Assembly: GCF_018131005.1 (NCBI RefSeq)
Contig: NZ_JAFCJK010000004.1
Span: forward strand, 496,001-560,000
Length of the DNA stretch: 64,000 bases
DNA from: Bradyrhizobium lablabi
Lineage (GTDB): Bacteria; Pseudomonadota; Alphaproteobacteria; Rhizobiales; Xanthobacteraceae
Direction: 5' to 3'
Shown here: positions 1-64,000 of the stretch, one piece after another
How the letters are laid out: every line of letters begins with the position of its first letter
Numbering within the stretch: the first letter of the stretch is position 1
Made by a program: the position numbers and the translations under genes
Notes under the pieces: generated by a model
What the model was told of the DNA's origin: nothing
Databases searched by the model: none
What the model saw: the letters and a program-made list of their open reading frames with translations, nothing else

Positions 1-530
1 TGGCGACTTTGTCGCGCGCGGGCGCGCTGGTCGAACGGATCGAACTACCGGAACTGCTCGATGTCGGCGTGATGCAGACCAAGGGTGGCTTTGCGGCGGC
101 CGAAAGCTATGCCTGGCACCGCTTCCTGATCGCGAGCAAGGGCGATGTCTACGATCCCCGCGTCTCGGTGCGTATCTTGCGTGGCGAAGGCTTCCCGGCG
201 GCCGACTACATCGATCTCCTCAACGCCCGCCGTTCCTTCATCGCGCGGACCGAGCGGCGCATCGCGCCGTATGACGCGATGGTGCTGCCGACCACCGCCA
301 ACACGCCACCGGCCATCACAGCCCTTGCCGACGACAAGGCGTTCACCACCGAGAATTTGCGCGCGCTGCGCAACTGCACGCTGATCAACGTGTTCGACGG
401 CTGCGCCATCTCGCTGCCGGCGCATCGCGAGGGCGAGGTGCCGGTCGGCCTGATGCTCGCGGCGGCGGGCGGATCGGATCGCCGCATCTTCGAGCTCGCT
501 GCAGGAATGGAGACCGTCATCCGTGTATGA
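1..530 (+). CDS. Amidase family protein, C-terminal part (partial)
   Basis: This is the 3' end of a gene that begins before the window; the frame is open from base 3 to the stop at 528-530, so about 175 residues are visible. The visible part resembles the C-terminal third of amidase-signature enzymes: a helix-rich stretch ending in an RRxxIARTERRIAPYDAMVLPTT-like segment, followed by the 'PVGLMLAA' strand and the closing 'GGSDRRIFELAAGMETV' helix typical of the family. The Ser-Ser-Lys catalytic core would lie upstream and cannot be checked. The stop overlaps the start of the DUF2848 gene by 8 bases, so the two are very probably co-transcribed. The substrate is unknown; allophanate-, urea- or aryl-amide-type substrates are all possible. 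Confidence 0.8.
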   Translation, partial: ATLSRAGALVERIELPELLDVGVMQTKGGFAAAESYAWHRFLIASKGDVYDPRVSVRILRGEGFPAADYIDLLNARRSFIARTERRIAPYDAMVLPTTANTPPAITALADDKAFTTENLRALRNCTLINVFDGCAISLPAHREGEVPVGLMLAAAGGSDRRIFELAAGMETVIRV

Positions 531-1209
531 CCTCACCTTCACCGTCGACGACAAGGGCGCGGCGACCCCGCTGACGCTCGAAATCAACCGGGCCGTGATC
601 GCGGGCTGGACCGGCCGCGATCCCGTTGCTCGCGACAGGCATATCGCCGAGCTCGAGGCGATCGGCATCGCGCGGCCCGCGACCACGCCGATCTATTACT
701 GCTGCTCGGCGCGGCGGTTGAGCTTTGCCGACACCATCGAGGTTTGCGGCGAGGAGACGAGCGGCGAGGTCGAGTTCGTGCTGATCGGCTGGCAGGGCCG
801 CATCTTCGTCGGTTGCGGCTCCGATCATACCGATCGAAAGGTCGAGAGCTACAGCGTGACGGTGTCAAAACAGATGTGCGACAAGCCGATCGCGTGCGAG
901 CTGTGGGAGCTCGAGGACGTGATCGATCATTGGGATCAGATGATCCTGCGCTCCTGGGCCGTGATCGGCGGCCAGCGCGTGCTCTACCAGGAAGGTACGC
1001 TCGCCGGCATGCTGCCGGTGAAGGAGTTGATCGCGCGCGGCTTCGGCGAGGCGGGCCTGCCCGACGGCTGCGCGATGTTCGGTGGTACCTTTGCCGCCAA
1101 GGGCGGCATCCGCCCGGCGAGCCGCTTCGAGTTCGAGCTGGCGGACCCGGTGCGGAAGCGGATGATCCGGCACGGTTATGACGTGATCACCTTGCCGGTG
1201 CGCGGCTGA
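523..1209 (+). CDS. DUF2848 family protein
   Basis: A 228-residue cytoplasmic protein with no signal peptide or membrane segment. The overall pattern (early beta-rich 'LTFTVDDKG' start, a 'GCGSDHTDR' segment near residue 107, 'KQMCDKPI' near 125 and a 'GTFAAKGGIRPASRFEFELADP' C-terminal block) matches the DUF2848 family as I know it. The GTG start at 523 overlaps the amidase stop and leaves almost no spacer, which indicates translational coupling. The function of the family is not established; pairing with an amidase suggests a small-molecule hydrolysis route in which this protein acts on the amidase substrate or product. That role is inference from context only. Confidence 0.75.
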   Translation: MYDLTFTVDDKGAATPLTLEINRAVIAGWTGRDPVARDRHIAELEAIGIARPATTPIYYCCSARRLSFADTIEVCGEETSGEVEFVLIGWQGRIFVGCGSDHTDRKVESYSVTVSKQMCDKPIACELWELEDVIDHWDQMILRSWAVIGGQRVLYQEGTLAGMLPVKELIARGFGEAGLPDGCAMFGGTFAAKGGIRPASRFEFELADPVRKRMIRHGYDVITLPVRG

Positions 1210-1238
1210 GCCTCTCTCTGAACCGGTCGTCCCCGCGC

Positions 1239-1315
1239 GGGACCCATAACCACAGGGCCATGTGGATTCGAGGCTGTGCCCCAGCACGTTACTAACGGCG
1301 GTGGTTATGGGTCCC
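1239..1315. repeat. Perfect 15-bp inverted repeat (REP-like)
   Basis: GGGACCCATAACCAC at 1239-1253 is the exact reverse complement of GTGGTTATGGGTCCC at 1301-1315, with 47 bases between. It starts 30 bases after the DUF2848 stop. The GGGACCC core recurs in other Bradyrhizobium intergenic palindromes (compare 5316-5340 here). It could act as a transcription-stop or mRNA-stabilising hairpin, or as a dispersed REP element. Confidence 0.75.
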
Positions 1316-1929
1316 TGTTTCAAGGGCTAAGTTCAGGTCAGTTTAACCGTAAGAAACCGCTGTAACGCAAGCATCTCCACGGTTTCTCGGCAACGGGAAG
1401 GAGCCTTGGCTTGATCGGCCGGGCTCCAATTAGGCTCCATATCGGTCCACTTGCAAAGCCGGTGATCGGCCATAGGCTCTGGCGGCGACGACCAAAGCCC
1501 GGGTGGCTCCGATGATCGCACTACTCCCTCTCGCGACTGATGAAACCGAGATCATCGAGATCATCGCCAGCGAGTGGGTCCCTTTGGTGCGCGAATACCT
1601 GACGAAGCCGTTCTCCAAGGCATGGCTGATCGAGAGGCTGGAGGGCCTCACTTGACGGCGGATGGGCCAAGGTCTGGCCGCGAGAACGAGACGAAGATAG
1701 CAAACCTTTGTGGGTGACCAGCTTAAGGTGGTGCGCTGGGAGCGAGGCGAGCAGGATGCATTTGCACAGGGGGCCCCGTGGCGGCGGTCCTTCACCGGCG
1801 GCGACTTTGAGATTAAGGGAGCCTTCATAGGGAAGGACAGGATCGAATACATCCCGGAAGGAAAGCGGGACCGCCCCTGTCAGATACACAGGTTCGGGTA
1901 TACCTAGGCTTGTGAGACATTGAACTAGT
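1316..1929. other. Gene-poor stretch with degraded coding remnants
   Basis: No intact gene is convincing here. One plus-strand frame reads 47 residues from ATG 1512 to TGA 1655 (acidic, helix-like 'ETEIIEIIASEWVPLVREYL'), then meets two stops, and the same frame resumes at about 1710-1907 with 'GDQLKVVRWERGEQDAF' and 'GDFEIKGAFIGKDRIEY'. Both pieces look like real protein sequence in one frame, so this may be an eroded gene of about 130 residues. No family was recognised. Minus-strand frames across the same bases look like shadows. Confidence 0.35.
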
Positions 1930-4380
1930 TCACCGAGTTTGCAGGTTGCTCCCGCGCGAGCCCGCGCCATCAATAAAGAACGCCATGGGGACACTCGATA
2001 GATAATTTTCCGAACTCGACATCAGAAGAAGGCGGCTCACGTTATTATGCTGGATGCCTCCGTGCGGGAAAGCGCACGCAATTCGAGCCTTCCTGACAGG
2101 CATACGTGCCTTTTTAACCGCAGTCTGAGCTGGGATGTGTGCCCGGATGAAACGGGCGGCAAGTTGTCTCTCTACGTTCGGCCTCGGCCCGCGCTCAACG
2201 AGCTTCGAAAGATATTTAAAAACGTCGCGCATCAATGCGGGATAGGCAGCTAAGGTTTTGTCCGACATCAATGTGTCGATGTCCTCTGCGTTCTGAGGAA
2301 AGGCAAATACGGAACTTTCGATGCCGTGCGTGAGCGCGGAAAGATTGTTTGACCTCCCCAACCGCTGATAGATGGCTCTCTTAATTTCCTTCCAGCGAAA
2401 GAGAGTATCGGTCACGACGCAGGAGCCTGTCGCTTGTGCCAGATACATCGCGATCTCGAAATTCGGAGCAAACTTCATCACGTTGAACTGGCCACCTTCC
2501 TTGCCACCAGACAACGAATCTTCTTGCAGAACGGCCAGCGGGTCACGCTCCCTGAGCCGTTCGACGCCCGTTAGAGCCTCCTCGATGTTTACCTTGTCTA
2601 GGCCCGGTGGCGAGCCGTTCAGCAACTGGGACCGCAGTGCATCTCGCGGCAACGACATGATGCTTCGTTTAAAATCGTCCTTCGCGAGTTCTTGGAGGCG
2701 AGTGTCTGCATGCGGGTCAAATTTTGTTCCGGCAGACCTAGCCCTCGCCATGTGCAACATCTGATCACGGAGATGTGCATCGAAGTCACAGATGTTGGGG
2801 ATCAGGTTAACCAGACCTCGCTCGACCAATGGCATGACAGTGAGAAAGAAAACGACAGTCTTGAGAAATTCCTGGCGGTAGGTCCTCGGGTTTTCGACCG
2901 GACTGAACTCCTTTTTGACCGTTCCCGCATGTATAAAAGGGTGCTCTACGAGCAACTCGCCGAAATAAAGAGACGCTCCAAGCGCGAAGTCGGTGATAGT
3001 CGTGGGGTGAATGGAGCCTGTATAGACTGCTCGGGCCATACCGTCGGGTTTTGGAAGCAGCTGGAATAGGTCAGTCTCTAGAGGCCATAACGCTTCATAG
3101 AGATGATATATTTCGCCGATCTTTTTATCAGTTAGCTCGCGTCGAACCGTTACCCAGTCTTTGTCCGGTCCCAGGTCCAGGACATTCATGATGCCATTGT
3201 ACAGCATCAGATTTCGTTCGCGTATGCTGCGCTCGCTCCATGTAGGGCGTAGCGCGATGGGCTTTGATTCGCAGCATGCTTTGAAGGACCGTCCGTATCC
3301 GCAGCCGCACAAATCATTTGGGCGTAATGGCCCAATCGGCGGATCCTTCTTTAAGAATTCGCGTTGCTTCTCTGTCCTGCCGAACTCGTCCTGATAGTGG
3401 ACATGACCGCTCTCGAATTGCGCGAACATCTCGCCGCCGAAGTACCACATCTCATCCTTTGGCGGCAGCAAGGTCTTCCGCAGCTCACACCAAGGATCGG
3501 ACACGACCACCTCTGGATAGAGCCATTCCTTGCGACCAGCAGCGATATAACGGCGTGCCCGCGCCTTCAGGATATAGTTGATCCGTGCGACTTCTTGTCC
3601 CGAGAGTTTTCGCGTGCGGATGAAAGCATCCGTCCGAACCATCGAATTCCGGTAGTTGCGCGCGAAGGTCCGCTTATCGAGCGGGCTAGTTGAAGGGTCC
3701 TTTGCGTACTCTAAGTTCGTGAGAATTACGCAGAAGTCTCGGGATAGCGGAAAGATAGTCTGCGATGCCTTTAGTGCGATTGCCGGATCATGCGGGTAAG
3801 CACATATCCGCGAGTCAGGCGGAGCCGCGTGATTGTAGATTGTTACCGGGTGATCGCTGATGATGAACTTTACGTCGGCGTCCTCGGCAGAGACTATTTC
3901 GCGGACACCTTCTGTCCAGATCGTGCAATGCATCATGCGGATGCCTTGCATCTCGAACATCAGCTCGTTTTGTGTAAGTGTGGGATACTGAGCCTTCAGC
4001 CAGTCCAGTCCTTTTGGGGTACGAATTTTCTGGATGTCGATGTATTCGAAAAGCGTATGAAATTGGTCGTGCCACTCGCCGACGGCAGTGCCCGCAAAAG
4101 CCTTAAGGGCTTTTGATCCCCTGCGATCAATGTCGCCAAAAAGACGGCGCTCAATCTCGTCGTTGACGGATGTTCCGAAGAACGTGGAATACAAATCCGT
4201 CTCGTAAAAAGAGCGAGAGGTGGGTGCGTCGAATAGGGCACGCCCAGAAATTATGCGACCGTCATCGAGAACTTTTTCAGGGGGGGTAAGGTCGAGATAG
4301 GCCAGCGTATTGCGGCCTAATTCAAAGAAACCGTGCTGATACCATTGCGGTACGTAATGATTGTTCCTTGTCTTCGACAT
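1930..4380 (-). CDS. Large DUF4238 protein with SEC-C metal-binding motif
   Basis: An 816-residue protein. The start at 4380 is chosen because the sequence then opens with MSKTRNNHYVPQWYQHGF, the characteristic N-terminus of DUF4238 proteins; a longer start at 4401 is possible. The DUF4238 region occupies roughly residues 1-310. At about residues 353-373 there is a SEC-C zinc motif (PNDLCGCGYGRSFKACC). Residues 380-816 match nothing I recognise; they are mostly helical, with no signal peptide or clear membrane helix. The gene is lower in GC and has less typical codon use than its neighbours and sits beside a broken integrase, so it was probably acquired horizontally. Function is unknown; DUF4238 proteins are scattered in accessory regions, so a defence or nucleic-acid role is possible but unproven. 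Confidence 0.75.
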   Translation of the reverse strand: MSKTRNNHYVPQWYQHGFFELGRNTLAYLDLTPPEKVLDDGRIISGRALFDAPTSRSFYETDLYSTFFGTSVNDEIERRLFGDIDRRGSKALKAFAGTAVGEWHDQFHTLFEYIDIQKIRTPKGLDWLKAQYPTLTQNELMFEMQGIRMMHCTIWTEGVREIVSAEDADVKFIISDHPVTIYNHAAPPDSRICAYPHDPAIALKASQTIFPLSRDFCVILTNLEYAKDPSTSPLDKRTFARNYRNSMVRTDAFIRTRKLSGQEVARINYILKARARRYIAAGRKEWLYPEVVVSDPWCELRKTLLPPKDEMWYFGGEMFAQFESGHVHYQDEFGRTEKQREFLKKDPPIGPLRPNDLCGCGYGRSFKACCESKPIALRPTWSERSIRERNLMLYNGIMNVLDLGPDKDWVTVRRELTDKKIGEIYHLYEALWPLETDLFQLLPKPDGMARAVYTGSIHPTTITDFALGASLYFGELLVEHPFIHAGTVKKEFSPVENPRTYRQEFLKTVVFFLTVMPLVERGLVNLIPNICDFDAHLRDQMLHMARARSAGTKFDPHADTRLQELAKDDFKRSIMSLPRDALRSQLLNGSPPGLDKVNIEEALTGVERLRERDPLAVLQEDSLSGGKEGGQFNVMKFAPNFEIAMYLAQATGSCVVTDTLFRWKEIKRAIYQRLGRSNNLSALTHGIESSVFAFPQNAEDIDTLMSDKTLAAYPALMRDVFKYLSKLVERGPRPNVERQLAARFIRAHIPAQTAVKKARMPVRKARIACAFPHGGIQHNNVSRLLLMSSSENYLSSVPMAFFIDGAGSRGSNLQTR

Positions 4381-4497
4381 CGCTCCATAGTTGTGCAACA
4401 CTGCCGCTTATTCGCGCAATAGCCTTCTGGCGTGTGTCCACGAGAATCTGTTTTTGGCGCGCGACCAGCCCTACCCTTTCGCGCCCCCTCAGATCAA

Positions 4498-5175
4498 TCA
4501 GGCCGCCAGATTCAGCGGCATCACCTTCGCGCTGTCGGTCACCTTGCCCGCGATGATGTCCTGCAGCACCGTCTCCCATGCCGTCAGCACCTCCAGCTTT
4601 TCGCTCAAATGCTGGCTCTGCACACAGCTCTCGTCGGTTAGCTGCGAAGCGGCCTCATCCGAGCTGTGATCCAGACAGAGCGCGATCTTCGCCTTTGGCT
4701 GCTTGGCATTCACCTGCGTCAGATGGGCGGCGGTGTGCCGCAGATCGTGGGGCGTCACCTTCTGGATGCTCAGCCACTCGCAGATGCCGCGCTGCCAGAC
4801 TTTGCCTTGTACCTCACGCCGCGCAGGGCCCGCGCCATGGTTGCCGCCGCCGCCGTCGACGGTGAACAGGTAGGCTGAGATATGGGGGCGATTGGCGGCC
4901 TTCGTTTTGGTCAGCGGCACCTGCAAGTGACGGCGGCCCTTCACATGCTTCAACGGCACATGATACACAGCGGCCTCCTCGTGCTGCATGACCTCGTCCT
5001 TCCGGGCGTGGCGCACCTCACACGACCGCAGCATGGTGGCGATCATGAACTTGATCGGCACGGCAATGATGGGATGGCAAGGCAGGTCGGTCTGATCCAG
5101 ACCGAGCCACAGCTTTCGAAGGTCCTCGACGCCCAGCTTGCCCGTCCGCGGCCGCAGCCTGTGCAGCGGCGGCAA
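4498..5175 (-). pseudogene. Decayed tyrosine recombinase/integrase
   Basis: The 225-residue frame carries the back half of a P4-like phage/island integrase: the first catalytic Arg box (TMLRSCEVRHARKDEV, about residues 47-62), a central 'VYHVPLKHVKGRR' block with Lys, the HxxR box (TPHDLRHTAA) and a His near 'CLDHSS'. The N-terminal arm-binding and SAM-like domains are missing: upstream in this frame there is a stop about 14 codons before the TTG at 5175. The C-terminal segment where the nucleophilic Tyr should sit reads DESCVQSQHLSEK and has no Tyr. Loss of the N-terminus and of the nucleophile indicates an inactive remnant. It probably marks the edge of the island carrying the DUF4238 gene. 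Confidence 0.75.
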
Positions 5176-5315
5176 GCCGATGCCCGGGCCCCAACTTGGT
5201 GAAATCCGACTGATCTGCCCCTACCAAGAGAACAACAGCTTGGCAACAAACTCCCTGTTTTGATAGGGTTTTGTTGGCGTCAGGAGGCTTCACCAAGTAG
5301 CAAAACACAAATTGT

Positions 5316-5340
5316 GGGTCCCTGCTTCCGCCGGGACGAC
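5316..5340. repeat. REP-like 'GGGTCCC...GGGACGAC' element
   Basis: The bases read as the short imperfect palindrome around GGGTCCCTGCTTCCGCCGGGACGAC that is dispersed in Bradyrhizobium and relatives (translated by chance as 'VPASAGTT'). It lies between the integrase remnant and the oxygenase gene. Confidence 0.6.
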
Positions 5341-5423
5341 AGCAGAGGTTGTCGGACTGTGCGGGGCACGTTCCTGCGGAAATCGGGTGGCGCCAGCCAC
5401 GATCATGCGCGAAAGTCCGCTTC

Positions 5424-6170
5424 ATGAAAGCCACCGCCAAAATCGCCGCGCACGCGGTCCCAACCGGTATCCCCGCCCGCGTCGACGCGCTCGACTGGGA
5501 GCAGGTCGCCGCCGACCTTGACGCGCAGGGCTGCGCCGTTCTCGAGGGTTTGCTGACGCCGCAGGAATGCGACGCGCTGGCGGCGCTCTATCCGGATGAC
5601 AGCCACTTCCGCAGCAAGATCGTGATGGGCCGGCACGGTTTCGGCCGCGGCGAGTACAAATATTTCTCCTATCCGTTGCCCGGCCTGATCGCGGAGTTGC
5701 GGCCGGCGCTCTACGCGCGGCTCACAGGCGTCGCCAATCGCTGGAACCAGGCGATGGGGATCGATATCAATTATCCCGCGTCGCATGCGGCGTTCCTGAA
5801 ACGCTGTCACGATGCCGGGCAGACGCGGCCGACGCCGCTGCTGCTGCAATATGGCGAGGGCGACTACAATTGCCTGCACCAGGATCTCTACGGCGAGCAC
5901 GTGTTCCCGATCCAGGTCGCAATCCTGCTGTCGCAGCCGGGGCGCGATTTCACCGGAGGCGAGTTCGTGCTGACTGAGCAGCGGCCGCGTATGCAGTCGC
6001 GGCCTGAAGTGGTGCCGCTGGCGCAAGGCGACGCCGTGGCGTTTGCCGTGCATCACCGCCCGGTGCAGGGGACGCGCGGCGTCTATCGGGTCAATCTGCG
6101 CCATGGCGTCAGCCGGATCCGCTCGGGTCATCGCCACACGGTTGGTGTGATCTTCCACGATGCGAAGTGA
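5424..6170 (+). CDS. 2OG-Fe(II) dioxygenase, alkB-linked
   Basis: A 248-residue cytoplasmic non-haem iron oxygenase. The double-stranded beta-helix is visible in the second half: an HxD iron motif (CLHQDLYGEH, about residues 151-160), the 'PIQVAILLSQPGRDFTGGEF' strands, and a distal His/Arg region (GVYRVNLRHGVSRI, then HTVGVIFHDA at the end). The ATG at 5424 is chosen over an in-frame extension to 5349 because family members begin near here and the upstream bases overlap a repeat. It lies 12 bases upstream of alkB on the same strand, an arrangement known from the Ada/alkylation-damage gene groups of Rhizobiales. The substrate is not known; prolyl-hydroxylase-like and nucleic-acid roles are both possible. 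Confidence 0.8.
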   Translation: MKATAKIAAHAVPTGIPARVDALDWEQVAADLDAQGCAVLEGLLTPQECDALAALYPDDSHFRSKIVMGRHGFGRGEYKYFSYPLPGLIAELRPALYARLTGVANRWNQAMGIDINYPASHAAFLKRCHDAGQTRPTPLLLQYGEGDYNCLHQDLYGEHVFPIQVAILLSQPGRDFTGGEFVLTEQRPRMQSRPEVVPLAQGDAVAFAVHHRPVQGTRGVYRVNLRHGVSRIRSGHRHTVGVIFHDAK

Positions 6171-6182
6171 AAGCGGACAGGC

Positions 6183-6836
6183 GTGACTGCGGATCTGTTC
6201 GAGACCATTGGCGATGCACGGCCCGCCCGCGAAACGATGGCGGAGGGAGCGGTATTGCTGCGCGGTTTTGCCAGACCCGTCGAAGCCGAGCTGGTCCCGG
6301 CCTTGCGGGTCATCATCAAGCAGGCGCCGTTCCGCAATCTGGTCACGCCCGGCGGCCATACGATGTCGGTTGCGATGACCAATTGCGGCAGCGTCGGCTG
6401 GGTCTCGGACCGTCGCGGCTATCGTTATGACGCCATCGATCCGGATTCGGGACAGCGTTGGCCGGCGATGCCGCCGGTTCTCGGCAAGCTCGCCGCCGAT
6501 GCCGCGAACGAGGCCGGCTTCGAGCGCTTTGCTCCCGACGCCTGCCTGATCAACCGCTATGTGCCCGGCGCAAAGCTGTCGCTGCATCAGGACAAGGACG
6601 AACTCGATTTCTCCGCGCCCATCGTCTCGGTGTCGCTCGGGCTGCCGGCGGTCTTCCTGTTCGGCGGCCTGAGGCGCAGCGACACGCCGCGCCGCTACCG
6701 CCTGGAACACGGCGACGTCGCGGTGTGGGGAGGGCCGTCGCGATTGTTCTTCCACGGCATCGCACCGCTCGCCGATGGCGAGCACGGGGTACTGGGCCGC
6801 CAGCGCATCAACCTGACCTTTCGCAAGGTGCGCTGA
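6183..6836 (+). CDS. alkB: Alpha-ketoglutarate-dependent DNA repair dioxygenase AlkB
   Basis: A 217-residue AlkB that oxidatively removes methyl lesions (1-methyladenine, 3-methylcytosine) from DNA using Fe(II) and 2-oxoglutarate. The iron ligands are H135 and D137 in SLHQDKDE and H191 in RLFFHGI; the 2OG-binding arginines lie in the C-terminal RINLTFRKVR. The nucleotide-recognition lid (VAMTNCGSVGWVSDRRGYRYD) is present. Length equals that of E. coli AlkB (216). Start is GTG at 6183, just after the previous stop, so the two oxygenases form an operon. No Ada regulator is in view. Confidence 0.95.
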   Translation: MTADLFETIGDARPARETMAEGAVLLRGFARPVEAELVPALRVIIKQAPFRNLVTPGGHTMSVAMTNCGSVGWVSDRRGYRYDAIDPDSGQRWPAMPPVLGKLAADAANEAGFERFAPDACLINRYVPGAKLSLHQDKDELDFSAPIVSVSLGLPAVFLFGGLRRSDTPRRYRLEHGDVAVWGGPSRLFFHGIAPLADGEHGVLGRQRINLTFRKVR

Positions 6837-6887
6837 GACGTCGTCAGCCGGCAGACCGGTGGCGTGCCGGACCGCGCCAGCGTCGCG

Positions 6888-8516
6888 TCAGTCGTTCCTC
6901 GCCGGATGGATGAACGCCCATGGGCTGACTTCGGAATCGGTTGGCACTTCCACGGAAATCACGTAAGGCCCGCCGTCGGCCAACGCCTTCTCCAGCACGG
7001 GACGGAAGTGGTCGGGCGAGGTGACGCGCGAAGCTCCCGCGCCGAAGGATTCGGCGAGCTTGACGAAGTCAGGATTGACGAGGTCGGAGGCGACGACACG
7101 GCCATCGAAGCGCTCACGCTGGTCGCGGCGAACATTGCCATAGGCATTGTTGTTGAAGACGAGCGTGACGACGCCGATCTTGAACTGCACGGCGGTCGAA
7201 AGTTCCTGCACGCCGAACATGAAACCGCCGTCGCCGGTGATCGCGACCACCGGCCTGTTCGGGTTGGCGACCTTGGCGCCGAGCGCGGTCGGAAAGCCGG
7301 AGCCGAGCGTGCCCTGATAGCCCGAGGTCACAAAGGTGCGCGGCTCATAGATCGGAAAGCCGTACCAGGAGGCGAAACCGACCTGCGACAGCTCGTCGGT
7401 GACGACGGCGTTCGCCGGCAGCACCTCGCGCAGGATTTTCAGGTAGGCCATTTGCGGCTGAATGCGCTGGATCTCGTGCTCCGCCGCGGCCGTCGCCTCG
7501 CGGATCGCGGCGCGACGGCCCGAGGTCTTGCGGTAGCCGGCCTTGCGCACGGCGGCGACAAGATCTGCGGTCGCAGCCTTCGCATCGGCGACCACGGCGG
7601 CATCCGCCGGCCATCGCCGCATTTCGACGGGATCGATATCGATCCGTACGCATTTCAGCCCGTCGGGGCGGTAAGGCCAGCGCGACATCGTCGGCAGCTC
7701 CAGACGGGTGCCGATGCCGATCATCAGATCTGTCTTCGGCCACAGCCGGTAGGCAGCCGCCATCGTCAGCCCAAGCTCGTGCGCATTCGAGACGATGCCG
7801 CGGCCGCTGCGGAACGCCACCACGGGCGCGTCGATCATTTCGGCAAGCTGCAAAATCTCCTCGCCTGCCTCGATCGCGCCGCTGCCGACGAAGATCATCG
7901 GCGTCTTGCTGCCCGCAATCACGTCTGTGGCGGCCTTGATCCGGTCAGGATCGGGCTGCGGCGCGGGCAGCGGATCGAACGGCTTGACGGGCGCAACCTG
8001 CGCACGCTGGGTGAAGACATCCCACGGCATTTCCAGCGACGCCGGGCCGCGCCGGCCCGACAGCATTTCCTGGAACGCGCGCGAGACCATCGCCGGCGCA
8101 ATATCGGGATATTCGGCGCGGTCGGCCCATTTCACGAAGGTGCGTAGCGTCGCGAGCTGGTCCGGCATTTCGTGCAGATGGCCGCGGCCCTTGCCCAGGA
8201 ACTGCGTCGGGACCTGTCCGGTCAGGCAGAGCACCGGCTCGTTGCAGCCGAACGCGGTCAAGAGCGCAGCCGACGCATTGAGCACGCCTGGGCCGGGCAC
8301 GACGCTGAACACGCCGGGCCGGCCGCTTGATCGGGCATAGCCGAACGCCATGTAGCCACAGGCCTGCTCGTGCCGCGCGCCGATCACCTTGAGCTGCGCC
8401 TGGTGGAATGCATCGAACAGACCGTAAATCTGTGCGCCCGGAAGGCCGAACACGGTGTCGACACCGTGGGCGACGAGGCCGTTGACGATCGCTTCGCCGC
8501 CGGATGTTGAGGTCAT
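6888..8516 (-). CDS. Thiamine-pyrophosphate enzyme, IlvB/benzoylformate-decarboxylase type
   Basis: A 542-residue three-domain TPP enzyme. The N-terminal pyrimidine-binding domain carries the catalytic Glu (IGARHEQACGYMAFGYAR, about residue 49); the middle domain spans about 190-330; the C-terminal PP domain shows the GDG...NN motif (ITGDGGFMFGVQELS to VFNNNAYGNVRRDQ). The start at 8516 avoids a 26-base overlap with the upstream gene that the longer start (8561) would give. It is the last gene of the homoprotocatechuate operon, 19 bases after the FAH-family gene. Acetolactate synthase is unlikely as a main role because no small subunit adjoins. Inference: decarboxylation or carboligation of an aromatic or short 2-oxo acid linked to the pathway. 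Confidence 0.8.
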   Translation of the reverse strand: MTSTSGGEAIVNGLVAHGVDTVFGLPGAQIYGLFDAFHQAQLKVIGARHEQACGYMAFGYARSSGRPGVFSVVPGPGVLNASAALLTAFGCNEPVLCLTGQVPTQFLGKGRGHLHEMPDQLATLRTFVKWADRAEYPDIAPAMVSRAFQEMLSGRRGPASLEMPWDVFTQRAQVAPVKPFDPLPAPQPDPDRIKAATDVIAGSKTPMIFVGSGAIEAGEEILQLAEMIDAPVVAFRSGRGIVSNAHELGLTMAAAYRLWPKTDLMIGIGTRLELPTMSRWPYRPDGLKCVRIDIDPVEMRRWPADAAVVADAKAATADLVAAVRKAGYRKTSGRRAAIREATAAAEHEIQRIQPQMAYLKILREVLPANAVVTDELSQVGFASWYGFPIYEPRTFVTSGYQGTLGSGFPTALGAKVANPNRPVVAITGDGGFMFGVQELSTAVQFKIGVVTLVFNNNAYGNVRRDQRERFDGRVVASDLVNPDFVKLAESFGAGASRVTSPDHFRPVLEKALADGGPYVISVEVPTDSEVSPWAFIHPARND

Positions 8517-8535
8517 GGCACTGTCCACTCGTTTG

Positions 8536-9408
8536 TCAGCTGGTTTCGTCAACGACGCCATTGCGTAAAGTGCCGACGCCCTCGGCCTCGACCTCGACGA
8601 TGTCGCCGGGTTTCAGATAGCGCGGTGGATCGAACCGCGCGCCGGCCCCGGTCGGCGTACCCGTGACGATGATGTCGCCAGGGACCAGCGTCGTGAAGGT
8701 CGAAATGTAGTTGATGAGATAGCGGAAGCCGAAAATCAACCGCGAGGTGCGGTCGTCCTGCCGCGTCTCGCCGTTGACCCGCGTGGTCAGGCGGATGTCG
8801 GCGATCTCTGCTTCATTGGTGTACGGTACGATCCAGGGCCCGAGGCTGCCGGTGGAGTCGAAGTTCTTGCCCTGGGTGACGTTGAATTTTGCGTGACGCA
8901 CCCAATCGCGGATGGTGCCTTCGTTGCACAGGGTGATCGCTGCGACGTGATCGAGCGCGGCACTCTCCGCAATGTGCCGGCCGGCCTTGCCGATGATCAG
9001 CACCAGTTCGCCTTCGTAGTCGAGTTGCGGTGACGCGCGCGGGCGCACCACGGGGGTGTTGTGTCCGACAAAGGAGCGCGGCACGCGCAGGAACATGCTC
9101 GGATATTTCGGTGCATCCGAACCGTCCTTGTATTCGGCATTGCGGTCCGGATAGTTGACGCCGATGCAGATGATCTTCTCCGGCGCCGGGATCGGCGGCT
9201 GCCAGGCGATCGCGTCGAGCGCGTGGTCCGCCGCGCGGCCGGCGGCGTGCTCGGCGAGCCTCATCAGCGCGCCGGCCGCGATCGCCTCGCGCAGCGTCGG
9301 ATAGTCGCCCGCGAAGCGTGCGGAGAGATCGACGATGCCGGCGTCGGTCACGGCGCCGTAACGCGTGGCGCCGTTGACGGCGTAGGTGGCGAGACGAGGT
9401 GCAGGCAT
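8536..9408 (-). CDS. Fumarylacetoacetate hydrolase family protein, HpaG-like decarboxylase/isomerase
   Basis: A 290-residue FAH-family protein with the metal-binding pattern of 2-hydroxyhepta-2,4-diene-1,7-dioate isomerases and OPET decarboxylases: KIICIGVNYPDRN (about 79-91), YPSMFLRVPRSFVGHN, the DYEGELVLIIGK acidic pair (about 129-140), FGFRYLINYIS and the closing GDIIVTGTPTGAGA. Within the hpa operon it fits the decarboxylation/isomerisation steps after ring cleavage (HpaG). E. coli HpaG is a two-domain fusion of about 430 residues; this is a single-domain form, so one of the two half-reactions may need another protein. It lies 9 bases downstream of hpaD. Confidence 0.82.
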   Translation of the reverse strand: MPAPRLATYAVNGATRYGAVTDAGIVDLSARFAGDYPTLREAIAAGALMRLAEHAAGRAADHALDAIAWQPPIPAPEKIICIGVNYPDRNAEYKDGSDAPKYPSMFLRVPRSFVGHNTPVVRPRASPQLDYEGELVLIIGKAGRHIAESAALDHVAAITLCNEGTIRDWVRHAKFNVTQGKNFDSTGSLGPWIVPYTNEAEIADIRLTTRVNGETRQDDRTSRLIFGFRYLINYISTFTTLVPGDIIVTGTPTGAGARFDPPRYLKPGDIVEVEAEGVGTLRNGVVDETS

Positions 9409-9417
9409 CGCGATTCC

Positions 9418-10401
9418 TCAATCCGCAACGAGCACGTCGGCGACGAAGTGCGGTTCGCGTACCGCCTGTCCCGTGAACGGCGAGCCCTCCTCGAACCAGG
9501 AGCGTGGCGCCGGCGCGCCCCACAGCGTCTGGCGGCGCGGATCGCGCAGCGACCAGCGCAGCGGCGCGTGATCGTGATCTCCGGTGAAGTAGTCGCTGGT
9601 GTAGAGCTCGATGCGATGGCCGTCGGGATCGCGGATATAGAGGAAGAACGCGTTCGAGATGCCGTGCCGTCCGGGCCCCCGCTCGATATTCTTCAGGAAG
9701 CCGCTGGTCGCCATCACGTCGCAGAGATGGATGATGTTCATCGCGGTCGGCACCCAATAGGCGATGTGATGCAGGCGAGGGCCCTTGCCGTTGGTGATGG
9801 CGAAGTCGTGGACGTTGCCCTTGCGATGCATCCAGGCGGCGGCGATGCGGCCGTTGTCTCCGTCCTCCTCGGCATATTCGGTGACACGGAAGCCGAGCCG
9901 GGCGTAGAAGTCGACCGTGTCCTGCACCTCGGCGGCGAACACGTTGAAATGGTCGAGCCGCTGGGGATGACAGCCCTTGTAGAGGTCATAGCGCCTGAGC
10001 AGATGCGGTCGCTTCTCCATCGCCGCATAGAGCTCGATCTGGAAGCCGAACGGATCGGTGAATTGCAGGGTGCGGCCCTGGAACGGCTGCTCGGCGAAGG
10101 CGTGGGCAATGCCGTTCCCAGAGAAGAAGGAGGCGGCCTTGTCGAGGTCGCCGTCATTGCCGACCTTGAAGCCGAGCCGGTTGCACGCCGCCTTCTGCGC
10201 CTTGCGCAGCACCACGGAATGGTGCTGGTGCTCCTCGCTGGCGCGCAGGTAGACCGCCTTGTCGTCGCGATCCTCGACATGGAGCCCGATCGTGTTCTCA
10301 TAGAAGGCGGCGCTCGCGTTTAAATCCGTGACGTCGAGCACGACATGGCTGGAGCGGATGATGTTGAACGGCGGATCGAAGACGTGCTGCGGAACGGGCA
10401 T
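9418..10401 (-). CDS. hpaD: Homoprotocatechuate (3,4-dihydroxyphenylacetate) 2,3-dioxygenase, VOC type
   Basis: A 327-residue type-I extradiol dioxygenase with two glyoxalase/VOC modules (about 15-130 and 145-275). Metal ligands are visible in the second module: His in RLDHFNVFA (about residue 153), His in GPRLHHIAYW (about 212) and Glu in DPDGHRIELYTSDY (about 263). It opens the ring of 3,4-dihydroxyphenylacetate to 5-carboxymethyl-2-hydroxymuconate semialdehyde. The ATG at 10401 is preferred over one 15 bases upstream because a GAGGA ribosome-binding site lies correctly before it. Neighbouring hpaE, hpaF and hpaH support the substrate assignment. The VOC type is the Mn/Fe BphC-like class rather than the LigB-type HpaD of E. 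coli. Confidence 0.88.
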   Translation of the reverse strand: MPVPQHVFDPPFNIIRSSHVVLDVTDLNASAAFYENTIGLHVEDRDDKAVYLRASEEHQHHSVVLRKAQKAACNRLGFKVGNDGDLDKAASFFSGNGIAHAFAEQPFQGRTLQFTDPFGFQIELYAAMEKRPHLLRRYDLYKGCHPQRLDHFNVFAAEVQDTVDFYARLGFRVTEYAEEDGDNGRIAAAWMHRKGNVHDFAITNGKGPRLHHIAYWVPTAMNIIHLCDVMATSGFLKNIERGPGRHGISNAFFLYIRDPDGHRIELYTSDYFTGDHDHAPLRWSLRDPRRQTLWGAPAPRSWFEEGSPFTGQAVREPHFVADVLVAD

Positions 10402-10426
10402 GGGACTTTTCCTCAAAGTGTTGTTT

Positions 10427-10526
10427 CCTCATGCCGAGGCGCATCAGCGCCATCTCGAACCATGAGGCAAGGTCGGTAGCCTCATCCTTCGAGACGCGGG
10501 CTGACGCCGCTCCTCAGGATGAGGGA
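10427..10526. repeat. Dispersed palindromic repeat (CCTCATxxTGAGG type)
   Basis: The 100 bases between hpaD and hpaE hold nested inverted repeats: CCTCATGCCGAGGCG, TCTCGAACCATGAGG, GCCTCATCCTTCGAGACGCG and a final CCTCAGGATGAGG. This is a common rhizobial intergenic element. It splits the hpa operon and could form mRNA hairpins that change hpaD expression relative to hpaE. Confidence 0.7.
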
Positions 10527-12064
10527 ATTCCCAATTTCTGAATCTTGTGCGTCCCGCGCGCGAGCGAGACGTGCTTGGTCTCCATGTAGAAATCGAACGA
10601 GTAGTCGCCGCCGTCCCGGCCGATGCCCGACGACTTCATGCCGCCGAACGGCGTCGGCAGATGGCGGACGTTTTCCGAATTGAGCCAGATCATGCCGGCT
10701 TCCAGCGCGTCGGCAACGCGCAGCGCGCGGCCCATCTCGCCGGTCCAGACATAGCCGGTCAGCCCGTAGTTCACGCCGTTCGCGATCTCGATCGCCTCCG
10801 CCTCGTCGCGGAACGGGATCACGGTCAAAAACGGCCCGAATACCTCTTCCTGCGCGACGCGCATCTTGGAATGCGCACCGGTGACGAGGGTCGGCTGCAC
10901 ATAATGGCCGCCGCCCGGGCCGTCATGCGGCCTGCCGCCGACCGCAATGGTCGCGCCGTCCTTCCTTGCAACCTCGAAATAGCTGCAGACCTTTGCGAGA
11001 TGCCGCTCGTGGATCAGCGGTCCGATCTCGGTTGCGGGATCGAGCGGATGGCCGACCTTCAACGCCTTCACCCGGGCTGCGAGCTTCTCGATGAAGCTGT
11101 CGGCTATGCCCTGCTGGACCAGGAGGCGGCTCGACGACGTGCAGCGCTCTCCGTTGAGCGAGTAGATCATGAACACCACTGCGTCGAGCGCGCGGTCGAG
11201 ATCGGCATCGTCGAACACGATCACCGGGTTCTTGCCGCCGAGCTCGAAATGCACCCGCTTCAGCGTCGGCGCGCCCTGCGCCATGATCGCCGAACCCGTC
11301 GCGCTCTCGCCGACGAAGCCGATTGCCTTGATCGCGGCATGTTCGGTCAGCGCCTTGCCGGCCTCTTCGCCAAATCCGTGCACGGTGTTGAGCACGCCGT
11401 CGGGAATGCCGGCCTGCTTCGCGAGCTTGACCAGGAGATCGGCGGTGACCGGCGACCATTCCGCCGGCTTGTGCACGACCGTGCAGCCGGCGGCCAGCGC
11501 GGGGGCGATCTTCCAGGTTGAGAGCATGAACGGCGTGTTCCACGGTGTGATCACGCCGACCGGGCCGATCGGCACGCGGGTCGAGATGTTCCAGTGCTCG
11601 TCCGAGGGCATGTTGAGGCCGTCTCTGGCCTCGGCGCATTTGTCGGCGAAGAAACGGAAGTTCTCCGCGGCGCGGATCGCGGCCTTGGCCATGAACCGAT
11701 GGGCCTGCCCGGTATCGATGCATTCGAGCACCGCGATGTCGTCGGCGTGATCCTCGATCGCATCGGCAACGCGATGCAACAGCTTGCGGCGCATCGCGGC
11801 CGGCGTATCGCGCCAGGCCTTGAAGGCGAGCGACGCCGCGGTCGCCGCGCGGTCGATGTCCTCCGCGTTGCCGCGCGCTACCGTTGCCAGGACGGAGCCG
11901 TCGATCGGCGATCTGGTTTCAAACGACCGGCCGGAGATCGAGGGCACGACCTTGCCGTCGATCATGTGGCCAATGCCTTCGGCCTTCAATTTCGCGAGCA
12001 GAGGACCCGCGCGGTCGCGGTTGGCCTGGAAGATGTCGGTGGATTTCGCGGCGGCTCTATCCAT
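10514..12064 (-). CDS. hpaE: 5-carboxymethyl-2-hydroxymuconate semialdehyde dehydrogenase
   Basis: A 516-residue NAD-dependent aldehyde dehydrogenase. Seen: the Rossmann region with PWNTPFMLSTWKIAPALAAG (about 176-195), the general-base Glu in HFELGGKNPVIVFDDADLD (about 272), the catalytic Cys in SLNGERCTSSSRLLV (about 306) and the EEVFGPFLTVIPF block. It oxidises the ring-cleavage semialdehyde to 5-carboxymethyl-2-hydroxymuconate. Placement between hpaD and hpaF supports HpaE over other ALDHs. The start codon overlaps the end of hpaF by 8 bases, so these two are translationally coupled. Confidence 0.9.
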   Translation of the reverse strand: MDRAAAKSTDIFQANRDRAGPLLAKLKAEGIGHMIDGKVVPSISGRSFETRSPIDGSVLATVARGNAEDIDRAATAASLAFKAWRDTPAAMRRKLLHRVADAIEDHADDIAVLECIDTGQAHRFMAKAAIRAAENFRFFADKCAEARDGLNMPSDEHWNISTRVPIGPVGVITPWNTPFMLSTWKIAPALAAGCTVVHKPAEWSPVTADLLVKLAKQAGIPDGVLNTVHGFGEEAGKALTEHAAIKAIGFVGESATGSAIMAQGAPTLKRVHFELGGKNPVIVFDDADLDRALDAVVFMIYSLNGERCTSSSRLLVQQGIADSFIEKLAARVKALKVGHPLDPATEIGPLIHERHLAKVCSYFEVARKDGATIAVGGRPHDGPGGGHYVQPTLVTGAHSKMRVAQEEVFGPFLTVIPFRDEAEAIEIANGVNYGLTGYVWTGEMGRALRVADALEAGMIWLNSENVRHLPTPFGGMKSSGIGRDGGDYSFDFYMETKHVSLARGTHKIQKLGIPSS

Positions 12065-12455
12065 GGACCGCCTCCGCCTTCAGTGCGTCGTGGATGTTGT
12101 TGCGCTTCCAGCTCGTCTCCTTGTCGTTGATCTGCATGTCGAACGACAGCGCGAACTTGCTGTTGGCGAAGACCGGGTCGAGATGCGCCGATAGCGCCCT
12201 GAAGATGTGCTCGCCGGCCTTCTTGCGGGTGGCGAGATCGCGGCCTTCGCCGAGCCGCAGCACCATGTCGAGGAAACCGTAGCTGTTGCAGCCGTCGGCG
12301 ATTGCATAATGCTCGCACCTCACGGCGCGGACGCGGATGCCGCCGAGCGGGAAGATGCCGGTCTCGACAGCCGCCTCGCGGACGACCTCCACGGTCTGGT
12401 CCATGTCGAGGAGGCCGTCGAGATTGGCGGAATATTCAAGCGTGAAATGCGGCAT
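12057..12455 (-). CDS. hpaF: 5-carboxymethyl-2-hydroxymuconate delta-isomerase
   Basis: A 132-residue small isomerase. It begins MPHFTLEYSANL, giving the Pro-2 that acts as the catalytic base in this tautomerase-superfamily enzyme after removal of Met. The GGIRVRAVRCEHYAIADG segment and 'SFDMQIND' strand are typical of HpaF. It converts 5-carboxymethyl-2-hydroxymuconate to its 2-oxo isomer. It lies 27 bases downstream of hpaH and overlaps hpaE, fitting a single transcript hpaH-hpaF-hpaE. Confidence 0.92.
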   Translation of the reverse strand: MPHFTLEYSANLDGLLDMDQTVEVVREAAVETGIFPLGGIRVRAVRCEHYAIADGCNSYGFLDMVLRLGEGRDLATRKKAGEHIFRALSAHLDPVFANSKFALSFDMQINDKETSWKRNNIHDALKAEAVHG

Positions 12456-12482
12456 GAACGATCTCCTGCAGTTGCCGAGGCG

Positions 12483-13289
12483 TCAGGCGAAGTAGCAGCT
12501 CACAGACCCGTAAGGTCCATAGTCGGCTTGAATCGTGTCGCCTTTGCGGGTCTCGATGGGACGGATGAAGGAGCCTGCGAGCACGACCTGGCCGGCCTCG
12601 AGCGCAAGGCCGTTGGGCGCGATCTTGTTGGCGAGCCAGGCCACCGCGGTCGCCGGATGGTTCAGCACGCCGGCGGCAAGGCCGGTCTCCTCGAGCTGGC
12701 CGTTGCGGAAGCAGAGCGCGCCGATCCAGCGCAAATCGGCATCCGGCGGACGAATCGGCCGGCCGCCGAGCACGATGCCGGCATTGGCGGCGTTGTCCGC
12801 GATGGTGTCGAAGATCTTGCGCGTCGCCCCCGTCACCGGGTCGATCCGCTCGACACGTGTGTCGAGGATTTCGAGCGCCGGCACCACGAAATCGGTGGCG
12901 TTGAGCACGTCGAACAGCGTGCAGTCCGGGCCGGCCAAACGATGCTTCATCACGAAGGCAAGTTCGGCCTCGACACGGGTGGCGATGAAGCGGTCGCTCG
13001 GCACCAGCCCGCCATCGGCAAAGAACATGTCGTCGAGCAGGATGCCGGAATCCGGCTCGTTGATATTGAGCGCGCTTTGCATTGCCTTCGAGGTCAGGCC
13101 GATCTTGTGGCCCTTGACGACGCGGCCCCGCGCCACCTTCATCTCGATCCAGGCTTCCTGAATCGCATACGCATCTTCGATGGTGATGCCAGGGTGCTCC
13201 AGCGAGAGCTGGCGAATCTGCTTGCGGGTCGTTTCCGCCTTGTCGAGCCGCTGGGCGGCTGCGCGGATCTCGTCCGGGGAGAGGGCCAT
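12483..13289 (-). CDS. hpaH: 2-oxo-hept-4-ene-1,7-dioate hydratase
   Basis: A 268-residue hydratase of the HpaH/MhpD branch of the FAH superfamily. Characteristic segments are DAYAIQEAWIEMKVARGR (about 39-56), KGHKIGLTSKAMQ (about 59-71), VEAELAFVMKHRL, FVVPALEILDTRV and the C-terminal AGSFIRPIETRKGDTIQADYG. It adds water to give 4-hydroxy-2-oxoheptanedioate, the substrate of an HpaI aldolase. It is the first gene of the minus-strand operon, with its start 109 bases from the divergent regulator gene; the shared spacer holds a perfect palindrome. Confidence 0.92.
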   Translation of the reverse strand: MALSPDEIRAAAQRLDKAETTRKQIRQLSLEHPGITIEDAYAIQEAWIEMKVARGRVVKGHKIGLTSKAMQSALNINEPDSGILLDDMFFADGGLVPSDRFIATRVEAELAFVMKHRLAGPDCTLFDVLNATDFVVPALEILDTRVERIDPVTGATRKIFDTIADNAANAGIVLGGRPIRPPDADLRWIGALCFRNGQLEETGLAAGVLNHPATAVAWLANKIAPNGLALEAGQVVLAGSFIRPIETRKGDTIQADYGPYGSVSCYFA

Positions 13290-13322
13290 GCGTCATACAC
13301 AAAAATGGATGCGGGGATATTA

Positions 13323-13334
13323 TTAACATGTTAA
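13323..13334. promoter_or_regulatory. Candidate MarR/HpaR operator palindrome
   Basis: TTAACATGTTAA is a perfect 12-base palindrome in an AT-rich patch (13313-13340) of the hpaH/regulator divergent spacer, 33 bases upstream of the hpaH start. MarR-family regulators bind such short palindromes, and HpaR-type regulators act on the divergent hpa promoter, so this is the best operator candidate. Assignment is inference. Confidence 0.6.
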
Positions 13335-13398
13335 GTGAATTCCCGCAAACTGAATTGGCGCATGCTGCAACGCAAAAGTTTGCACGTTGGATGGAGCG

Positions 13399-13932
13399 AT
13401 GGCGCGGAAGAAATCGTCGAACGACATAAGAGGAGGGCAGGCCGAGGCCGGATCGACGCGCCGCGCGCCGATGCGCGAGTTCTCGCGCTCGCTGCCGATG
13501 TCGCTGCTGCGCGCACGTGAAGCCGTGATGCGGCAGTTTCGCCCATCGCTGCGCAATCATGGGCTGACCGAGCAGCAATGGCGAATCCTGCGCGCGCTCA
13601 CGTCGGTCGACGAGATCGAAGTGACCGAGCTTGCGCATCTGGCGTTCCTGCTCGGTCCGAGCCTGTCGCGTATCCTGCGCGATCTCGAGGCGCGCCAGTT
13701 GATCGAGCGCAAGACCGCGGCAACCGATCTGCGACGCGCCGTCGTATCGATCTCGGCGAAGGGCTTGAAGCTGATCGAGGCAGTAGCGCCGACCTCGGAA
13801 GCGATCTACGCCGCGATCACCAAGCGCTACGGCGCGCGCAGGCTTGCGGAACTGCAGGAGATGCTGGGCGCGCTTGAGATGAGCCTGTCCGGCATGGTGC
13901 ATGATGACGCCGGAATCGAAGCCGACGAGTGA
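13399..13932 (+). CDS. hpaR: MarR-family regulator, HpaR type
   Basis: A 177-residue winged-helix regulator. The MarR core runs from LLRAREAVMRQFRPSLRNHGLTEQQWRILRALTSVDEIEVTELAHLAFLLGPSLSRILRDLE-type helices to the wing, with the recognition helix around 'LGPSLSRILRDLEARQLIERK' (about residues 92-112). HpaR repressors are characterised by this 'LTEQQWRILRAL' and 'LGPSLSRIL' wording. Divergent placement from hpaH supports control of the homoprotocatechuate operon, with release by an aromatic acid. The start at 13399 is the in-frame ATG; a 30-residue basic N-terminal tail precedes the domain. Confidence 0.85.
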   Translation: MARKKSSNDIRGGQAEAGSTRRAPMREFSRSLPMSLLRAREAVMRQFRPSLRNHGLTEQQWRILRALTSVDEIEVTELAHLAFLLGPSLSRILRDLEARQLIERKTAATDLRRAVVSISAKGLKLIEAVAPTSEAIYAAITKRYGARRLAELQEMLGALEMSLSGMVHDDAGIEADE

Positions 13933-14208
13933 TCACAAATTTGCATGATGATATGCGGCTGGACGCATAGCTTGCTTCTTGCTCATCGTTTGTGCAGCGA
14001 GACCGCCGAAGATTCCGCGGAAATAGAGCAGGAGCGTGCGTCATTCATCATCTCGAGCGGCGTCACGTCGGCGCACGTCGGCTGTTAGTCGAACGCATTG
14101 CATTACCAATTTACTCCGGGCGCGAGAGCCCTTAAGACCGCTCGCGGTTTCGCGTCCCGCATTTCGGGGCGCCAAGACCAAGAAGGGCCGACAAGGAAGC
14201 CCGGCCTC

Positions 14209-14215
14209 AAGGAGG
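14209..14215 (+). promoter_or_regulatory. Strong ribosome binding site for the transporter operon
   Basis: AAGGAGG lies 4 bases before the ATG of the substrate-binding protein at 14220. It fixes that start and suggests high translation, as expected for an abundant periplasmic binding protein. The spacer 13933-14208 otherwise holds only an AT-rich promoter-like patch near 13935-13960. Confidence 0.75.
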
Positions 14216-14219
14216 AATT

Positions 14220-15365
14220 ATGAAATTAACGAGACGCGATTTCGCGGCAGGTATCGTCGCTGGCATTGCAGCCCCCCACATCATCACCAGCGCGCGGGCG
14301 CAGGGCGCGACCATCAAGATCGGCATGTGCGCGCCTGTTACCGGTCCCGCAGCCGAATCCGGCGGTTACGCCGTCAAGGGCGCCAAGCTCGCGCTCGAAG
14401 CCGTCAACAAGGCGGGCGGCATTCTCGGCAAGCAGGGCGAATTGATCGTCGAGGACGACCAGACCACCAACCCCGGCATCGTGCTGGCCTTCTCCAAGCT
14501 CGCCGCCCAGTCCGACATCGTCGGCTTCCTCGGCTCGATCCGTTCGACCCAGGTTCACGCGATGGCGCCCGACGTGCTGAAGCTCGGCAAGCCGGTGATG
14601 ATCGGCGGCACCGATCCCAACCTCACCCACATGGGCAACAAGTGGTTGTTCCGCTTCCGCCCCAATGACAGCTATTCCGGCCGCGTCATCGCGGAGTACG
14701 GCGTCAGCACGCTCGGCAAGAAGAAGTGGGCGGTGCTGCACTCGACCGATGCGTTCGGAACCGCCGGCGGCAAGGCGCTCACCGAAGCGCTGACCAAGCT
14801 CGGCGCGCCACCGGTGCTCGATCAGGGATACGCCAACCAGAGCCAGGACTTCACGCCCGTCGTGCTCGCGATCAAGCAGTCGGGCGCCGACATCCTCGGA
14901 TCCTACTTCACCTTCGAGAACGATCTCGGCATCTTCGCCCGCCAATTGCGCCAGCTCGGCGTCAACATCCCCTGGGTCGGCTCGCCCTCGATCGTCAACA
15001 TCACCGCGCTCAAGCTCGCCGGTCCCGCGCTGCACAACACCTATGGCGTCGCCGACTATGCGGAGCAATCGAGCGAGGCCTCGAAAGCGTTCGGCAAGGC
15101 CTATCGCGATGCAGTCAAGGTTGCGCCCGACAACCAGAGCTCCTGGACGTATGATGCGGTGACCGTGCTCTCGGCGGGGATCAACAAGGCCGGCTCGACC
15201 GAGCCCGAAAAGGTCCGCGAGGCGATTCTGTCGATCAAGAAGTTCCCGGGCGCCGAGGGCGAATACAATTTCGACCAGAACGGCGATGGGCTTCACGGCT
15301 ACAACATCGTGAAGAACGACAAGGGCAACATCGTTTTCGACAAGCACATCGAATTCAACGACTGA
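14220..15365 (+). CDS. Branched-chain-amino-acid-type ABC transporter substrate-binding protein
   Basis: A 381-residue periplasmic binding protein of the Leu/Ile/Val (type I) fold. The N-terminus MKLTRRDFAAGIVAGIAAPHIITSARA has a twin-arginine motif (TRRDF), so export may be by Tat. The mature protein begins near residue 28 with 'ATIKIGMCAPVTGPAAESGGYAVKGAKLALEAVN', the typical ligand-cleft start. It heads an operon with permease and ATPase genes. Liv-type proteins in rhizobia often bind aromatic acids, amides or short organic acids, not only amino acids; the position between hpa genes and a dehydratase/aldolase set suggests an aromatic or sugar acid here. Confidence 0.9.
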   Translation: MKLTRRDFAAGIVAGIAAPHIITSARAQGATIKIGMCAPVTGPAAESGGYAVKGAKLALEAVNKAGGILGKQGELIVEDDQTTNPGIVLAFSKLAAQSDIVGFLGSIRSTQVHAMAPDVLKLGKPVMIGGTDPNLTHMGNKWLFRFRPNDSYSGRVIAEYGVSTLGKKKWAVLHSTDAFGTAGGKALTEALTKLGAPPVLDQGYANQSQDFTPVVLAIKQSGADILGSYFTFENDLGIFARQLRQLGVNIPWVGSPSIVNITALKLAGPALHNTYGVADYAEQSSEASKAFGKAYRDAVKVAPDNQSSWTYDAVTVLSAGINKAGSTEPEKVREAILSIKKFPGAEGEYNFDQNGDGLHGYNIVKNDKGNIVFDKHIEFND

Positions 15366-15451
15366 CGCTGATCTCGGCCTCTCCGATCGCAACCGGGGAG
15401 GCCGATTGTCATTGGCCGTTTGAACGAGTTCCCTTCAACCGAACGCTTGTC

Positions 15452-16327
15452 ATGGATCTGATCCTTCAACTGCTGTTCACGGGCATCGGCATCGGCGCAG
15501 TCTACGCGCTGGTCGCGCTGGGCTTCGTGCTGATCTTCCGCGCCACCAACGTGGTGAATTTCGCGCAGGGCGAGTTCTCGATGGTTGCCGCCTATCTGAT
15601 GGTGGTGTTCGCCGTCGATCTCGGCTGGCCCTACTGGCTGTCGTTTCTGATCGCGCTCGCCGGCATGGCGCTGCTCGGGGTCATCTTCAACCTCGGCGTC
15701 TACTATCCGCTGCGCCACCGCACCTATCTTCCCGTGATCATCGCCACCATCGGCGCCTCGATCCTGCTCGCCAATTCCGTGCTTGCGATCTACGGTCCGC
15801 AGCCGCAGGTGCTGCAGGGCTGGTTCGAGACTCCCGGCATTCAACTCGGCCCGGTCTATCTCGACAGCCAATATCTCTTGATCATCGGCGTCACGATCCT
15901 GCTGGTGTTCTTCAATTTCTGGTTCTTCGAGAAGACGCTGCTCGGCAAGAAGCTGCAGGCGACCTCGCAGGACAAGGAAATGGCCTCACTGCTCGGCATT
16001 TCCGTCTCCACCATGATCATGATCACCTTCATCTATTCGGCGGTGCTCGGCGGTCTCGCCGGCATCCTGGTTGCGCCCGTGCTGTTCGTCTCGATCCAGA
16101 TGGGCTCGACCATCGCGCTGAAGGCGTTCGCCGCGACCATCATCGGCGGCTTCGGCGATGTCGCCGGCGCCATCATCGGCGGGCTTGCGCTCGGCGTGAT
16201 CGAAACGTTCGGCGCGGCCTATATCTCGGTGCCCTACAAGGATGGCTTCGCCTTCCTGGTGCTGGTCGCCTTCCTGATCTTCCGGCCGCAGGGCATCTTC
16301 GGCGAACGCGTGGCGGAGAAAGCATGA
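15452..16327 (+). CDS. livH: ABC transporter permease, LivH type
   Basis: A 291-residue inner-membrane permease with about eight hydrophobic helices. Family marks are the N-terminal LLFTGIGIGAVYALVALGFVLIFRATNVVNFAQGEFSM block and the late GGFGDVAGAIIGGLALGVIETFG block, where the EAA-like loop contacts the ATPase. It pairs with the LivM half downstream; the stop overlaps the next start (ATGA), so the two are coupled. Confidence 0.92.
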   Translation: MDLILQLLFTGIGIGAVYALVALGFVLIFRATNVVNFAQGEFSMVAAYLMVVFAVDLGWPYWLSFLIALAGMALLGVIFNLGVYYPLRHRTYLPVIIATIGASILLANSVLAIYGPQPQVLQGWFETPGIQLGPVYLDSQYLLIIGVTILLVFFNFWFFEKTLLGKKLQATSQDKEMASLLGISVSTMIMITFIYSAVLGGLAGILVAPVLFVSIQMGSTIALKAFAATIIGGFGDVAGAIIGGLALGVIETFGAAYISVPYKDGFAFLVLVAFLIFRPQGIFGERVAEKA

Positions 16328-18102
16328 GCGCACCCAGCGACAACATGCCGATCCCGGCGCCCGCGGTTCACTCGCGGCCGCTCGTCATCCGCCACCTGCC
16401 GTATTTCATCGGCGCCGCGGTGCTGGTTGGGCTCGCCGCCGGGCTGCGGTTCGACGGCTACATCCTCAACATCCTGCTGCAGGCCACGACGTTCTCGATC
16501 GCGGTATTCGGGCTGTCGGTCGTGCTCGGTCTGTGCGGCCAGATCAACCTGGCGCAGGCCGCGTTCTTCGGCTTCGGCGCCTACGCGGTCGGTCTCGGCA
16601 CCACCGACCTGCATCTGAGCTTCTGGCTCTGCCTTGTCGCCGGCTGTGCAATTGCGCTGATCGCCGGCGCGTTCCTGGGCATGTCGACGCTACGGCTCGG
16701 CGGCCACTACCTTGCGATGGTGACGATCTCGTTCCAGCAGATCGTGACGCTGGTGATGATCAACGCGATCGGCCTGACCCACGGGCCGGACGGCGTCTCC
16801 AACATCCGCAGGCCGGAGCTGTTCCAGACCTCGCAGGGCTATCTCGCCTTCTGCGTCGCGGTGCTTGCGATCGTGGGCTACCTCGTCTGGCACCTGCCGG
16901 ACACCAGGCTCGGCCGCGCCATGCGCGCGGTGCGCGACAACGAACTCGCGGCCGGCGTTAACGGCATCGACGTGTTCCGCACCAAGGTCTATGCCTTCGC
17001 GCTCTGCGCGCTGCTCGGCGGTCTCGCCGGCGGCCTGTTCGCGGGCGGCTTCGCCTATGTCAGTCCGGACCAGTTCTCGTTCGCGGAGTCGATCGTGTTC
17101 CTGACCATGTCGCTGCTCGGCGGCGTGGCATCGCCCATCGGCTCGGCGATCGGCACCGGGCTGCTGATTCTGATTCCGGAATGGCTGCGCTTCCTCAAGA
17201 GCGTGCCCGGGCTGTACCTCGCGATCTACGGCCTGTTCGTGATCCTGATCATCCGCTTCATGCCCGACGGCATCTGGGGCTTCGTCGCCGACGCGTTCAC
17301 GCGCTGGCGTGCCCACACCAAGGCACCGCCGGTTGCCGCCGCACTGCAGCTCAAGCCGGCAACCGACGGCGGCGAGATCGTGCTGGAGGTCACCGGCCTG
17401 TCGAAGCATTTCGGCGGCCTCAAGGCCGTCGACGGCGTCAATATCGCGGTCCGGCGCGGCAGCGTGCATGCGCTGATCGGCCCCAACGGGTCCGGCAAGA
17501 CCACGACGCTGAACGTGCTGTCCGGCCTCTACAAGGCGACATCGGGCAGGATCGTGCTCGACGGGACCGACATCACCAACATGGCCTCGCACCAGCGCAC
17601 CGCGGCCGGCCTTGGACGCACGTTCCAGAACATCCGCCTGTTCCGTTCTATGACCGCGCTCGAAAACGTCGAGATCGGCGCCGAGCGACCCGGCAACAGC
17701 ATGATCGGGAAGGGCGAGGACGCTCTGACCGAGCGCGCGATGGAGGCATTGACCTTCGTCGGCCTCGGCAACCGCGCCAATGAGCTGATCTCGAGCTTCT
17801 CCTACGGCCACCAGCGGCTGATCGAGATTGCACGGGCGCTTGCGTCCAATCCGACGCTGCTGCTGCTCGACGAACCGGCCGCTGGTCTCAATTCGACTGA
17901 AAAGCTCGAGCTGCACGAGCTTCTCAAGCGCATCGCGGCGCAAGGCCTCACCATCCTGATCATCGATCACGACATGACGCTGGTCTCGGAAGCCGCCCAG
18001 CACATCACGGTGCTGAACTTCGGACGCCGCATCGCGGACGGCGAATCGATGGCGGTGCTGCGCCATCCCGACGTTGTCTCCGCCTATCTCGGGAGCGAAT
18101 GA
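16324..18102 (+). CDS. Fused ABC permease-ATPase, LivM-LivG type
   Basis: A 592-residue fusion. Residues 1-330 are a LivM permease (multiple helices; the GQINLAQAAFFGFGAYAVGL and RLGRAMRAVRDNELAAGVNGID blocks). Residues 345-592 are a LivG ATPase: Walker A GPNGSGKTT (about 389-397), LivG-type signature SYGHQRLIEIARAL (about 493-506), Walker B LLLLDEPAAGLN (about 513-524) and the His switch (IIDHDM). A natural LivM-LivG fusion is common in rhizobial Liv systems and keeps 1:1 stoichiometry. It completes the transporter with LivH and LivF. Confidence 0.93.
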   Translation: MSAPSDNMPIPAPAVHSRPLVIRHLPYFIGAAVLVGLAAGLRFDGYILNILLQATTFSIAVFGLSVVLGLCGQINLAQAAFFGFGAYAVGLGTTDLHLSFWLCLVAGCAIALIAGAFLGMSTLRLGGHYLAMVTISFQQIVTLVMINAIGLTHGPDGVSNIRRPELFQTSQGYLAFCVAVLAIVGYLVWHLPDTRLGRAMRAVRDNELAAGVNGIDVFRTKVYAFALCALLGGLAGGLFAGGFAYVSPDQFSFAESIVFLTMSLLGGVASPIGSAIGTGLLILIPEWLRFLKSVPGLYLAIYGLFVILIIRFMPDGIWGFVADAFTRWRAHTKAPPVAAALQLKPATDGGEIVLEVTGLSKHFGGLKAVDGVNIAVRRGSVHALIGPNGSGKTTTLNVLSGLYKATSGRIVLDGTDITNMASHQRTAAGLGRTFQNIRLFRSMTALENVEIGAERPGNSMIGKGEDALTERAMEALTFVGLGNRANELISSFSYGHQRLIEIARALASNPTLLLLDEPAAGLNSTEKLELHELLKRIAAQGLTILIIDHDMTLVSEAAQHITVLNFGRRIADGESMAVLRHPDVVSAYLGSE

Positions 18103-18830
18103 TGCCGCTGCTCGAAATCAACAATCTCGTGGTCCGCTATGGCGAGATCGAAGCGCTGCGCGGTGTGAGCATCGCTGTGGAGCCGGGCCAGGTGGTCACG
18201 CTGCTCGGCGCCAACGGCGCCGGCAAATCGACCACGCTGCGCGCGATTTCGGGGCTGGCGAAACCCACTTCCGGCGACATCCTGTTCGACGGCCGTTCGA
18301 TCGCAGGCCTTGGGCCGGAAGCGATCGTCCGCCTCGGCATCTCGCATGTGCCGGAAGGTCGCCGCGTGTTCCCGGGCCTCACGGTGAAAGAGAACATCAT
18401 GCTTGGCGCGTCGAACCGCAAGGCGTCGGCCTCGCAGATCTCGCGCGAGGCGGACGCGATGTTCGACTTGTTCCCGGATATCCGGGCTTTCTCGGACACG
18501 CTTGGCTGGACGCTCTCCGGCGGACAATTGCAGATGGTCGCCGTCGCGCGCGGCCTGATGGCCAAGCCGCGGCTTCTACTGCTGGACGAGCCGTCGCTCG
18601 GGCTGGCGCCCGTGATCGTGCAGGCGGTGTTCCGCATTATTTCACAGATCAGGAAGGACACCACGGTCTTGCTCGTCGAACAAAATGCGCGCATGGGACT
18701 TTCGGTCGCCGATCACGGCTTCGTCCTGGAAACCGGGCGGATCGTGCTGGGCGGCAAGCCTGACGAATTGTGGGGCAACGAAGCCATCGCCGCAGCCTAT
18801 CTTGGCGGTCATGCCAAGGTCCACGCCTGA
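18099..18830 (+). CDS. livF: ABC transporter ATPase, LivF type
   Basis: A 243-residue ATPase with Walker A GANGAGKSTT (about 37-46), LivF-type signature LSGGQLQMVAVARGL (about 139-153), Walker B LLLLDEPSLGLAP (about 159-171) and the His switch replaced by the usual LivF 'VEQNARMG'. The ATG overlaps the stop of the LivM-LivG gene. It forms the second nucleotide-binding site of the transporter. Confidence 0.93.
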   Translation: MMPLLEINNLVVRYGEIEALRGVSIAVEPGQVVTLLGANGAGKSTTLRAISGLAKPTSGDILFDGRSIAGLGPEAIVRLGISHVPEGRRVFPGLTVKENIMLGASNRKASASQISREADAMFDLFPDIRAFSDTLGWTLSGGQLQMVAVARGLMAKPRLLLLDEPSLGLAPVIVQAVFRIISQIRKDTTVLLVEQNARMGLSVADHGFVLETGRIVLGGKPDELWGNEAIAAAYLGGHAKVHA

Positions 18831-18865
18831 CCAGACCCACGCATAACCGAGCGAGCCGTCCATCC

Positions 18866-19951
18866 ATGGTCACCATCAAGGTTGATAATCTCGTCAATTT
18901 CGTCTCCGAGGTCTTTTCGCACGCGGAATCCTCAACCGAGGAAGCCAGACGCATCGCGACTTACCTCACGACCGCGAACCTCACGGGGCACGATAGCCAC
19001 GGCGTGATCCGCGTGCCGGTCTACATCAGGTGGAAGAAGACGGGTTCGGTGGTGCCGAACCAGACGCCTGAAATCGTGGTCGACACGCCCTCCCTCGCGG
19101 TGGTCGATGGCAAGTTCGGCTATGGACAAACCGTAACGCCAGTCGCGGTCAGGCTCGGGATCGAGAAGTGCAGGAAGGCGGGCCTTGCCGCGATCGCGCT
19201 GCGCAATGCGGGTCATATCGGCCGCGTGGGCGACTGGGCCGAGATGGCGGCCGCCGAGGGGCTGGTGTCGGTGCACTTCGTCAACGCCGCGGGTTCGCTG
19301 CTTGTGGCGCCCTATGGTGGCGTCGAGAAGCGGCTGTCGACCGCGCCCTATTGCGTGGGTATTCCGCGCGAGGGTCAGGACCCGATTGTGCTCGATTTCG
19401 CAACCTCGACCGTTGCCGAAGGCAAGTGTCTGGTGGCGAGCCGCGGCGGCAAGAAGCTGCCGACCGGCGCGCTGGTCGACGCCGACGGCACTCTGAGCGA
19501 GGATCCGCATGTGCTTTACGGCTCCTACACGCCTGACGGGCCGCGCGACCATACCAAGGGTACCGGCGCGATCCGCGCGTTTGGCGATCACAAGGGGTCG
19601 GGCCTTGCGTTCATCTGCGAACTGCTCGGCGGCGCGCTGACCGGCACGGGCGCCACCGCGCCGGACCGCCGCTTCGCCAACGGCATGCTGGCGTTCTACA
19701 TCGATCCCAAGGTGGTCGATCCCGCGAATTTCTTCGACGGCGAGATCGCTCGCTATACCGACTTCATCCGCGCCACGAAGCCGATCGCCGGTGTCGATTC
19801 CGTCCTGATTCCAGGCGATCCCGAGCGGAAAACCCGCGCGGACCGCACCAAGAACGGCATCCCCTTGCCTGACGACACCTGGGCGGCGATAGTGAATACT
19901 GCGCGCGAAGTCGGCGTCAGCGAAGTCAGCATCCAGCGGGCGACCGCATAG
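18866..19951 (+). CDS. Ldh_2 (malate/L-lactate dehydrogenase family) oxidoreductase
   Basis: A 361-residue NAD(P)-dependent oxidoreductase of the malate/lactate/ureidoglycolate dehydrogenase family, which is unrelated to classical lactate dehydrogenase. Marks: early 'TGHDSHGVIRVPVYI' (about 43-57) with the substrate-binding His/Arg, 'ALRNAGHIGRVGDWAEMAA' (about 110-128) with the catalytic His, 'PIVLDFATSTVAEGK' and 'FGDHKGSGLAFICELLGGALTG'. The ATG at 18866 is the family start; 35 bases separate it from livF, so it is probably in the transporter operon. The likely role is reduction or oxidation of a 2-keto/hydroxy acid in the same route as the aldolase and dehydratase that follow. Substrate is unknown. 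Confidence 0.85.
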   Translation: MVTIKVDNLVNFVSEVFSHAESSTEEARRIATYLTTANLTGHDSHGVIRVPVYIRWKKTGSVVPNQTPEIVVDTPSLAVVDGKFGYGQTVTPVAVRLGIEKCRKAGLAAIALRNAGHIGRVGDWAEMAAAEGLVSVHFVNAAGSLLVAPYGGVEKRLSTAPYCVGIPREGQDPIVLDFATSTVAEGKCLVASRGGKKLPTGALVDADGTLSEDPHVLYGSYTPDGPRDHTKGTGAIRAFGDHKGSGLAFICELLGGALTGTGATAPDRRFANGMLAFYIDPKVVDPANFFDGEIARYTDFIRATKPIAGVDSVLIPGDPERKTRADRTKNGIPLPDDTWAAIVNTAREVGVSEVSIQRATA

Positions 19952-19952
19952 T

Positions 19953-20062
19953 TCCGTCATTGCGAGCGAAGCGAAGCAACGCCACACGAAGAAGGAATGG
20001 ATAGCTTCGTCGCTTCAGCGCAAAATTGCTTTGCAATTTTGTCGCGAGCTCCCCAATGACGA
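19953..20062. repeat. Dispersed palindromic repeat (CCGTCATTGCGAGCGAAGCGAAGCAA type)
   Basis: Left end CCGTCATTGCGAGCGAAGC and right end CCCCAATGACGAA are the ends of a repeat found throughout Bradyrhizobium spacers. Inside, GCGCAAAATTGCTTTGCAATTTTGTCGCGAGC gives a further inverted pair (AAAATTGC/GCAATTTT). It separates the Ldh_2 gene from the aldolase gene. Confidence 0.75.
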
Positions 20063-20093
20063 AGAGTCTGCGGCAACAGGGAAGGAAAACAAA

Positions 20094-20870
20094 GTGGCAA
20101 ACAAGGTCAAGCAAGTCTGGGCGTCGGGCAAGGCGGTGGTGAATGCGTGGCTCGCAATTCCCTCCGGGTTCTCAGCCGAAGTGATCGCGCAATGCGGCTT
20201 CGACAGCGTCACCGTCGACATGCAGCATGGCGTGCAGGACTATCTGTCGATGGTGCAGTGTTTCCAGTCGATGCACGCCCACCCCGTGACCCCGATGGTC
20301 CGCGTGCCCTGGAATGAGCCCGGCATCATCGGCAAGGTGCTCGACGGCGGCGCCTATGGCGTGATCTGCCCGATGGTCAACACGCCGCAGGAAGCCAAGA
20401 GCCTCGTTTCCTATGCCAAGTATCCGCCGAAGGGTGTACGCTCCAATGGTCCGATCCGAGCCGGCATGTACGGCTCGGCCGGCACCTATCAGCAAACCGC
20501 CAACGACGAGATCGTGCTGCTCCCGATGATGGAGACCAGGACCGCGGTCGAGAACATGGAAGCAATCCTCGACGTTGAGGGCATCGACGGCGTCTATATC
20601 GGCCCGTCCGATCTCGGATTCTCCTACGGTCTCGTGCCGAAGCTCGACCGCGAAGAGCCGGAGATCCTGAAGATCTACGAGAAGATCATCAAGGAATGCG
20701 GCAAGCGCGGCCTCAACCCGGGCATCCACTGCTCCGGCGCCGAAGGCGCAGTGCGCGCCATCAACATGGGTTTCAAACTGGTCACGCTGTCGAACGAGGT
20801 CGGGCTGATGTCGACCTACGCGAAGATGCAGGTCAACGCGACCCGCGAGAAGTCCGGCGGCAAAGCGTGA
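20094..20870 (+). CDS. HpcH/HpaI family aldolase
   Basis: A 258-residue class II aldolase of the HpaI family. Marks: early WLAIPSGFSAEVIAQCGFDSVTVDMQHG (catalytic His in DMQHG, about residue 45), RVPWNEPGIIGKVLDGGAYGVICPMVNT (the Arg and Pro), the metal-binding Glu in MMETRTAVENM and Asp in GVYIGPSDLGFSYG. The GTG at 20094 is preferred because GGGAAGGA lies just upstream and it matches the family start. It cleaves 2-keto-4-hydroxy acids to pyruvate plus an aldehyde. It may serve the hpa pathway (the hpa operon itself has no aldolase) or the sugar-acid route suggested by the next gene; sequence alone does not decide. Confidence 0.85.
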   Translation: MANKVKQVWASGKAVVNAWLAIPSGFSAEVIAQCGFDSVTVDMQHGVQDYLSMVQCFQSMHAHPVTPMVRVPWNEPGIIGKVLDGGAYGVICPMVNTPQEAKSLVSYAKYPPKGVRSNGPIRAGMYGSAGTYQQTANDEIVLLPMMETRTAVENMEAILDVEGIDGVYIGPSDLGFSYGLVPKLDREEPEILKIYEKIIKECGKRGLNPGIHCSGAEGAVRAINMGFKLVTLSNEVGLMSTYAKMQVNATREKSGGKA

Positions 20871-20873
20871 GCT

Positions 20874-21022
20874 CTCCCTCGCCCCGCTCTTGCGGGGAGA
20901 GGGCCGGGGTGAGGGGCTCCATCCGGCGAGCATCGTCGTTGTGATTGGCGCTGTGCCTTGCCCCTCACCGGGATCGCTGTCGCGATCCGACCTTTCCCCG
21001 CGAAAGGGCGGGGAGAGGTGAA
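20874..21022. repeat. Intergenic GC-rich hairpin repeat
   Basis: This spacer is made of CTCTCCCTCGCCCCGC-TCTT-GCGGGGAGAGGG, then GGTGAGGGGC...GCCCCTCACC and CGGGATCGCTGTCGCGATCCG hairpins, ending with TTTCCCCGCGAAAGGGCGGGGAGAGG. It is a widespread rhizobial repeat composed of paired hairpins and could reduce read-through between the aldolase and dehydratase genes. Confidence 0.7.
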
Positions 21023-21043
21023 AGACCTTCGAAGGAGAACCCC

Positions 21044-22567
21044 ATGGCCCCGGCACCCGTGATTCGCCTGCATCCCGACGACAGCGTCCTGATCGCGCGA
21101 GCGAGCCTCCCGCCGGGGCTGGTGGTGGCCGACGGTGTCAGCACTGTCGATCGCATTCCGGCCGGCCACAAGGTCGCAATCAAGCCGATCGCGGAAGGCG
21201 AGCCGATCAGGCGTTACGGCCAGATCATCGGGTTTGCCACCGCGCCGATCGCGCCCGGCCAGCACGTGCATACGCAGAACTGCGGCATGGGTGATTTCGC
21301 CAAGGACTATGCCTATGGTGTCGACGTCAAGCCGGTGCCCAATTTCGATTTGCCCGCGACCTTCGACGGCATCCGCCGGCCCGACGGGCGTGTCGCGACG
21401 CGCAACTATATCGGCATTCTCACCTCGGTGAATTGCAGCGCGCATGTCGCTGGCCTCGTCGCCGATGTCTTCAAGAAGAATCCGTTCACCGGCGACAATC
21501 CGCTTGCCGACTTTCCGAACGTCGACGGCGTCGTCGCGCTGACCCACAAGACCGGCTGCGGCATGACGCAGGACGAGCCGTTGGCGCTGCTTCGCCGCAC
21601 GCTCGGCGGCTATGCGCGGCACGTGAATTTCTCCAACGTGATCGTGCTCGGCCTGGGGTGCGAGGTGAACCAGATCGGCGGGCTGATGCAGGAGCAGAAG
21701 CTTGCCGGCCGCCTGCGCGCGATGGACATTCAGGAGGTCGGCGGCACCCGCAAGACAGTCGAAGCCGGCGTCGCCTTTGTCAAGGAGGCCCTCACCGACG
21801 CCAACAAGATCAAGCGCGAGAAGGTCTCAGCGAGCGAGTTGACGGTCGCCCTGCAGTGCGGCGGCTCCGACGGCTATTCCGGGGTGTCGGCCAATCCGGC
21901 GCTGGGCGCGGCGAGCGATCTCCTGGTCCGTCATGGCGGCACCGTCATCCTGTCGGAAACGCCGGAGACCTATGGCGCCGAGCATCTGCTCACGCGCCGC
22001 GCTGTCAGCCGCGAAGTCGGCGAGAAGCTGGTCGGCCTGATGCGCTGGTGGGAGGAATACACGAGCCGCGAAGGCGCCGAGATGAACGCCAATCCAAGTC
22101 CCGGCAACAAGGCCGGCGGCCTCACCACCATTTTGGAGAAGTCGCTGGGTGCGATGGCGAAGGCCGGCAGCACCAACCTCGTCGACGTCCTGCACTACGC
22201 CGAGCCGGTGACCAAGAAGGGTTTCGTGTTCATGGATACGCCCGGCTACGATCCCGTCGCGGCGACCGGGCAGGTGGCCGGCGGCGCCAACCTCGTCTGC
22301 TTCACGACCGGACGCGGCAGCGTTTTCGGCTGCAAGCCTGCGCCGTCGATCAAGCTCGCGACCAACACGCCGATGTACAAGCGCATGGAAGACGACATGG
22401 ACGTCAATTGCGGCACCATCCTCGACGGCGAGGAGAGCGTGCAGGAATGCGGCCAGCGCATCTTCGAGCTCATTCTCAAGACCGCGTCGGGCCAGCCGAC
22501 CAAGAGCGAGAGCTTTGACTTCGGAGGCGCCGAGTTCGCGCCCTGGGTGCTGGGCGCGACGATGTGA
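21044..22567 (+). CDS. UxaA/GarD family sugar-acid dehydratase (altronate dehydratase-like)
   Basis: A 507-residue full-length dehydratase with the N-terminal SAF domain (about residues 1-90, ending QHVHTQNCGMGDFA) and the large D-galactarate/altronate dehydratase C-terminal domain. Conserved features: TRNYIGILTSVNCSAHVA (about 118-135), HKTGCGMTQDEP, GLGCEVNQIGG, LQCGGSDGYSGVSANPALG, and the cysteine-rich 'GCKPAPSIKLATNTPMYKRMEDDMDVNCG' end. It would dehydrate an aldonate to a 2-keto-3-deoxy acid. AAGGAG at 21031-21036 supports the ATG at 21044. Together with the HpaI aldolase and Ldh_2 protein it forms a plausible dehydration-reduction-cleavage route. Confidence 0.88.
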   Translation: MAPAPVIRLHPDDSVLIARASLPPGLVVADGVSTVDRIPAGHKVAIKPIAEGEPIRRYGQIIGFATAPIAPGQHVHTQNCGMGDFAKDYAYGVDVKPVPNFDLPATFDGIRRPDGRVATRNYIGILTSVNCSAHVAGLVADVFKKNPFTGDNPLADFPNVDGVVALTHKTGCGMTQDEPLALLRRTLGGYARHVNFSNVIVLGLGCEVNQIGGLMQEQKLAGRLRAMDIQEVGGTRKTVEAGVAFVKEALTDANKIKREKVSASELTVALQCGGSDGYSGVSANPALGAASDLLVRHGGTVILSETPETYGAEHLLTRRAVSREVGEKLVGLMRWWEEYTSREGAEMNANPSPGNKAGGLTTILEKSLGAMAKAGSTNLVDVLHYAEPVTKKGFVFMDTPGYDPVAATGQVAGGANLVCFTTGRGSVFGCKPAPSIKLATNTPMYKRMEDDMDVNCGTILDGEESVQECGQRIFELILKTASGQPTKSESFDFGGAEFAPWVLGATM

Positions 22568-22572
22568 GTGGG

Positions 22573-22626
22573 GCGAATGGCGAATAGGGAGTAGCGAATA
22601 GGGGTTTGTTCTATTCGCTATTCGCC
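22573..22626. repeat. Inverted repeat of GCGAATAG units
   Basis: GGCGAATAGGGAGTAGCGAATAG is followed after GGGTTTGTT by CTATTCGCTATTCGCC; TAGCGAATAG (22592-22601) and CTATTCGCTA (22611-22620) pair perfectly. The position just after the dehydratase stop suits a terminator-like hairpin, but the unit is also a dispersed Bradyrhizobium repeat. Confidence 0.65.
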
Positions 22627-22716
22627 TGCCCGGTGGGCACCGCGTGCCCGTTGTTAGTGCTTGATCCTCAGGGGCACCAGTGTTCTGCTCAAAAAAGCTG
22701 CTGGAGCCCCTTGTCC

Positions 22717-25700
22717 GTGTCGATCTTCGTCGCACTGCACCACGTCACGCACTACAAATATGACCGGCCGATCGACCTCGGGCCACAGACTATCAGGCTC
22801 CGCCCGGCGCCGCACACGCGCACACCGATCCTGAGCTACTCGCTCAAGGTCACGCCAGCAAATCACTTCGTGAACTGGCAGCAGGATCCGCAAGGCAACT
22901 GGCTGGCGCGGTTCGTGTTCCCTGAGAAGGCGAGCGAATTCAAGATCGAAGTCGACTTCTCCGCGCAGATGAGCGTGGTCAATCCGTTCGACTTCTTCGT
23001 CGAGCCCTACGCCAACAGCTTTCCCTTTCAGTACCCCGGCGATCTCAGGACCGAGCTTGCGCCCTATCTGGAGACGGTCGAGCCGGGGCCGTTGTTCGCG
23101 GCTTATCTGAAGGACATTCCGCGCACGGCCGACAGCACCGTCAATTTCCTGGTCGAGTTGAACGCCAGGCTGCAGAAGCAGGTCCGCTATGTCATCCGCA
23201 TGGAGGCCGGCATCCAGACGCCGGAGGAAACGCTCGCTGCCGGCTCAGGCTCCTGCCGCGATTCCGCGTGGCTCCTGATCCAGACGCTGCGCCATCTCGG
23301 GCTCGCGGCGCGCTTCGTGTCCGGCTACCTGATTCAGCTCAGGCCTGACGTCGATCCGGTCGAAGGGCCGCGCGAGGTCGAGAGTGATTTCACCGATCTG
23401 CACGCCTGGGCCGAGGTCTATTTGCCGGGCGCGGGCTGGATCGGCTTCGACGTCACCTCGGGCATGCTGACGGGTGAGGGGCATATCCCCGTCGCCGCCA
23501 CGCCGCATTATCGCTCGGCTGCGCCGATCTCGGGCACCGCCGGCTTTGCCAATGTCGACTTCGGCTTCGAGATGCGCGTCAAGCGCATCCGCGAGGCGCC
23601 GCGGATCACCAGGCCGTTCTCGGATGCATCATGGACGCGGCTCGACGCGCTCGGCGAGCAGGTCGACACCGATCTGCAAAACGACGACGTGCGGCTCACC
23701 ATGGGTGGCGAGCCGACCTTTGTCTCTGTCGACGATCTGGAATCGCCGGAATGGAATGTCGCCGCGGTCGGTCCGACCAAACGCGCATTGGCCGATGAAC
23801 TGATCCGCAAGTTGCGCGCACGCTTCGCGCCGGGCGGTCTGCTGCATTATGGGCAGGGCAAATGGTATCCGGGCGAAAGCCTGCCGCGCTGGGCGTTCGG
23901 CCTGTACTGGCGCAAGGACGGCGAGCCGATCTGGAAGAACGCCGACCTGATCGCCAACATCGAGAATCCAAACAAGGCCGAGATCGCCGACGCAGAGCGC
24001 TTTGCGATCGCGATGGCGAGGAGGCTCGGGCTCGCTGCGGACCATGTCATGCCAGCTTTCGAGGATCCGGCGTTCTGGCTGCAGCGTGAAGCAAGCCTGC
24101 CGGCCAACGTCAGCCCGGCGAATTCCCAACTGGCTGATGCGGAAGAACGCGCGCGGCTGGCGCGGGTGTTCGACGAGGGATTGACGACGCCGAAGGGCTA
24201 CGTGCTGCCGATCCAGCGCTGGAATCCGCTTGGCGGTCGTATGCCGCCGCGCTGGCGCAGCGAGCGCTGGAAGATCCGGCGCAGCCATCTGTTCCTGTCA
24301 TCAGGCGATTCCCCGCTTGGCCTCAGGCTGCCCATTGCGTCGCTCGAATACGTCCCGCCGGAGGACTATCCCTACACGATCGAGCAGGATCCGATGGCGC
24401 TGCGCGATGCATTCGGCGATTTTGACCAGGAGCTGATGCGCGCACTTCATGCAATGCCGGAGCCGCAGCCGGTGCGCACCGCGACCTCGATCGAGGTTCG
24501 CGGCGGTGTGCTGTGTGCGTTCATGCCGCCGGTCGAGCAGGCGGACGATTATCTCGAACTGGTCGCGGCGATCGAGGCCACCGCGGAAGAGTTGCAACTG
24601 CCCGTGCATGTCGAGGGCTACGCGCCGCCCTATGATCCGCGCATCGAGGTGATCAAGGTGACGCCAGATCCCGGTGTGATCGAGATCAACGTGCAGCCCG
24701 CGCAGAGCTGGCGCGAAGCCGTCGACGTCACCTTCGGTGTCTATGAAGACGCCGCGAAAACCCGACTCGGCGCCAACCGCTTCCTGATCGACGGCCGCCA
24801 CACCGGGACCGGCGGCGGCAATCACATCGTGGTCGGCGGCTCGACGCCGCAGGATTCGCCGTTCCTGCGCCGGCCCGATCTGTTGAAGAGCCTCGTGCTG
24901 TATTGGCAGCGGCATCCGTCGCTGTCCTACCTGTTCTCCGGCATGTTCATCGGTCCGACCAGCCAGGCTCCGCGCATCGACGAGGCACGGCATGACGGGC
25001 TCTATGAACTGGAGATCGCGCTTGCGCATGTGCCGCCAGCGGGCATGGACGCGCCGCTATGGCTGGTGGACCGCTTGTTCAGGCATATCCTGGTCGACAT
25101 CACCGGCAACACTCATCGCGCCGAAATCTGCATCGACAAACTCTATTCGCCCGACGCTCCGACCGGCCGGCTCGGCCTCGTCGAATTCCGCGCGCTCGAA
25201 ATGCCGCCCGATCCGCGCATGTCGCTGGCGCAGCAGCTCCTGATCCGCGCGCTGATCGCAAAATTGTGGCGCGAGCCGCAGCAGGGCAAGTTCGTGCGCT
25301 GGGGCACCGCGCTGCATGACCGTTTCATGCTGCCGCATTTCCTCTGGGAGGATTTTCTGGGCGTGCTCGTCGAGCTGAAGCAGTCCGGTTATGATTTTTC
25401 TCCGGAGTGGTATCAGGCCCAGCTCGAATTCCGCTTTCCCGCCTTCGGCCGCGTGCATCACGGCGGCGTTGCGCTGGAGCTGCGCCAAGCGCTGGAGCCC
25501 TGGCATGTGCTGGGCGAAGAGGGCTCATCGGGTGGCACCGTGCGCTACGTCGATTCCTCGGTGGAGCGGTTGCAGGTGAAGGCATCGGGTTTTGTCGAGG
25601 GCCGCCACGTCGTCACCTGCAATGGCCGGCGGCTGCCGATGACAGAGACAGGCCGCGCCGGTGAGGCGGTTGCCGGCGTCCGCTTCAAGGCCTGGCAGCC

Positions 25701-25983
25701 GGCGTCGGGACTGCATCCGACCATTCCGGTGCATGCGCCGCTGACGTTTGACCTCATCGACACCTGGAATGGCCGCTCGCTCGGCGGCTGTGTCTACCAC
25801 GCCACCCATCCGGGCGGCCGCAATTACGAAAGCAAGCCGGTCAACTCCTACGAGGCCGAGGCGCGTCGGCTGGCACGCTTCCAGGATCATGGCCACACCC
25901 CCGGCAGGATCGAGATGTCGCCGGAAGAGCGGTCAATCGAATTTCCAGTGACCCTCGACTTGCGGACGCCGCTACCGCACTGA
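22717..25983 (+). CDS. Transglutaminase-like protein with DUF2126 domain
   Basis: A 1,088-residue protein. The GTG at 22717 gives the usual family N-terminus ([32 protein letters not shown]). Residues 1-90 are the N-terminal bacterial transglutaminase domain and about 165-270 the papain-like core with the triad Cys in [13 protein letters not shown], His in DLHAWAEVY and Asp in [10 protein letters not shown]. Residues about 320-1,088 are DUF2126, with '[13 protein letters not shown]' early and '[16 protein letters not shown]' later, a region related to ATP-grasp/amidoligase partners. It lies upstream of the ATP-grasp/alpha-E gene and a second transglutaminase. Iyer and colleagues predicted such sets to make or break amide bonds on peptides or proteins; no substrate is known. 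No signal peptide is seen, so it is probably cytoplasmic. Confidence 0.88.
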
Positions 25984-26023
25984 TAGCGTTTCGATCTGTC
26001 GGTGGCGAATTCTGGGAAATGGG

Positions 26024-28555
26024 ATGTCTGAACCGGTCGGCCAAGGCAGCGTTCAGGAGAGCAGGGCCCGCCCGGGGCAGCGCCGGATCGCGCAATGGAT
26101 GCGCGACTATGTTCGCCTTCCCGGCATTCCCGACGAGTACATTGGCGAGGACGGCGCGCCGCGTCCGGTCTGGACCCGCTTCTTCGATGCCTTTGCCGCG
26201 CTGTCGCCAGCCGACATCGAACGGCGTTTTGCCTCCGCCGACCGCCATCTGCACGAGGCCGGCGTCACCTACCGCACGCCCGGCGATACATCGGACCGGA
26301 TCTGGCCGCTCAGCCATTTGCCGCTGATCATCGACGCCGCCGATTGGCGGCAACTGGCCGGCGCCGTCGCGCAGCGGGCGCAGCTCATGGAAATGATACT
26401 CGCCGATCTCTATGGTGAGGGCCGCCTGGTCGCCAGCGGTGCGATTCCGGCCGCGGCGATCGCCGGCAGCAGCGAATATCTGCGCGCGGTCAGCGGCATC
26501 AAACCGCCGGGCGGCCGCTATCTGCACCTCTATGCCGCCGATGTCGGCCGCGGACCGGACGGACGCTGGTGGGTGCTCGGCGACCGCACGCAGGCGCCTT
26601 CGGGCGCGGGCTATGCGCTGGAAAACCGTCTGGTGCTGTCGCGCGCATTTTCCAATCTCTACAAGTCGATGAATGTCGAGCGCGTCGCGCCGTTCTTCGA
26701 GGCATTCCGCGACTCGCTGCGCGCCAGCGCCGATCGCGACGAGCCGCGGATCGGCCTGCTCACGCCGGGCGCGTTCAGCGAGACCTATTTCGAGCACGCA
26801 ACCCTCGCGCGCTATCTCGGCTTTCTGCTGGTCGAGGGCGACGATCTCGCGGTCAGCGGCGACCGCGTTCATATCCGCACCGTGGCCGGGTTGAAGCGGC
26901 TCGACGTGCTGCTGCGCCGGGTCGATTCCAACATGCTCGATCCGCTCGAGCTCGATGCGTCGTCCTATCTCGGCGTGCCGGGCCTCGTCGAGGTGCTGCG
27001 CAAGGGCGGCGTCGTGGTCGCCAACATGCCGGGTTCGGGGGTGCTGGAGGCGCGCGCGCTGCTCGGCTTCCTGCCCAATCTGTGTCGCCGCCTGCTCAGT
27101 GAAGATCTCATGATGCCGCACATCGCGACCTGGTGGTGCGGTCAAAAATCCGCCCGCGAGGCGGTGTTGTCGGAACTCGACGAGTTCGCGATCGAGGGCG
27201 CCTATGGCCGTGGCGTTCCCGGCTTCCCCGGCAGCGGTCCGGTGCTCGCGAGCGAATTGACGGCAGCCGAACGCGACCGGCTGAAGGATGCGATCGTCAG
27301 TCGCGGCATCGACTATGTCGGCCAGGAACTGGTGCGCCTCTCAACCACGCCGGTCTGGGAGAACGGCCGCATCGCGCCGCGTCCGTTCGTGTTGCGCGTG
27401 TTCGCGGCGGCGACGCCGAACGGCTGGACCGTGCTGCCCGGCGGCTTCTGCCGGATCGCAGAGCGCGCCGATGCGCGCGCGGTCTCGATGGGTGACGGAG
27501 CAAGTTCCGCCGACGTCTGGGTCGTGTCCGACAAGGCGGTTTCGAGCGCGACGCTGTTGCCCGCGGTCGACACCGTGCGCATCCGCCGCATCGCAGGCGT
27601 GCTGCCGAGCCGTGCCGCCGACAATCTGTTCTGGCTCGGCCGCTACCTGGAACGCGCCGAAGCGACCATCCGGTTGATCCGCGCGCTGTGCACGCCGTTG
27701 CGCGATCCCGCGAAGGGAAATTCGGCCGGCGCGCCGCCGCCGCTGCACTCGGCCGAGCGCATCCAGCGCATGCTCGTGGCCTGGGGAGCGACTTCGCAGA
27801 CCGCGCGCGCCAACCCGGCGAAAATCGCGCTCGACGCTTTGCAGAATGAGGAAAGATTCGGCTCGGCCCTCTCGCTGGTGCGATCGGCGCAGCGCATGGC
27901 GACGTCGCTGCGCGAGCGGCTGTCACCGGATGCCTGGCAGGTCATCACCGAAATGGCCGATCGGCTCGCCATCGAGGTCCACGACGATGACGGCGTGGTC
28001 AGCGCCGCCGAGCTGACGCTGCAGGAGCTCGCAAGCTTTGCCGGCCTTGCGCAGGAGAACATGAATCGCGCGGCAGGCTGGCGCTTCCTCGAGATGGGCC
28101 GCCGCGCCGAGCGCGCCATCAACACCACGCGTTTCGCCCGCCAGTTCGCCTGTGACGAGGCGGGCGACGAGGACCTCGACACTCTCTTGACGCTGGTCGA
28201 TTGCCAGATCACCTATCGCTCGCGCTACCTGGTGCAGCCGCTGCTGGTGCCGGTGCGGGATCTCGCGGTGCTCGATCCCTACAATCCGCGTTCCGTCGCA
28301 TTCCAGGTCGCCAGCCTGAACGAGCATATCGCCGCGCTGCCGAGCTTGCGGGAGCACGGCCTGATCGAGCGGCCGCAGCGTCTTGCGGTGGCGGTGGAAG
28401 CGATGCTGACCACCGCGGAGGCGGGAACGCTCGATGCCCGGACGCTGTTCGCGCTGGAGCAGGATCTGCTCACGCTGGCCGACGCCATCGGGCTGCAATA
28501 TTTCCCGCACGGGCCCAATGCCAGCCGTCCGGAGAAGCTCACGGGCCTCGCGTGA
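26024..28555 (+). CDS. Circularly permuted ATP-grasp fused to alpha-E domain
   Basis: An 843-residue fusion. Residues about 70-480 are the circularly permuted ATP-grasp type (COG2308-like): ILADLYGEGRLVASGAIPAAAIAGS, DVGRGPDGRWWVLGDRTQAPSGAGYALENRLVLSR and VVANMPGSGVLEARALLGFLP with the C-terminal PRPFVLRVFAAATPNGWTVLPGGFCR. Residues about 525-835 are the helical alpha-E domain (LPSRAADNLFWLGRYLERAEATIRLIR, then FLEMGRRAERAINTTR). In many bacteria these are two separate genes; here they are joined. The protein probably activates a carboxylate with ATP and forms an amide or peptide bond. Its stop overlaps the start of the downstream transglutaminase, so the three cassette genes are one transcript. 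Confidence 0.88.
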   Translation: MSEPVGQGSVQESRARPGQRRIAQWMRDYVRLPGIPDEYIGEDGAPRPVWTRFFDAFAALSPADIERRFASADRHLHEAGVTYRTPGDTSDRIWPLSHLPLIIDAADWRQLAGAVAQRAQLMEMILADLYGEGRLVASGAIPAAAIAGSSEYLRAVSGIKPPGGRYLHLYAADVGRGPDGRWWVLGDRTQAPSGAGYALENRLVLSRAFSNLYKSMNVERVAPFFEAFRDSLRASADRDEPRIGLLTPGAFSETYFEHATLARYLGFLLVEGDDLAVSGDRVHIRTVAGLKRLDVLLRRVDSNMLDPLELDASSYLGVPGLVEVLRKGGVVVANMPGSGVLEARALLGFLPNLCRRLLSEDLMMPHIATWWCGQKSAREAVLSELDEFAIEGAYGRGVPGFPGSGPVLASELTAAERDRLKDAIVSRGIDYVGQELVRLSTTPVWENGRIAPRPFVLRVFAAATPNGWTVLPGGFCRIAERADARAVSMGDGASSADVWVVSDKAVSSATLLPAVDTVRIRRIAGVLPSRAADNLFWLGRYLERAEATIRLIRALCTPLRDPAKGNSAGAPPPLHSAERIQRMLVAWGATSQTARANPAKIALDALQNEERFGSALSLVRSAQRMATSLRERLSPDAWQVITEMADRLAIEVHDDDGVVSAAELTLQELASFAGLAQENMNRAAGWRFLEMGRRAERAINTTRFARQFACDEAGDEDLDTLLTLVDCQITYRSRYLVQPLLVPVRDLAVLDPYNPRSVAFQVASLNEHIAALPSLREHGLIERPQRLAVAVEAMLTTAEAGTLDARTLFALEQDLLTLADAIGLQYFPHGPNASRPEKLTGLA

Positions 28556-29430
28556 TCTACGACATCCGTCATGTCACGACCTACAGCTACGAGACGCCGG
28601 TGAGCTTCGCGCGCTGCTCGCTGCGGCTGGAGCCGTTGTCCGGCGACGGCCAGGAGCTGATCTCCCACAGCGTCGAAATCCGCCCGAAGGTGGCGGAGCG
28701 CACGCACCGGCGCGACTTCTTCGGCACGCTGACGGAAGGCGTCCTGATCGAGACCGCGCATCGCAATCTCCGCATCGATTCGCGCTCGCGCGTCGCGGTC
28801 GCGCGGCGGGCACCGCGCCGTGACGCGGCGAGCCCAACCTGGGAAGATGTGCGCGATATTGCATTCGAGGCGTCGAGCCTCGGCCCGGCATCGCCGGTCG
28901 GCTACGTCTTTGCCAGCGCGCTGGTGCCGGTGCTGCGGCCGGTGACGGACTATGCCGCTGCAAGCTTTCCGGCCGGAGGCGGCGTCCTGTCAGGCGCGGC
29001 CGACCTGATGCGTCGCATCCGCGCCGAGTTCAAATATGATCCGAAGGCAACGGTGATCTCGACCCCGCTGAAGGACGTGTTCGAGAAGCGCCACGGCGTC
29101 TGCCAGGATTTCGCCCATGTGATGATCGCGGGCCTTCGCGGGCTCGGCCTGCCCGCCGCCTATGTCAGCGGTTACCTGCGCACGATTCCGCCGCCCGGCC
29201 AGCCGCGGTTGCAGGGCGCCGACGCGACCCATGCCTGGGTTTCGGTCTGGTGCGGCGCCGAGCTTGGCTGGATCGGCTTCGATCCGACCAACGATCTCGT
29301 GGTCGCGAACGATCACATCATCCTCGCCATCGGTCGCGACTTCTCCGACGTCTCGCCGGTCGACGGAGTCATCGTCGGCGCACGCAAGCAGAAGCTCGGC
29401 GTGGCGGTCGACGTGCTGTTGGTGGAGTGA
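28552..29430 (+). CDS. Transglutaminase-like cysteine protease family protein
   Basis: A 292-residue COG1305-type protein starting at GTG 28552 (overlapping the previous stop by 4 bases) with IYDIRHVTTYSYETPVSFARCSLRLEP, the N-terminal beta domain. The papain-like triad is Cys in KRHGVCQDFAHVM (about 183), His in GADATHAWVSVW (about 226) and Asp in GWIGFDPTND (about 244). No signal peptide or membrane helix is present. Such single-domain transglutaminase-like proteins with ATP-grasp/alpha-E partners are thought to hydrolyse or exchange the amide bonds that the ligase makes. Inference only. Confidence 0.88.
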   Translation: MIYDIRHVTTYSYETPVSFARCSLRLEPLSGDGQELISHSVEIRPKVAERTHRRDFFGTLTEGVLIETAHRNLRIDSRSRVAVARRAPRRDAASPTWEDVRDIAFEASSLGPASPVGYVFASALVPVLRPVTDYAAASFPAGGGVLSGAADLMRRIRAEFKYDPKATVISTPLKDVFEKRHGVCQDFAHVMIAGLRGLGLPAAYVSGYLRTIPPPGQPRLQGADATHAWVSVWCGAELGWIGFDPTNDLVVANDHIILAIGRDFSDVSPVDGVIVGARKQKLGVAVDVLLVE

Positions 29431-29451
29431 AGCGGTAAGACCCAGGTCGGC

Positions 29452-29745
29452 TCACATGCCGCTTCCACCGCCGCCGCCACCACCACCTCCACCACCTCCA
29501 GCCTGTCTGGAATTCTCATAGTTGAAGTCTCTGGGTTCACGAGGCGCGTAGACGGACGCGCCCGGATAGCTCGTCTTCCAGCCCTGCATCGAATGCCTTG
29601 GCGCGTGGCTGGAGACGATCAGAGGGTGTTTCTGGGAGGCATGATGCTGCTTGTCCGGCGTTTTACTTGATACAGTCCGGGCAAGCGCGGCCGGAGCGGC
29701 GGCTATTGCGGCCGCGGCAGAAAGTGCGATTATCGTTGTCTTCAT
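29452..29745 (-). CDS. Small secreted protein with C-terminal poly-glycine tail
   Basis: A 97-residue precursor. ATG 29745 follows a perfect AAGGAGG ribosome-binding site. The Sec signal peptide MKTTIIALSAAAAIAAAPAALA is cleaved near residue 22. The mature part is basic, with several His, Lys and Gln (KTPDKQHHASQKHP) and Tyr/Pro motifs, and ends in a run of 12 glycines followed by Ser-Gly-Met. It is convergent with the transglutaminase gene, 21 bases apart. No family recognised. The glycine tail resembles a flexible linker or a tag accepting enzymatic linkage; a relation to the neighbouring amide-bond enzymes is speculation. Confidence 0.65.
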   Translation of the reverse strand: MKTTIIALSAAAAIAAAPAALARTVSSKTPDKQHHASQKHPLIVSSHAPRHSMQGWKTSYPGASVYAPREPRDFNYENSRQAGGGGGGGGGGGGSGM

Positions 29746-30081
29746 TTGCGGCCTCCTTTTGAGATTGGCCCATCGCGCTTTCCCGCGACGGCTCGATCCA
29801 TCGGGCCCCATCCTGACCTCAACACCGAACAAGCCGAATTCTTCCTTCGCGACCTCAAAAGCCCATCCTGCGATCGCCTGGGTCAGATCGGCCTCGAAAT
29901 GGGATATGGAGGCCGCCTGCGTCCTGCTACGACGCAGGAGAACATCAATGGAATGTTGGTAAGGTCTTCGAAGTACGGTTTGATCCGCTGTCAGCAACCG
30001 TTGCGCCGACGATCGCAAGGGCTGAGTTCGGCAAGCCCAACCAGGGGCATATCGCGTTGCTGAGGCGAAAGGAGACGTTCG
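29746..30081. other. Intergenic region with a hairpin
   Basis: No gene is seen. CCTGCGTC at 29916-29923 pairs with GACGCAGG at 29931-29938. The region separates divergent small secreted genes and probably holds both promoters; no clear -35/-10 pair could be fixed. Confidence 0.4.
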
Positions 30082-30321
30082 ATGACTACAATCAAGCACT
30101 TGTCGACGGGATTGATCGCAATCGCCCTGCTCACAACGTCCGCCGTGGGTCACGAGAATTTCACGGCCGGGCGACACGTCATCGGCAGGGACACTGCGAG
30201 CACCGCCACCGCCGGCCGCTGGTTTATCACCCCTGGCGGCATTCCAGTATGGTTCGGTCCGTCGGTTCGGGGCAGGCCCGGCAACATTTGCGACGACGCG
30301 GACAATGGGAGGATATGCTGA
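30082..30321 (+). CDS. Small secreted hypothetical protein
   Basis: A 79-residue protein with a signal peptide (about 1-23, cut after TTSAVG/H) and a short mature region with a WFITPGGIPVWFGP aromatic segment and two late cysteines (NICDDADNGRIC). The start is supported by GAAAGGAGAC just upstream. Similar short secreted proteins occur in Bradyrhizobium, but I recognise no named family. It is the divergent partner of the poly-glycine protein. Confidence 0.55.
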   Translation: MTTIKHLSTGLIAIALLTTSAVGHENFTAGRHVIGRDTASTATAGRWFITPGGIPVWFGPSVRGRPGNICDDADNGRIC

Positions 30322-30364
30322 TTGAGCCCTCGGAGAGGGTCAAAAGCCGGCGCGAGGACTCACG

Positions 30365-32662
30365 TCAGGGCCGCAGTTCGATGCGTCCCTTGACCCGCGC
30401 AGCTTCCCGCCCGAGCAGGATAGTTTCGCCATCGCGCCAGCGGGTCAGAAAGTCGTGGGCGTGATGGCTCAGCAGATGGCCGGATTGCCCGGGAGCAACG
30501 ACGAACAGGCTGCGATCGAGATCCGCCAGATCGTAGACTCCGCGATAGGACGGCCCGTGCACCGAATCGAGACCGTTCCAGCCGGTGCTGCCGCGGTCCA
30601 CAGTGCTGTCGTCGCCCGGGCTGGCGATGCGCGCGACCGCAAACGAGCCGATGACCGGAAATCGGCTGAGGAGCGGATGAGCGAACACCGCAGCATGCGC
30701 CGCGCCCCAGCGCCAGGTCGACGGATCCGGGCCAAAGCGCTGGGCCAGCTCCGAGGTGACATCGGTGAGTGTGGCGGCGAGCAATACCGAGCAATCGGTC
30801 CCGCACCAATGCGCACCCGCCGGACTCAGAACGAAGGCGATGAACTCCGCGGAGGCGATTGCGGCGGAAGGCTTGATGCCGGCACGTCGCAGAATTTCGT
30901 GGCGAAAGCGCTGCATCCAGGCATCGAAGATCAGCGGCTGCGGTTTATCCATCTCCATGGCGCCGTCCCAGTCAGTCAACGTCGCCACCGCCCTGGCAGC
31001 GGTCGGATCCGTCGGATGCACCTTGAGCAGGACGGGGAGGAGTTCGATCGCGTATGCGCTGACCACGTCGCGTTGCATCGCCGCAAAATCCGCGGCGGTG
31101 TGCCGCTCGTTCGCGGCAATGCGAGCTTGGATACGCCGACTGCGCCAGTCGCCGAACCAATCGCGCGCGAGGAACAGGGGGCCGGACGGGGCGATGCGCT
31201 CGTTGGCATTGGCAAGCCATCCGCTCGCGGGACTGACGTCGTGCGGCAGCTCGTCGCCGGTCGCCCAGCCGATCCAATCATGCGCTCCGTCCGCGCCAGG
31301 CACCGGCATGCTGCCGTCACCGGTGCGACGAATCGGTATGCGGCCGGTGACGTAGAGGGCGATGCGATCATGATCGGCGACCAGCAGATTCAGCACGGGC
31401 GACGTGATCTCGGCGGCGGCCCGTGCGGCCTCCTCGACATTCTGCGCCTGGTTCAACGCCATCAAGCCGGCCGCTGCTGTATTTCCCGGAGCCAGATTGG
31501 CTGCTTGCAGCGCCAGAAGCGGTTTCTGTTCGTCCTTCAGCAGGTCGCTTATCAGCGGGCCATGGCGGGTCTCGCGCACGCGCAGAATTTCGTCCGGCTG
31601 CCCGCGCACATGAATGCGCTCCTCCCGCACGGCGAAAGCGCGCAGGCCATCAGGTGTCGCGTAGCCGCCATCCACGGATGTCTCGACAAAGAGATCCTGA
31701 ACGTCGGCGCCAGTGTCGGTGAAGGTCCAGGCGATGCGGCGGTTGTGGCCGATCATGAGGAAGGGCAATCCCGGGGCGGTGGCCCCGGCCAGCGTCTCTT
31801 TCGGCGTGTCGATGCGGGCGAGATACCAGATGCCGGGCATGCCGAAGGCGAGATGCGGATCGCCCGCGAGCAGTGGCGCGCCGGTCGTACTGTGCCGGCC
31901 GTCGACCGCCCACTCGTTGCTCGCTCTGCGTGACTGGTTGAAGGGCGCAGTAAAATCGGGCAGCGCGGCCATGAGGTGTCGCACTGGGCCGGCGAGGGCG
32001 GGATCGAGCATCGCGTGCGGCTGTCCGGTCCTTCGATCCTGCGGCCAAAGCTCATCGATCTCCCGCTGCGGCAATTTGTCGGCGATGCTGAGCCGGGCGA
32101 GTTCGACACGCCAGTTGTGAGAAAGCCAGACTGCCATCGTCTCACCCCAAAGCAGGCTGTCCACGGGACTCCAGGGCTCAGGTGTGCCGATGACCAGGAA
32201 CTCCTCCCCGCTGAAGCGACCACGTTCGCGTATCCATGCGTTGACGCCCCGGGCATAGGCTTCCAGCATACGGCGCGTCGGCATCGGCAGAGCTTCGAAA
32301 TTGGATGAGGCGTGACCATGAAGGCCGAGCGTGCGCATCATCCGATCCATCGGCAGCGTCGCCGGCCCGGCGATCTCGGACAGTCGCCCGGACGCCGAAC
32401 GTCGCATGAGATCCATTTGAAACATCCGGTCGCGCGCATGCAGGTAGCCAAGGGACGTCGCGGCATCGATCATGTTCGCGGCGCGGATTCGCGGCACACC
32501 ATCCGCGTCCAGACTCACGCTCGTCGTGGCGGAAAGGCCGGGGATCTGCAATTCATGGGTGGACGGCGGCAGGGTCTGCCAAAGCAAGACGGCAACGATG
32601 CAAGTTCCCGCCAGCAAAAACGCCACGCCATAAGCAATTGTCTTGACCGCTATCGCCTTCAT
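30365..32662 (-). CDS. Penicillin acylase family Ntn hydrolase
   Basis: A 765-residue precursor of the penicillin G/acyl-homoserine-lactone acylase family (S45). The N-terminus has a membrane or signal segment (AYGVAFLLAGTCIVAVLLWQ). The autocatalytic Ser nucleophile is S248 in RRASNEWAVDG, which becomes the N-terminus of the beta chain; the preceding spacer and alpha chain (with 'GYLHARDRMFQMDLMRRSASGRLSE') are intact. The oxyanion-side Asn and the 'HNRRIAWTFTDTGADVQDLF' block are present. It is likely periplasmic and hydrolyses an amide. The natural substrate is unknown; N-acyl amino compounds or acyl-homoserine lactones are plausible. Confidence 0.87.
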   Translation of the reverse strand: MKAIAVKTIAYGVAFLLAGTCIVAVLLWQTLPPSTHELQIPGLSATTSVSLDADGVPRIRAANMIDAATSLGYLHARDRMFQMDLMRRSASGRLSEIAGPATLPMDRMMRTLGLHGHASSNFEALPMPTRRMLEAYARGVNAWIRERGRFSGEEFLVIGTPEPWSPVDSLLWGETMAVWLSHNWRVELARLSIADKLPQREIDELWPQDRRTGQPHAMLDPALAGPVRHLMAALPDFTAPFNQSRRASNEWAVDGRHSTTGAPLLAGDPHLAFGMPGIWYLARIDTPKETLAGATAPGLPFLMIGHNRRIAWTFTDTGADVQDLFVETSVDGGYATPDGLRAFAVREERIHVRGQPDEILRVRETRHGPLISDLLKDEQKPLLALQAANLAPGNTAAAGLMALNQAQNVEEAARAAAEITSPVLNLLVADHDRIALYVTGRIPIRRTGDGSMPVPGADGAHDWIGWATGDELPHDVSPASGWLANANERIAPSGPLFLARDWFGDWRSRRIQARIAANERHTAADFAAMQRDVVSAYAIELLPVLLKVHPTDPTAARAVATLTDWDGAMEMDKPQPLIFDAWMQRFRHEILRRAGIKPSAAIASAEFIAFVLSPAGAHWCGTDCSVLLAATLTDVTSELAQRFGPDPSTWRWGAAHAAVFAHPLLSRFPVIGSFAVARIASPGDDSTVDRGSTGWNGLDSVHGPSYRGVYDLADLDRSLFVVAPGQSGHLLSHHAHDFLTRWRDGETILLGREAARVKGRIELRP

Positions 32663-32948
32663 CAGTTGCCATCCCGCCCAGCCCGCCAGGCAAACCTTGT
32701 ACCGATGCGTCGCCCGTTGTGACGGAGTTGCGGATTTGTCAGGTCGACAATCTCTCGCGCGAGAGAAAATGGCAGATGTGAACGCTGGGAACGCTCTCTA
32801 GGTGCGTATTTCCCAAACGATCAGCCGTGTGAAATGTCTCGAATATTCACCATCATTCCCGCTGTTGAAAGTCGTCGCAGTCGACAGCCTCGCCAAGAAC
32901 AATTGGTCCCGAGATGTTACCGGGCGATGTCATCCGTCGGGAGAGTGG

Positions 32949-33338
32949 TTACCCTTGTAATCGAACAGGTCGACGATCTCGAACGACATTGCACGGCAGA
33001 AGCCTATGGACCTCATCGAGCTCCTTGGCGTGATGGACTCCCCATTCGATGAGGGAATCCAGCACGGGCCGCAGGCTTTCGCCGAGTGGGGTGAGCAGGT
33101 ATTCGATCCCCTGACTATCGCCGCTGCTGGGCTGCCGGCTCACCATTCCATGTTCCTCGAGCGCTCGCAGCTGCTCGATCAACACCTTCTGCGAGATGCC
33201 GACAATGCGCTTTTCCAGCTCGCATGTGCGTTGCGGGCCATCCATCAGCACATCGAGAATGACCGCCTTCCAGCGTCCCGAAAGGACGCCTAGCGCACGC
33301 TCGACCGGCAAGCCCGGCAATCTCTTGATGATCTTCAT
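32949..33338 (-). CDS. HxlR-family transcriptional regulator
   Basis: A 129-residue winged-helix protein. The start at 33338 gives MKIIKRLPGLPVERALGVLSGRWKAVIL, the canonical HxlR beginning; a start 36 bases upstream is possible. The recognition region is GISQKVLIEQLRALEEHGMVSRQ (about 50-72) and the wing 'GIEYLLTPLGESLRPVLDSLIEWG'. A Cys lies at CELEKR. It is divergent from the old-yellow-enzyme gene (85-base spacer) and is probably its regulator, sensing a reactive electrophile or quinone; this is typical of HxlR/QorR/YodB proteins but not proven here. Confidence 0.85.
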   Translation of the reverse strand: MKIIKRLPGLPVERALGVLSGRWKAVILDVLMDGPQRTCELEKRIVGISQKVLIEQLRALEEHGMVSRQPSSGDSQGIEYLLTPLGESLRPVLDSLIEWGVHHAKELDEVHRLLPCNVVRDRRPVRLQG

Positions 33339-33423
33339 CCGCCGACCACTGACCAAAGGGTGTGTAGATGGCAATGACCACCGAAGAATAACCTTCGGCA
33401 GGAATCTGCTCGAAGGGTGATCT

Positions 33424-34602
33424 ATGACCGGCTTGTTCGAAACTCAACTGCTTGGCGGCACTGTTCCGCTGAAGAACCGCATCGTCATGCCACCCATGAC
33501 CCGGACGCGAACGTCCGAGGGCGACCTCCCGACCGATGGTGACCTTCCGAACGAACTGATCGCCACCTATTACGGCCAGCGGGCCAATGCCGGCCTGATC
33601 ATTGCCGAGGCGACCGACGTGGATCAGTCGAGCCACGGTTACGCGAGGACACCCGGAATCCACTCGGAAGCCCAAATGCAGGGCTGGCGGCTGGTAACCG
33701 ATCAGGTTCACCGTCATGGCGGCACGATCTTTCTGCAGTTGTGGCACGTCGGCAGGATGGCCCATTCCTCGATTCTGCCGAACGGCCGGGCCCCGGTGGG
33801 CGTGACCGGGCAACGGGCAGAGGGCTCGTCGGTGTTTGCGCACGGCCCGGACGGCCGGTTGGGCTATATGCCTGCGGAGACGCCGAGGCCGCTCAGCACG
33901 GATGAGGTGTCGGCCATGGTGGGCACCTTCGCCAAAGCCGCCGCCAGTGCACGGAAGGTCGGATTCGATGGAGTCGAACTCCATGCGGCCAACGGCTATC
34001 TGTTCGAGCAGTTCATGAACTCGGTGCTCAACACGCGCACCGACCGCTACGGCGGGGGCAGCATGGAAGATCGTACGCGCTTCCTGATGGAAGTCGTCGA
34101 TGCGGTGGTGGCTGAATTCGGTCCGGGGCGCGTCGGTGTTCGCCTGTCTCCGTTCGGCAAGTACAACTCCATGCCGCCGGAGCCGCTTGTCGAGGAAACG
34201 TTTCTGTACGTTGCCGAGCAACTGGGGCGCCGCGGCGTGGCATACATCCATCTGCTCTACGAACTGCTGCCCGAAGGAAACATGGAGACCGCGGAGTTCA
34301 AGCCTCGGTACCTCGACCACGCTCTGCTCGCCAAGGCTCGCGCGGTGTTCCCTGGCGCCTTCATCTGGTGTGGCGGCTTCAACGACCGCGAGCGCGCCCA
34401 GGCGGCGCTCGACAGCGGGCTGGTGGACCTGATCGCTTTCGGCAGGTCCTTTATCGCGAACCCGGATCTTGCCGCGCGTCTCAAGCACGGCTGGCCGTTA
34501 GCCGTGGCGGACCGATCAACTTATTACACCAGGTGTGGCGAGGTGGGTTACACGGACTTCCCTGCATATCGATCGGTAGCGCTGCGCGCGGCGGCCGGCT
34601 GA
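33424..34602 (+). CDS. nemA: Old-yellow-enzyme family alkene reductase, NemA-like
   Basis: A 392-residue FMN-dependent TIM-barrel oxidoreductase. It opens with LFETQLLGGTVPLKNRIVMPPMTRTRT, with the catalytic His-Ala-Ala-Asn block ELHAANGYLFEQFMNSVLNTRTDRYGG (about 179-205) and the FMN-phosphate end IWCGGFNDRERAQAALDSGLVDLIAFGRSFIANPDL. It reduces activated C=C bonds (N-ethylmaleimide, quinones, nitro compounds). It is followed by OsmC and SDR genes and preceded by a divergent HxlR gene, consistent with an electrophile/oxidative stress module. Confidence 0.9.
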   Translation: MTGLFETQLLGGTVPLKNRIVMPPMTRTRTSEGDLPTDGDLPNELIATYYGQRANAGLIIAEATDVDQSSHGYARTPGIHSEAQMQGWRLVTDQVHRHGGTIFLQLWHVGRMAHSSILPNGRAPVGVTGQRAEGSSVFAHGPDGRLGYMPAETPRPLSTDEVSAMVGTFAKAAASARKVGFDGVELHAANGYLFEQFMNSVLNTRTDRYGGGSMEDRTRFLMEVVDAVVAEFGPGRVGVRLSPFGKYNSMPPEPLVEETFLYVAEQLGRRGVAYIHLLYELLPEGNMETAEFKPRYLDHALLAKARAVFPGAFIWCGGFNDRERAQAALDSGLVDLIAFGRSFIANPDLAARLKHGWPLAVADRSTYYTRCGEVGYTDFPAYRSVALRAAAG

Positions 34603-34760
34603 CCGCGGCGGTGGGTCGCGCAGGCGTTCGGTGCCGGGCGGTTCTGAGGACCCCTGCCGGTCGACCACGAAACCCGGCCACACGTCGCTGGCGAGGTCGT
34701 CCTGATTTCCCCAGTATCCAGATGTGAAGTTTAACCCAACCCCAAGCAAAGGAGCCCCAT

Positions 34761-35333
34761 GTGGACGCACCAACGAAGACTGCCGACCCCACCATCGTCA
34801 ACGGCATCGATGTCGACGACCTGTTTGCGCTGATCGACGACGTCAGGCGCGAACCTGCCAGAGGCAAGACGAATTGGCACGTCATCACGACCTGGCGGGG
34901 CCAGACGCGGAGCCGCGCCGAAATCGAGCGTTATGAACTCGGCGGAGAAAGGGTGCCACGTCGGTTCTCGATCGATATCGACGAGCCCCGCGAACTCGGC
35001 GGATCGAACAATTTCGCCAATCCGCAGGAGCATCTGGTCGCGGCGCTCAACGCCTGCATGACCGTCGGATACGTGGCGCAGTGCGCGGTGCGTGGAATCA
35101 CCCTCGAAAGCCTGTCGATCGAGACCGATGGCGACATCGATCTTCGCGGCTTCCTCGGGATCGATCCTGCCGTGACGCCCGGCTACGAGACCCTCAGCTA
35201 TACCGTCCGTATCAAAGGCAGCGGCACAAAAGAGCAGTTCGCCGAGGTCCACGAGACGGTGATGGCGACCTCGCCCAACTTCTACAATCTATCCCGGGCC
35301 GTGGCTCTCAAACCGGCCTTGATCGTGGAGTGA
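34761..35333 (+). CDS. OsmC family protein
   Basis: A 190-residue OsmC/Ohr-fold protein. The GTG at 34761 follows AAGGAG at 34749-34754. The active-site Cys helix is visible as HLVAALNACMTVGYVAQCAVRG (about 93-114), and the domain spans about 35-185. The second redox Cys of classical OsmC/Ohr is not seen: the matching C-terminal stretch reads ETVMATSPNFYNLSR. It may use the nearby second Cys (12 residues later in VAQCAV) or be catalytically different. A thiol-based hydroperoxide or electrophile role in the same cassette is likely. Confidence 0.85.
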   Translation: MDAPTKTADPTIVNGIDVDDLFALIDDVRREPARGKTNWHVITTWRGQTRSRAEIERYELGGERVPRRFSIDIDEPRELGGSNNFANPQEHLVAALNACMTVGYVAQCAVRGITLESLSIETDGDIDLRGFLGIDPAVTPGYETLSYTVRIKGSGTKEQFAEVHETVMATSPNFYNLSRAVALKPALIVE

Positions 35334-35388
35334 TTGCATGATGGCGCAACCGTCGTACGGTCCCGGTCACACAGTTCGGAGGGATGCA

Positions 35389-36099
35389 ATGCCCAAAGCG
35401 GTGATCATTGGCGTCGGTCCGGATCGAGGACTCGGCGCTCAACTCTGCAAACGTTTTGCTAGGGAGGGGCTCGACGTTGTCGTGGCCGGGCGCACTCAAG
35501 CGTCACTGGACGCGGTCGTCGCTGATATCGAGAGAGCGGGAGGCAAAGCTTCCCCGTTCGTTGCGGACGCCACCAACGAGGCTGACGTTGCCGCGCTGTT
35601 CGACCATGCCGGCGCCGTGGTGGATCTGGCCATCTACAACGCGGGCAATAACACGTCGGGCCGCATCCTCGAGATGGAGGCGGATTATTTCGAGAAGAGT
35701 TGGCGGGTCGCATGTTTCGGCGGGTTTCTGTTCGGGCGGGAGGCGCTGCGCCGCATGATCCCGGAGAAGCGAGGTACCATCCTGTTCACCGGCGCCAGCG
35801 CCTCGCTGCGCGGTCGGGCCGGTTATGGCGCCTTCAATTCCGCCAAGGCGGGCCTGCGGGCGTTCGCCCAGGCGATGGCCAAGGAATACGGTTCTGAGGG
35901 AATCCACGTCGGCCACGTCGTCGTCGATGGTGCCGTCGACGGTGACGTGATCCGCAGACGCTTTCCGGACGCCGACGCGCACCGCGACAGGTTGCTCGAT
36001 CTCGAGGGCATCGTGGAATGCTACGCCTTCCTCTACCGGCAGCATCACAAGGCTTGGTCGTTCGAGGTCGACGTCCGAACGTCCGCGGAGCCTTGGTGA
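35389..36099 (+). CDS. SDR family oxidoreductase with atypical active site
   Basis: A 236-residue short-chain dehydrogenase. The start at 35389 gives MPKAVIIGVGPDRGLGAQLCKRFA with the dinucleotide glycine motif (GVGPDRGLG, about 8-16) and follows a GGAGG site; a longer in-frame start exists at 35338. The NAG motif is seen as YNAGNN. The catalytic Ser region is present (LFTGASASLRGR), but where YxxxK is expected the sequence is FNSAK, so Tyr is replaced by Phe and the Lys is kept. Some SDRs of this subgroup carry this change. It follows OsmC by 55 bases. The substrate is unknown. Confidence 0.85.
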   Translation: MPKAVIIGVGPDRGLGAQLCKRFAREGLDVVVAGRTQASLDAVVADIERAGGKASPFVADATNEADVAALFDHAGAVVDLAIYNAGNNTSGRILEMEADYFEKSWRVACFGGFLFGREALRRMIPEKRGTILFTGASASLRGRAGYGAFNSAKAGLRAFAQAMAKEYGSEGIHVGHVVVDGAVDGDVIRRRFPDADAHRDRLLDLEGIVECYAFLYRQHHKAWSFEVDVRTSAEPW

Positions 36100-36530
36100 G
36101 CACTCGTGGCGGAAACTCAGCGGCCCTTTGAAGTTGGAATTACGGTCGCAGTGCACTTAACTCGGCGACCACGATCGTGGAATTAAGTGCACTGTCAGCG
36201 CATTTCGCGATTGCTCGGTGCATTGAAGATGTGCAGATTACTGATTTGGAAATAAATCATGTGCTGCCAAATATTGGACCGACTGACATTCGAGGCATTT
36301 GGTTTCCACAGGGATTTTGAGTTGCGGTACGGTTTACTCAATTCAGCGGAATTACGCGACAGAACCCGGGCCGCCGGCGATCAAGTGCACCCTCACCGTA
36401 ACTCAACGCCTGAAGCGGAGCGTCACCCCCGGATGCCCCTGGGCCATCCTACTGTCGAAACTGCAATGGGATGCCGGATAAGCAGGCCCACAACCCGCGA
36501 TTGAAGAGCGATTGACGGAGGAAAATTAGC
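36100..36530. other. Intergenic region with a strong palindromic element
   Basis: Apart from the inverted repeat at 36149-36194, this AT-richer region holds no convincing gene. Two short overlapping frames near 36259-36504 have no recognisable content. It probably carries the promoter of the small secreted gene that starts at 36531, which has a GGAGGAAAA ribosome-binding site. Confidence 0.45.
36149..36194. repeat. Nested palindrome: 12-bp arms around a 12-bp palindrome
   Basis: CAGTGCACTTAA (36149-36160) and TTAAGTGCACTG (36183-36194) are perfect reverse complements. Between them CCACGATCGTGG (36169-36180) is itself a perfect palindrome. GGAATTA also precedes both arms. This looks like an operator or a recombination/insertion-element end rather than the GC-rich REP type found elsewhere in the window. 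Confidence 0.7.
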
Positions 36531-36899
36531 ATGAAAGCCGCGCTGCTATCACTGGCACTCTTGGGAATCCAGCCTGTGCTGGCCTCCGATCGGGTTCCTA
36601 CGTTGAATGTCGAGGCGATGTGCAAGGCGACCACGGCGACCGACAAGGCAATGGGCCTTGTACTGGCCCAGAGCTTTGCAGCGTGTATGCGCGATGAAAA
36701 CACCGCCCATAAGCAATTGCTGACTGTTTGGCGGAAAAATCCTGGCTCCGTTCGCGATGAGTGCGAAGGCGAGGCCATGGCCGGTGGAATTCAAAGTTAT
36801 GTTGATCTTCTCACCTGTATGCAGATGGCGGACTGGGTGCGTCCTGCTTCACAGGCAACTCGCCTCAGAGGAGCAAGCAAGAATCGAAATGCGAATTAG
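36531..36899 (+). CDS. Small secreted cysteine-containing hypothetical protein
   Basis: A 122-residue protein with a Sec signal peptide (MKAALLSLALLGIQPVLA, cut near residue 18) and a mature part with four cysteines (EAMCKATT, AACMRDEN, VRDECEGE, LLTCMQMA) spaced to form two disulphides in the periplasm. The start is set by GGAGGAAAA upstream. Similar short Cys-containing secreted proteins are common in Bradyrhizobium; function is unknown. Confidence 0.65.
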   Translation: MKAALLSLALLGIQPVLASDRVPTLNVEAMCKATTATDKAMGLVLAQSFAACMRDENTAHKQLLTVWRKNPGSVRDECEGEAMAGGIQSYVDLLTCMQMADWVRPASQATRLRGASKNRNAN

Positions 36900-37350
36900 G
36901 AAACCACGGTGACGGTGTCACACCGCACCCTTGGGGTGAAACACGATAATTTCAGTAACAGTGCGATTGCCACGATGCGCTATCGCGCGTTGTTTTGCGC
37001 GAAGCGCTTGCCGTTGATCTGCGCGTCTTTTTCAACGGAGCCTGCCAGAAGCCGACCTTGCTGACGTAGCTGAGCGTCGGGTCCGGTCCGATCGCCGACA
37101 ACACGGCGAATCCATTCGGCAAGCCGTCGCATGAACACGGCCAGCGTGCCAAGTGCGCGTCGCCGGGCATGGGCGCGTCAGCCGGCCTGTTACCACTGTA
37201 ACTCGAATTCTATCGCCTCCGTCGGATCGACGTCGCATGCTTCGACGACGTTGCTTGACGGCACAACCTTGCATGTAGGTCACGCCCTGATGTGACAGGC
37301 CTTGGCCGCCGATCTCGCGGAATGATGTCCTCGGAAACGAGTAGAGACAA
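36900..37350. other. Intergenic region, no intact gene
   Basis: Minus-strand frames between 36952 and 37170 contain one protein-like stretch (PNGFAVLSAIGPDPTLSYVSKVGFW) without a credible start or domain, perhaps the eroded end of a gene. Nothing else could be supported. Confidence 0.35.
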
Positions 37351-38304
37351 ATGGCCAAATACCGTCACGATCTGCCGCAACGCCATGGCGGCGCCTTCCT
37401 CACCGATGGGGGCTTGATTACGACGCTGATCTTTCAGGAGGGCATCGATCTGCCGCACCTCGCGGCGTTCGTATTGCTCGACTCCGAACGGGGACGCGAG
37501 CGTCTGACAAAATACTATGAATCCTATCTCGCTATTGCACGGCGTCACCGCGTTGGATTTGTGCTGAGTAGCCCGACCTGGCGGGCCAACCACGATTGGG
37601 CAGAGAAGCTTGGCTACGACGCTGCGGCGCTGGATGCGATCAACAGAGATTCCATCGCTTTTCTCGAAATTCTGCGTGGCAGGTGGGAGGCGACTTGTGA
37701 GCCCTCGCATTTGCCCTGTGTCATCAACGGATCGATCGGCCCGCGTGGCGACGGATACAAGGCGGGGCACATGGATGCGGAGGAGGCGGAAGCCTATCAT
37801 GGCGAGCAAATCGCTTCCTTCGTTGAGGGCGGGGCCGACATGGTGACGGCCTTCACAATTACCAACATCCATGAGGCCGTCGGCATCGCCCGTGCCGCCA
37901 AAAGACAGAGTATTCCGTGTGCGATTTCATTCACGGTGGAGACAGACGGACGCCTGGTGACAGGCGAGACACTGCGGCAGGCGATCGAAACCGTCGACCA
38001 CGAGACGAATGGAGCGCCGGAATATTTCATGATCAACTGTGCGCATCCGACGCACTTCGCGCAAACGCTCGACAGCAGGGCGGGGTGGACCAAGCGCATC
38101 TACGGCATCAGAGCCAATGCCTCGATACGAAGTCACGCCGAACTCAACGAGTCCGAAACGCTGGACTCCGGCAATCCGCAGGATCTTGGCCATCGCTATC
38201 GTAGCCTAAGAACGACGTTTCCGACGATGCGGATTCTTGGAGGTTGCTGCGGCACGGATCACCGTCACGTTGCAGCAATCGCGGCCGAGTGCCTGCCGGT
38301 TTGA
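37351..38304 (+). CDS. Homocysteine S-methyltransferase family protein
   Basis: A 317-residue TIM-barrel protein of the zinc-dependent homocysteine/selenocysteine methyltransferase family. It starts with LTDGGLITTLIFQEGIDLPHLAAF (compare the usual LDGG-MGT-L). The zinc cysteines are in FMINCAHPTHF (about 229) and LGGCCGTDHRHV (about 296-297), giving the C..CC triad. Length matches MmuM-type enzymes (about 310). Substrate could be S-methylmethionine or another methyl donor. It stands alone between two repeat-rich spacers and lacks a strong ribosome-binding site. Confidence 0.82.
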   Translation: MAKYRHDLPQRHGGAFLTDGGLITTLIFQEGIDLPHLAAFVLLDSERGRERLTKYYESYLAIARRHRVGFVLSSPTWRANHDWAEKLGYDAAALDAINRDSIAFLEILRGRWEATCEPSHLPCVINGSIGPRGDGYKAGHMDAEEAEAYHGEQIASFVEGGADMVTAFTITNIHEAVGIARAAKRQSIPCAISFTVETDGRLVTGETLRQAIETVDHETNGAPEYFMINCAHPTHFAQTLDSRAGWTKRIYGIRANASIRSHAELNESETLDSGNPQDLGHRYRSLRTTFPTMRILGGCCGTDHRHVAAIAAECLPV

Positions 38305-38369
38305 AAGCGCATCGACGTGGCGTGATGACCGCTTGCCGATCGCTCGTACTCGCCGGGATCCTCGATCAC

Positions 38370-38870
38370 TGATTTGCCCGACGCGGCAAGTCCTGGGGCG
38401 AGAAATATTCCGCTTCCGGATAGACCCAAATCAGCGGTTTAATCCGCCCGTCTCACCCGAATGAGGGGCGCTTCGCCATCGTCACGAGTGTTGGGTTGAG
38501 ATGCGGTGGACGCTGCGGCACACGAGGCGAACGTGCCAGGGCGGACGGCGAAGTCGTGTGGTTCTGGCGCCCCGATGCAGGTGTCAAGTTCGTGAGAAGC
38601 AAGCTTCTCACTGATGACGGTGACAACAAAGCTGGTCTCACCGGGAAGAGCGCGAAGTAAGCCGTAAACCATCGCGCAGGGAAAGCCGGGTTGATTCCGG
38701 TTACACCTGTGGTCCTACCCCCGTGCTTTTTGTTGCACGGGACCCATGGGTGCGATCGGCACCCGGCTTTCCCTGCGCCCTCAGCGAGAAAAGAGGGCGG
38801 ACAGCGATGCAAACCTCGGGTCCATCGTGCCGCGAGAAGGCGAAGCTGCGTCGAGAATGACCGACGGCAC
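38370..38870. repeat. Long dispersed Bradyrhizobium intergenic repeat with nested hairpins
   Basis: In minus-strand translation this region gives the phrase 'EGAGKAGCRSHPWVPCNKK', which recurs as spurious proteins in Bradyrhizobiaceae annotations. It contains GCGCAGGGAAAGCCGGG (38674-38690) and its exact complement at 38762-38778, enclosing a second hairpin CCCGTGC/GCACGGG (38720-38726, 38735-38741). It is not a gene; it may be a non-coding RNA or mobile repeat. The whole 38305-38945 spacer holds no other gene; the eutB promoter must lie downstream of the repeat. Confidence 0.6.
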
Positions 38871-38945
38871 CGAAAATCGAAAATTTACATCGCAATATCA
38901 ACTGCTTATGCTAATGGTCCCGCAGCCTCGCAGGCTTGAATTGCC

Positions 38946-40328
38946 ATGGTCTATCGCCGCAGCATCGATGCCACCTCTTACGTGTTCGCGGACCTGCGCG
39001 ACTTGCTCGCCAAGGCGACACCGCCGCGTTCCGGCGACCGGCTGGCCGGCATTGCGGCAGACAGCGCCGAGGAGATGATCGCGGCCCGCCTCGCGCTCGC
39101 CGACGTCCCGCTCACCCGATTCCTCAACGAGGCGGTGATCCCTTATGAGGACGACGAGGTCACCCGTCTGATCCTCGACAGCCATGATGCCGCGAGCTTT
39201 GCGCCGATCGCCTCGCTGACCGTCGGCGGCTTCCGCGACTGGCTGTTGTCGGATGCTGCGACCACCGACACACTGAAACAGGTGGCGCGCGGCATCACGC
39301 CGGAAATGGCGGCCGCGGTTTCCAAGTTGATGCGCAACCAGGACCTGATCCTGGTCGCGAGCAAATGCCGGGTGACGTCGCGCTTCCGCAACACCATCGG
39401 CCTGCGCGGGCGGATGAGCGCGCGGTTGCAGCCGAACCATCCTTTCGACGATGCGCGCGGCATTACAGCCTCGATCCTCGACGGGCTCCTGCTCGGGTCG
39501 GGTGACGCCTGCATCGGCATCAATCCGGCGAGTGACGATCCCAACGTGATCGGGACCCTGCTGCGGCTGCTCGACGACATCATCACGCGGCTGAAGATCC
39601 CGACGCAGGGCTGCGTGCTCACCCATGTCACGACCACGCTCGGCCTGATCGGGCAGGGGCTGCCGGTCGACCTCGTCTTCCAGTCGATCGCCGGCACCGA
39701 GGCGGCGAACCGCAGCTTCGGTGTCGACCTGGCGCTATTGAGCGAGGCGCGCGAGGCGGGCCTGTCGCTCCGCCGCGGCACGGTCGGCAGCAACGTGATG
39801 TATTTCGAGACGGGGCAGGGCTCGGCGCTGTCGGCCAGCGCGCATCACCAGGTCGACCAGCAGACCTGCGAGGCCCGCGCCTACGCGGTGGCCCGCGCCT
39901 TCGACCCGCTGCTCGTCAACAGCGTGGTCGGCTTCATCGGTCCCGAGTACCTCTACGACGGCAAGGAGATCATCCGTGCCGGGCTCGAGGATCATTTCTG
40001 CGGCAAATTGCTCGGCCTGCCGCTCGGTGTCGACGTCTGCTACACCAACCACGCCGAGGCCGACCAGGACGATATGGACAATCTGGCGACGCTGCTGGCG
40101 GCCGCCGGCGTCACCTTTATCATGGGGGTGCCGGGCGCTGACGACGTCATGCTGAACTACCAGTCGACCTCGTTCCACGACGCGCTCTATCTGCGCGACC
40201 TGTTCGGCCTGAAGCGGGCACCCGAATTCGACGACTGGCTGATGCGATCGGGCCTTGCGGACAAGGATTTCCGCCTTGCCGCCGATGCAGGGCTGCTGCC
40301 TGAATTCGCATCCAGGCTGCTCGCGTGA
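38946..40328 (+). CDS. eutB: Ethanolamine ammonia-lyase large subunit
   Basis: A 460-residue TIM-barrel subunit of the adenosylcobalamin-dependent lyase that splits ethanolamine to acetaldehyde and ammonia. Family features are an early YRRSIDATSYVFADLRDLLAKATPPRSGDRLAGI, NQDLILVASKCRVTSRFRNTIGLRGRMSARLQPNHP, SDDPNVIGTLLRLLDDII and the C-terminal 'CYTNHAEADQDDMDNLATLLAAAGVTFIMGVPGADDVMLNYQSTSFHD' active-site region. Length equals typical EutB (about 455). Its partner eutC is 1.7 kb downstream, after hpnP. No microcompartment genes are present, so acetaldehyde is probably handled in the cytoplasm. Confidence 0.95.
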   Translation: MVYRRSIDATSYVFADLRDLLAKATPPRSGDRLAGIAADSAEEMIAARLALADVPLTRFLNEAVIPYEDDEVTRLILDSHDAASFAPIASLTVGGFRDWLLSDAATTDTLKQVARGITPEMAAAVSKLMRNQDLILVASKCRVTSRFRNTIGLRGRMSARLQPNHPFDDARGITASILDGLLLGSGDACIGINPASDDPNVIGTLLRLLDDIITRLKIPTQGCVLTHVTTTLGLIGQGLPVDLVFQSIAGTEAANRSFGVDLALLSEAREAGLSLRRGTVGSNVMYFETGQGSALSASAHHQVDQQTCEARAYAVARAFDPLLVNSVVGFIGPEYLYDGKEIIRAGLEDHFCGKLLGLPLGVDVCYTNHAEADQDDMDNLATLLAAAGVTFIMGVPGADDVMLNYQSTSFHDALYLRDLFGLKRAPEFDDWLMRSGLADKDFRLAADAGLLPEFASRLLA

Positions 40329-40460
40329 GGGGGGAGACTGAACTTCTCGAGCAACCTTCGCGCTGTTGTGACGTTAGCAGATGCCACAATATTGAAGAAT
40401 TTCTGGCCCACGGATCAATGCCGTGCTTAGATTTGTTGGTGCTGCACTTGAGGGGGCTTG

Positions 40461-42047
40461 ATGAGAGCTGAGGGCATTGAGACGGCACGACGTATCCTCT
40501 GCGTCTTTCCGCGCTATACGTCGGCCTTTGGGACCTTTGAATATGCCTACCCCCTGACCGATGGTGTCAAGGCGTTCATGCCGCCGCAGGGCTTGCTGTT
40601 GATCGCGGCCTATCTGCCCGAGAACTGGGCGGTCCGCTTCGTCGACGAGAATCTGCGCGCCGCCTCCCAGGATGATTTCGAGTGGGCGGATGCCGTGTTC
40701 GTCAGCGGCATGCATATCCAGCGCCAGCAGATGAACGATATCTGCCGGCGCGCGCATGGCTATGACCTGCCGGTTGCGATCGGCGGCCCGTCGGTGAGCG
40801 CCTGCCCGGATTACTACCCCTCGTTCGACTACCTCCATGTCGGCGAACTCGGCGACGCCACCAACGAGCTGATCAAGCGCCTGGCTGAGGACACCAGGCG
40901 TCCGGACGAGCAGGTCGTCCTGAAGACCATCGACCGCCTGCCGATGACGGAATTCCCGCTGCCGGCCTATGAGCTCGCCGAGACTCGAAAATATTTCCTC
41001 GGCAGCATCCAGTTCTCCTCCGGCTGTCCCTATCAGTGCGAATTCTGCGACATCCCTGGGTTGTATGGCCGCAATCCGCGGCTGAAGTCGCCGCAGCAGA
41101 TCATCGCGGAGCTCGACAAGCTGCGTGAATGCGGCATGACCGATTCGATCTACTTCGTCGACGACAATTTCATCGGCAACCGCAAAGCCGCGGTCGAGTT
41201 GCTGCCGCATCTGATCGAGTGGCAGAAGCGCACCGGCTATGTCACGCGGCTCGCCTGCGAGGCTACGCTCAACATCGCCAAGCGGCCCGAGATCCTCGAG
41301 AAGATGCGCGAGGCCTTCTTCGCCACCATCTTCTGCGGCATCGAGACCCCCGATCCCGACGCGCTCAAGGCGATGCACAAGGACCACAACATGATGGTCC
41401 CGATCCTGGAGGGCGTGCGGACCATCAACTCCTACGGAATGGAGGTGGTCTCCGGCATCATCATGGGCCTCGATACCGACAAGCCCGAGACCGGCAACGC
41501 GCTGCTCTCTTTCATCGACGATTCGCGCATTCCGCTTCTGACCATCAACCTGCTGCAGGCGCTGCCGAAGACGCCGCTGTGGGATCGCCTTGAAAAGCAG
41601 GGTCGGCTGGTCGAGGACGAGGGCCGCGATTCCAACGTGCAATTCCTCTTGCCTTACGAAGACGTCGTCAACTCCTGGCGCAAATGCATGGAGGTCGCCT
41701 ACCAGCCCGACAAGCTTTTCGCGCGCTACCAGTATCAATGCGACTACACCTACGCCAACCGCATCAAGGTGCCGGTTAGTCCGGAGATGAAATCCTGGCG
41801 CAATATCAGGCGCGGCCTGATCATGCTCCGCAATATCTTCTGGAAAGTCGGCGTGCTCGGCGACTACAGGCGCGCGTTCTGGAAATTCGCGCTGGGACGG
41901 CTCAAGCGCGGCGATATCGAGGGCCTGATCTCGGCATCGATGATCGCGCATCATCTGATCACGTTCGCGCGTGCGGCTTCCAGCGGGCAGCAGAACGCCT
42001 CGAACTATTCGATCCGGCTGCGCGAGGCCGCGGTCCCGGCCGAATAG
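40461..42047 (+). CDS. hpnP: Hopanoid C-2 methylase, B12-binding radical SAM
   Basis: A 528-residue radical SAM enzyme that methylates hopanoids at C-2. The cobalamin-binding N-terminal domain (about 10-150: [78 protein letters not shown]) is followed by the radical SAM domain with the [4Fe-4S] cysteines C189, C193 and C196 in [20 protein letters not shown]. The C-terminal DUF4070-like region runs to the end. The start is the ATG at 40461 preceded by AGGGGG; a TTG one codon earlier is possible. It lies between eutB and eutC, 133 and 8 bases away, an insertion that suggests shared cobalamin supply or regulation. Identity is from close agreement with remembered R. palustris HpnP; HpnJ-like relatives are the main alternative. 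Confidence 0.85.
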
Positions 42048-42054
42048 GCGCAGC

Positions 42055-42846
42055 ATGAGGCCTCCGGTGCCGCCGTCCCGTTCGCTCGCAGAGTTGCGGG
42101 CGCTGACGCCGGCGCGGGTCTCGCTCGGTCGCTGCGGCGCCAGTCTGCCGACCACGGCGCTGTTGTCCTTTACGCTCGACCATGCGCGCGCCCGCGATGC
42201 CGTCCACGCCGCATTCGATGTCGCAGGCATCGTGGCCGGGCTTGCCGGCCTCGGAATCGCGCCGGTCGGGGTGTCGAGCCAGGCGCGCAACCGGCGCGAC
42301 TATCTGCGGCGTCCCGATCTCGGACGCATGCTCGATTCCGAATCGAAGCGCATGCTGGAGGGCAGGGGTGGCGCGCCGTGCCCATGTGCGATCGTCATCG
42401 GCGATGGCCTGTCGCCGACGGCGGTGAACGTCCATGCGGTCGAACTCGTCCGCCACCTCATGCCGCGACTCGCCGCGGACAAGATCGAGACCGGTGCGGT
42501 GGTCGTCGCCTCGGGCGCCCGCGTCGCGCTTGGCGACGAGATCGGCACCATCATCGGTGCGCGCATGCTGGTGATGCTGATCGGCGAGCGTCCCGGCCTG
42601 TCGGCGCCCGATAGTCTCGGCGCCTATCTTACCTTCGGGCCGCGAATCGGGCTGACTGATGCCGAGCGCAACTGCATCTCCAACGTCCACCGCGCGGGCC
42701 TGAGCTATGAGGAGGCTGCACTCAGGATTTCCTGGCTTGTGCGCGAAGGCCTGTCTCGCGGGATGACAGGAGTTGCACTGAAAGATGATAGTAGCGGCGG
42801 ATCACTTCCGCGCGCGTTGTCGGAGTGTGACAAATCAGATACTTAG
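42055..42846 (+). CDS. eutC: Ethanolamine ammonia-lyase small subunit
   Basis: A 263-residue small subunit. It shows [38 protein letters not shown] (about 15-52), the '[20 protein letters not shown]' block, and the cobalamin-binding region '[23 protein letters not shown]' and '[33 protein letters not shown]'. It starts 8 bases after hpnP on the same strand, so it is translated from the same transcript. The subunit completes the EutBC lyase. Confidence 0.93.
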
Positions 42847-43042
42847 CGACCGCTTCTGGCGGTTCCGTACCTGCTTGACGTGGCTCTCGCGCTTGCGAGC
42901 AGAGGCTTCGACCTGTAAAACCGGCGCCGGTCAATATTCGCGTGTTTTCAAGGGCTAGCGCTGATCCTACGTGCTCAACGGCCTCAGTCGCGATCGGGAC
43001 CCAAGCTAGAAAGATTGAGCCGTTTTCAGAACAGGACAGGGC

Positions 43043-45421
43043 ATGCTCGAAAAGAACTCCGAAAGTCAGGTTCACGTCGAGAAGATCGAAGAGCCGCGGC
43101 CGGGGACCAGCATTGCATTCGGGCTCGAGCGGCTCGGCCTGATCCCGATGCGGGCGCCGATTCTGTCCTGCATCATCCTGGTCGTCCTGATGATCGCTGC
43201 CGTTTTCGGCGTCGAGCGGATCAAGATCGACGATTCGCTGTCCCAGCTGTTCCGCTCCAATTCCAAGGATTACAAGCAATACGAGGCTGTCACCAAGCGC
43301 TTCCCCGCGACCGAGTTCGACGTTCTCGTCGTCGTCGAAGGCAAGACGCTGCTTGCCCGCGACAATCTCGTGAAGCTGCGCGACATGGTTACCGACCTGC
43401 AACTCGTCGAGGGCGTGCGCGGCCTTGTCTCGCTGTTCTCGGCGCGCCAGGCGCCGGAGCCCGGCAAGCTGCCGGCGGCGTTGTTTCCGCCTGAACTCCC
43501 CGAGGGCGAGGCCTACAGCAAGTTTGTCGAGACCGTCAAAAGCAACGAGATCATCCGCGGCAAGCTGTTGTCGGAGGACGGTACGCTTGCGCTGATCGTG
43601 CTGTCGCTCGAGCCCGAGGTGGTCGGCAGCAACAAACTCGGCAAGGTGGTCGGCGACATCAGGAAGATCATGGCCGACGATCTCGGCGGTAGCGGGCTCA
43701 ATGCCCAGCTCTCCGGCGTGCCGGTGATGCAGCTCGAGATCCGTAACGCGGTCGAGCGCGACGGGTTGACCTACAACATCCTCGGCATCCTCGCCGGCTG
43801 CATCATCGCCATCGTCTTTTTCCGCAAGATTTCCTTCATGGTGGCGGCTGCCTTCCCGCCGATGATCGCGATCCTGCTCGCGCTCGGCGGCCTCGGCTGG
43901 GCCAATTTCAATCTTAATATGTTCCTCAACGTGATGACGCCGCTCATCATGGTGATCAGCTTCTCCGACTCGATGCAGCTCACCTTCGCTGCGCGCGACC
44001 GGCTGATCGCCGGGCAGGACAAGTTCACCGCGTTCAAGAACGCGGTGCTGGTGGTCGGGCCGGCCTGCGTGCTGACCCACGGCACCGCAGGCATTTCCTT
44101 CATCGCCTTGCAGTTCTCGGATTCCGATTTGATCCGCAAGTTCGGCGAGGCGGGACTCGCCGCCACCATCATCGCGCTGATCGCGGTGTTGTCGCTGGTG
44201 CCCGTGTTCGGCGTGCTGTTCGTGCGCAACGAGAAGATCTTCGCAGTGAAATTTCAGAGCGCGGACGCCGGCGTGCAGGCGCTGCGCAATTTCTGCTACT
44301 GGATCGCCGTACGCATGGTGAGCCGTCCCGGGCTCTTCAGCCTGATCGCGGTCATCATCGTCGGCGGGCTCGGCATCATCTACGCCAATCTGGAGCCGCG
44401 TTACCGGCTCGCCGACCAGGTGCCGGACAAGCGCCAGGCCGTGGAGGCGTCGAGCCGTCTCGACGCCAAGCTGACCGGCGCCAATCCGATCGACGTGCTG
44501 ATCGAATTCCCCAAGGGGGCTTTGCTGTATTCGCCGGAGACGCTGAACACGATCGCCGATGTCCACGCGATGGTCGAGAAAGCTGCCGGCGTCGGCAATG
44601 TGTGGTCGCTGGAAACGCTGCGGCGCTGGCTCGCGGAGAAGGCCGGCACGACCGACGTCGAGACGCTGAAGCAGTATGTCAGCGTGATCCCCGAGCATCT
44701 GGTGCGGCGTTTCATCTCCAAGGAGCAGGATGCGGTGGTGGTATCCGGCCGCGTGCCTGATCTTGATTCCAGTCAGATCCTGCCCGTTATCGAGAAACTC
44801 GACCATGCGCTCGACAAGGTCCGCGCCGAGCATCCCGGCTACGAGATCGCGGTCACCGGACTCTCGGCGATCGCCGCGCGCAATAGCGCCAACATGATCG
44901 AGAAGCTCAACCGCGGCCTGACCGTCGAATTCGCGCTGGTCGCGATCTTCATCGGGCTCGCGTTCCGCTCGGTCGTGGTGATGTTCTCCTGCATCCTGCC
45001 CGGCATCTTCCCGGTGGTGCTGTCGGGCACTGTGCTGTGGCTGCTGGGGGAGGGGCTGCAATTTGCCAGCGTCGTGGCGCTGACGGTGTCGTTCGGCCTG
45101 GGCCTGAGCGCTACTATCCACTTTCTCAACCGCCTGCGGCTCGAGACCAAGCCCGGCGTCACGCCGGAACTCGCAGTGGAACGCGCCACCGTGCTGGTCG
45201 GTCCGGCGCTGATCCTGACCACGGTGGTCCTGGCCTGCGGCCTCGTCGTCACCGTGTTTTCCGACCTGCCGTCGCTGCGGCTGTTCGGCTGGCTCAGCGC
45301 GTTCTCGATGGTGGCCGCGCTGGTCGCCGACCTCTTCATCCTGCGGCCGACGTCGATGTTCCTGATCAACCTGTCGCAGAAAATTCGCGGCAGGGCAGGA
45401 CATCCGAAAGCGTTGGAATAG
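43043..45421 (+). CDS. RND/MMPL-family exporter
   Basis: A 792-residue inner-membrane protein of the RND superfamily with two repeats: helix 1 near 38-58, a large periplasmic loop (60-245), helices 2-6 (250-400); helix 7 near 428-448, second loop (450-620), helices 8-12 (625-775). Membrane blocks include 'LTYNILGILAGCIIAIVFFRK' and 'LTVEFALVAIFIGLAFRSVVVMFS'. It is related to HpnN but is a separate protein. Its position between eutC/hpnP and hpnC suggests a lipid (hopanoid) transport role; that is inference. A rho-independent terminator follows. Confidence 0.85.
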   Translation: MLEKNSESQVHVEKIEEPRPGTSIAFGLERLGLIPMRAPILSCIILVVLMIAAVFGVERIKIDDSLSQLFRSNSKDYKQYEAVTKRFPATEFDVLVVVEGKTLLARDNLVKLRDMVTDLQLVEGVRGLVSLFSARQAPEPGKLPAALFPPELPEGEAYSKFVETVKSNEIIRGKLLSEDGTLALIVLSLEPEVVGSNKLGKVVGDIRKIMADDLGGSGLNAQLSGVPVMQLEIRNAVERDGLTYNILGILAGCIIAIVFFRKISFMVAAAFPPMIAILLALGGLGWANFNLNMFLNVMTPLIMVISFSDSMQLTFAARDRLIAGQDKFTAFKNAVLVVGPACVLTHGTAGISFIALQFSDSDLIRKFGEAGLAATIIALIAVLSLVPVFGVLFVRNEKIFAVKFQSADAGVQALRNFCYWIAVRMVSRPGLFSLIAVIIVGGLGIIYANLEPRYRLADQVPDKRQAVEASSRLDAKLTGANPIDVLIEFPKGALLYSPETLNTIADVHAMVEKAAGVGNVWSLETLRRWLAEKAGTTDVETLKQYVSVIPEHLVRRFISKEQDAVVVSGRVPDLDSSQILPVIEKLDHALDKVRAEHPGYEIAVTGLSAIAARNSANMIEKLNRGLTVEFALVAIFIGLAFRSVVVMFSCILPGIFPVVLSGTVLWLLGEGLQFASVVALTVSFGLGLSATIHFLNRLRLETKPGVTPELAVERATVLVGPALILTTVVLACGLVVTVFSDLPSLRLFGWLSAFSMVAALVADLFILRPTSMFLINLSQKIRGRAGHPKALE

Positions 45422-45435
45422 TCCCCCGGCAAATC

Positions 45436-45472
45436 AAAGGCCCGGTCCCGCGCAGGGGAGACCGGGCCTTTT
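45436..45472 (+). terminator. Rho-independent terminator after the RND gene
   Basis: AAAGGCCCGGTC pairs with GACCGGGCCTTT across a 12-base loop and is followed by a short T run. It ends the transcript of the RND gene and, read from the other strand, could also end the convergent gene at 45492-45995. Confidence 0.85.
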
Positions 45473-45491
45473 GCATCTGCTGATGAAGACG

Positions 45492-45995
45492 TCAGCTCTT
45501 CGTCATCGTAATCGAGACGCCGCGGATCTCACCCTTGGAGTCAATCTGGACGACCTGCCTGGTGCCGTTGCTGCGCAGGTTCAGGTTCGCGGCAAAGCCG
45601 GCCGCTTCGACGAACACGTCGATGACGCCGCCGCCCGCCGTACCCTGCAGATTGCCGAAGATGTTGCGGCTCTTTTCGCTCCAATTCCCGGAGATGCGCT
45701 CGCCCTGGCTGGTCACCTCGCTGGAGAGATCGAATTTGTAGCTATCGCTCGCGCAGTGCAGGCTCTGTTTCAGGTTCAGGCCCCCCGGCGCGACTTTGTA
45801 GTCTGCCTTGCAGCGGATGTGTTCGGTGGACCCGTTCGACAGCGTCACAGTGCCCGAGCCGCTCCAGCTGCCGTCAAAGCCTGCAAATGGTCCGCCGGAT
45901 TGCGCATGACTTGCCGAGACCGTCAGCAAGAGTGCGGCGCCGAGACCGGCAGCCTTGAACGCCCGCCCGGAAAGGCCGGATCCAAACAGAGTCAT
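45492..45995 (-). CDS. Secreted conserved hypothetical protein
   Basis: A 167-residue periplasmic protein. The signal peptide ends near residue 31 (LLLTVSASHA/Q). The mature part is beta-strand rich, with a repeated 'GSWSGSGTVTLSNGST' start and two cysteines (IRCKADY, LHCASD) likely forming a disulphide. Such proteins are conserved in Bradyrhizobium and near hopanoid genes, but no function is known. It is convergent with the RND gene. Confidence 0.7.
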   Translation of the reverse strand: MTLFGSGLSGRAFKAAGLGAALLLTVSASHAQSGGPFAGFDGSWSGSGTVTLSNGSTEHIRCKADYKVAPGGLNLKQSLHCASDSYKFDLSSEVTSQGERISGNWSEKSRNIFGNLQGTAGGGVIDVFVEAAGFAANLNLRSNGTRQVVQIDSKGEIRGVSITMTKS

Positions 45996-46309
45996 TGTGA
46001 ATATTTCCCATCGAATCGAACGCTTCTCGTGGAAGAAACGTCCCGCCGCACCGAAAGTTTAGTGTCATCGCACAATGTTAGGTTCAAATCGCGGCAACAT
46101 CGATCCTGGGCAAAATTGTGGTAAAAATAGCACACGAACATCAAAGCCTTATTGAAGGGTTTACAGCGTCGCAAATTTAGCCGCAATTTACAGTGCTTGT
46201 CGTGTGTTCGTTGCCGCGCTAGCGGCGTCTGCAATCCCAACAATCCGTCCCGGCATGCCGAAGCGCTTTTCGGGTACAGATTCCCTGCTGTCCGAAACGA
46301 AGGAATACG
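45996..46309. other. Divergent AT-rich intergenic region
   Basis: The spacer between the secreted hypothetical and the small Cys-rich gene is AT-rich around 46050-46160 and contains promoter-like stretches for both directions. No gene is seen. Confidence 0.4.
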
Positions 46310-46549
46310 ATGCGTAAATTTTTTCTGGCTCTTGCCTTGTTGTCGATCCCGCTTTCATCTGGCGCCTTTGCCGCCCAGCAGGCGCGTAGCGGCACTCCCG
46401 ACGAGCAGAAGGCCTGTGCGCGCGATGTGCAGAAGCACTGCCGCGCCGTGATCGACCAAGGCGACTTCACCATTCTCGCCTGCCTGCAGCAGAATCGTCC
46501 CAAGATCAGCTCCGCCTGCGATCAGGTGCTGAAGAACCACGGCCAATAA
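46310..46549 (+). CDS. Small cysteine-rich-repeat secreted protein
   Basis: A 79-residue protein with a signal peptide (MRKFFLALALLSIPLSSGAFA) and the cysteine pattern C..HC...C..C (KACARDVQKHCRAVID, ILACLQQNRPKISSACDQVL) of the GLG1-like cysteine-rich-repeat family. It is probably periplasmic. It sits upstream of hpnC in the same orientation. Function is unknown. Confidence 0.75.
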   Translation: MRKFFLALALLSIPLSSGAFAAQQARSGTPDEQKACARDVQKHCRAVIDQGDFTILACLQQNRPKISSACDQVLKNHGQ

Positions 46550-46731
46550 GGCCGCGCACCTGCGGAACTGCCAAACGCTCGCGATCGGCATAGGTGCCGG
46601 TCACGGGCCGCATGTGCTGGCGGTCACAGATAGCATTGGTTTCGGCGGCGTATTCCCCTATATGGGGCTCGCCATCCCCGCATGCGCCGAGCGCGTGCGC
46701 CAAGCTATGAACAGTGCAGCCCAAATTTCCG

Positions 46732-47610
46732 ATGACCACCGCGAGCGACCTGCGATCAGGAAAGACCCACCGCGACGAGAATTTCCCGGTCGCGTCGTGG
46801 ATCATTCATCCACGACATCGTGCACTGATCCTGGCTTTCTATAATTTCGTCCGGACCGCCGACGATATCGCCGACCACTCGACGCTCCCCGCCGATGAGA
46901 AGCTGCGCTACCTCGACCTTCTCGAATCCGAATTGCTCGGTAACGGAGACACCGAGAAGGAAGCTGTCAGTCTGCGCCGTGCGCTCGCCGAACGCGGCAT
47001 GCCGCCGCGCCACGCGCTCGACCTCCTGGTCGCGTTCCGCATGGACGTTACCAAGCTGCGCTACGAGGACTGGGACGACTTGATCGATTATTGCCGCTAC
47101 TCGGCGATGCCGGTCGGGCGCTTCATGCTCGACGTGCATGGCGAGAGCACCTCGACCTGGATTGCCTCCGACGCGCTCTGCGCCGGCTTGCAGATCAACA
47201 ACCACCTCCAGGATTGCGCCAAGGACTACAAGAACCTGAACCGCGTCTATCTGCCGCGGGATGCTCTGGCCGCGTCGGGCGCGACCGTCGAGATGCTCGG
47301 CGAAACAAGCTCGCCGCCGCCGCTGCTGCAATGCCTGCGGGCGCTCGCCGCGCGCAATGAGACGCTGTTGAACGAGGGCAGGCCGCTCGCCGCGGAGGTG
47401 AGGGACTTCAGGTTCGGACTCGAGATCTCGGTGATTCAGGCCTTCGCCGACAGGATCGTCAACATGCTCAAGGTGCGCGATCCGCTCAGCGAGCGCGTCC
47501 ATCTGAGCCCGATCGAGTTGCTGCTGCGCAGCCTCGGCGGTGTCGCGAGCGAAGCCGCCCGCCGTGCGACGGGGCGGGGTTCGGTCTCCAAGACGGCGGC
47601 TGGCGCATGA
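46732..47610 (+). CDS. hpnC: Squalene synthesis protein HpnC (hydroxysqualene synthase)
   Basis: A 292-residue trans-prenyltransferase-fold protein. HpnC turns presqualene diphosphate, made by HpnD, into hydroxysqualene. Seen are the aspartate-rich motif in FYNFVRTADDIADH (about 44-57), the second motif in QINNHLQDCAKDYKNLNRVYLP (about 158-179) and YCRYSAMPVGRFMLDVHGE. ATG 46732 is chosen; a GTG 18 bases upstream is possible. The stop overlaps the start of hpnD (ATGA), so both are coupled. Confidence 0.92.
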   Translation: MTTASDLRSGKTHRDENFPVASWIIHPRHRALILAFYNFVRTADDIADHSTLPADEKLRYLDLLESELLGNGDTEKEAVSLRRALAERGMPPRHALDLLVAFRMDVTKLRYEDWDDLIDYCRYSAMPVGRFMLDVHGESTSTWIASDALCAGLQINNHLQDCAKDYKNLNRVYLPRDALAASGATVEMLGETSSPPPLLQCLRALAARNETLLNEGRPLAAEVRDFRFGLEISVIQAFADRIVNMLKVRDPLSERVHLSPIELLLRSLGGVASEAARRATGRGSVSKTAAGA

Positions 47611-48443
47611 GCCTCGAGACGACGGCCAACGCAGATTACGGGAACACCGCGTCCGGCAGCTCGTTCTACGCCGGCATGCGCATCCTGCCGCGCGCACAGC
47701 GCGAGGCGATGTTCCAGATCTACAGCTTCTGCCGCCAGGTTGACGACATTGCCGACTCCGACGGCCCGCGGCCGGAGCGGCTTGCCGCGCTGCAGCAGTG
47801 GCGCGACGATATCGATGCCCTCTATCAGGATCGCCCGCCAGCGCGCCTCAAGGATTACGTTGCCTCGGTGAAGACCTTCGGACTGAAGCGCGAGGATTTT
47901 CTCGCGATCGTCGACGGCATGGAGATGGATGTGCCGCAGGACATCCGCGCCCCCGACCTTGCGACACTCGATCTCTATTGCGATCGCGTGGCAAGCGCAG
48001 TCGGCCGGCTGTCGGTGCGGGTGTTCGGCCTGCCCGAGGAGGACGGCATCCTGCTCGCGCATCATCTCGGCCGCGCGCTGCAGCTCACCAACATTCTGCG
48101 CGATATTGATGAGGACGCAGCCCTCGGCCGTCTCTATCTGCCGCGCGAGTGGCTGTGGCACGCCGGCATCACCAATAACGATCCGGCGCGCGTCGTCGCA
48201 GAGCGCGCGTTGCCCAAGGTGTGCGCACCGCTCGTCGAGCGCGCCAAGATGCATTTCGCGAAGGCCGACGAGATCATGAAGCGCAATTCGCGTCGCGCGG
48301 TCCGTGCGCCGCGAATCATGTCGAAATACTACCGCATGATCCTCGATCTCCTGATCGCACGCGGATTCGCCGCGCCGCGCGCGCCGGTGCGCGTCTCCAA
48401 GGCCGCCAAGCTCGGCATTCTGCTTCGTTACGCGATCATCTGA
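47607..48443 (+). CDS. hpnD: Presqualene diphosphate synthase HpnD
   Basis: A 278-residue phytoene/squalene synthase relative that joins two farnesyl diphosphates to presqualene diphosphate. Marks: YAGMRILPRAQREAMFQIYSFCRQVDDIADSDG (first Asp motif, about 20-52), 'DLYCDRVASAVGRLSVRVFG', 'LGRALQLTNILRDIDEDAALGRLYLPREWL' (second Asp motif, about 150-180). Translation overlaps hpnC, and the stop overlaps hpnE. Confidence 0.94.
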   Translation: MSLETTANADYGNTASGSSFYAGMRILPRAQREAMFQIYSFCRQVDDIADSDGPRPERLAALQQWRDDIDALYQDRPPARLKDYVASVKTFGLKREDFLAIVDGMEMDVPQDIRAPDLATLDLYCDRVASAVGRLSVRVFGLPEEDGILLAHHLGRALQLTNILRDIDEDAALGRLYLPREWLWHAGITNNDPARVVAERALPKVCAPLVERAKMHFAKADEIMKRNSRRAVRAPRIMSKYYRMILDLLIARGFAAPRAPVRVSKAAKLGILLRYAII

Positions 48444-49693
48444 TGCAAAAGACTGTTCACATCATCGGCGCCGGCATTTCCGGCCTCTCGGCGGCCGTTC
48501 GGCTCGCCAGCGCCGAATACAAGGTGTTCGTGCACGAGGCGACGCAGCAGGCCGGCGGCCGCTGTCGCTCGTATTTCGACGCTGCCACCAACCTCACCAT
48601 TGATAACGGCAACCATCTCCTGCTGTCGGGCAACCACCATGCGCTGAGTTACGCACGCTCGATCGGAACGGAGGCCGGCCTGGTCGGGCCGAAGCGCGCG
48701 CAGTTTCCGTTTGTCGACCTCTCGACCGGCCAGCGCTGGCAACTCGATCTCGGCGATTCCCGCCTGCCGCTGTGGGTGTTCGACGAGGGGCGCCGTGTCC
48801 CCGACACGAGTCTGCGCGACTACCTGGCATTGGCGCCGCTGGTCTGGGCAAGCACCGAGACCCTCGTCGGCAAGGTGATCCCGTGCAAGGGCACGCTGTA
48901 TGATCGTCTGGTTCAACCGCTGTTGCTCGCGGCCCTCAATGTCGATCCGCCCGAGGGCTCGGCTGGACTCGCTGGCGCGATCGTGCGCGAGACGCTGCTC
49001 GCAGGCGGGCAGGCGTGCCGTCCGCTGATCGCGCGCGAAGGTTTGAGCTCGGTCCTGATCGAGCCGGCGGTGAAGCTGCTCTTGGAGCGCGGCAACAGCG
49101 TCCAGTTCGGCCACGAACTGCGCGCATTCGGCATGTCCGGCGACAGGGTCGCGCAGCTCGATTTCGGCGGTGACGACAGGGTCGCGCTGTCCGACGCCGA
49201 TACGGTGGTGCTCGCGGTACCGCCGCGCGCCGCCGCCTCGCTGCTGCCGGGGCTGACCACGCCGACCAAATTCCGCGCGATCGTGAACGCGCATTTCCGC
49301 GTCGATCCGCCGCGCGATGCGGCGCCCATTCTCGGTGTGGTCGGCGGCCTCGTGGAGTGGCTGTTCGCCTTCCCGCAGCGGCTGTCGGTGACGATCAGCA
49401 ATGGCGACCGCCTGGTCGACATGCCGCGCGAGGAACTTGCGCAGGCGATCTGGCACGACGTCCGCAAGGCATCGGGCGTTTCCGGCGACTTGCCGCCCTG
49501 GCAGCTCGTGCGCGAGCGCCGTGCCACTTTCGAGGCGACGCCGGAGCAGAACGCTCTGCGTCCAGGGCCCGCCACCGCGCAAAAAAACCTGTTTCTTGCC
49601 GGCGACTGGACTGCTACCGGGTTGCCAGCAACCATCGAGGGGTCGGTGCGGTCGGGTGACCGCGCCGCCGATCTGGTTCTTACCAGGCGCTAG
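48443..49693 (+). CDS. hpnE: Hydroxysqualene dehydroxylase HpnE
   Basis: A 416-residue FAD-dependent amine-oxidase-type enzyme that reduces hydroxysqualene to squalene. The N-terminal dinucleotide motif is TVHIIGAGISGLSAAVRLASAEYKVFVHEA (about 4-33) followed by GGRCRSY; the C-terminal FAD contact is NLFLAGDWTATGLPATIEGSVRSGDRAAD. The start ATG at 48443 overlaps the hpnD stop. HpnCDE together replace the single squalene synthase of other organisms. Confidence 0.93.
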   Translation: MQKTVHIIGAGISGLSAAVRLASAEYKVFVHEATQQAGGRCRSYFDAATNLTIDNGNHLLLSGNHHALSYARSIGTEAGLVGPKRAQFPFVDLSTGQRWQLDLGDSRLPLWVFDEGRRVPDTSLRDYLALAPLVWASTETLVGKVIPCKGTLYDRLVQPLLLAALNVDPPEGSAGLAGAIVRETLLAGGQACRPLIAREGLSSVLIEPAVKLLLERGNSVQFGHELRAFGMSGDRVAQLDFGGDDRVALSDADTVVLAVPPRAAASLLPGLTTPTKFRAIVNAHFRVDPPRDAAPILGVVGGLVEWLFAFPQRLSVTISNGDRLVDMPREELAQAIWHDVRKASGVSGDLPPWQLVRERRATFEATPEQNALRPGPATAQKNLFLAGDWTATGLPATIEGSVRSGDRAADLVLTRR

Positions 49694-49739
49694 ATTCGAC
49701 CCGTTGGAGCGGCCTCCGCTGTCGATCAGCCGGCCCGCG

Positions 49740-51722
49740 ATGAAGAGGATATTGAGCGACATGCTTTCGAGGGATCACAGCCTCGCAGTCGACCCGGTCG
49801 CGCTGGAGAAGAGCATCTCCAAGGCAACCGAAGCGCTGCTCGGCTATCGCCAATCCGACGGACATTGGGTGTTCGAGCTCGAGGCCGACAGCACCATTCC
49901 GGCCGAGTACGTCCTGCTGCGTCACTATCTCGGTGAGCCCGTGGATGCCGAGCTCGAAGCCAAAATCGCCAGCTATCTCCGTCGCGTGCAGGGGGCGCAT
50001 GGCGGCTGGCCGCAGGTGTACGATGGCCCGTTCGACATCAGCGCCAGCGTGAAGACGTACTTCGCTCTGAAGATGATCGGTGATTCCATCGATGCGCCGC
50101 ATATGGTGCGGGCGCGCGAGGCAATTCTTGCGTACGGCGGAGCGTCGCGCAGCAATGTGTTCACGCGCTTTCTGCTCGCGCTTTACGGTATCGTGACCTG
50201 GCGCGCGGTGCCGGTGCTTCCGGTCGAGATCATGCTGCTGCCGATGTGGTCGCCGTTCCACATCAACAAAATCTCCTACTGGGCGCGCACCACGATGATC
50301 CCGCTCATGGTGCTGGCAGCGTTGAAACCGCGCGCGAAGAATCCGAAGGGCGTCAGCATCAACGAACTATTCGTGCAGGATCCGAAGTCGCTCCGCATGG
50401 CCCCGAAGGCGTCGCATCAAAGCGCGAGCTGGTTCTATTTGTTTCGCGCCTTGGATGGCGTGCTGCGTGTGGTCGAGCCGATGTTCCCCAGGAGTCTGCG
50501 GCAGCGCGCGATCGACGCCGCGCTCGCCTTCATCGAGGAGCGGTTGAACGGCGAAGACGGCATGGGCGCGATCTATCCGCCGATGGCCAACATCGTCATG
50601 ATGTATGAGGCGCTCGGCAAGGATGAGAACTATCCGCCGCGCGCCAACACACGTCGCGGTCTCGACAGGCTGCTCGTGATCGGCGAACAGGAGGCTTATT
50701 GCCAGCCCTGCGTTTCGCCGGTGTGGGACACCGCGCTGACCTGCCACGCGCTGCATGAAGTGGGCGGCGACGAGGCCTTGGCCAGGATGAAGCAGGGGCT
50801 GGACTGGCTGAAGCCACGGCAGGTTCTGGAGCTGAAGGGCGACTGGGCGGTCAAGGCACCGAACGTTCGTCCAGGCGGTTGGGCGTTCCAGTACAACAAC
50901 GACCATTACCCCGATCTCGACGATACCGCCGTGGTGGTGATGGCGATGGATCGAACGCGCCGGCAGACCGGGACCAGGGAATACGACGCGGCGATCGCGC
51001 GTGGTCGCGAGTGGATCGAGGGCTTGCAGAGCCGTGACGGCGGCTGGGCTGCCTTCGACGCCAATAACCTCGAATACCACCTCAACAACATCCCGTTTTC
51101 GGATCACGGCGCGCTCCTCGACCCGCCGACCGAGGACGTCACCGCGCGCTGCATCTCGATGCTGGCCCAGCTCGGCGAGACCGAGAAGACCAGCAAGGCC
51201 CTTGCCGACGGTATCGCCTATCTGCGCCGCACCCAGCTCGCCGAGGGCTCCTGGTATGGCCGCTGGGGCCTGAACTACATCTACGGCACCTGGTCGGTGC
51301 TCTGTGCGCTAAATGTCGCAGGGGTCGATCATGGTGACCCGATGATTCGGAAGGCCGTCGGCTGGCTGGTATCGATCCAGAATCAGGACGGCGGCTGGGG
51401 CGAGGACGCGGTGAGCTACCGCCTCGATTACAAGGGCTATGAGCGCGCGCCGTCGACCCCCTCCCAGACGGCATGGGCCTTGCTTGGGCTGATGGCGGTC
51501 GGAGAGGTGGAAAACCCGGCCGTGACACGGGGCATGGAGTACCTAAAGGCCACACAGACGGAAAAAGGGCTGTGGGATGAGGAGCGTTACACCGCTACGG
51601 GGTTTCCGCGGGTGTTTTACTTGCGATATCATGGTTACTCAAAATTCTTTCCGCTCTGGGCGATGGCGCGGTATCGAAATTTGAGAAGCACCAACAGCAG
51701 GGTGGTAGGGGTCGGGATGTGA
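49740..51722 (+). CDS. shc: Squalene-hopene cyclase
   Basis: A 660-residue membrane-associated class II triterpene cyclase that turns squalene to hopene/hopanol. The catalytic DxDD is D392-L-D-D in YPDLDDTAV. QW repeats are visible (QSRDGGWAAFDAN, QNQDGGWGEDA, QTEKGLWDEERYT, GDWAVKAPNVRPGGWAFQ). The aromatic-rich end FYLRYHGYSKFFPLWAMARY is typical. ATG 49740 is the preferred start; ATG 49761 is possible. It lies 46 bases after hpnE and overlaps hpnG by 4 bases. Confidence 0.96.
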   Translation: MKRILSDMLSRDHSLAVDPVALEKSISKATEALLGYRQSDGHWVFELEADSTIPAEYVLLRHYLGEPVDAELEAKIASYLRRVQGAHGGWPQVYDGPFDISASVKTYFALKMIGDSIDAPHMVRAREAILAYGGASRSNVFTRFLLALYGIVTWRAVPVLPVEIMLLPMWSPFHINKISYWARTTMIPLMVLAALKPRAKNPKGVSINELFVQDPKSLRMAPKASHQSASWFYLFRALDGVLRVVEPMFPRSLRQRAIDAALAFIEERLNGEDGMGAIYPPMANIVMMYEALGKDENYPPRANTRRGLDRLLVIGEQEAYCQPCVSPVWDTALTCHALHEVGGDEALARMKQGLDWLKPRQVLELKGDWAVKAPNVRPGGWAFQYNNDHYPDLDDTAVVVMAMDRTRRQTGTREYDAAIARGREWIEGLQSRDGGWAAFDANNLEYHLNNIPFSDHGALLDPPTEDVTARCISMLAQLGETEKTSKALADGIAYLRRTQLAEGSWYGRWGLNYIYGTWSVLCALNVAGVDHGDPMIRKAVGWLVSIQNQDGGWGEDAVSYRLDYKGYERAPSTPSQTAWALLGLMAVGEVENPAVTRGMEYLKATQTEKGLWDEERYTATGFPRVFYLRYHGYSKFFPLWAMARYRNLRSTNSRVVGVGM

Positions 51723-52453
51723 TTTTGGGGGCGGGGGCCGCCGAGACCGTGGGCAACAGAATCGATCCTCGGCCGGTATTGATTGTGACTGGACTGGTCC
51801 AGGAGGCCCGCATCGCGGCTGGGCCCGGCATGATCGTCATCTGCAGTTCCAGCGATCCGCAGCAGCTTCGTGCGCTGCTGGCGACGCTCGACCCGACGAC
51901 GTTCCGCGGCGTGATTTCGTTTGGCGTGGCCGGCGGGCTCGATCCGTCGCTCAAATCGGGCGACGTCGTGGTCGCGACCGAGGTGACGGCGGGCGATACC
52001 CGTTTCCTGGCTGCATCCGCGCTGAACGAGGAGATGATCGCCAGCGCGGCGCTCAGGCGGCGCAGGATCGTCCGCGGCCGGCTCGCCGGCGTGGAGCAGG
52101 TGGTCGCGGCGAGAGCCTGCAAGGCCGCGCTGCGCTCGTTGACGGGGGCCGCAGCCGTCGACATGGAGAGCCACATCGCTGCGGGCTATGCCGCCAATGC
52201 GGGCATCCCCTTCGCCGCGCTGCGCGTGATCAGCGATCCCGCCGATCGGGCGCTGCCGGAACTCGCGAAGTCGGCGGTCAAGCCGAATGGCGATATTGAC
52301 CTCGGCAAGGTGATGCGAGGGGTCGTCCGCAATCCCCTTACGCTGCGCGCCCTGGTCTCAACCGGCATCGACTTCAACCGCGCACTGCGCTCGCTGCGCG
52401 GTTGCCGCGGTTTCCTGCTCGGCAGCGACGCGCTGGTTCCGGCCGAGATCTGA
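51719..52453 (+). CDS. hpnG: Hopanoid phosphorylase/nucleosidase HpnG
   Basis: A 244-residue protein of the purine nucleoside phosphorylase family that removes adenine from adenosylhopane on the way to ribosylhopane. Marks: PVLIVTGLVQEARIAAG (about 19-35), 'GVISFGVAGGLDPSLKSGDVVVATEV' (about 64-89), and the substrate-binding 'AAAVDMESHIAAGYAANAGIPFAALRVISDPAD' (about 144-176). The start overlaps the shc stop. Confidence 0.9.
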   Translation: MILGAGAAETVGNRIDPRPVLIVTGLVQEARIAAGPGMIVICSSSDPQQLRALLATLDPTTFRGVISFGVAGGLDPSLKSGDVVVATEVTAGDTRFLAASALNEEMIASAALRRRRIVRGRLAGVEQVVAARACKAALRSLTGAAAVDMESHIAAGYAANAGIPFAALRVISDPADRALPELAKSAVKPNGDIDLGKVMRGVVRNPLTLRALVSTGIDFNRALRSLRGCRGFLLGSDALVPAEI

Positions 52454-52497
52454 CCAATCGCTCGCTCGTCCTCGAGCGGGCAGGGCAAATTCCAAAA

Positions 52498-52530
52498 CAA
52501 AGGCCCGATCGCGCGGCGATCGGGCCTTTG
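52498..52530. terminator. Bidirectional rho-independent terminator between hpnG and hpnH
   Basis: AAAGGCCCGATCGC pairs with GCGATCGGGCCTTT over a 3-base loop, with T runs on both sides (TTGTCTTTTGTTG after it). It closes the plus-strand hpnC-hpnG operon and the minus-strand hpnH gene. Confidence 0.88.
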
Positions 52531-52551
52531 TCTTTTGTTGCGCCGGACGGC

Positions 52552-53721
52552 TCAGGCTGCCGTGGAGGCCTTCTGCTCCGCGGCCGCGGCCTTTTGCTGG
52601 GCGGCAAGTGCCTCGTCGCGGCGGATCTCGGAAAGCTTCTTCTGGACCTGCTCCGAGAAGATGTACTGAGCCGGGCGCTGCTTGGTGAGATTGATCTCGG
52701 GCGCCATCGGCCCTGTTGTCTTGATGCCGCGTAGCGCCACCCACATCGCCTTCAGCGGGTTGTTCAGCGCGGCGGTGGCCGCGGTCGGCTCGTAGCCGCA
52801 ATGCGCCATGCAGTCCGCGCATTTCTCGTACTTGCCGGTGCCGTAGGAATCCCAGTCGGTGGTCTCCATCAGCTCCTTGAAGGTCTTGGCGTAGCCTTCA
52901 CCGAGCAGATAGCAGGGCTTCTGCCAGCCGAAGATGTTGCGCGCCGGCATGCCCCAGGGCGTGCAGTCATAGGACTGGTTGCCGGCAAGGAAGTCGAGGA
53001 ACAGGCCGGAATGCATGAAGTTCCACTTCTTGCCCTTCCCGAGCGCAAAGACGTCGCGGAACAGCTTCTTGGTCTTGGTGCGGTTCAGGAAGTGCTCCTG
53101 GTCGGGCGCACGTTCATAGGCGTAACCCGGCGACATCGACACGCCGACGCCGAGCTCAGTGGTCAGGTCAAGGAATTTCGCGATCTCCTCGGCCGGGTGG
53201 CCGTCGAAGATCGTGGCGTTGACATTGACGGTGAAGCCGCGCGCCTTTGCCGCCTTGATCGCGGACACCGCGCGGTCGAACACGCCCTTCTGCGAAACCG
53301 CCTTGTCGTGATGATCCCTGAGGCCGTCGAGATGCACCGAGAAGAACAGGTACGGGGAGGGCTCGAACAGATCGAGCTTCTTCTCAAGCAACAGCGCGTT
53401 GGTGCACAGCGAGACGAACTTCTTGCGCGCGACCAAGCCGCGCACGATCTCGCCAATCTCCTTGTGGATCAGAGGCTCGCCGCCGGGGATGGCCACCATC
53501 GGTGCGCCGCACTCGTCGGCCGCGTCCCAGCACTCCTGAGCCGTCATGCGGCGGTTGAGGATCGCATCCGGATAATCAATTTTGCCGCAGCCGACGCAGG
53601 CGAGATTGCAACGAAACAGCGGCTCGAGCATCAGCACAAGCGGATAGCGTTTGCGGCCAAGCAGCTTCTGCTTGATCAGGTAGCCACCGATGCGCATTTC
53701 CTTGAAGAACGGTATAGCCAT
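52552..53721 (-). CDS. hpnH: Adenosylhopane synthase HpnH (radical SAM)
   Basis: A 389-residue radical SAM enzyme that joins the adenosyl 5'-carbon to hopene, the first step of side-chain extension. The [4Fe-4S] cysteines are C38, C42 and C45 in LFRCNLACVGCGKIDYP. The end has a DUF3463-like region (KCADCMAHCGYEPTAATAAL near 316) and a Lys/Ala/Gln-rich tail (EQKASTAA). It is convergent to hpnG across the terminator, and about 40 bases after ispH on the minus strand. Confidence 0.95.
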   Translation of the reverse strand: MAIPFFKEMRIGGYLIKQKLLGRKRYPLVLMLEPLFRCNLACVGCGKIDYPDAILNRRMTAQECWDAADECGAPMVAIPGGEPLIHKEIGEIVRGLVARKKFVSLCTNALLLEKKLDLFEPSPYLFFSVHLDGLRDHHDKAVSQKGVFDRAVSAIKAAKARGFTVNVNATIFDGHPAEEIAKFLDLTTELGVGVSMSPGYAYERAPDQEHFLNRTKTKKLFRDVFALGKGKKWNFMHSGLFLDFLAGNQSYDCTPWGMPARNIFGWQKPCYLLGEGYAKTFKELMETTDWDSYGTGKYEKCADCMAHCGYEPTAATAALNNPLKAMWVALRGIKTTGPMAPEINLTKQRPAQYIFSEQVQKKLSEIRRDEALAAQQKAAAAEQKASTAA

Positions 53722-53760
53722 TAGCGAATTTTCTTTCTGGACCAGGTGGGTGTATTTGGA

Positions 53761-54687
53761 TCAGGCCGCACTCAGTTCGGCAGGCAGCCGGAATTCGATA
53801 TTCTCTTCACGGCCCGGAAGGATCGAGACCGCGACTGGCCCGATCCGCCGCAAGGCCTCGATCACGTCGTCGACCAGAACCTCGGGCGCCGAGGCGCCTG
53901 CGGTGATGCCGACGGCTGTTGCATCCTTGAGCCAATCGGGATTGAGCTCGCTGCCATCGGCAATAAGGTAACTCGCCACGCCAACCTCGGTGCCGATTTC
54001 GCGAAGCCTGTTTGAATTGGAACTGTTGGCGGCCCCCACCACCAATATGACGTCCACGAGTTTGCTGAGGTCCCTTACCGCAGATTGGCGGTTCTGTGTG
54101 GCATAGCAGATATCCCGGATGTCCGGGCCTTGAATGTCTTTAAATTTTGCCTGAAGGGCCGCGATAATGTCCTTGGTGTCGTCCACGGACAGGGTCGTTT
54201 GGGTGATATAGGCGACCGGGGTATCGGTCGGTAGCGTCAGTTCCGCAACGTCATCAACGCTTTGGACGAGGAGAACCGGACCTGGAACCTGGCCCATGGT
54301 TCCCTCGACCTCGGGGTATCCGGCATGGCCGATCAGGATCAGGGCCCGGCCTTTTGCGATGTAGCGTTTGCCCTGGTTGTGGACCTTGCTGACGAGCGGG
54401 CAGGTGGCATTGAGCACCGGCAGGTCGCGCGCGGCGGCCTCCTCCTCGACGCTCCTTGCCACGCCATGGGCGCTGAACACGGTCACCGCCCTGGGAGGTA
54501 CTTCGGACAGGTCCTCGACGAAGATGGCTCCCTTCCCTTTCAGGCTCTCGACGACGTACTTGTTGTGAACGATCTCGTGGCGCACATAGACCGGCGGGCC
54601 GAATTTATCGAGCGCACGCTCGACGATTTCGATCGCGCGCACCACGCCCGCGCAAAAACCGCGCGGCTGAGCAAGGAAAACTTCCAT
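53761..54687 (-). CDS. ispH: 4-hydroxy-3-methylbut-2-enyl diphosphate reductase
   Basis: A 308-residue iron-sulfur enzyme that makes IPP and DMAPP in the last MEP-pathway step. The cluster-binding cysteines are C12 ([12 protein letters not shown]), C96 ([11 protein letters not shown]) and C194 ([10 protein letters not shown]), with the active-site TxxxD/E region. The start at 54687 gives [14 protein letters not shown], the family start; a TTG 18 bases upstream is possible. Pairing with hpnH supplies C5 units for hopanoid synthesis. It is divergent from hpnN. Confidence 0.95.
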
Positions 54688-55127
54688 CGAACGTTCACTA
54701 CGCAAAGTGCACCATTTTCATTCAACGTACGGCCATTTGGCGCCGCACTTCATCGGGCCGGACATCCGCAACGCGAGCTGCAATATCCGCACCACGCCGG
54801 TCCCTGCACTCAACGGAAGCCCCAAGCGCTATGGAAGGACAGGGGTTTGTGGCAAAAAATAAGCGCCGAGGAAAGATCCGCCAGCCTGAGAAAGGCTATT
54901 TACGGTATTATAGTATGCTCAATGGGCGCGAGCCCCTCACTTGTTCGTCACTTTATTGCCCATTGAGGCGGTCTATACCGACGACTCGCGGCCGTTTTCC
55001 TGTTGTTTGGTTCCTCGTCGGCAATCTGCCGCACACACTAACCAAAACAACATTAGATCGGCTGCGGGAACTCCGCTAGACAGCGGGCGTTTTCGGCCAT
55101 GCTTCCCTAAGATTAGAAAGATACCAA
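54688..55127. promoter_or_regulatory. ispH/hpnN divergent intergenic region
   Basis: The 440-base spacer is AT-richer than its surroundings (TATTTACGGTATTATAGTAT near 54897-54916) and contains the inverted repeat CTCAATGGGC (54918-54927) / GCCCATTGAG (54958-54967). It probably holds promoters for both ispH-hpnH and hpnN. Short frames here (for example 54831-55079) have no supporting features. Confidence 0.5.
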
Positions 55128-57743
55128 GTGCTGACAAATATTGTTGTCTCGGTTGTCAGGACGTGTACGCGCTTTGCCCTTCCTGTCGTGCTTTTTTCCT
55201 TGATCCTGGCGGTTGGGGCCGGCTTCTACGCGGCCCGCAATTTCGCGATCAACACTGACATCAACAAGCTGATCTCGCCCGATCTGGATTGGCGCAAGCG
55301 CGACAACCAGTTCGAGCAGGCGTTCGACCGTGAACGGCTGATCCTGGCGGTGGTCGAGGCGCCGACGCCCGAGCTGACCAGTTCAGCGGCGAGGGCGCTC
55401 GCAGAAAAGCTGTCCGAAGACAAGACGAACTTCGAGTCGGTGACGCCACTTGGCTCCGGCGAGTTCTTCGAAAGAAACGGTCTTCTGTTTCTGCCGACCG
55501 ACGAGGTCGCCAAGGTGACTGGCCAGCTCGCATCGGCTGCGCCCCTGATCGAGATCATGGCCGGCGACCCCTCGATTCGCGGCCTCACCGGTGCGCTCGA
55601 AACCGGCCTTGCCGGCATAAAGCGCGGGCAGGTGAAGCTCGACAATGCCGCGCGTCCCTTCAACCAGATCGCCGAAACAGTCGAGACCATCCTGGCCAAG
55701 GGCAACGCGACGTTCTCGTGGCGCGAGCTGACCAGCGAAACGCCGCTGACGGACTCCGACAAGCGCGCCTTCATCGAGGTCAAGCCGATCATCGACTATT
55801 CCGCGCTGGAGCCGGGGAAGTCTGCGACCGACGCGATCCGACAGGCGGCCGCCGACCTGAAATTCCCTGCCGAATATGGCGCGCGGGTCCGCCTGACCGG
55901 GCCGGTTCCGATCGCCAATGAGGAATACGCGACCGTGCAGGACGGCGCGATCAGGAACGGCATAGGCACGGTGCTGATCGTGCTTGTCATCCTCTGGATG
56001 GCGCTGCATTCCGGCAAGATCATCTTCGCGGTGTTCCTGAACCTGTTCATCGGTCTTGCCATCACCACGGCCGTCGGTCTGATGATGGTGGGTTCGCTGA
56101 ACCTGCTCTCGATCGCGTTCGCCGTGCTGTTCGTCGGCCTCGGCGTCGACTTTGGCATCCAGTTCAGCGTGCGCTACCGCTCCGAGCGGTTCAAGAATGA
56201 CAACCTGACGCTGGCGCTCGAGAACGCGGCGCGCCGTTCGGCGGTGCCGCTATCGCTCGCGGCGATGGCCACTGCGGCGGGCTTCCTCTGTTTCCTGCCG
56301 ACCGACTACAAGGGCATCTCCGAGCTGGGCAAGATTGCCGGCGCCGGCATGCTGGTGGCCTTCGTCACCAGCATCACGGTGCTGCCGGCGTTGCTCGACC
56401 TGCTCAATCCGCCCGGCGAGAAGGAGCCGGTCGGCTATGCCTTCCTCGCGCCGGTCGACGACTTCCTCGAAAAGCACCGCATTGCGATCATCGTCGGAAC
56501 GCTGCTCGTCACGGTCGCGGGCCTGCCGTTGCTTCACTTCATGAAGTTCGACTTCAACCCGATAAACCTGCGCAATTCCAAGGTGGAATCGATCGCGACG
56601 TTCCTCGATCTCAGAAAGGATCCGAACACCGGGGCCAACGCCATCAACGTGATGACCAACTCGGAGGCCGACGCCAGGAAGATCGAGGCGAAGCTCGAGA
56701 AGTTGCCCGAAGTGCTGCGGGTGATGTCGCTCGACAGTTTCGTGCCCCAAGACCAGCCGGCCAAGCTCAAGCTGATCGCGCAGGCGGCGAAGGTGCTCGG
56801 TCCGGCGCTCAATCCCGATTCGGTCGATCCGGCACCGTCGGACCAGGAGAATGTCGAGTCGCTGAAGAGCTCGGTCGAGAACCTGCGCAAGACTGCGGGC
56901 GACGGCAAGGGGCCGGGCGCAATTGCGGCGCGCCGGCTTGCCGATGCGCTGCAGAAGCTCGCCGACTCGAACCAGGCGATCCGCGACAAGGCGCAGGCGA
57001 TCTTCATCGCGCCCATGAAGATCGTGTTCGACCAGCTCAAGAATTCGCTGCAGGCCCAGACCATCACGTTGCAAACGCTGCCGCCGGAACTGGTGGAAGG
57101 CTGGAAGGCGCAGGACGGCCTGATGCGGGTCGAGGTGCTGCCGAAGGGCGATCCCAACGACAACGACAATCTGCGCCGTTTCGCCGACGCAGTGCTCGCC
57201 GCCGAACCGACCGCGATCGGCGGGCCGGTCTCGATCCTCAAGTCCGGTGACGTTGTGGTGAGGGCTTTCATCCACGCCGGCATCTGGGCGCTGGTCGTGA
57301 TCAGCCTGTTGCTGTGGCTGACACTGCGGCGGGTCACCGACGTGTTGATGACGCTGGTTCCGCTTCTGGTCGCGGGCATCGTCACGCTGGAGATTTGCGT
57401 GCTGATCGGCCTGCCGCTCAACTTCGCCAATATCGTCGCGTTGCCGCTGCTGCTCGGCGTCGGCGTCGCCTTCAAGATCTACTACGTCACCGCGTGGCGG
57501 CAGGGCAGGACCAACCTGCTGCAATCGAGCCTGACGCGCGCGATCTTTTTCAGCGCGCTGACTACAGCGACGGCGTTCGGCAGCCTGTGGCTGTCAAGTC
57601 ATCCCGGCACCGCGAGCATGGGCAAGCTGCTTGCGCTGTCGCTCGGGACCACGCTCGCGGCTGTGTTGCTGTTCCAGCCCGCGCTAATGGGCAAACCGCG
57701 CAATGTCGGGAAGGAGACAGATATCTCCAACGACGTCACCTGA
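55128..57743 (+). CDS. hpnN: Hopanoid transporter HpnN (RND family)
   Basis: An 871-residue inner-membrane RND protein that carries hopanoids toward the outer membrane. Helix 1 lies near 10-30; large periplasmic loops span about 35-280 and 460-700; the helix bundles are 'IRNGIGTVLIVLVILWMAL', 'IIFAVFLNLFIGLAITTAVGLMMVG' and the second set from 'HAGIWALVVISLLLWL' on. The start is the GTG at 55128. The gene is divergent from ispH, and its last 60 bases overlap the end of the convergent DUF2147 gene. Confidence 0.93.
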   Translation: MLTNIVVSVVRTCTRFALPVVLFSLILAVGAGFYAARNFAINTDINKLISPDLDWRKRDNQFEQAFDRERLILAVVEAPTPELTSSAARALAEKLSEDKTNFESVTPLGSGEFFERNGLLFLPTDEVAKVTGQLASAAPLIEIMAGDPSIRGLTGALETGLAGIKRGQVKLDNAARPFNQIAETVETILAKGNATFSWRELTSETPLTDSDKRAFIEVKPIIDYSALEPGKSATDAIRQAAADLKFPAEYGARVRLTGPVPIANEEYATVQDGAIRNGIGTVLIVLVILWMALHSGKIIFAVFLNLFIGLAITTAVGLMMVGSLNLLSIAFAVLFVGLGVDFGIQFSVRYRSERFKNDNLTLALENAARRSAVPLSLAAMATAAGFLCFLPTDYKGISELGKIAGAGMLVAFVTSITVLPALLDLLNPPGEKEPVGYAFLAPVDDFLEKHRIAIIVGTLLVTVAGLPLLHFMKFDFNPINLRNSKVESIATFLDLRKDPNTGANAINVMTNSEADARKIEAKLEKLPEVLRVMSLDSFVPQDQPAKLKLIAQAAKVLGPALNPDSVDPAPSDQENVESLKSSVENLRKTAGDGKGPGAIAARRLADALQKLADSNQAIRDKAQAIFIAPMKIVFDQLKNSLQAQTITLQTLPPELVEGWKAQDGLMRVEVLPKGDPNDNDNLRRFADAVLAAEPTAIGGPVSILKSGDVVVRAFIHAGIWALVVISLLLWLTLRRVTDVLMTLVPLLVAGIVTLEICVLIGLPLNFANIVALPLLLGVGVAFKIYYVTAWRQGRTNLLQSSLTRAIFFSALTTATAFGSLWLSSHPGTASMGKLLALSLGTTLAAVLLFQPALMGKPRNVGKETDISNDVT

Positions 57744-58322
57744 CGGCGAGGCGGCCATCTGCTTCTGGCCCGCCTTGGGGGCCGGCGGCACTTGGCCCGT
57801 GGTTTTCGGTGGCTGCGGATTGGTCGTTGCGGCCGACTTGGGCGCGGCTCCCTTCGTCGCGCCAGTGGCGGCAGCGCTTGCGGGAATCGGCGGGCCGACG
57901 CGCGTCCAGGTCTCGCCGCCGCAGAGGAAGCCAAGCACGCAGCCCTGGATTTCCAACTGATCGGCGCCAACAGGCTTGATCGTCGAGCTGTAAAGCTGCC
58001 CGTCCTTGGCGTTGTAGACTTGGCCCTCCCACGCATCGACTCCGGCTTTCTTCTTCATGTCGATCAGAATCGGCATGCCGAGCGTTGGCCGGGTTTGCTT
58101 CGCCGGATCGGGATTGTTGCTATCCTTCCCGCCGGGGGTTTTCTCCCACGCTACCGCACCCCACATGCTGCCATTGCACTGGGCGACGCGGATGGTGGCG
58201 ACACCATCGGCGACCTTCCAGTCACCTGTCGGGTCTGCCGCCAATGCCGGAGATAGCACCGTGGCCAAAAATAAACTTGTAAAGCCTATTGTACGCGTGA
58301 ACGTTCTTGGGCAGTGCAACAT
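57684..58322 (-). CDS. DUF2147 family secreted protein
   Basis: A 212-residue periplasmic protein with a signal peptide (about 1-28, ending SPALA/A) and a DUF2147 beta-barrel-like domain at 30-142 (GDWKVADGVATIRVAQCNGSMWGAVAWEK, NNPDPAKQTRPTLGMPIL, WEGQVYNAKDGQLYSSTI, LEIQGCVLGFLCGGETWTRV). A Pro/Ala/Thr/Lys-rich low-complexity tail follows (about 145-190). Its 3' end overlaps hpnN by 60 bases. Function is unknown; it may be an envelope protein. Confidence 0.85.
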   Translation of the reverse strand: MLHCPRTFTRTIGFTSLFLATVLSPALAADPTGDWKVADGVATIRVAQCNGSMWGAVAWEKTPGGKDSNNPDPAKQTRPTLGMPILIDMKKKAGVDAWEGQVYNAKDGQLYSSTIKPVGADQLEIQGCVLGFLCGGETWTRVGPPIPASAAATGATKGAAPKSAATTNPQPPKTTGQVPPAPKAGQKQMAASPSGDVVGDICLLPDIARFAH

Positions 58323-58424
58323 GGTCCAAACCTGTGCTTAAGTAGACGATCCGAGCGGGGGGCAAAACGCCGCTATCGGGCGTTTTATGTTGACGAGATG
58401 GCCATCAACCGACGTATGTAACAA

Positions 58425-59816
58425 ATGCTAGGTTCCAATTTAGACGTTTCCGAGATTTTTGTGGAGCGTGAAGGGCAACGCGGTGCCATGCACACGCGTC
58501 ACCTGAACGAACAGCTTGTTCGCGTTCTCAAGACCATTGGTTACGACGTCGGTTTCCGAAAGGGGCAAGGCCAATACCTCTTCGATCGTCAGGGGGCTCG
58601 TTATCTCGATTTATTGAGTGGATTTGGCGTTTTTGCGATTGGCCGGAATCATCCGGCGCTGCGCGAGGCGCTGAAGAGCGTGCTCGACGCCGATTTGCCC
58701 AACCTGGTGCAACTCGACGTCTCCACACTCGCCGGCGTACTCGCGGAACGCTTGGTGGAGCATGTGCCATATCTGGACAAGGTGTTTTTTGCAAATTCAG
58801 GCGCCGAGACCGTCGAGGCAGCGATCAAATTCGCTCGCGGCGCGACCGGCCGCCCCGGCGTCGTCTACTGCACCCATTCGTTCCATGGCTTGTCCTATGG
58901 GGCGCTGTCACTGACCGACGACGCGAACTTCCGCGGCGGCTTCGAGCCGCTGCTGCCGGGCTGCACGCCGGTTCCCTTCAATGATCTCGAAGCGCTCGAG
59001 AAGGCCTTGTCGTCGCGACAGGTGGGCGCGTTCATCGTCGAGCCGATCCAGGGCAAGGGCGTCAACATGCCCACCGACGAGTTCCTGCCCGGCGCGCTGG
59101 CGCTATGCCGCAAATACGGCACCTTGTTCGTCGCCGACGAGATCCAGACCGGCATCGGCCGCACCGGGAAATTCCTCGCGATCGAGCACTGGGGCGTCGA
59201 GCCTGACATGGTGCTGCTGGCGAAGGCGCTCTCCGGCGGACACGTTCCGATTGGCGCCCTGCTCACGCGCAAGCACATCTTCGACAAGATCTTTAACCAG
59301 ATGGACCGCGCGGTCGTGCACGGCTCGACCTTCGCGAAGAACGATCTCGCGATGGCCGCAGGCATCGCGACGCTTGATGTCATCAAGGCCGAGCGGCTGG
59401 TCGAACGTGCCGCGAAGCGCGGCGCCGAGCTGCGGCTCGCCCTGACCCGCATGGTCCCGGGCTACGAACTGATGAAGGAAGTCCGCGGCAAGGGCCTGAT
59501 GATCGGCGTCGAGTTCGGTCCACCGAAATCGCTGCGGCTGAAGGCGTCGTGGAATCTGCTGGAGACGGCCAACAAGGGTCTGTTCTGCCAGCTCATCACC
59601 GTGCCGCTGTTCAAGGATCACAAGATCCTGACGCAAGTCGCCGGCCACGGCAGCCACACCATCAAGCTGTTGCCGCCGCTCGTCATCACCGAGGACGATT
59701 GCAACTGGATCGAGAAGGCGTTCGACGAGGTGATCGCCGGCAGCCACAAGGTCCCCGGCGCAATCTGGTCGCTCGGCAAGACGCTGGTCGACAACGCGGT
59801 CAGGAAGTCGGCGTAA
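58425..59816 (+). CDS. hpnO: Hopanoid aminotransferase HpnO
   Basis: A 463-residue PLP-dependent class III aminotransferase that makes aminobacteriohopanetriol. Marks: FFANSGAETVEAAIKFARGATGRPGVVYCTHSFHG (about 124-158), VADEIQTGIGRTGKF (about 237-251) and the PLP Lys in MVLLAKALSGGHVPIG (about 268). Length is a little above the acetylornithine aminotransferase average, as expected for HpnO with its extra N-terminus (residues 1-35). It stands alone on the plus strand. Confidence 0.93.
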   Translation: MLGSNLDVSEIFVEREGQRGAMHTRHLNEQLVRVLKTIGYDVGFRKGQGQYLFDRQGARYLDLLSGFGVFAIGRNHPALREALKSVLDADLPNLVQLDVSTLAGVLAERLVEHVPYLDKVFFANSGAETVEAAIKFARGATGRPGVVYCTHSFHGLSYGALSLTDDANFRGGFEPLLPGCTPVPFNDLEALEKALSSRQVGAFIVEPIQGKGVNMPTDEFLPGALALCRKYGTLFVADEIQTGIGRTGKFLAIEHWGVEPDMVLLAKALSGGHVPIGALLTRKHIFDKIFNQMDRAVVHGSTFAKNDLAMAAGIATLDVIKAERLVERAAKRGAELRLALTRMVPGYELMKEVRGKGLMIGVEFGPPKSLRLKASWNLLETANKGLFCQLITVPLFKDHKILTQVAGHGSHTIKLLPPLVITEDDCNWIEKAFDEVIAGSHKVPGAIWSLGKTLVDNAVRKSA

Positions 59817-59838
59817 GGCAAGACCACTTCGTAGGCCG

Positions 59839-60603
59839 TCACCCCTCCTTGTTCGCCCGCATCGCGGTCTCAAACTTTTCGCCGAACTCCGACAATTCGT
59901 CGGCGCCGAGGTCGCTCACCGCCCAGTAGTTGAGGCCGCGGTCGCTCCAGCGGCGGATGTTGAAGCCCTGCAGCGTCGAGATCTTCGCGGGCTGGCGCTC
60001 GGTATTCGCGGTTTGTGCCACGAACAGATTGATCACGTGCTGGCGCCGCTTGTAGACCACGGCGCCGATGGCGCGGGCGTCGACATAATCGAGCCGGCCG
60101 CCAATCAGCGTAAAACCCTGCGCCGTGAGATCGATCACCGGCGGCGAGACGTCGAGCTTGCCGTTGAACCAGGGCTTCACCGTATGCTGGTCGGTCGAGA
60201 CCACGTCGGTGAGATGCCCGGCCTGTAGCGAGCGCAGATGCGCCGACACCACCTCGGAGCGGATGCGCTGCTCGTCGTCGTTGCGCAGCACGATCGCGAC
60301 CAGGCCGGTCGCGGCCATCGCCGACACCGCCGAGCCGAGCGCAAAGCCGCGCAGCACTGCGCGGCGGCTCGGGGCTGCTTGCGGCTGCGGCAGCGCCTTC
60401 TCGATCCGGCGGCGCAGCTCGAGCGGCGCCTTGTAGCGCAGATCGGCTTGCCCCATCGCCTGGCTGATCTCGCGATAGTCCCTCGCCAGTGCGGCGCAAT
60501 GCGCACAGCTCGCGATATGAGCTTCCACCTCGCGCGCATGGCCGGCATCGAGTTCGCCGTCGATCAGCGCGTGAAGCAGCACTTCGGCTTCCTCGCATGT
60601 CAT
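59839..60603 (-). CDS. Anti-sigma factor with zinc-finger (ZAS-type)
   Basis: A 254-residue inner-membrane anti-sigma factor. The cytoplasmic N-terminus holds the zinc motif HxxxCxxC (EVEAHIASCAHCAAL, about 26-40). One membrane helix lies at about 93-118 (AVLRGFALGSAVSAMAATGLVAIVL), followed by a periplasmic domain (about 120-254). The ATG overlaps the sigma gene stop by 4 bases. It would hold the sigma factor inactive until an envelope or redox signal is sensed. Confidence 0.87.
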   Translation of the reverse strand: MTCEEAEVLLHALIDGELDAGHAREVEAHIASCAHCAALARDYREISQAMGQADLRYKAPLELRRRIEKALPQPQAAPSRRAVLRGFALGSAVSAMAATGLVAIVLRNDDEQRIRSEVVSAHLRSLQAGHLTDVVSTDQHTVKPWFNGKLDVSPPVIDLTAQGFTLIGGRLDYVDARAIGAVVYKRRQHVINLFVAQTANTERQPAKISTLQGFNIRRWSDRGLNYWAVSDLGADELSEFGEKFETAMRANKEG

Positions 60604-61160
60604 TTCGCTTGCTCCTGTTCCGCAAGCCAGGCCGATCGCAGCATGGCGCGGGCACGCGCGAGGCGCGACATCACGGTGCCAACGGGCACGGCGGCGACGT
60701 CGGCGATCTCGCGGTATGAAAGATCCTGGATTTCCCTGAGTACGAAGGTCTCGCGGAACGGCTCGGCGAGCGCTGCGACCAGCTTGCGCACGGTGTCGCC
60801 GTCGAAGCGGCGCAGCATCTGCCTTTCCGGCGTGTCGGGCGTTTCGTGCCACAGCGGTGTCTGCTCGGCGCTTTCGGGCAGTTCCTCGGTCGCGGTCACC
60901 GGCGCGGTCGCGCGTCGCGCATATTCGGCGCGGCAGACATTGCGCAGGATCGCGAACAGCCACGGCTTCATCGCGGGTCCCCGATAGCTGTCGAAATGCT
61001 TGTAGGCGCGCAGGTAACATTCCTGCACCGCATCCTCGGCGTCGGCCGCATCGCGCAGCAGGTAGCGCGCGAGGGTGTAGGCATCGTCCAGATAGGGCAG
61101 CGCGGCTTCGCGAAAGCGCCGTGCTCTTTCGGGATCGTCCTGCGATGCTTTGGCAGCCAT
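60600..61160 (-). CDS. ECF-subfamily RNA polymerase sigma factor
   Basis: A 186-residue sigma factor. Region 2 is YLDDAYTLARYLLRDAADAEDAVQECYLRAYKHFDSYRG-like (about 22-60) with 'WLFAILRNVCRAEYARR'; region 4 is AEPFRETFVLREIQDLSYREIADVAAVPVGTVMSRLARARAML (about 130-172). The ATG at 61160 is chosen for length; frames continue upstream to 61262 but overlap the cupredoxin stop. It is followed by its anti-sigma gene and preceded by a cupredoxin and a metallophosphoesterase gene. Confidence 0.9.
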   Translation of the reverse strand: MAAKASQDDPERARRFREAALPYLDDAYTLARYLLRDAADAEDAVQECYLRAYKHFDSYRGPAMKPWLFAILRNVCRAEYARRATAPVTATEELPESAEQTPLWHETPDTPERQMLRRFDGDTVRKLVAALAEPFRETFVLREIQDLSYREIADVAAVPVGTVMSRLARARAMLRSAWLAEQEQAK

Positions 61161-61254
61161 CGTCTCTTGCCCGGCATTTCCATGAGGCGTTCCTGCCCGG
61201 CCAGGGGCGGCAGCCCACCGGCCGGGCATTGTTGTGATGCCTTGGTTGGACACG

Positions 61255-61578
61255 TTATTCAACCTTCACGCTGCCCGTCATGTGCGGATGCAGCGAACAA
61301 AAATACTTGTATTCGCCGGCCGTGGTGAAAGTGAACCCGAACTTGTCGTCAGTATCGAGCGTCTTCGAGCGAAACTTGCCCGCGCATACCACGGTGTGTG
61401 GAATGTCGTCGCGATTCATCCAGGTCACGGTGGTGCCGACCTTGACGGTGAGTTGGGCCGGCTCGAACACGAAGTTGTCGATATGCACTTCGGTGTCTTC
61501 GGCCCGCGCCGTGGCGAGGGGCAGCAGCATGGTCGCGACCACGGCGACGCCGAAGTCGCGGCGATTGATCGAACTCAT
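61255..61578 (-). CDS. Cupredoxin (plastocyanin/amicyanin-like)
   Basis: A 107-residue exported blue-copper protein. The N-terminus MSSINRRDFGVAVVATMLLPLATARA has a twin-arginine motif (RRDF). Copper ligands: His in RDDIPHTVV (about 62), Cys and His in YFCSLHPHMTG (about 94-99) and the Met that follows. It may carry electrons or sense copper/redox state for the sigma factor operon. It is about 18 bases after the metallophosphoesterase gene. Confidence 0.88.
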   Translation of the reverse strand: MSSINRRDFGVAVVATMLLPLATARAEDTEVHIDNFVFEPAQLTVKVGTTVTWMNRDDIPHTVVCAGKFRSKTLDTDDKFGFTFTTAGEYKYFCSLHPHMTGSVKVE

Positions 61579-61596
61579 CGGCTTTCCGTCCTTCCC

Positions 61597-62547
61597 TCAG
61601 CCCTGCAGCGGCGTGTCGATGATGGCAAGGCGCTCGGTGCCCTGCTTGAAGTTGACGCTGGCGACGCCAAGCATGCTGCGCAGCTTTGCATCCTCGACCT
61701 TCATCGGGCCGGGCGAGGCGGCTGCGCCCGGCGCCGGCTGCGGGAAGGCGGTCGAGCGCGCGGTGTGGAAGGTCACGTTACCTTCGACCTTCTGCATCAC
61801 CTGATGGATGTGCCCGTTGAGCACCGTGACCGAGCCGAAGCCCTTCACATACTCAAGCGCGCGGGCGCCATCCTCGGTGCCCCAGCCCCATTGCGGATAG
61901 ACCGTCCACAGCGGGATGTGGGCGAACAGCACGATCGGCGTGGATTTCGAGCGGCCCTTGAGATCGTTCTCCAGCCATTCGAGCTGTTCGCTGCCGAGAT
62001 TGCCGAGGCCGCCGCCCTTGAGGTCGACGACGTTGACGAGGCCGACGAAATGCACACCGCCGGCGTCGAAGGAATACCAGCCGGCGCCCCTGGTGCCCTT
62101 GCCATAGCGCTCCTTGTAGAGCTTGACCTCCTCGTCGATGAAATCGTGCTCGCCCGGCACGTAATGCACGTCGAGCTTGGCCTGCGAGATGATGCGGTCG
62201 GCGTCGTCGAATTCCTTGGCCTTCGACAGGTGCGTGATGTCACCGGTGTGGATCATGAAGGCCGGCTTGGCCGGCATCGCACGGACCTTGCTGATCGCCT
62301 CTTCCAGCGTACCGTTGGCGTTCGGATTGGCCGGCTTGTCGAAGCCGACATGGCTGTCGCTGATCTGCAGGAACGTCATGCCGGCTGGTTCTGCCGCCGC
62401 GGCCGAACCGACGATGCCGAGCGAGCGCGGCACGCCGCCGGTGACCGTCCAGAGCACGCCGGTGCCTGCCCACGTCATGCATTCCAGCACCTTGCGCCGG
62501 CTGACTCCTTGATCTTCATTGCGATGGTCGTGATCGAATCCGCTCAT
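61597..62547 (-). CDS. Exported metallophosphoesterase
   Basis: A 316-residue calcineurin-like phosphoesterase. The N-terminus has a Tat motif (SRRKVLE, about 16-22) and a hydrophobic stretch; the mature domain starts near residue 55. Metal-binding motifs: QISDSHVGFD (about 62-71), HTGDITH (about 100-106), GEHDF (about 131-135; Glu replaces the usual Asn of GNHD), AHIPLW and NGHIHQ (about 245-250). It opens the operon with cupredoxin, sigma and anti-sigma genes. A GGGAATAA box on the minus strand at 62611-62618 is a possible ECF -35-like element. Substrate is unknown. Confidence 0.85.
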   Translation of the reverse strand: MSGFDHDHRNEDQGVSRRKVLECMTWAGTGVLWTVTGGVPRSLGIVGSAAAAEPAGMTFLQISDSHVGFDKPANPNANGTLEEAISKVRAMPAKPAFMIHTGDITHLSKAKEFDDADRIISQAKLDVHYVPGEHDFIDEEVKLYKERYGKGTRGAGWYSFDAGGVHFVGLVNVVDLKGGGLGNLGSEQLEWLENDLKGRSKSTPIVLFAHIPLWTVYPQWGWGTEDGARALEYVKGFGSVTVLNGHIHQVMQKVEGNVTFHTARSTAFPQPAPGAAASPGPMKVEDAKLRSMLGVASVNFKQGTERLAIIDTPLQG

Positions 62548-62769
62548 GGCAAAGTCTCCCGTAGGCCCAGAGATTGGGTTTCCGGGGATGTGATCGGGCT
62601 GGGGCGGAGCTTATTCCCGGCGGCGTTGACGATTTCGTGAGCAGCGGCGCCGATCGAGGCTCACGCCGCCTGGTGTGTAGGTCTCAGGCAAAGGTATCGG
62701 CGCGGTGGTATTTTCGCGCCGCTGACTGCAACGAGCGGGTACCATCAGCGACGTCCAGGGAGATCAGCC

Positions 62770-63837
62770 ATGCGTGAACCGGTCTACTATGCCGACTATC
62801 TGCGGCTCGATCGGTTGTTGTCTTCGCAGCAGCCCGAAAGCGCCAGGATCGGCGTCAATGCCCACGACGAGATGCTGTTCATCATCGTCCACCAGGCCTA
62901 TGAGCTGTGGTTCAAGCAGATCCTGCACGAGCTTGATCGTCTGGAAGCGGATTTCAGCACGATCCCCGTCACCGATGACGCCATGGCCCGGATCGGCCAT
63001 GGGCTGAATCGCATCCATGAGATCCTCAAGCTCTTGGTCGCACAGCTCGACGTGCTGGAGACCATGACGCCGTTCGACTTCCTCGACTTTCGCGACCTGC
63101 TGATGCCCGCATCCGGCTTCCAGTCGCTTCAGTTCCGGCTGATCGAGACGCGGCTGGGCCTGCCGGTCGAAGCGCGCATCCCGCTGGACGACAAGGCGAT
63201 CGAGGATCGCCTGTCGGAGCCCGACCGCGTGGCGCTTCGCGCCGCCGGCAACAGCCCGTCGCTATTCGATCTGCTCGACCGATGGCTCGCTCGGACGCCC
63301 TTCCTCGATTGGGGAGGCGAGACGTTTCGCGAGGCTTACCGGGCCGCGGTGGAAAGGCATCTTGCGCGGGATGCCGAGCTGGTCAGAGCCGATCCGGCGA
63401 TCCCTGAGGAAAAGCGCGAGCGCGAGCTCAAGGGCATCGCGCTCGCGCTCGAACAGTTCTCGGCGGTGTTTTCCGCTTCAGACGGCAGTGGCGGCTGGCG
63501 TCTGTCGCCGCAAGCGGTTCAGGCCGCCTTGTTCATCACGCTCTATCGCGACAAACCCGCGGTGCAGCCGGCGTTCCGCCTGCTCACCTCGCTGATGGAC
63601 ATCGACGAAACCTTGACGCTGTGGCGTTATCGTCATGCCCTGATGGTGGAGCGGATGATCGGCACGAAGATCGGCACGGGCGGCTCGTCGGGCCACGTCT
63701 ACCTGCGGACGACGGCGGAACGACATCGGATTTTTTCGGACCTGTTCCGCCTGTCGACATTCCTCATCCCCCGTTCAGCCGTGCCCGAGCTTCCGCCCGC
63801 GATCCAGGCCCAGATGAGTTTTGTGTACGCGTCATGA
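62770..63837 (+). CDS. kynA: Tryptophan 2,3-dioxygenase
   Basis: A 355-residue haem dioxygenase that opens the indole ring of tryptophan to N-formylkynurenine. Marks are YYADYLRLDRLLSSQQPES, the haem-proximal region HDEMLFIIVHQAYELWFKQILHELD (about 32-56), TPFDFLDFRDLLMPASGFQSLQFRLIETRLG and RYRHALMVERMIGTKIGTGGSSGHVYLR (about 295-322) with the axial His. GGAG lies 8 bases before the ATG at 62770. The stop overlaps the start of the kynureninase-like gene. Confidence 0.93.
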   Translation: MREPVYYADYLRLDRLLSSQQPESARIGVNAHDEMLFIIVHQAYELWFKQILHELDRLEADFSTIPVTDDAMARIGHGLNRIHEILKLLVAQLDVLETMTPFDFLDFRDLLMPASGFQSLQFRLIETRLGLPVEARIPLDDKAIEDRLSEPDRVALRAAGNSPSLFDLLDRWLARTPFLDWGGETFREAYRAAVERHLARDAELVRADPAIPEEKRERELKGIALALEQFSAVFSASDGSGGWRLSPQAVQAALFITLYRDKPAVQPAFRLLTSLMDIDETLTLWRYRHALMVERMIGTKIGTGGSSGHVYLRTTAERHRIFSDLFRLSTFLIPRSAVPELPPAIQAQMSFVYAS

Positions 63838-64000
63838 CCTTGCTCGATCTCACCGCTCATTTTTCAAGATTCCGCGCGGCTGCGCCCGAGCGGATCAACC
63901 TTGCCGCGCACAGCCACCATGACTGGCCCGACGTGACGTTCGCGGCGCAGCAGCAGTGCTGGCTCGACGCGGCGCGGCTCGCCGGTGACAAATGGGAGCT
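63834..64000 (+). CDS. Kynureninase-like protein (partial, 5' end)
   Basis: The gene starts at ATG 63834 (overlapping the kynA stop) and runs out of the window after 55 residues. The visible N-terminus (LLDLTAHFSRFRAAAPERINLAAHSHHDWPDVTFAAQQQ) fits the PLP-dependent class V aminotransferase/kynureninase family and the kynurenine operon position. The catalytic Lys is outside the window. Confidence 0.7.
   Translation, partial: MTLLDLTAHFSRFRAAAPERINLAAHSHHDWPDVTFAAQQQCWLDAARLAGDKWE

Follow-up and report, generated by a model that had tools for sequence, protein, structure and literature searches.

In proteobacteria, the two subunits of ethanolamine ammonia-lyase, a B12-dependent enzyme, are encoded by paired genes on the same strand, eutB followed by eutC, sometimes accompanied by the permease Eat. 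Such an arrangement is seen at one unlinked locus (L206), where an Eat protein (606 bits, cut-off 382), the only Eat match among the 10 neighbouring proteins scanned, is encoded directly 5' of eutB. The window described here, by which we mean the whole 64-kb stretch of DNA analysed, carries both subunit genes in the same order and orientation, but differs from these pairs in that hpnP sits between the subunits, and no Eat match over the cut-off is found in the genome. A published EutB/EutC tree includes Bradyrhizobium and Rhodopseudomonas (PMC3542024), with no "radical SAM" in the excerpted passages of that paper. Within a limited literature collection, no text was found joining hpnP with eutB and hopanoid, or with ethanolamine ammonia-lyase, and the pairing of hopanoid with ethanolamine ammonia-lyase returned only a Zymomonas metabolic model.

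Hopanoids are sterol-like membrane lipids; what the 2-methylhopanes, which serve as fossil biomarkers, mean biologically is debated, and EcfG reportedly regulates HpnP expression in R. palustris TIE-1, going by the title of Kulkarni et al. 2013. The locus resembles TIE-1 hpnP in having an EcfG-type promoter-like site upstream. It also resembles the alphaproteobacterial hopanoid clusters described in excerpts of PMC12583986, with hpnC, hpnD, hpnE, shc, and hpnG in order and hpnN nearby. According to the same excerpts, hpnP and hpnR usually lie apart from the other hopanoid genes, whereas here 7.6 kb separates the end of hpnP from shc, a stretch that includes eutC and an RND transporter gene.

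Organisation of the locus

Open reading frames and profile searches in the window place eutB, hpnP, and eutC in the same orientation at the left-hand end of a hopanoid cluster, with the following features:

38946..40328, + strand: eutB, ethanolamine ammonia-lyase large subunit, 460 aa (NF011649, 702.3 bits, cut-off 554; PF06751, 711.6 bits)
40329..40457, + strand: eutB-hpnP gap, with conserved blocks
40351..40375, + strand: EcfG-type promoter-like site in the eutB-hpnP gap, GCAAC-N16-CGTT
40458 (TTG) or 40461 (ATG)..42047, + strand: hpnP, probable hopanoid C-2 methylase, B12-binding radical SAM protein
42055..42846, + strand: eutC, small subunit, 263 aa (NF003971, 303.2 bits, cut-off 230; PF05985, 292.6)
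43043..45421, + strand: MMPL/HAE3-type RND transporter (PF03176, 89.3 bits), conserved beside eutB-hpnP-eutC
46732..48443, + strand: hpnC and hpnD (TIGR03464, 295.6 bits; TIGR03465, 342 bits)
48440..49693, + strand: hpnE (TIGR03467, 404.8 bits; start chosen by us)
49683..51722, + strand: shc, squalene-hopene cyclase (TIGR01507, 757.5 bits; start chosen by us)
51719..52453, + strand: hpnG (TIGR03468, 233.9 bits)
55067..55091, + strand: EcfG-type promoter-like site, GGAAC-N16-CGTT, 61 bases 5' of hpnN
55128..57743, + strand: hpnN, hopanoid transporter (NF052374, 1371.9 bits)

The distance from eutB to hpnP is 129 to 132 bases, depending on the start codon, and seven bases, rather than the eight given in a preliminary description of this DNA, separate the hpnP stop from the eutC ATG. 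The transporter gene at 43043..45421 lies 3' of hpnP in 78 of the 80 named loci, and scores under the cut-offs of TIGR00921 (156.3 against 351.9 bits) and of HpnN (60.3 against 751.85). Its assignment as HpnN was ruled out, the true HpnN being encoded at 55128, and the RND label is used.

Identity of HpnP and EutBC

The protein encoded between the lyase subunits matches PF02310 (B12-binding, 34.1 bits), PF04055 (Radical_SAM, 62.7 bits), and PF13282 (DUF4070, 119.5 bits), all over cut-off, with the first two agreeing with its earlier description as a B12-binding radical SAM protein, and its translation contains CxxxCxxC, the radical SAM cluster motif. These are the same three domains stated for HpnP in excerpts of PMC10697835, where the combination is also ascribed to HpnP-like proteins. 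None of the NCBIfam models named the protein HpnP, with HpnR reaching 54 bits against a cut-off of 650, and the probable HpnP name draws on domains, position in a hopanoid cluster, and relatives, rather than on comparison with the named R. palustris protein. The window HpnP is 80–86% identical to proteins from same-genus genomes, 82–91% identical across the 80 named loci, 54–86% identical to the best-matching proteins from 125 further genomes of the family, and 57% identical to a Methylobacterium bullatum record that carries no annotation; the criterion for HpnP given in excerpts of PMC12583986 is about 55% or more similarity to the R. palustris TIE-1 protein. Two further homologues, encoded on other contigs of the same genome, share 39% and 27% identity with it, and it is unlikely that the window protein is itself a non-HpnP paralogue.

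Both EutB and EutC score above curated cut-offs. Residues 2–449 of window EutB, almost the entire protein, align with the heavy chain of known structure 2qez, and EutC aligns with solved light chains. EutB and 2qez share SARLQPNHP, the NP after the GDA stretch, VMYFETGQGS, and DVCYTNH, which we take to be active-site stretches. Median dN/dS is 0.139 for EutB (78 pairs from 13 loci), 0.15 for HpnP, and 0.230 for EutC (55 of 78 pairs usable), and by this measure eutB and eutC are under purifying selection, a general sign of function. The predicted activities are 2-methylhopanoid synthesis by HpnP and ethanolamine deamination by EutBC.

Conservation and origin of the arrangement

The placement of hpnP between eutB and eutC, proposed in the preliminary description, was borne out by profile matches over cut-off, and a survey across genomes such as that description called for finds the order conserved in 78 of 80 named loci (74 carry Bradyrhizobium in their titles) and in eight genera. 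One of the two exceptions is a contig end; in the other (L028), remnants of eutB and eutC flank an intact hpnP, most of both genes having been lost. Among 248 genomes of the family, 77 hold both HpnP and EutC, and in 56 of these, spread over eight genera, the two are neighbours; second fragments of HpnP (G354) and EutC (G292) are left out of these counts. Adjacency is absent in 70 of 126 HpnP genomes, and 81 of 137 EutC genomes have no EutC beside HpnP, although some gene absences may be assembly gaps. EutB at least 78% identical to that of the window occurs in 57 genomes, namely the 56 with HpnP-EutC adjacency and G414, in which a contig end falls 630 bases away from the linked-type copy.

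Outside the linked lineage, EutC lies directly 3' of EutB at 83 of 84 EutB places, in keeping with the earlier statement that the subunit genes are normally adjacent; the sole exception (G335) is 46 bases from a contig end. The list of EutC places left out the linked lineage, G200, G216:C6, G247:C1, G256:C1:1482777, G309:C168, G366:C50, and the G292 fragment. Among the 21 of the 84 unlinked EutB contexts that were read, none lies beside hopanoid genes and no intermediate was seen. At the level of the order, 13 of 199 genomes searched have HpnP, six of them belonging to the window's genus, the window's genome included; of the seven outside the genus, three contexts were read and none has eut genes. 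On the 3' side, 72 loci have at least 7.5 kb of sequence, and in 8 of them the available DNA did not yield both hpnC and hpnD.

Trees were built for HpnP and EutB only, as quick searches without bootstrap, from the window, 15 of the 80 named loci, and 60 further regions (55 HpnP and 48 EutB rows). All 27 hpnP-linked EutB rows form one clade (SH-aLRT 99), and the split of eutB and eutC by hpnP therefore probably arose once on this sampling. On the HpnP tree the linked label needs six changes, four of them forced by starred branches, which together with the single EutB clade fits one gain followed by repeated losses. The dependence is one-sided, with HpnP often lacking the adjacency and linked-type EutB showing it in 56 of 57 genomes. 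We infer that hpnP was inserted, rather than that eutB and eutC arrived around it.

The reading that we favour, and hold to be reasonably probable, is of an old operon merger, probably of single origin, with eutC carried on an hpnP transcript that stress drives. The merger would date from an ancestor that Bradyrhizobium shares with seven or more sister genera, in which hpnP would have been placed between the two eut genes, on the left border of the hopanoid cluster, giving a merged unit predicted to encode both a B12-dependent ethanolamine ammonia-lyase and a hopanoid C-2 methylase. Transcription and history, and not a common chemical pathway, would have kept this placement, such that eutB and eutC could be lost while hpnP stays. 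As a counterpoint to the merger reading, conservation across eight genera could in its own right be taken as a sign of a selected functional link.

A stress promoter-like site before hpnP

Alignment of 81 regions reveals the conserved blocks G.AAC...gTT and GcCACAAT.TTGA.gAAtTt before hpnP, with no such block before eutB in 76 regions. The EcfG consensus first tried, GGAAC-N18-TT, occurs in none of 80 eutB-hpnP gaps (the window and 79 loci), and two initial GGAAC-based patterns gave no match in the Bradyrhizobium gaps, where the -35 box is mostly GCAAC or GAAAC and not GGAAC, which would set them apart from TIE-1 hpnP. In Sphingopyxis, the EcfG motif is given as GGAAC-N16-CGTT, with the -35 box most often GGAAC or GCAAC (PMC7083833, in excerpt), and the window site at 40351 fits this form. 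A relaxed pattern, widened after the alignment to -35 and -10 variants like those of PMC7083833, is found within 200 bases 5' of hpnP in 73 of 80 loci compared with 1.8 expected from shuffles, a count that is partly circular for this reason, and the strict form is found in 33 of 80 compared with 0.5 expected. The controls were regions before other genes, loci with less than 180 bases upstream being skipped, and the relaxed site precedes eutB in 1 of 77, eutC in 0 of 78, the RND gene in 0 of 78, and hpnC in 0 of 64. In the 64-kb window the relaxed pattern occurs 17 times and the strict form three times, once (47641) inside hpnD, and the same pattern search of the genome finds GGAAC-N16-CATT before nepR.

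Among 39 further hpnP loci, 23 have the site within 200 bases, compared with 0.8 expected. Within 300 bases it is present in 10 of 11 eut-linked loci, in 12 of 12 beside the RND gene or hpnC without eut genes, and in 3 of 16 elsewhere. The relaxed site is missing in 7 of the 80 loci, L028 among them, and in the linked locus L178. Mostly, then, hpnP appears to keep the stress promoter-like site where the eut genes are absent, L028 being an exception. The general stress response, which the preliminary description did not bring up, is the best regulatory lead, the eutB-hpnP gap being predicted to hold an EcfG-type promoter of hpnP's own. The preliminary description had named separate promoters with no shared response as a refuting case, and this holds in part: a promoter-like site for hpnP lies inside the unit. 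A scan of 38300–43100 for sigma-70 promoters and terminators returned two promoters (0.9 expected) and two terminators (3.1 expected), and was not used.

The preliminary description also proposed co-regulation through B12. Control of both enzymes by cobalamin supply draws on the B12-binding domain of HpnP and the B12 dependence of the lyase, and the cobalamin dependence of HpnP is stated, in excerpts of PMC10697835, to be confirmed experimentally. However, Rfam gives no match in the 64-kb window, and thus no cobalamin riboswitch at eutB-hpnP-eutC. Four cobalamin riboswitches were found elsewhere in the genome, all on other contigs, with 150 of the 397 first-look candidates scored. Furthermore, the conserved upstream element is promoter-like and precedes hpnP rather than eutB, and the enzymes are expected to depend on distinct B12 forms, adenosyl for ethanolamine ammonia-lyase and methyl for HpnP. 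We consider this explanation very improbable.

Transcription of eutC

When the first ATG is taken as the eutC start, it falls between -4 and +8 nt of the hpnP stop in 67 of the 76 loci that could be measured (the window plus 80 loci, minus L006 and L028, in which EutC is unusable, and L005, L022, and L047, in which there is no ATG); taking whichever start is closest to 8 nt past the stop, a rule biased towards short gaps, gives 71 of 78. This spacing is consistent with the earlier claim that eutC depends on an hpnP-containing transcript, which is probable, and translational coupling of hpnP and eutC is likewise probable. Under stress, hpnP and eutC would rise together on the merger reading, with eutB read from further upstream.

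The arrangement could instead be a frozen accident without regulatory meaning, kept by shared ancestry, as suggested by the single EutB clade together with the recurrent lack of eutB and eutC next to hpnP, and by wide hpnP-eutC spacing in the linked loci L178 (110 nt), L190 (297 nt), and L182 (363 nt). The short spacing in most Bradyrhizobium-type loci and the promoter-like site in all but one of the 11 linked family loci argue against this, and we regard it as unlikely.

A further alternative links the genes through lipid turnover, with stress remodelling phosphatidylethanolamine, the lyase removing freed ethanolamine, and 2-methylhopanoids stiffening the membrane, such that hpnP and eutC are co-expressed. 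C-2 methylation reportedly increases membrane rigidity, according to the title of one study (PMC4337730). The conserved order, the purifying selection on eutB and eutC, and a stress-type site that serves hpnP and, by position, eutC would all agree with this, and the genome's lack of an Eat match would fit an internal source of ethanolamine. However, the adjacency is absent in more than half of HpnP genomes and likewise of EutC genomes, L028 has an intact hpnP with most of eutB and eutC gone, and no head-group-releasing lipase scored among the window proteins scanned, which cover part of the window; we consider the explanation rather unlikely. More generally, the case for a required connection between hopanoid methylation and ethanolamine use is weakened, because the loss is one-sided, with hpnP staying and the eut genes going. 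A link through shared B12 or head groups is possible but unsupported.

Implications

The arrangement is real and old, and what its functions have in common is probably transcription and not chemistry. The conserved unit links a hopanoid methylase gene both with another B12 enzyme and with a promoter-like site of the stress type. It is doubtful, though conceivable, that stress gates the lyase through its small subunit, eutB having a signal of its own and active lyase forming only when EcfG drives hpnP-eutC; if so, head-group salvage and hopanoid methylation would form one stress-membrane module. In many genomes hpnP and shc lie no more than a few kilobases apart, a situation that two recent surveys, in the excerpts available, call unobserved or unusual. 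Genomes with and without eutB and eutC beside hpnP, one Bradyrhizobium among them, offer a natural comparison for the interaction of these functions.

Identity and spread of the arrangement

The genes and the promoter-like site discussed here lie in the window as follows:

38946-40328, + strand: eutB, residues 2-449 of its product aligning with the solved heavy chain 2qez
40351, in the eutB-hpnP gap: promoter-like site GCAAC-N16-CGTT, a pattern match
40458 or 40461 (start) to 42047, + strand: hpnP, a B12-binding radical SAM gene encoding three domains
42055-42846, + strand: eutC, its product aligning with solved light chains

The middle protein carries all three domains assigned to HpnP and HpnP-like proteins in the available part of PMC10697835, and its domains, genomic place and relatives make it very likely to be HpnP. 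The other homologues in the same genome, at 39% and 27% identity, are encoded on other contigs, with the former (L097 8695-10380, contig C3) probably an HpnP-like protein.

A scan of named genomes for HpnP confirmed 312 stretches, of which the best 80 were retained (74 titled Bradyrhizobium). The placement of hpnP between eutB and eutC made in the preliminary description stands, hpnP being flanked immediately upstream by eutB and immediately downstream by eutC in 78 of these best 80. The exceptions are L006, where the sequence stops 83 bases past hpnP, and L028 (Bradyrhizobium sp. BRP22), where an intact hpnP lies between matches to EutB residues 304-333 (E 9e-7) and 444-460 (weak, E 0.13) and matches to EutC residues 206-244 and 252-263 (E 2e-9); L028 has retained hpnP with both eut genes mostly gone. 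No mention of the order was found in the limited literature collection searched.

Across 248 family genomes, HpnP occurs in 126 and EutC in 137, with 77 carrying both, 49 HpnP without EutC, and 60 EutC without HpnP, although some absences may be assembly gaps. Taking adjacency as one strand and within 600 bases, HpnP and EutC are adjacent in 56 of the 77, apart in 9, and on different contigs in 12. The 56 span 8 genera, including 17/17 in the window's genus (own genome counted) and, among HpnP genomes, 16/16 in g123, 14/16 in g125, 2/2 in both g104 and g115, and 1/1 in g143; adjacency is rarer in g118 (2/9) and g122 (2/15).

EutB splits cleanly, with copies at least 78% identical to that of the window in 57 genomes (the 56 adjacent ones and G414, whose EutB is 630 bases from a contig end) and the remaining 84 places 62-76% identical. 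EutC lies directly downstream at 83 of these 84 (profile gaps 39-174 bases), bearing out the earlier statement that the two subunit genes are normally adjacent. Linkage on the eutB side is loose in some genomes, EutB being on a different contig from HpnP-EutC in G398 and ~1.7 kb upstream of hpnP in G381. Five family genomes (G222, G307, G381, G415, and G423) carry a more divergent EutB (62-63% identical) accompanied on its contig by its own EutC. EutC-family matches (~170 bits) also occur in open frames of 734-798 aa (G216:C6, G247:C1:576185, G256:C1:1482777, G366:C50); these may be EutB-EutC fusions or multidomain proteins of another kind.

History and hopanoid neighbourhood

In the EutB tree (48 rows) the 27 hpnP-linked rows form one clade (SH-aLRT 99), and in the HpnP tree (55 rows) the linked label takes 6 changes, 4 of them forced by starred branches; together the trees fit one gain and repeated losses. 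In the stretches read, hpnP lies beside hpnC or an MMPL/HAE3-type (RND) transporter gene with no eut genes in g118, g137, g142, g106, one g125 genome, and part of g122, and has neither eut nor hopanoid genes nearby in g108, g110, g132, and others. No hopanoid genes were found near unlinked eutBC in 21 contexts read of the 84 places, and no intermediate with eutBC but lacking hpnP was seen at this place. We infer that hpnP entered the eutB-eutC junction next to the hopanoid cluster, with eutB and eutC lost later several times. A metabolic link between hopanoid methylation and ethanolamine use is possible, but is not needed, because hpnP is often found with no eutBC next to it. The available part of PMC11005386 reports no phenotype for a B. 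diazoefficiens hpnP mutant in symbiosis with two hosts.

Of the 80 best named loci, 78 have the RND gene downstream of hpnP; hpnC and hpnD lie downstream in 64 of the 72 whose available sequence past hpnP spans 7.5 kb or more. In the window, this gene (43043-45421) lies between eutC and hpnC, scores below the HpnN cut-off, and is a candidate second hopanoid-related transporter. The end of hpnP is 7.6 kb from shc in the window; three g122 loci show ~200 bases between hpnP and hpnC and 3.2 kb between hpnP and shc. Distances of ~3-8 kb between hpnP and shc (window, L162-L168, L180, L187-L189) are at odds with the accessible portion of PMC10697835, which describes squalene cyclase and HpnP genes as without synteny, though definitions of synteny may differ. 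According to PMC12583986, hpnP and hpnR are mostly located apart from the remaining hopanoid genes.

Probable coupling of hpnP and eutC

In 67 of 76 measurable loci the first ATG, taken as the start of eutC, falls between -4 and +8 nt relative to the hpnP stop, a spacing resembling that of coupled genes; gaps of 110 to 363 nt occur in some other genera. The proposal that eutC depends on an hpnP transcript stands as probable. Median dN/dS values over 13 loci (EutB 0.14, HpnP 0.15, EutC 0.23) argue against a general decay of eutB and eutC. No Eat permease scored above the family cut-off in a model search of the own genome; at L206, an unlinked eut pair, Eat lies directly upstream, the only one among 10 neighbouring proteins scanned.

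A putative stress promoter before hpnP

The title of Kulkarni et al. 2013 reports regulation of hpnP by EcfG in R. palustris. The first pattern tried, GGAAC-N18-TT, matched 0/80 gaps (window and 79 loci), whilst a relaxed EcfG-type form lies within 200 bases before hpnP in 73/80 loci (1.8 expected from shuffles) and a strict form in 33/80 (0.5 expected), with the -35 box in Bradyrhizobium gaps mostly GCAAC or GAAAC. The 73/80 is not a blind test, as the pattern was widened after the alignment had been seen, and more weight falls on control regions and further loci. Before control genes the relaxed form occurs at 1/77 for eutB, 0/78 for eutC, 0/78 for the RND gene, and 0/64 for hpnC, and no conserved block comparable to that of hpnP was seen before eutB. 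Of 39 additional HpnP loci taken from other genomes, one of them belonging to the genus of the window, 23 carry the relaxed site (0.8 expected), usually with GGAAC. Reading 300 bases, the site is present in 10/11 eut-linked loci, 12/12 with hpnP by the RND gene or hpnC and no eut, and 3/16 elsewhere, which argues that it travels with hpnP and not with eut; L028, among the 7 loci without a relaxed site, is a counter-example.

The pattern also matches GGAAC-N16-CATT before the own genome's nepR, upstream of which an autoregulated site is expected. Single matches prove little, as the window as a whole contains 17 matches to the pattern, and one of three strict matches lies inside hpnD. The available part of PMC7083833 gives the motif as GGAAC-N16-CGTT, ranks GGAAC and GCAAC as the two commonest -35 boxes, and lists several variants of the -10 box. 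A conserved block at 40383-40402 (GcCACAAT.TTGA.gAAtTt), immediately 3' of the promoter-like site, is probably within the 5' leader of hpnP. A GGAAC-N16-CGTT site also lies at 55067-55091, 61 bases before hpnN, with like sites (N16; N17 in L223) starting 58-64 bases before hpnN in 16/16 other same-genus genomes fetched and in 0/4 genomes of g123 and g125 (fetched set L222-L241); judged from these motifs, the hopanoid transporter gene hpnN could likewise be part of the stress regulon in the window's genus.

The suggestion of B12 co-regulation is without support, with no Rfam match in the window and four cobalamin riboswitches found elsewhere in the genome. The arrangement is most simply explained by an old operon merger, which would have brought eutC under the putative stress promoter of hpnP; in a bolder form of this explanation, stress would gate the lyase via its small subunit.
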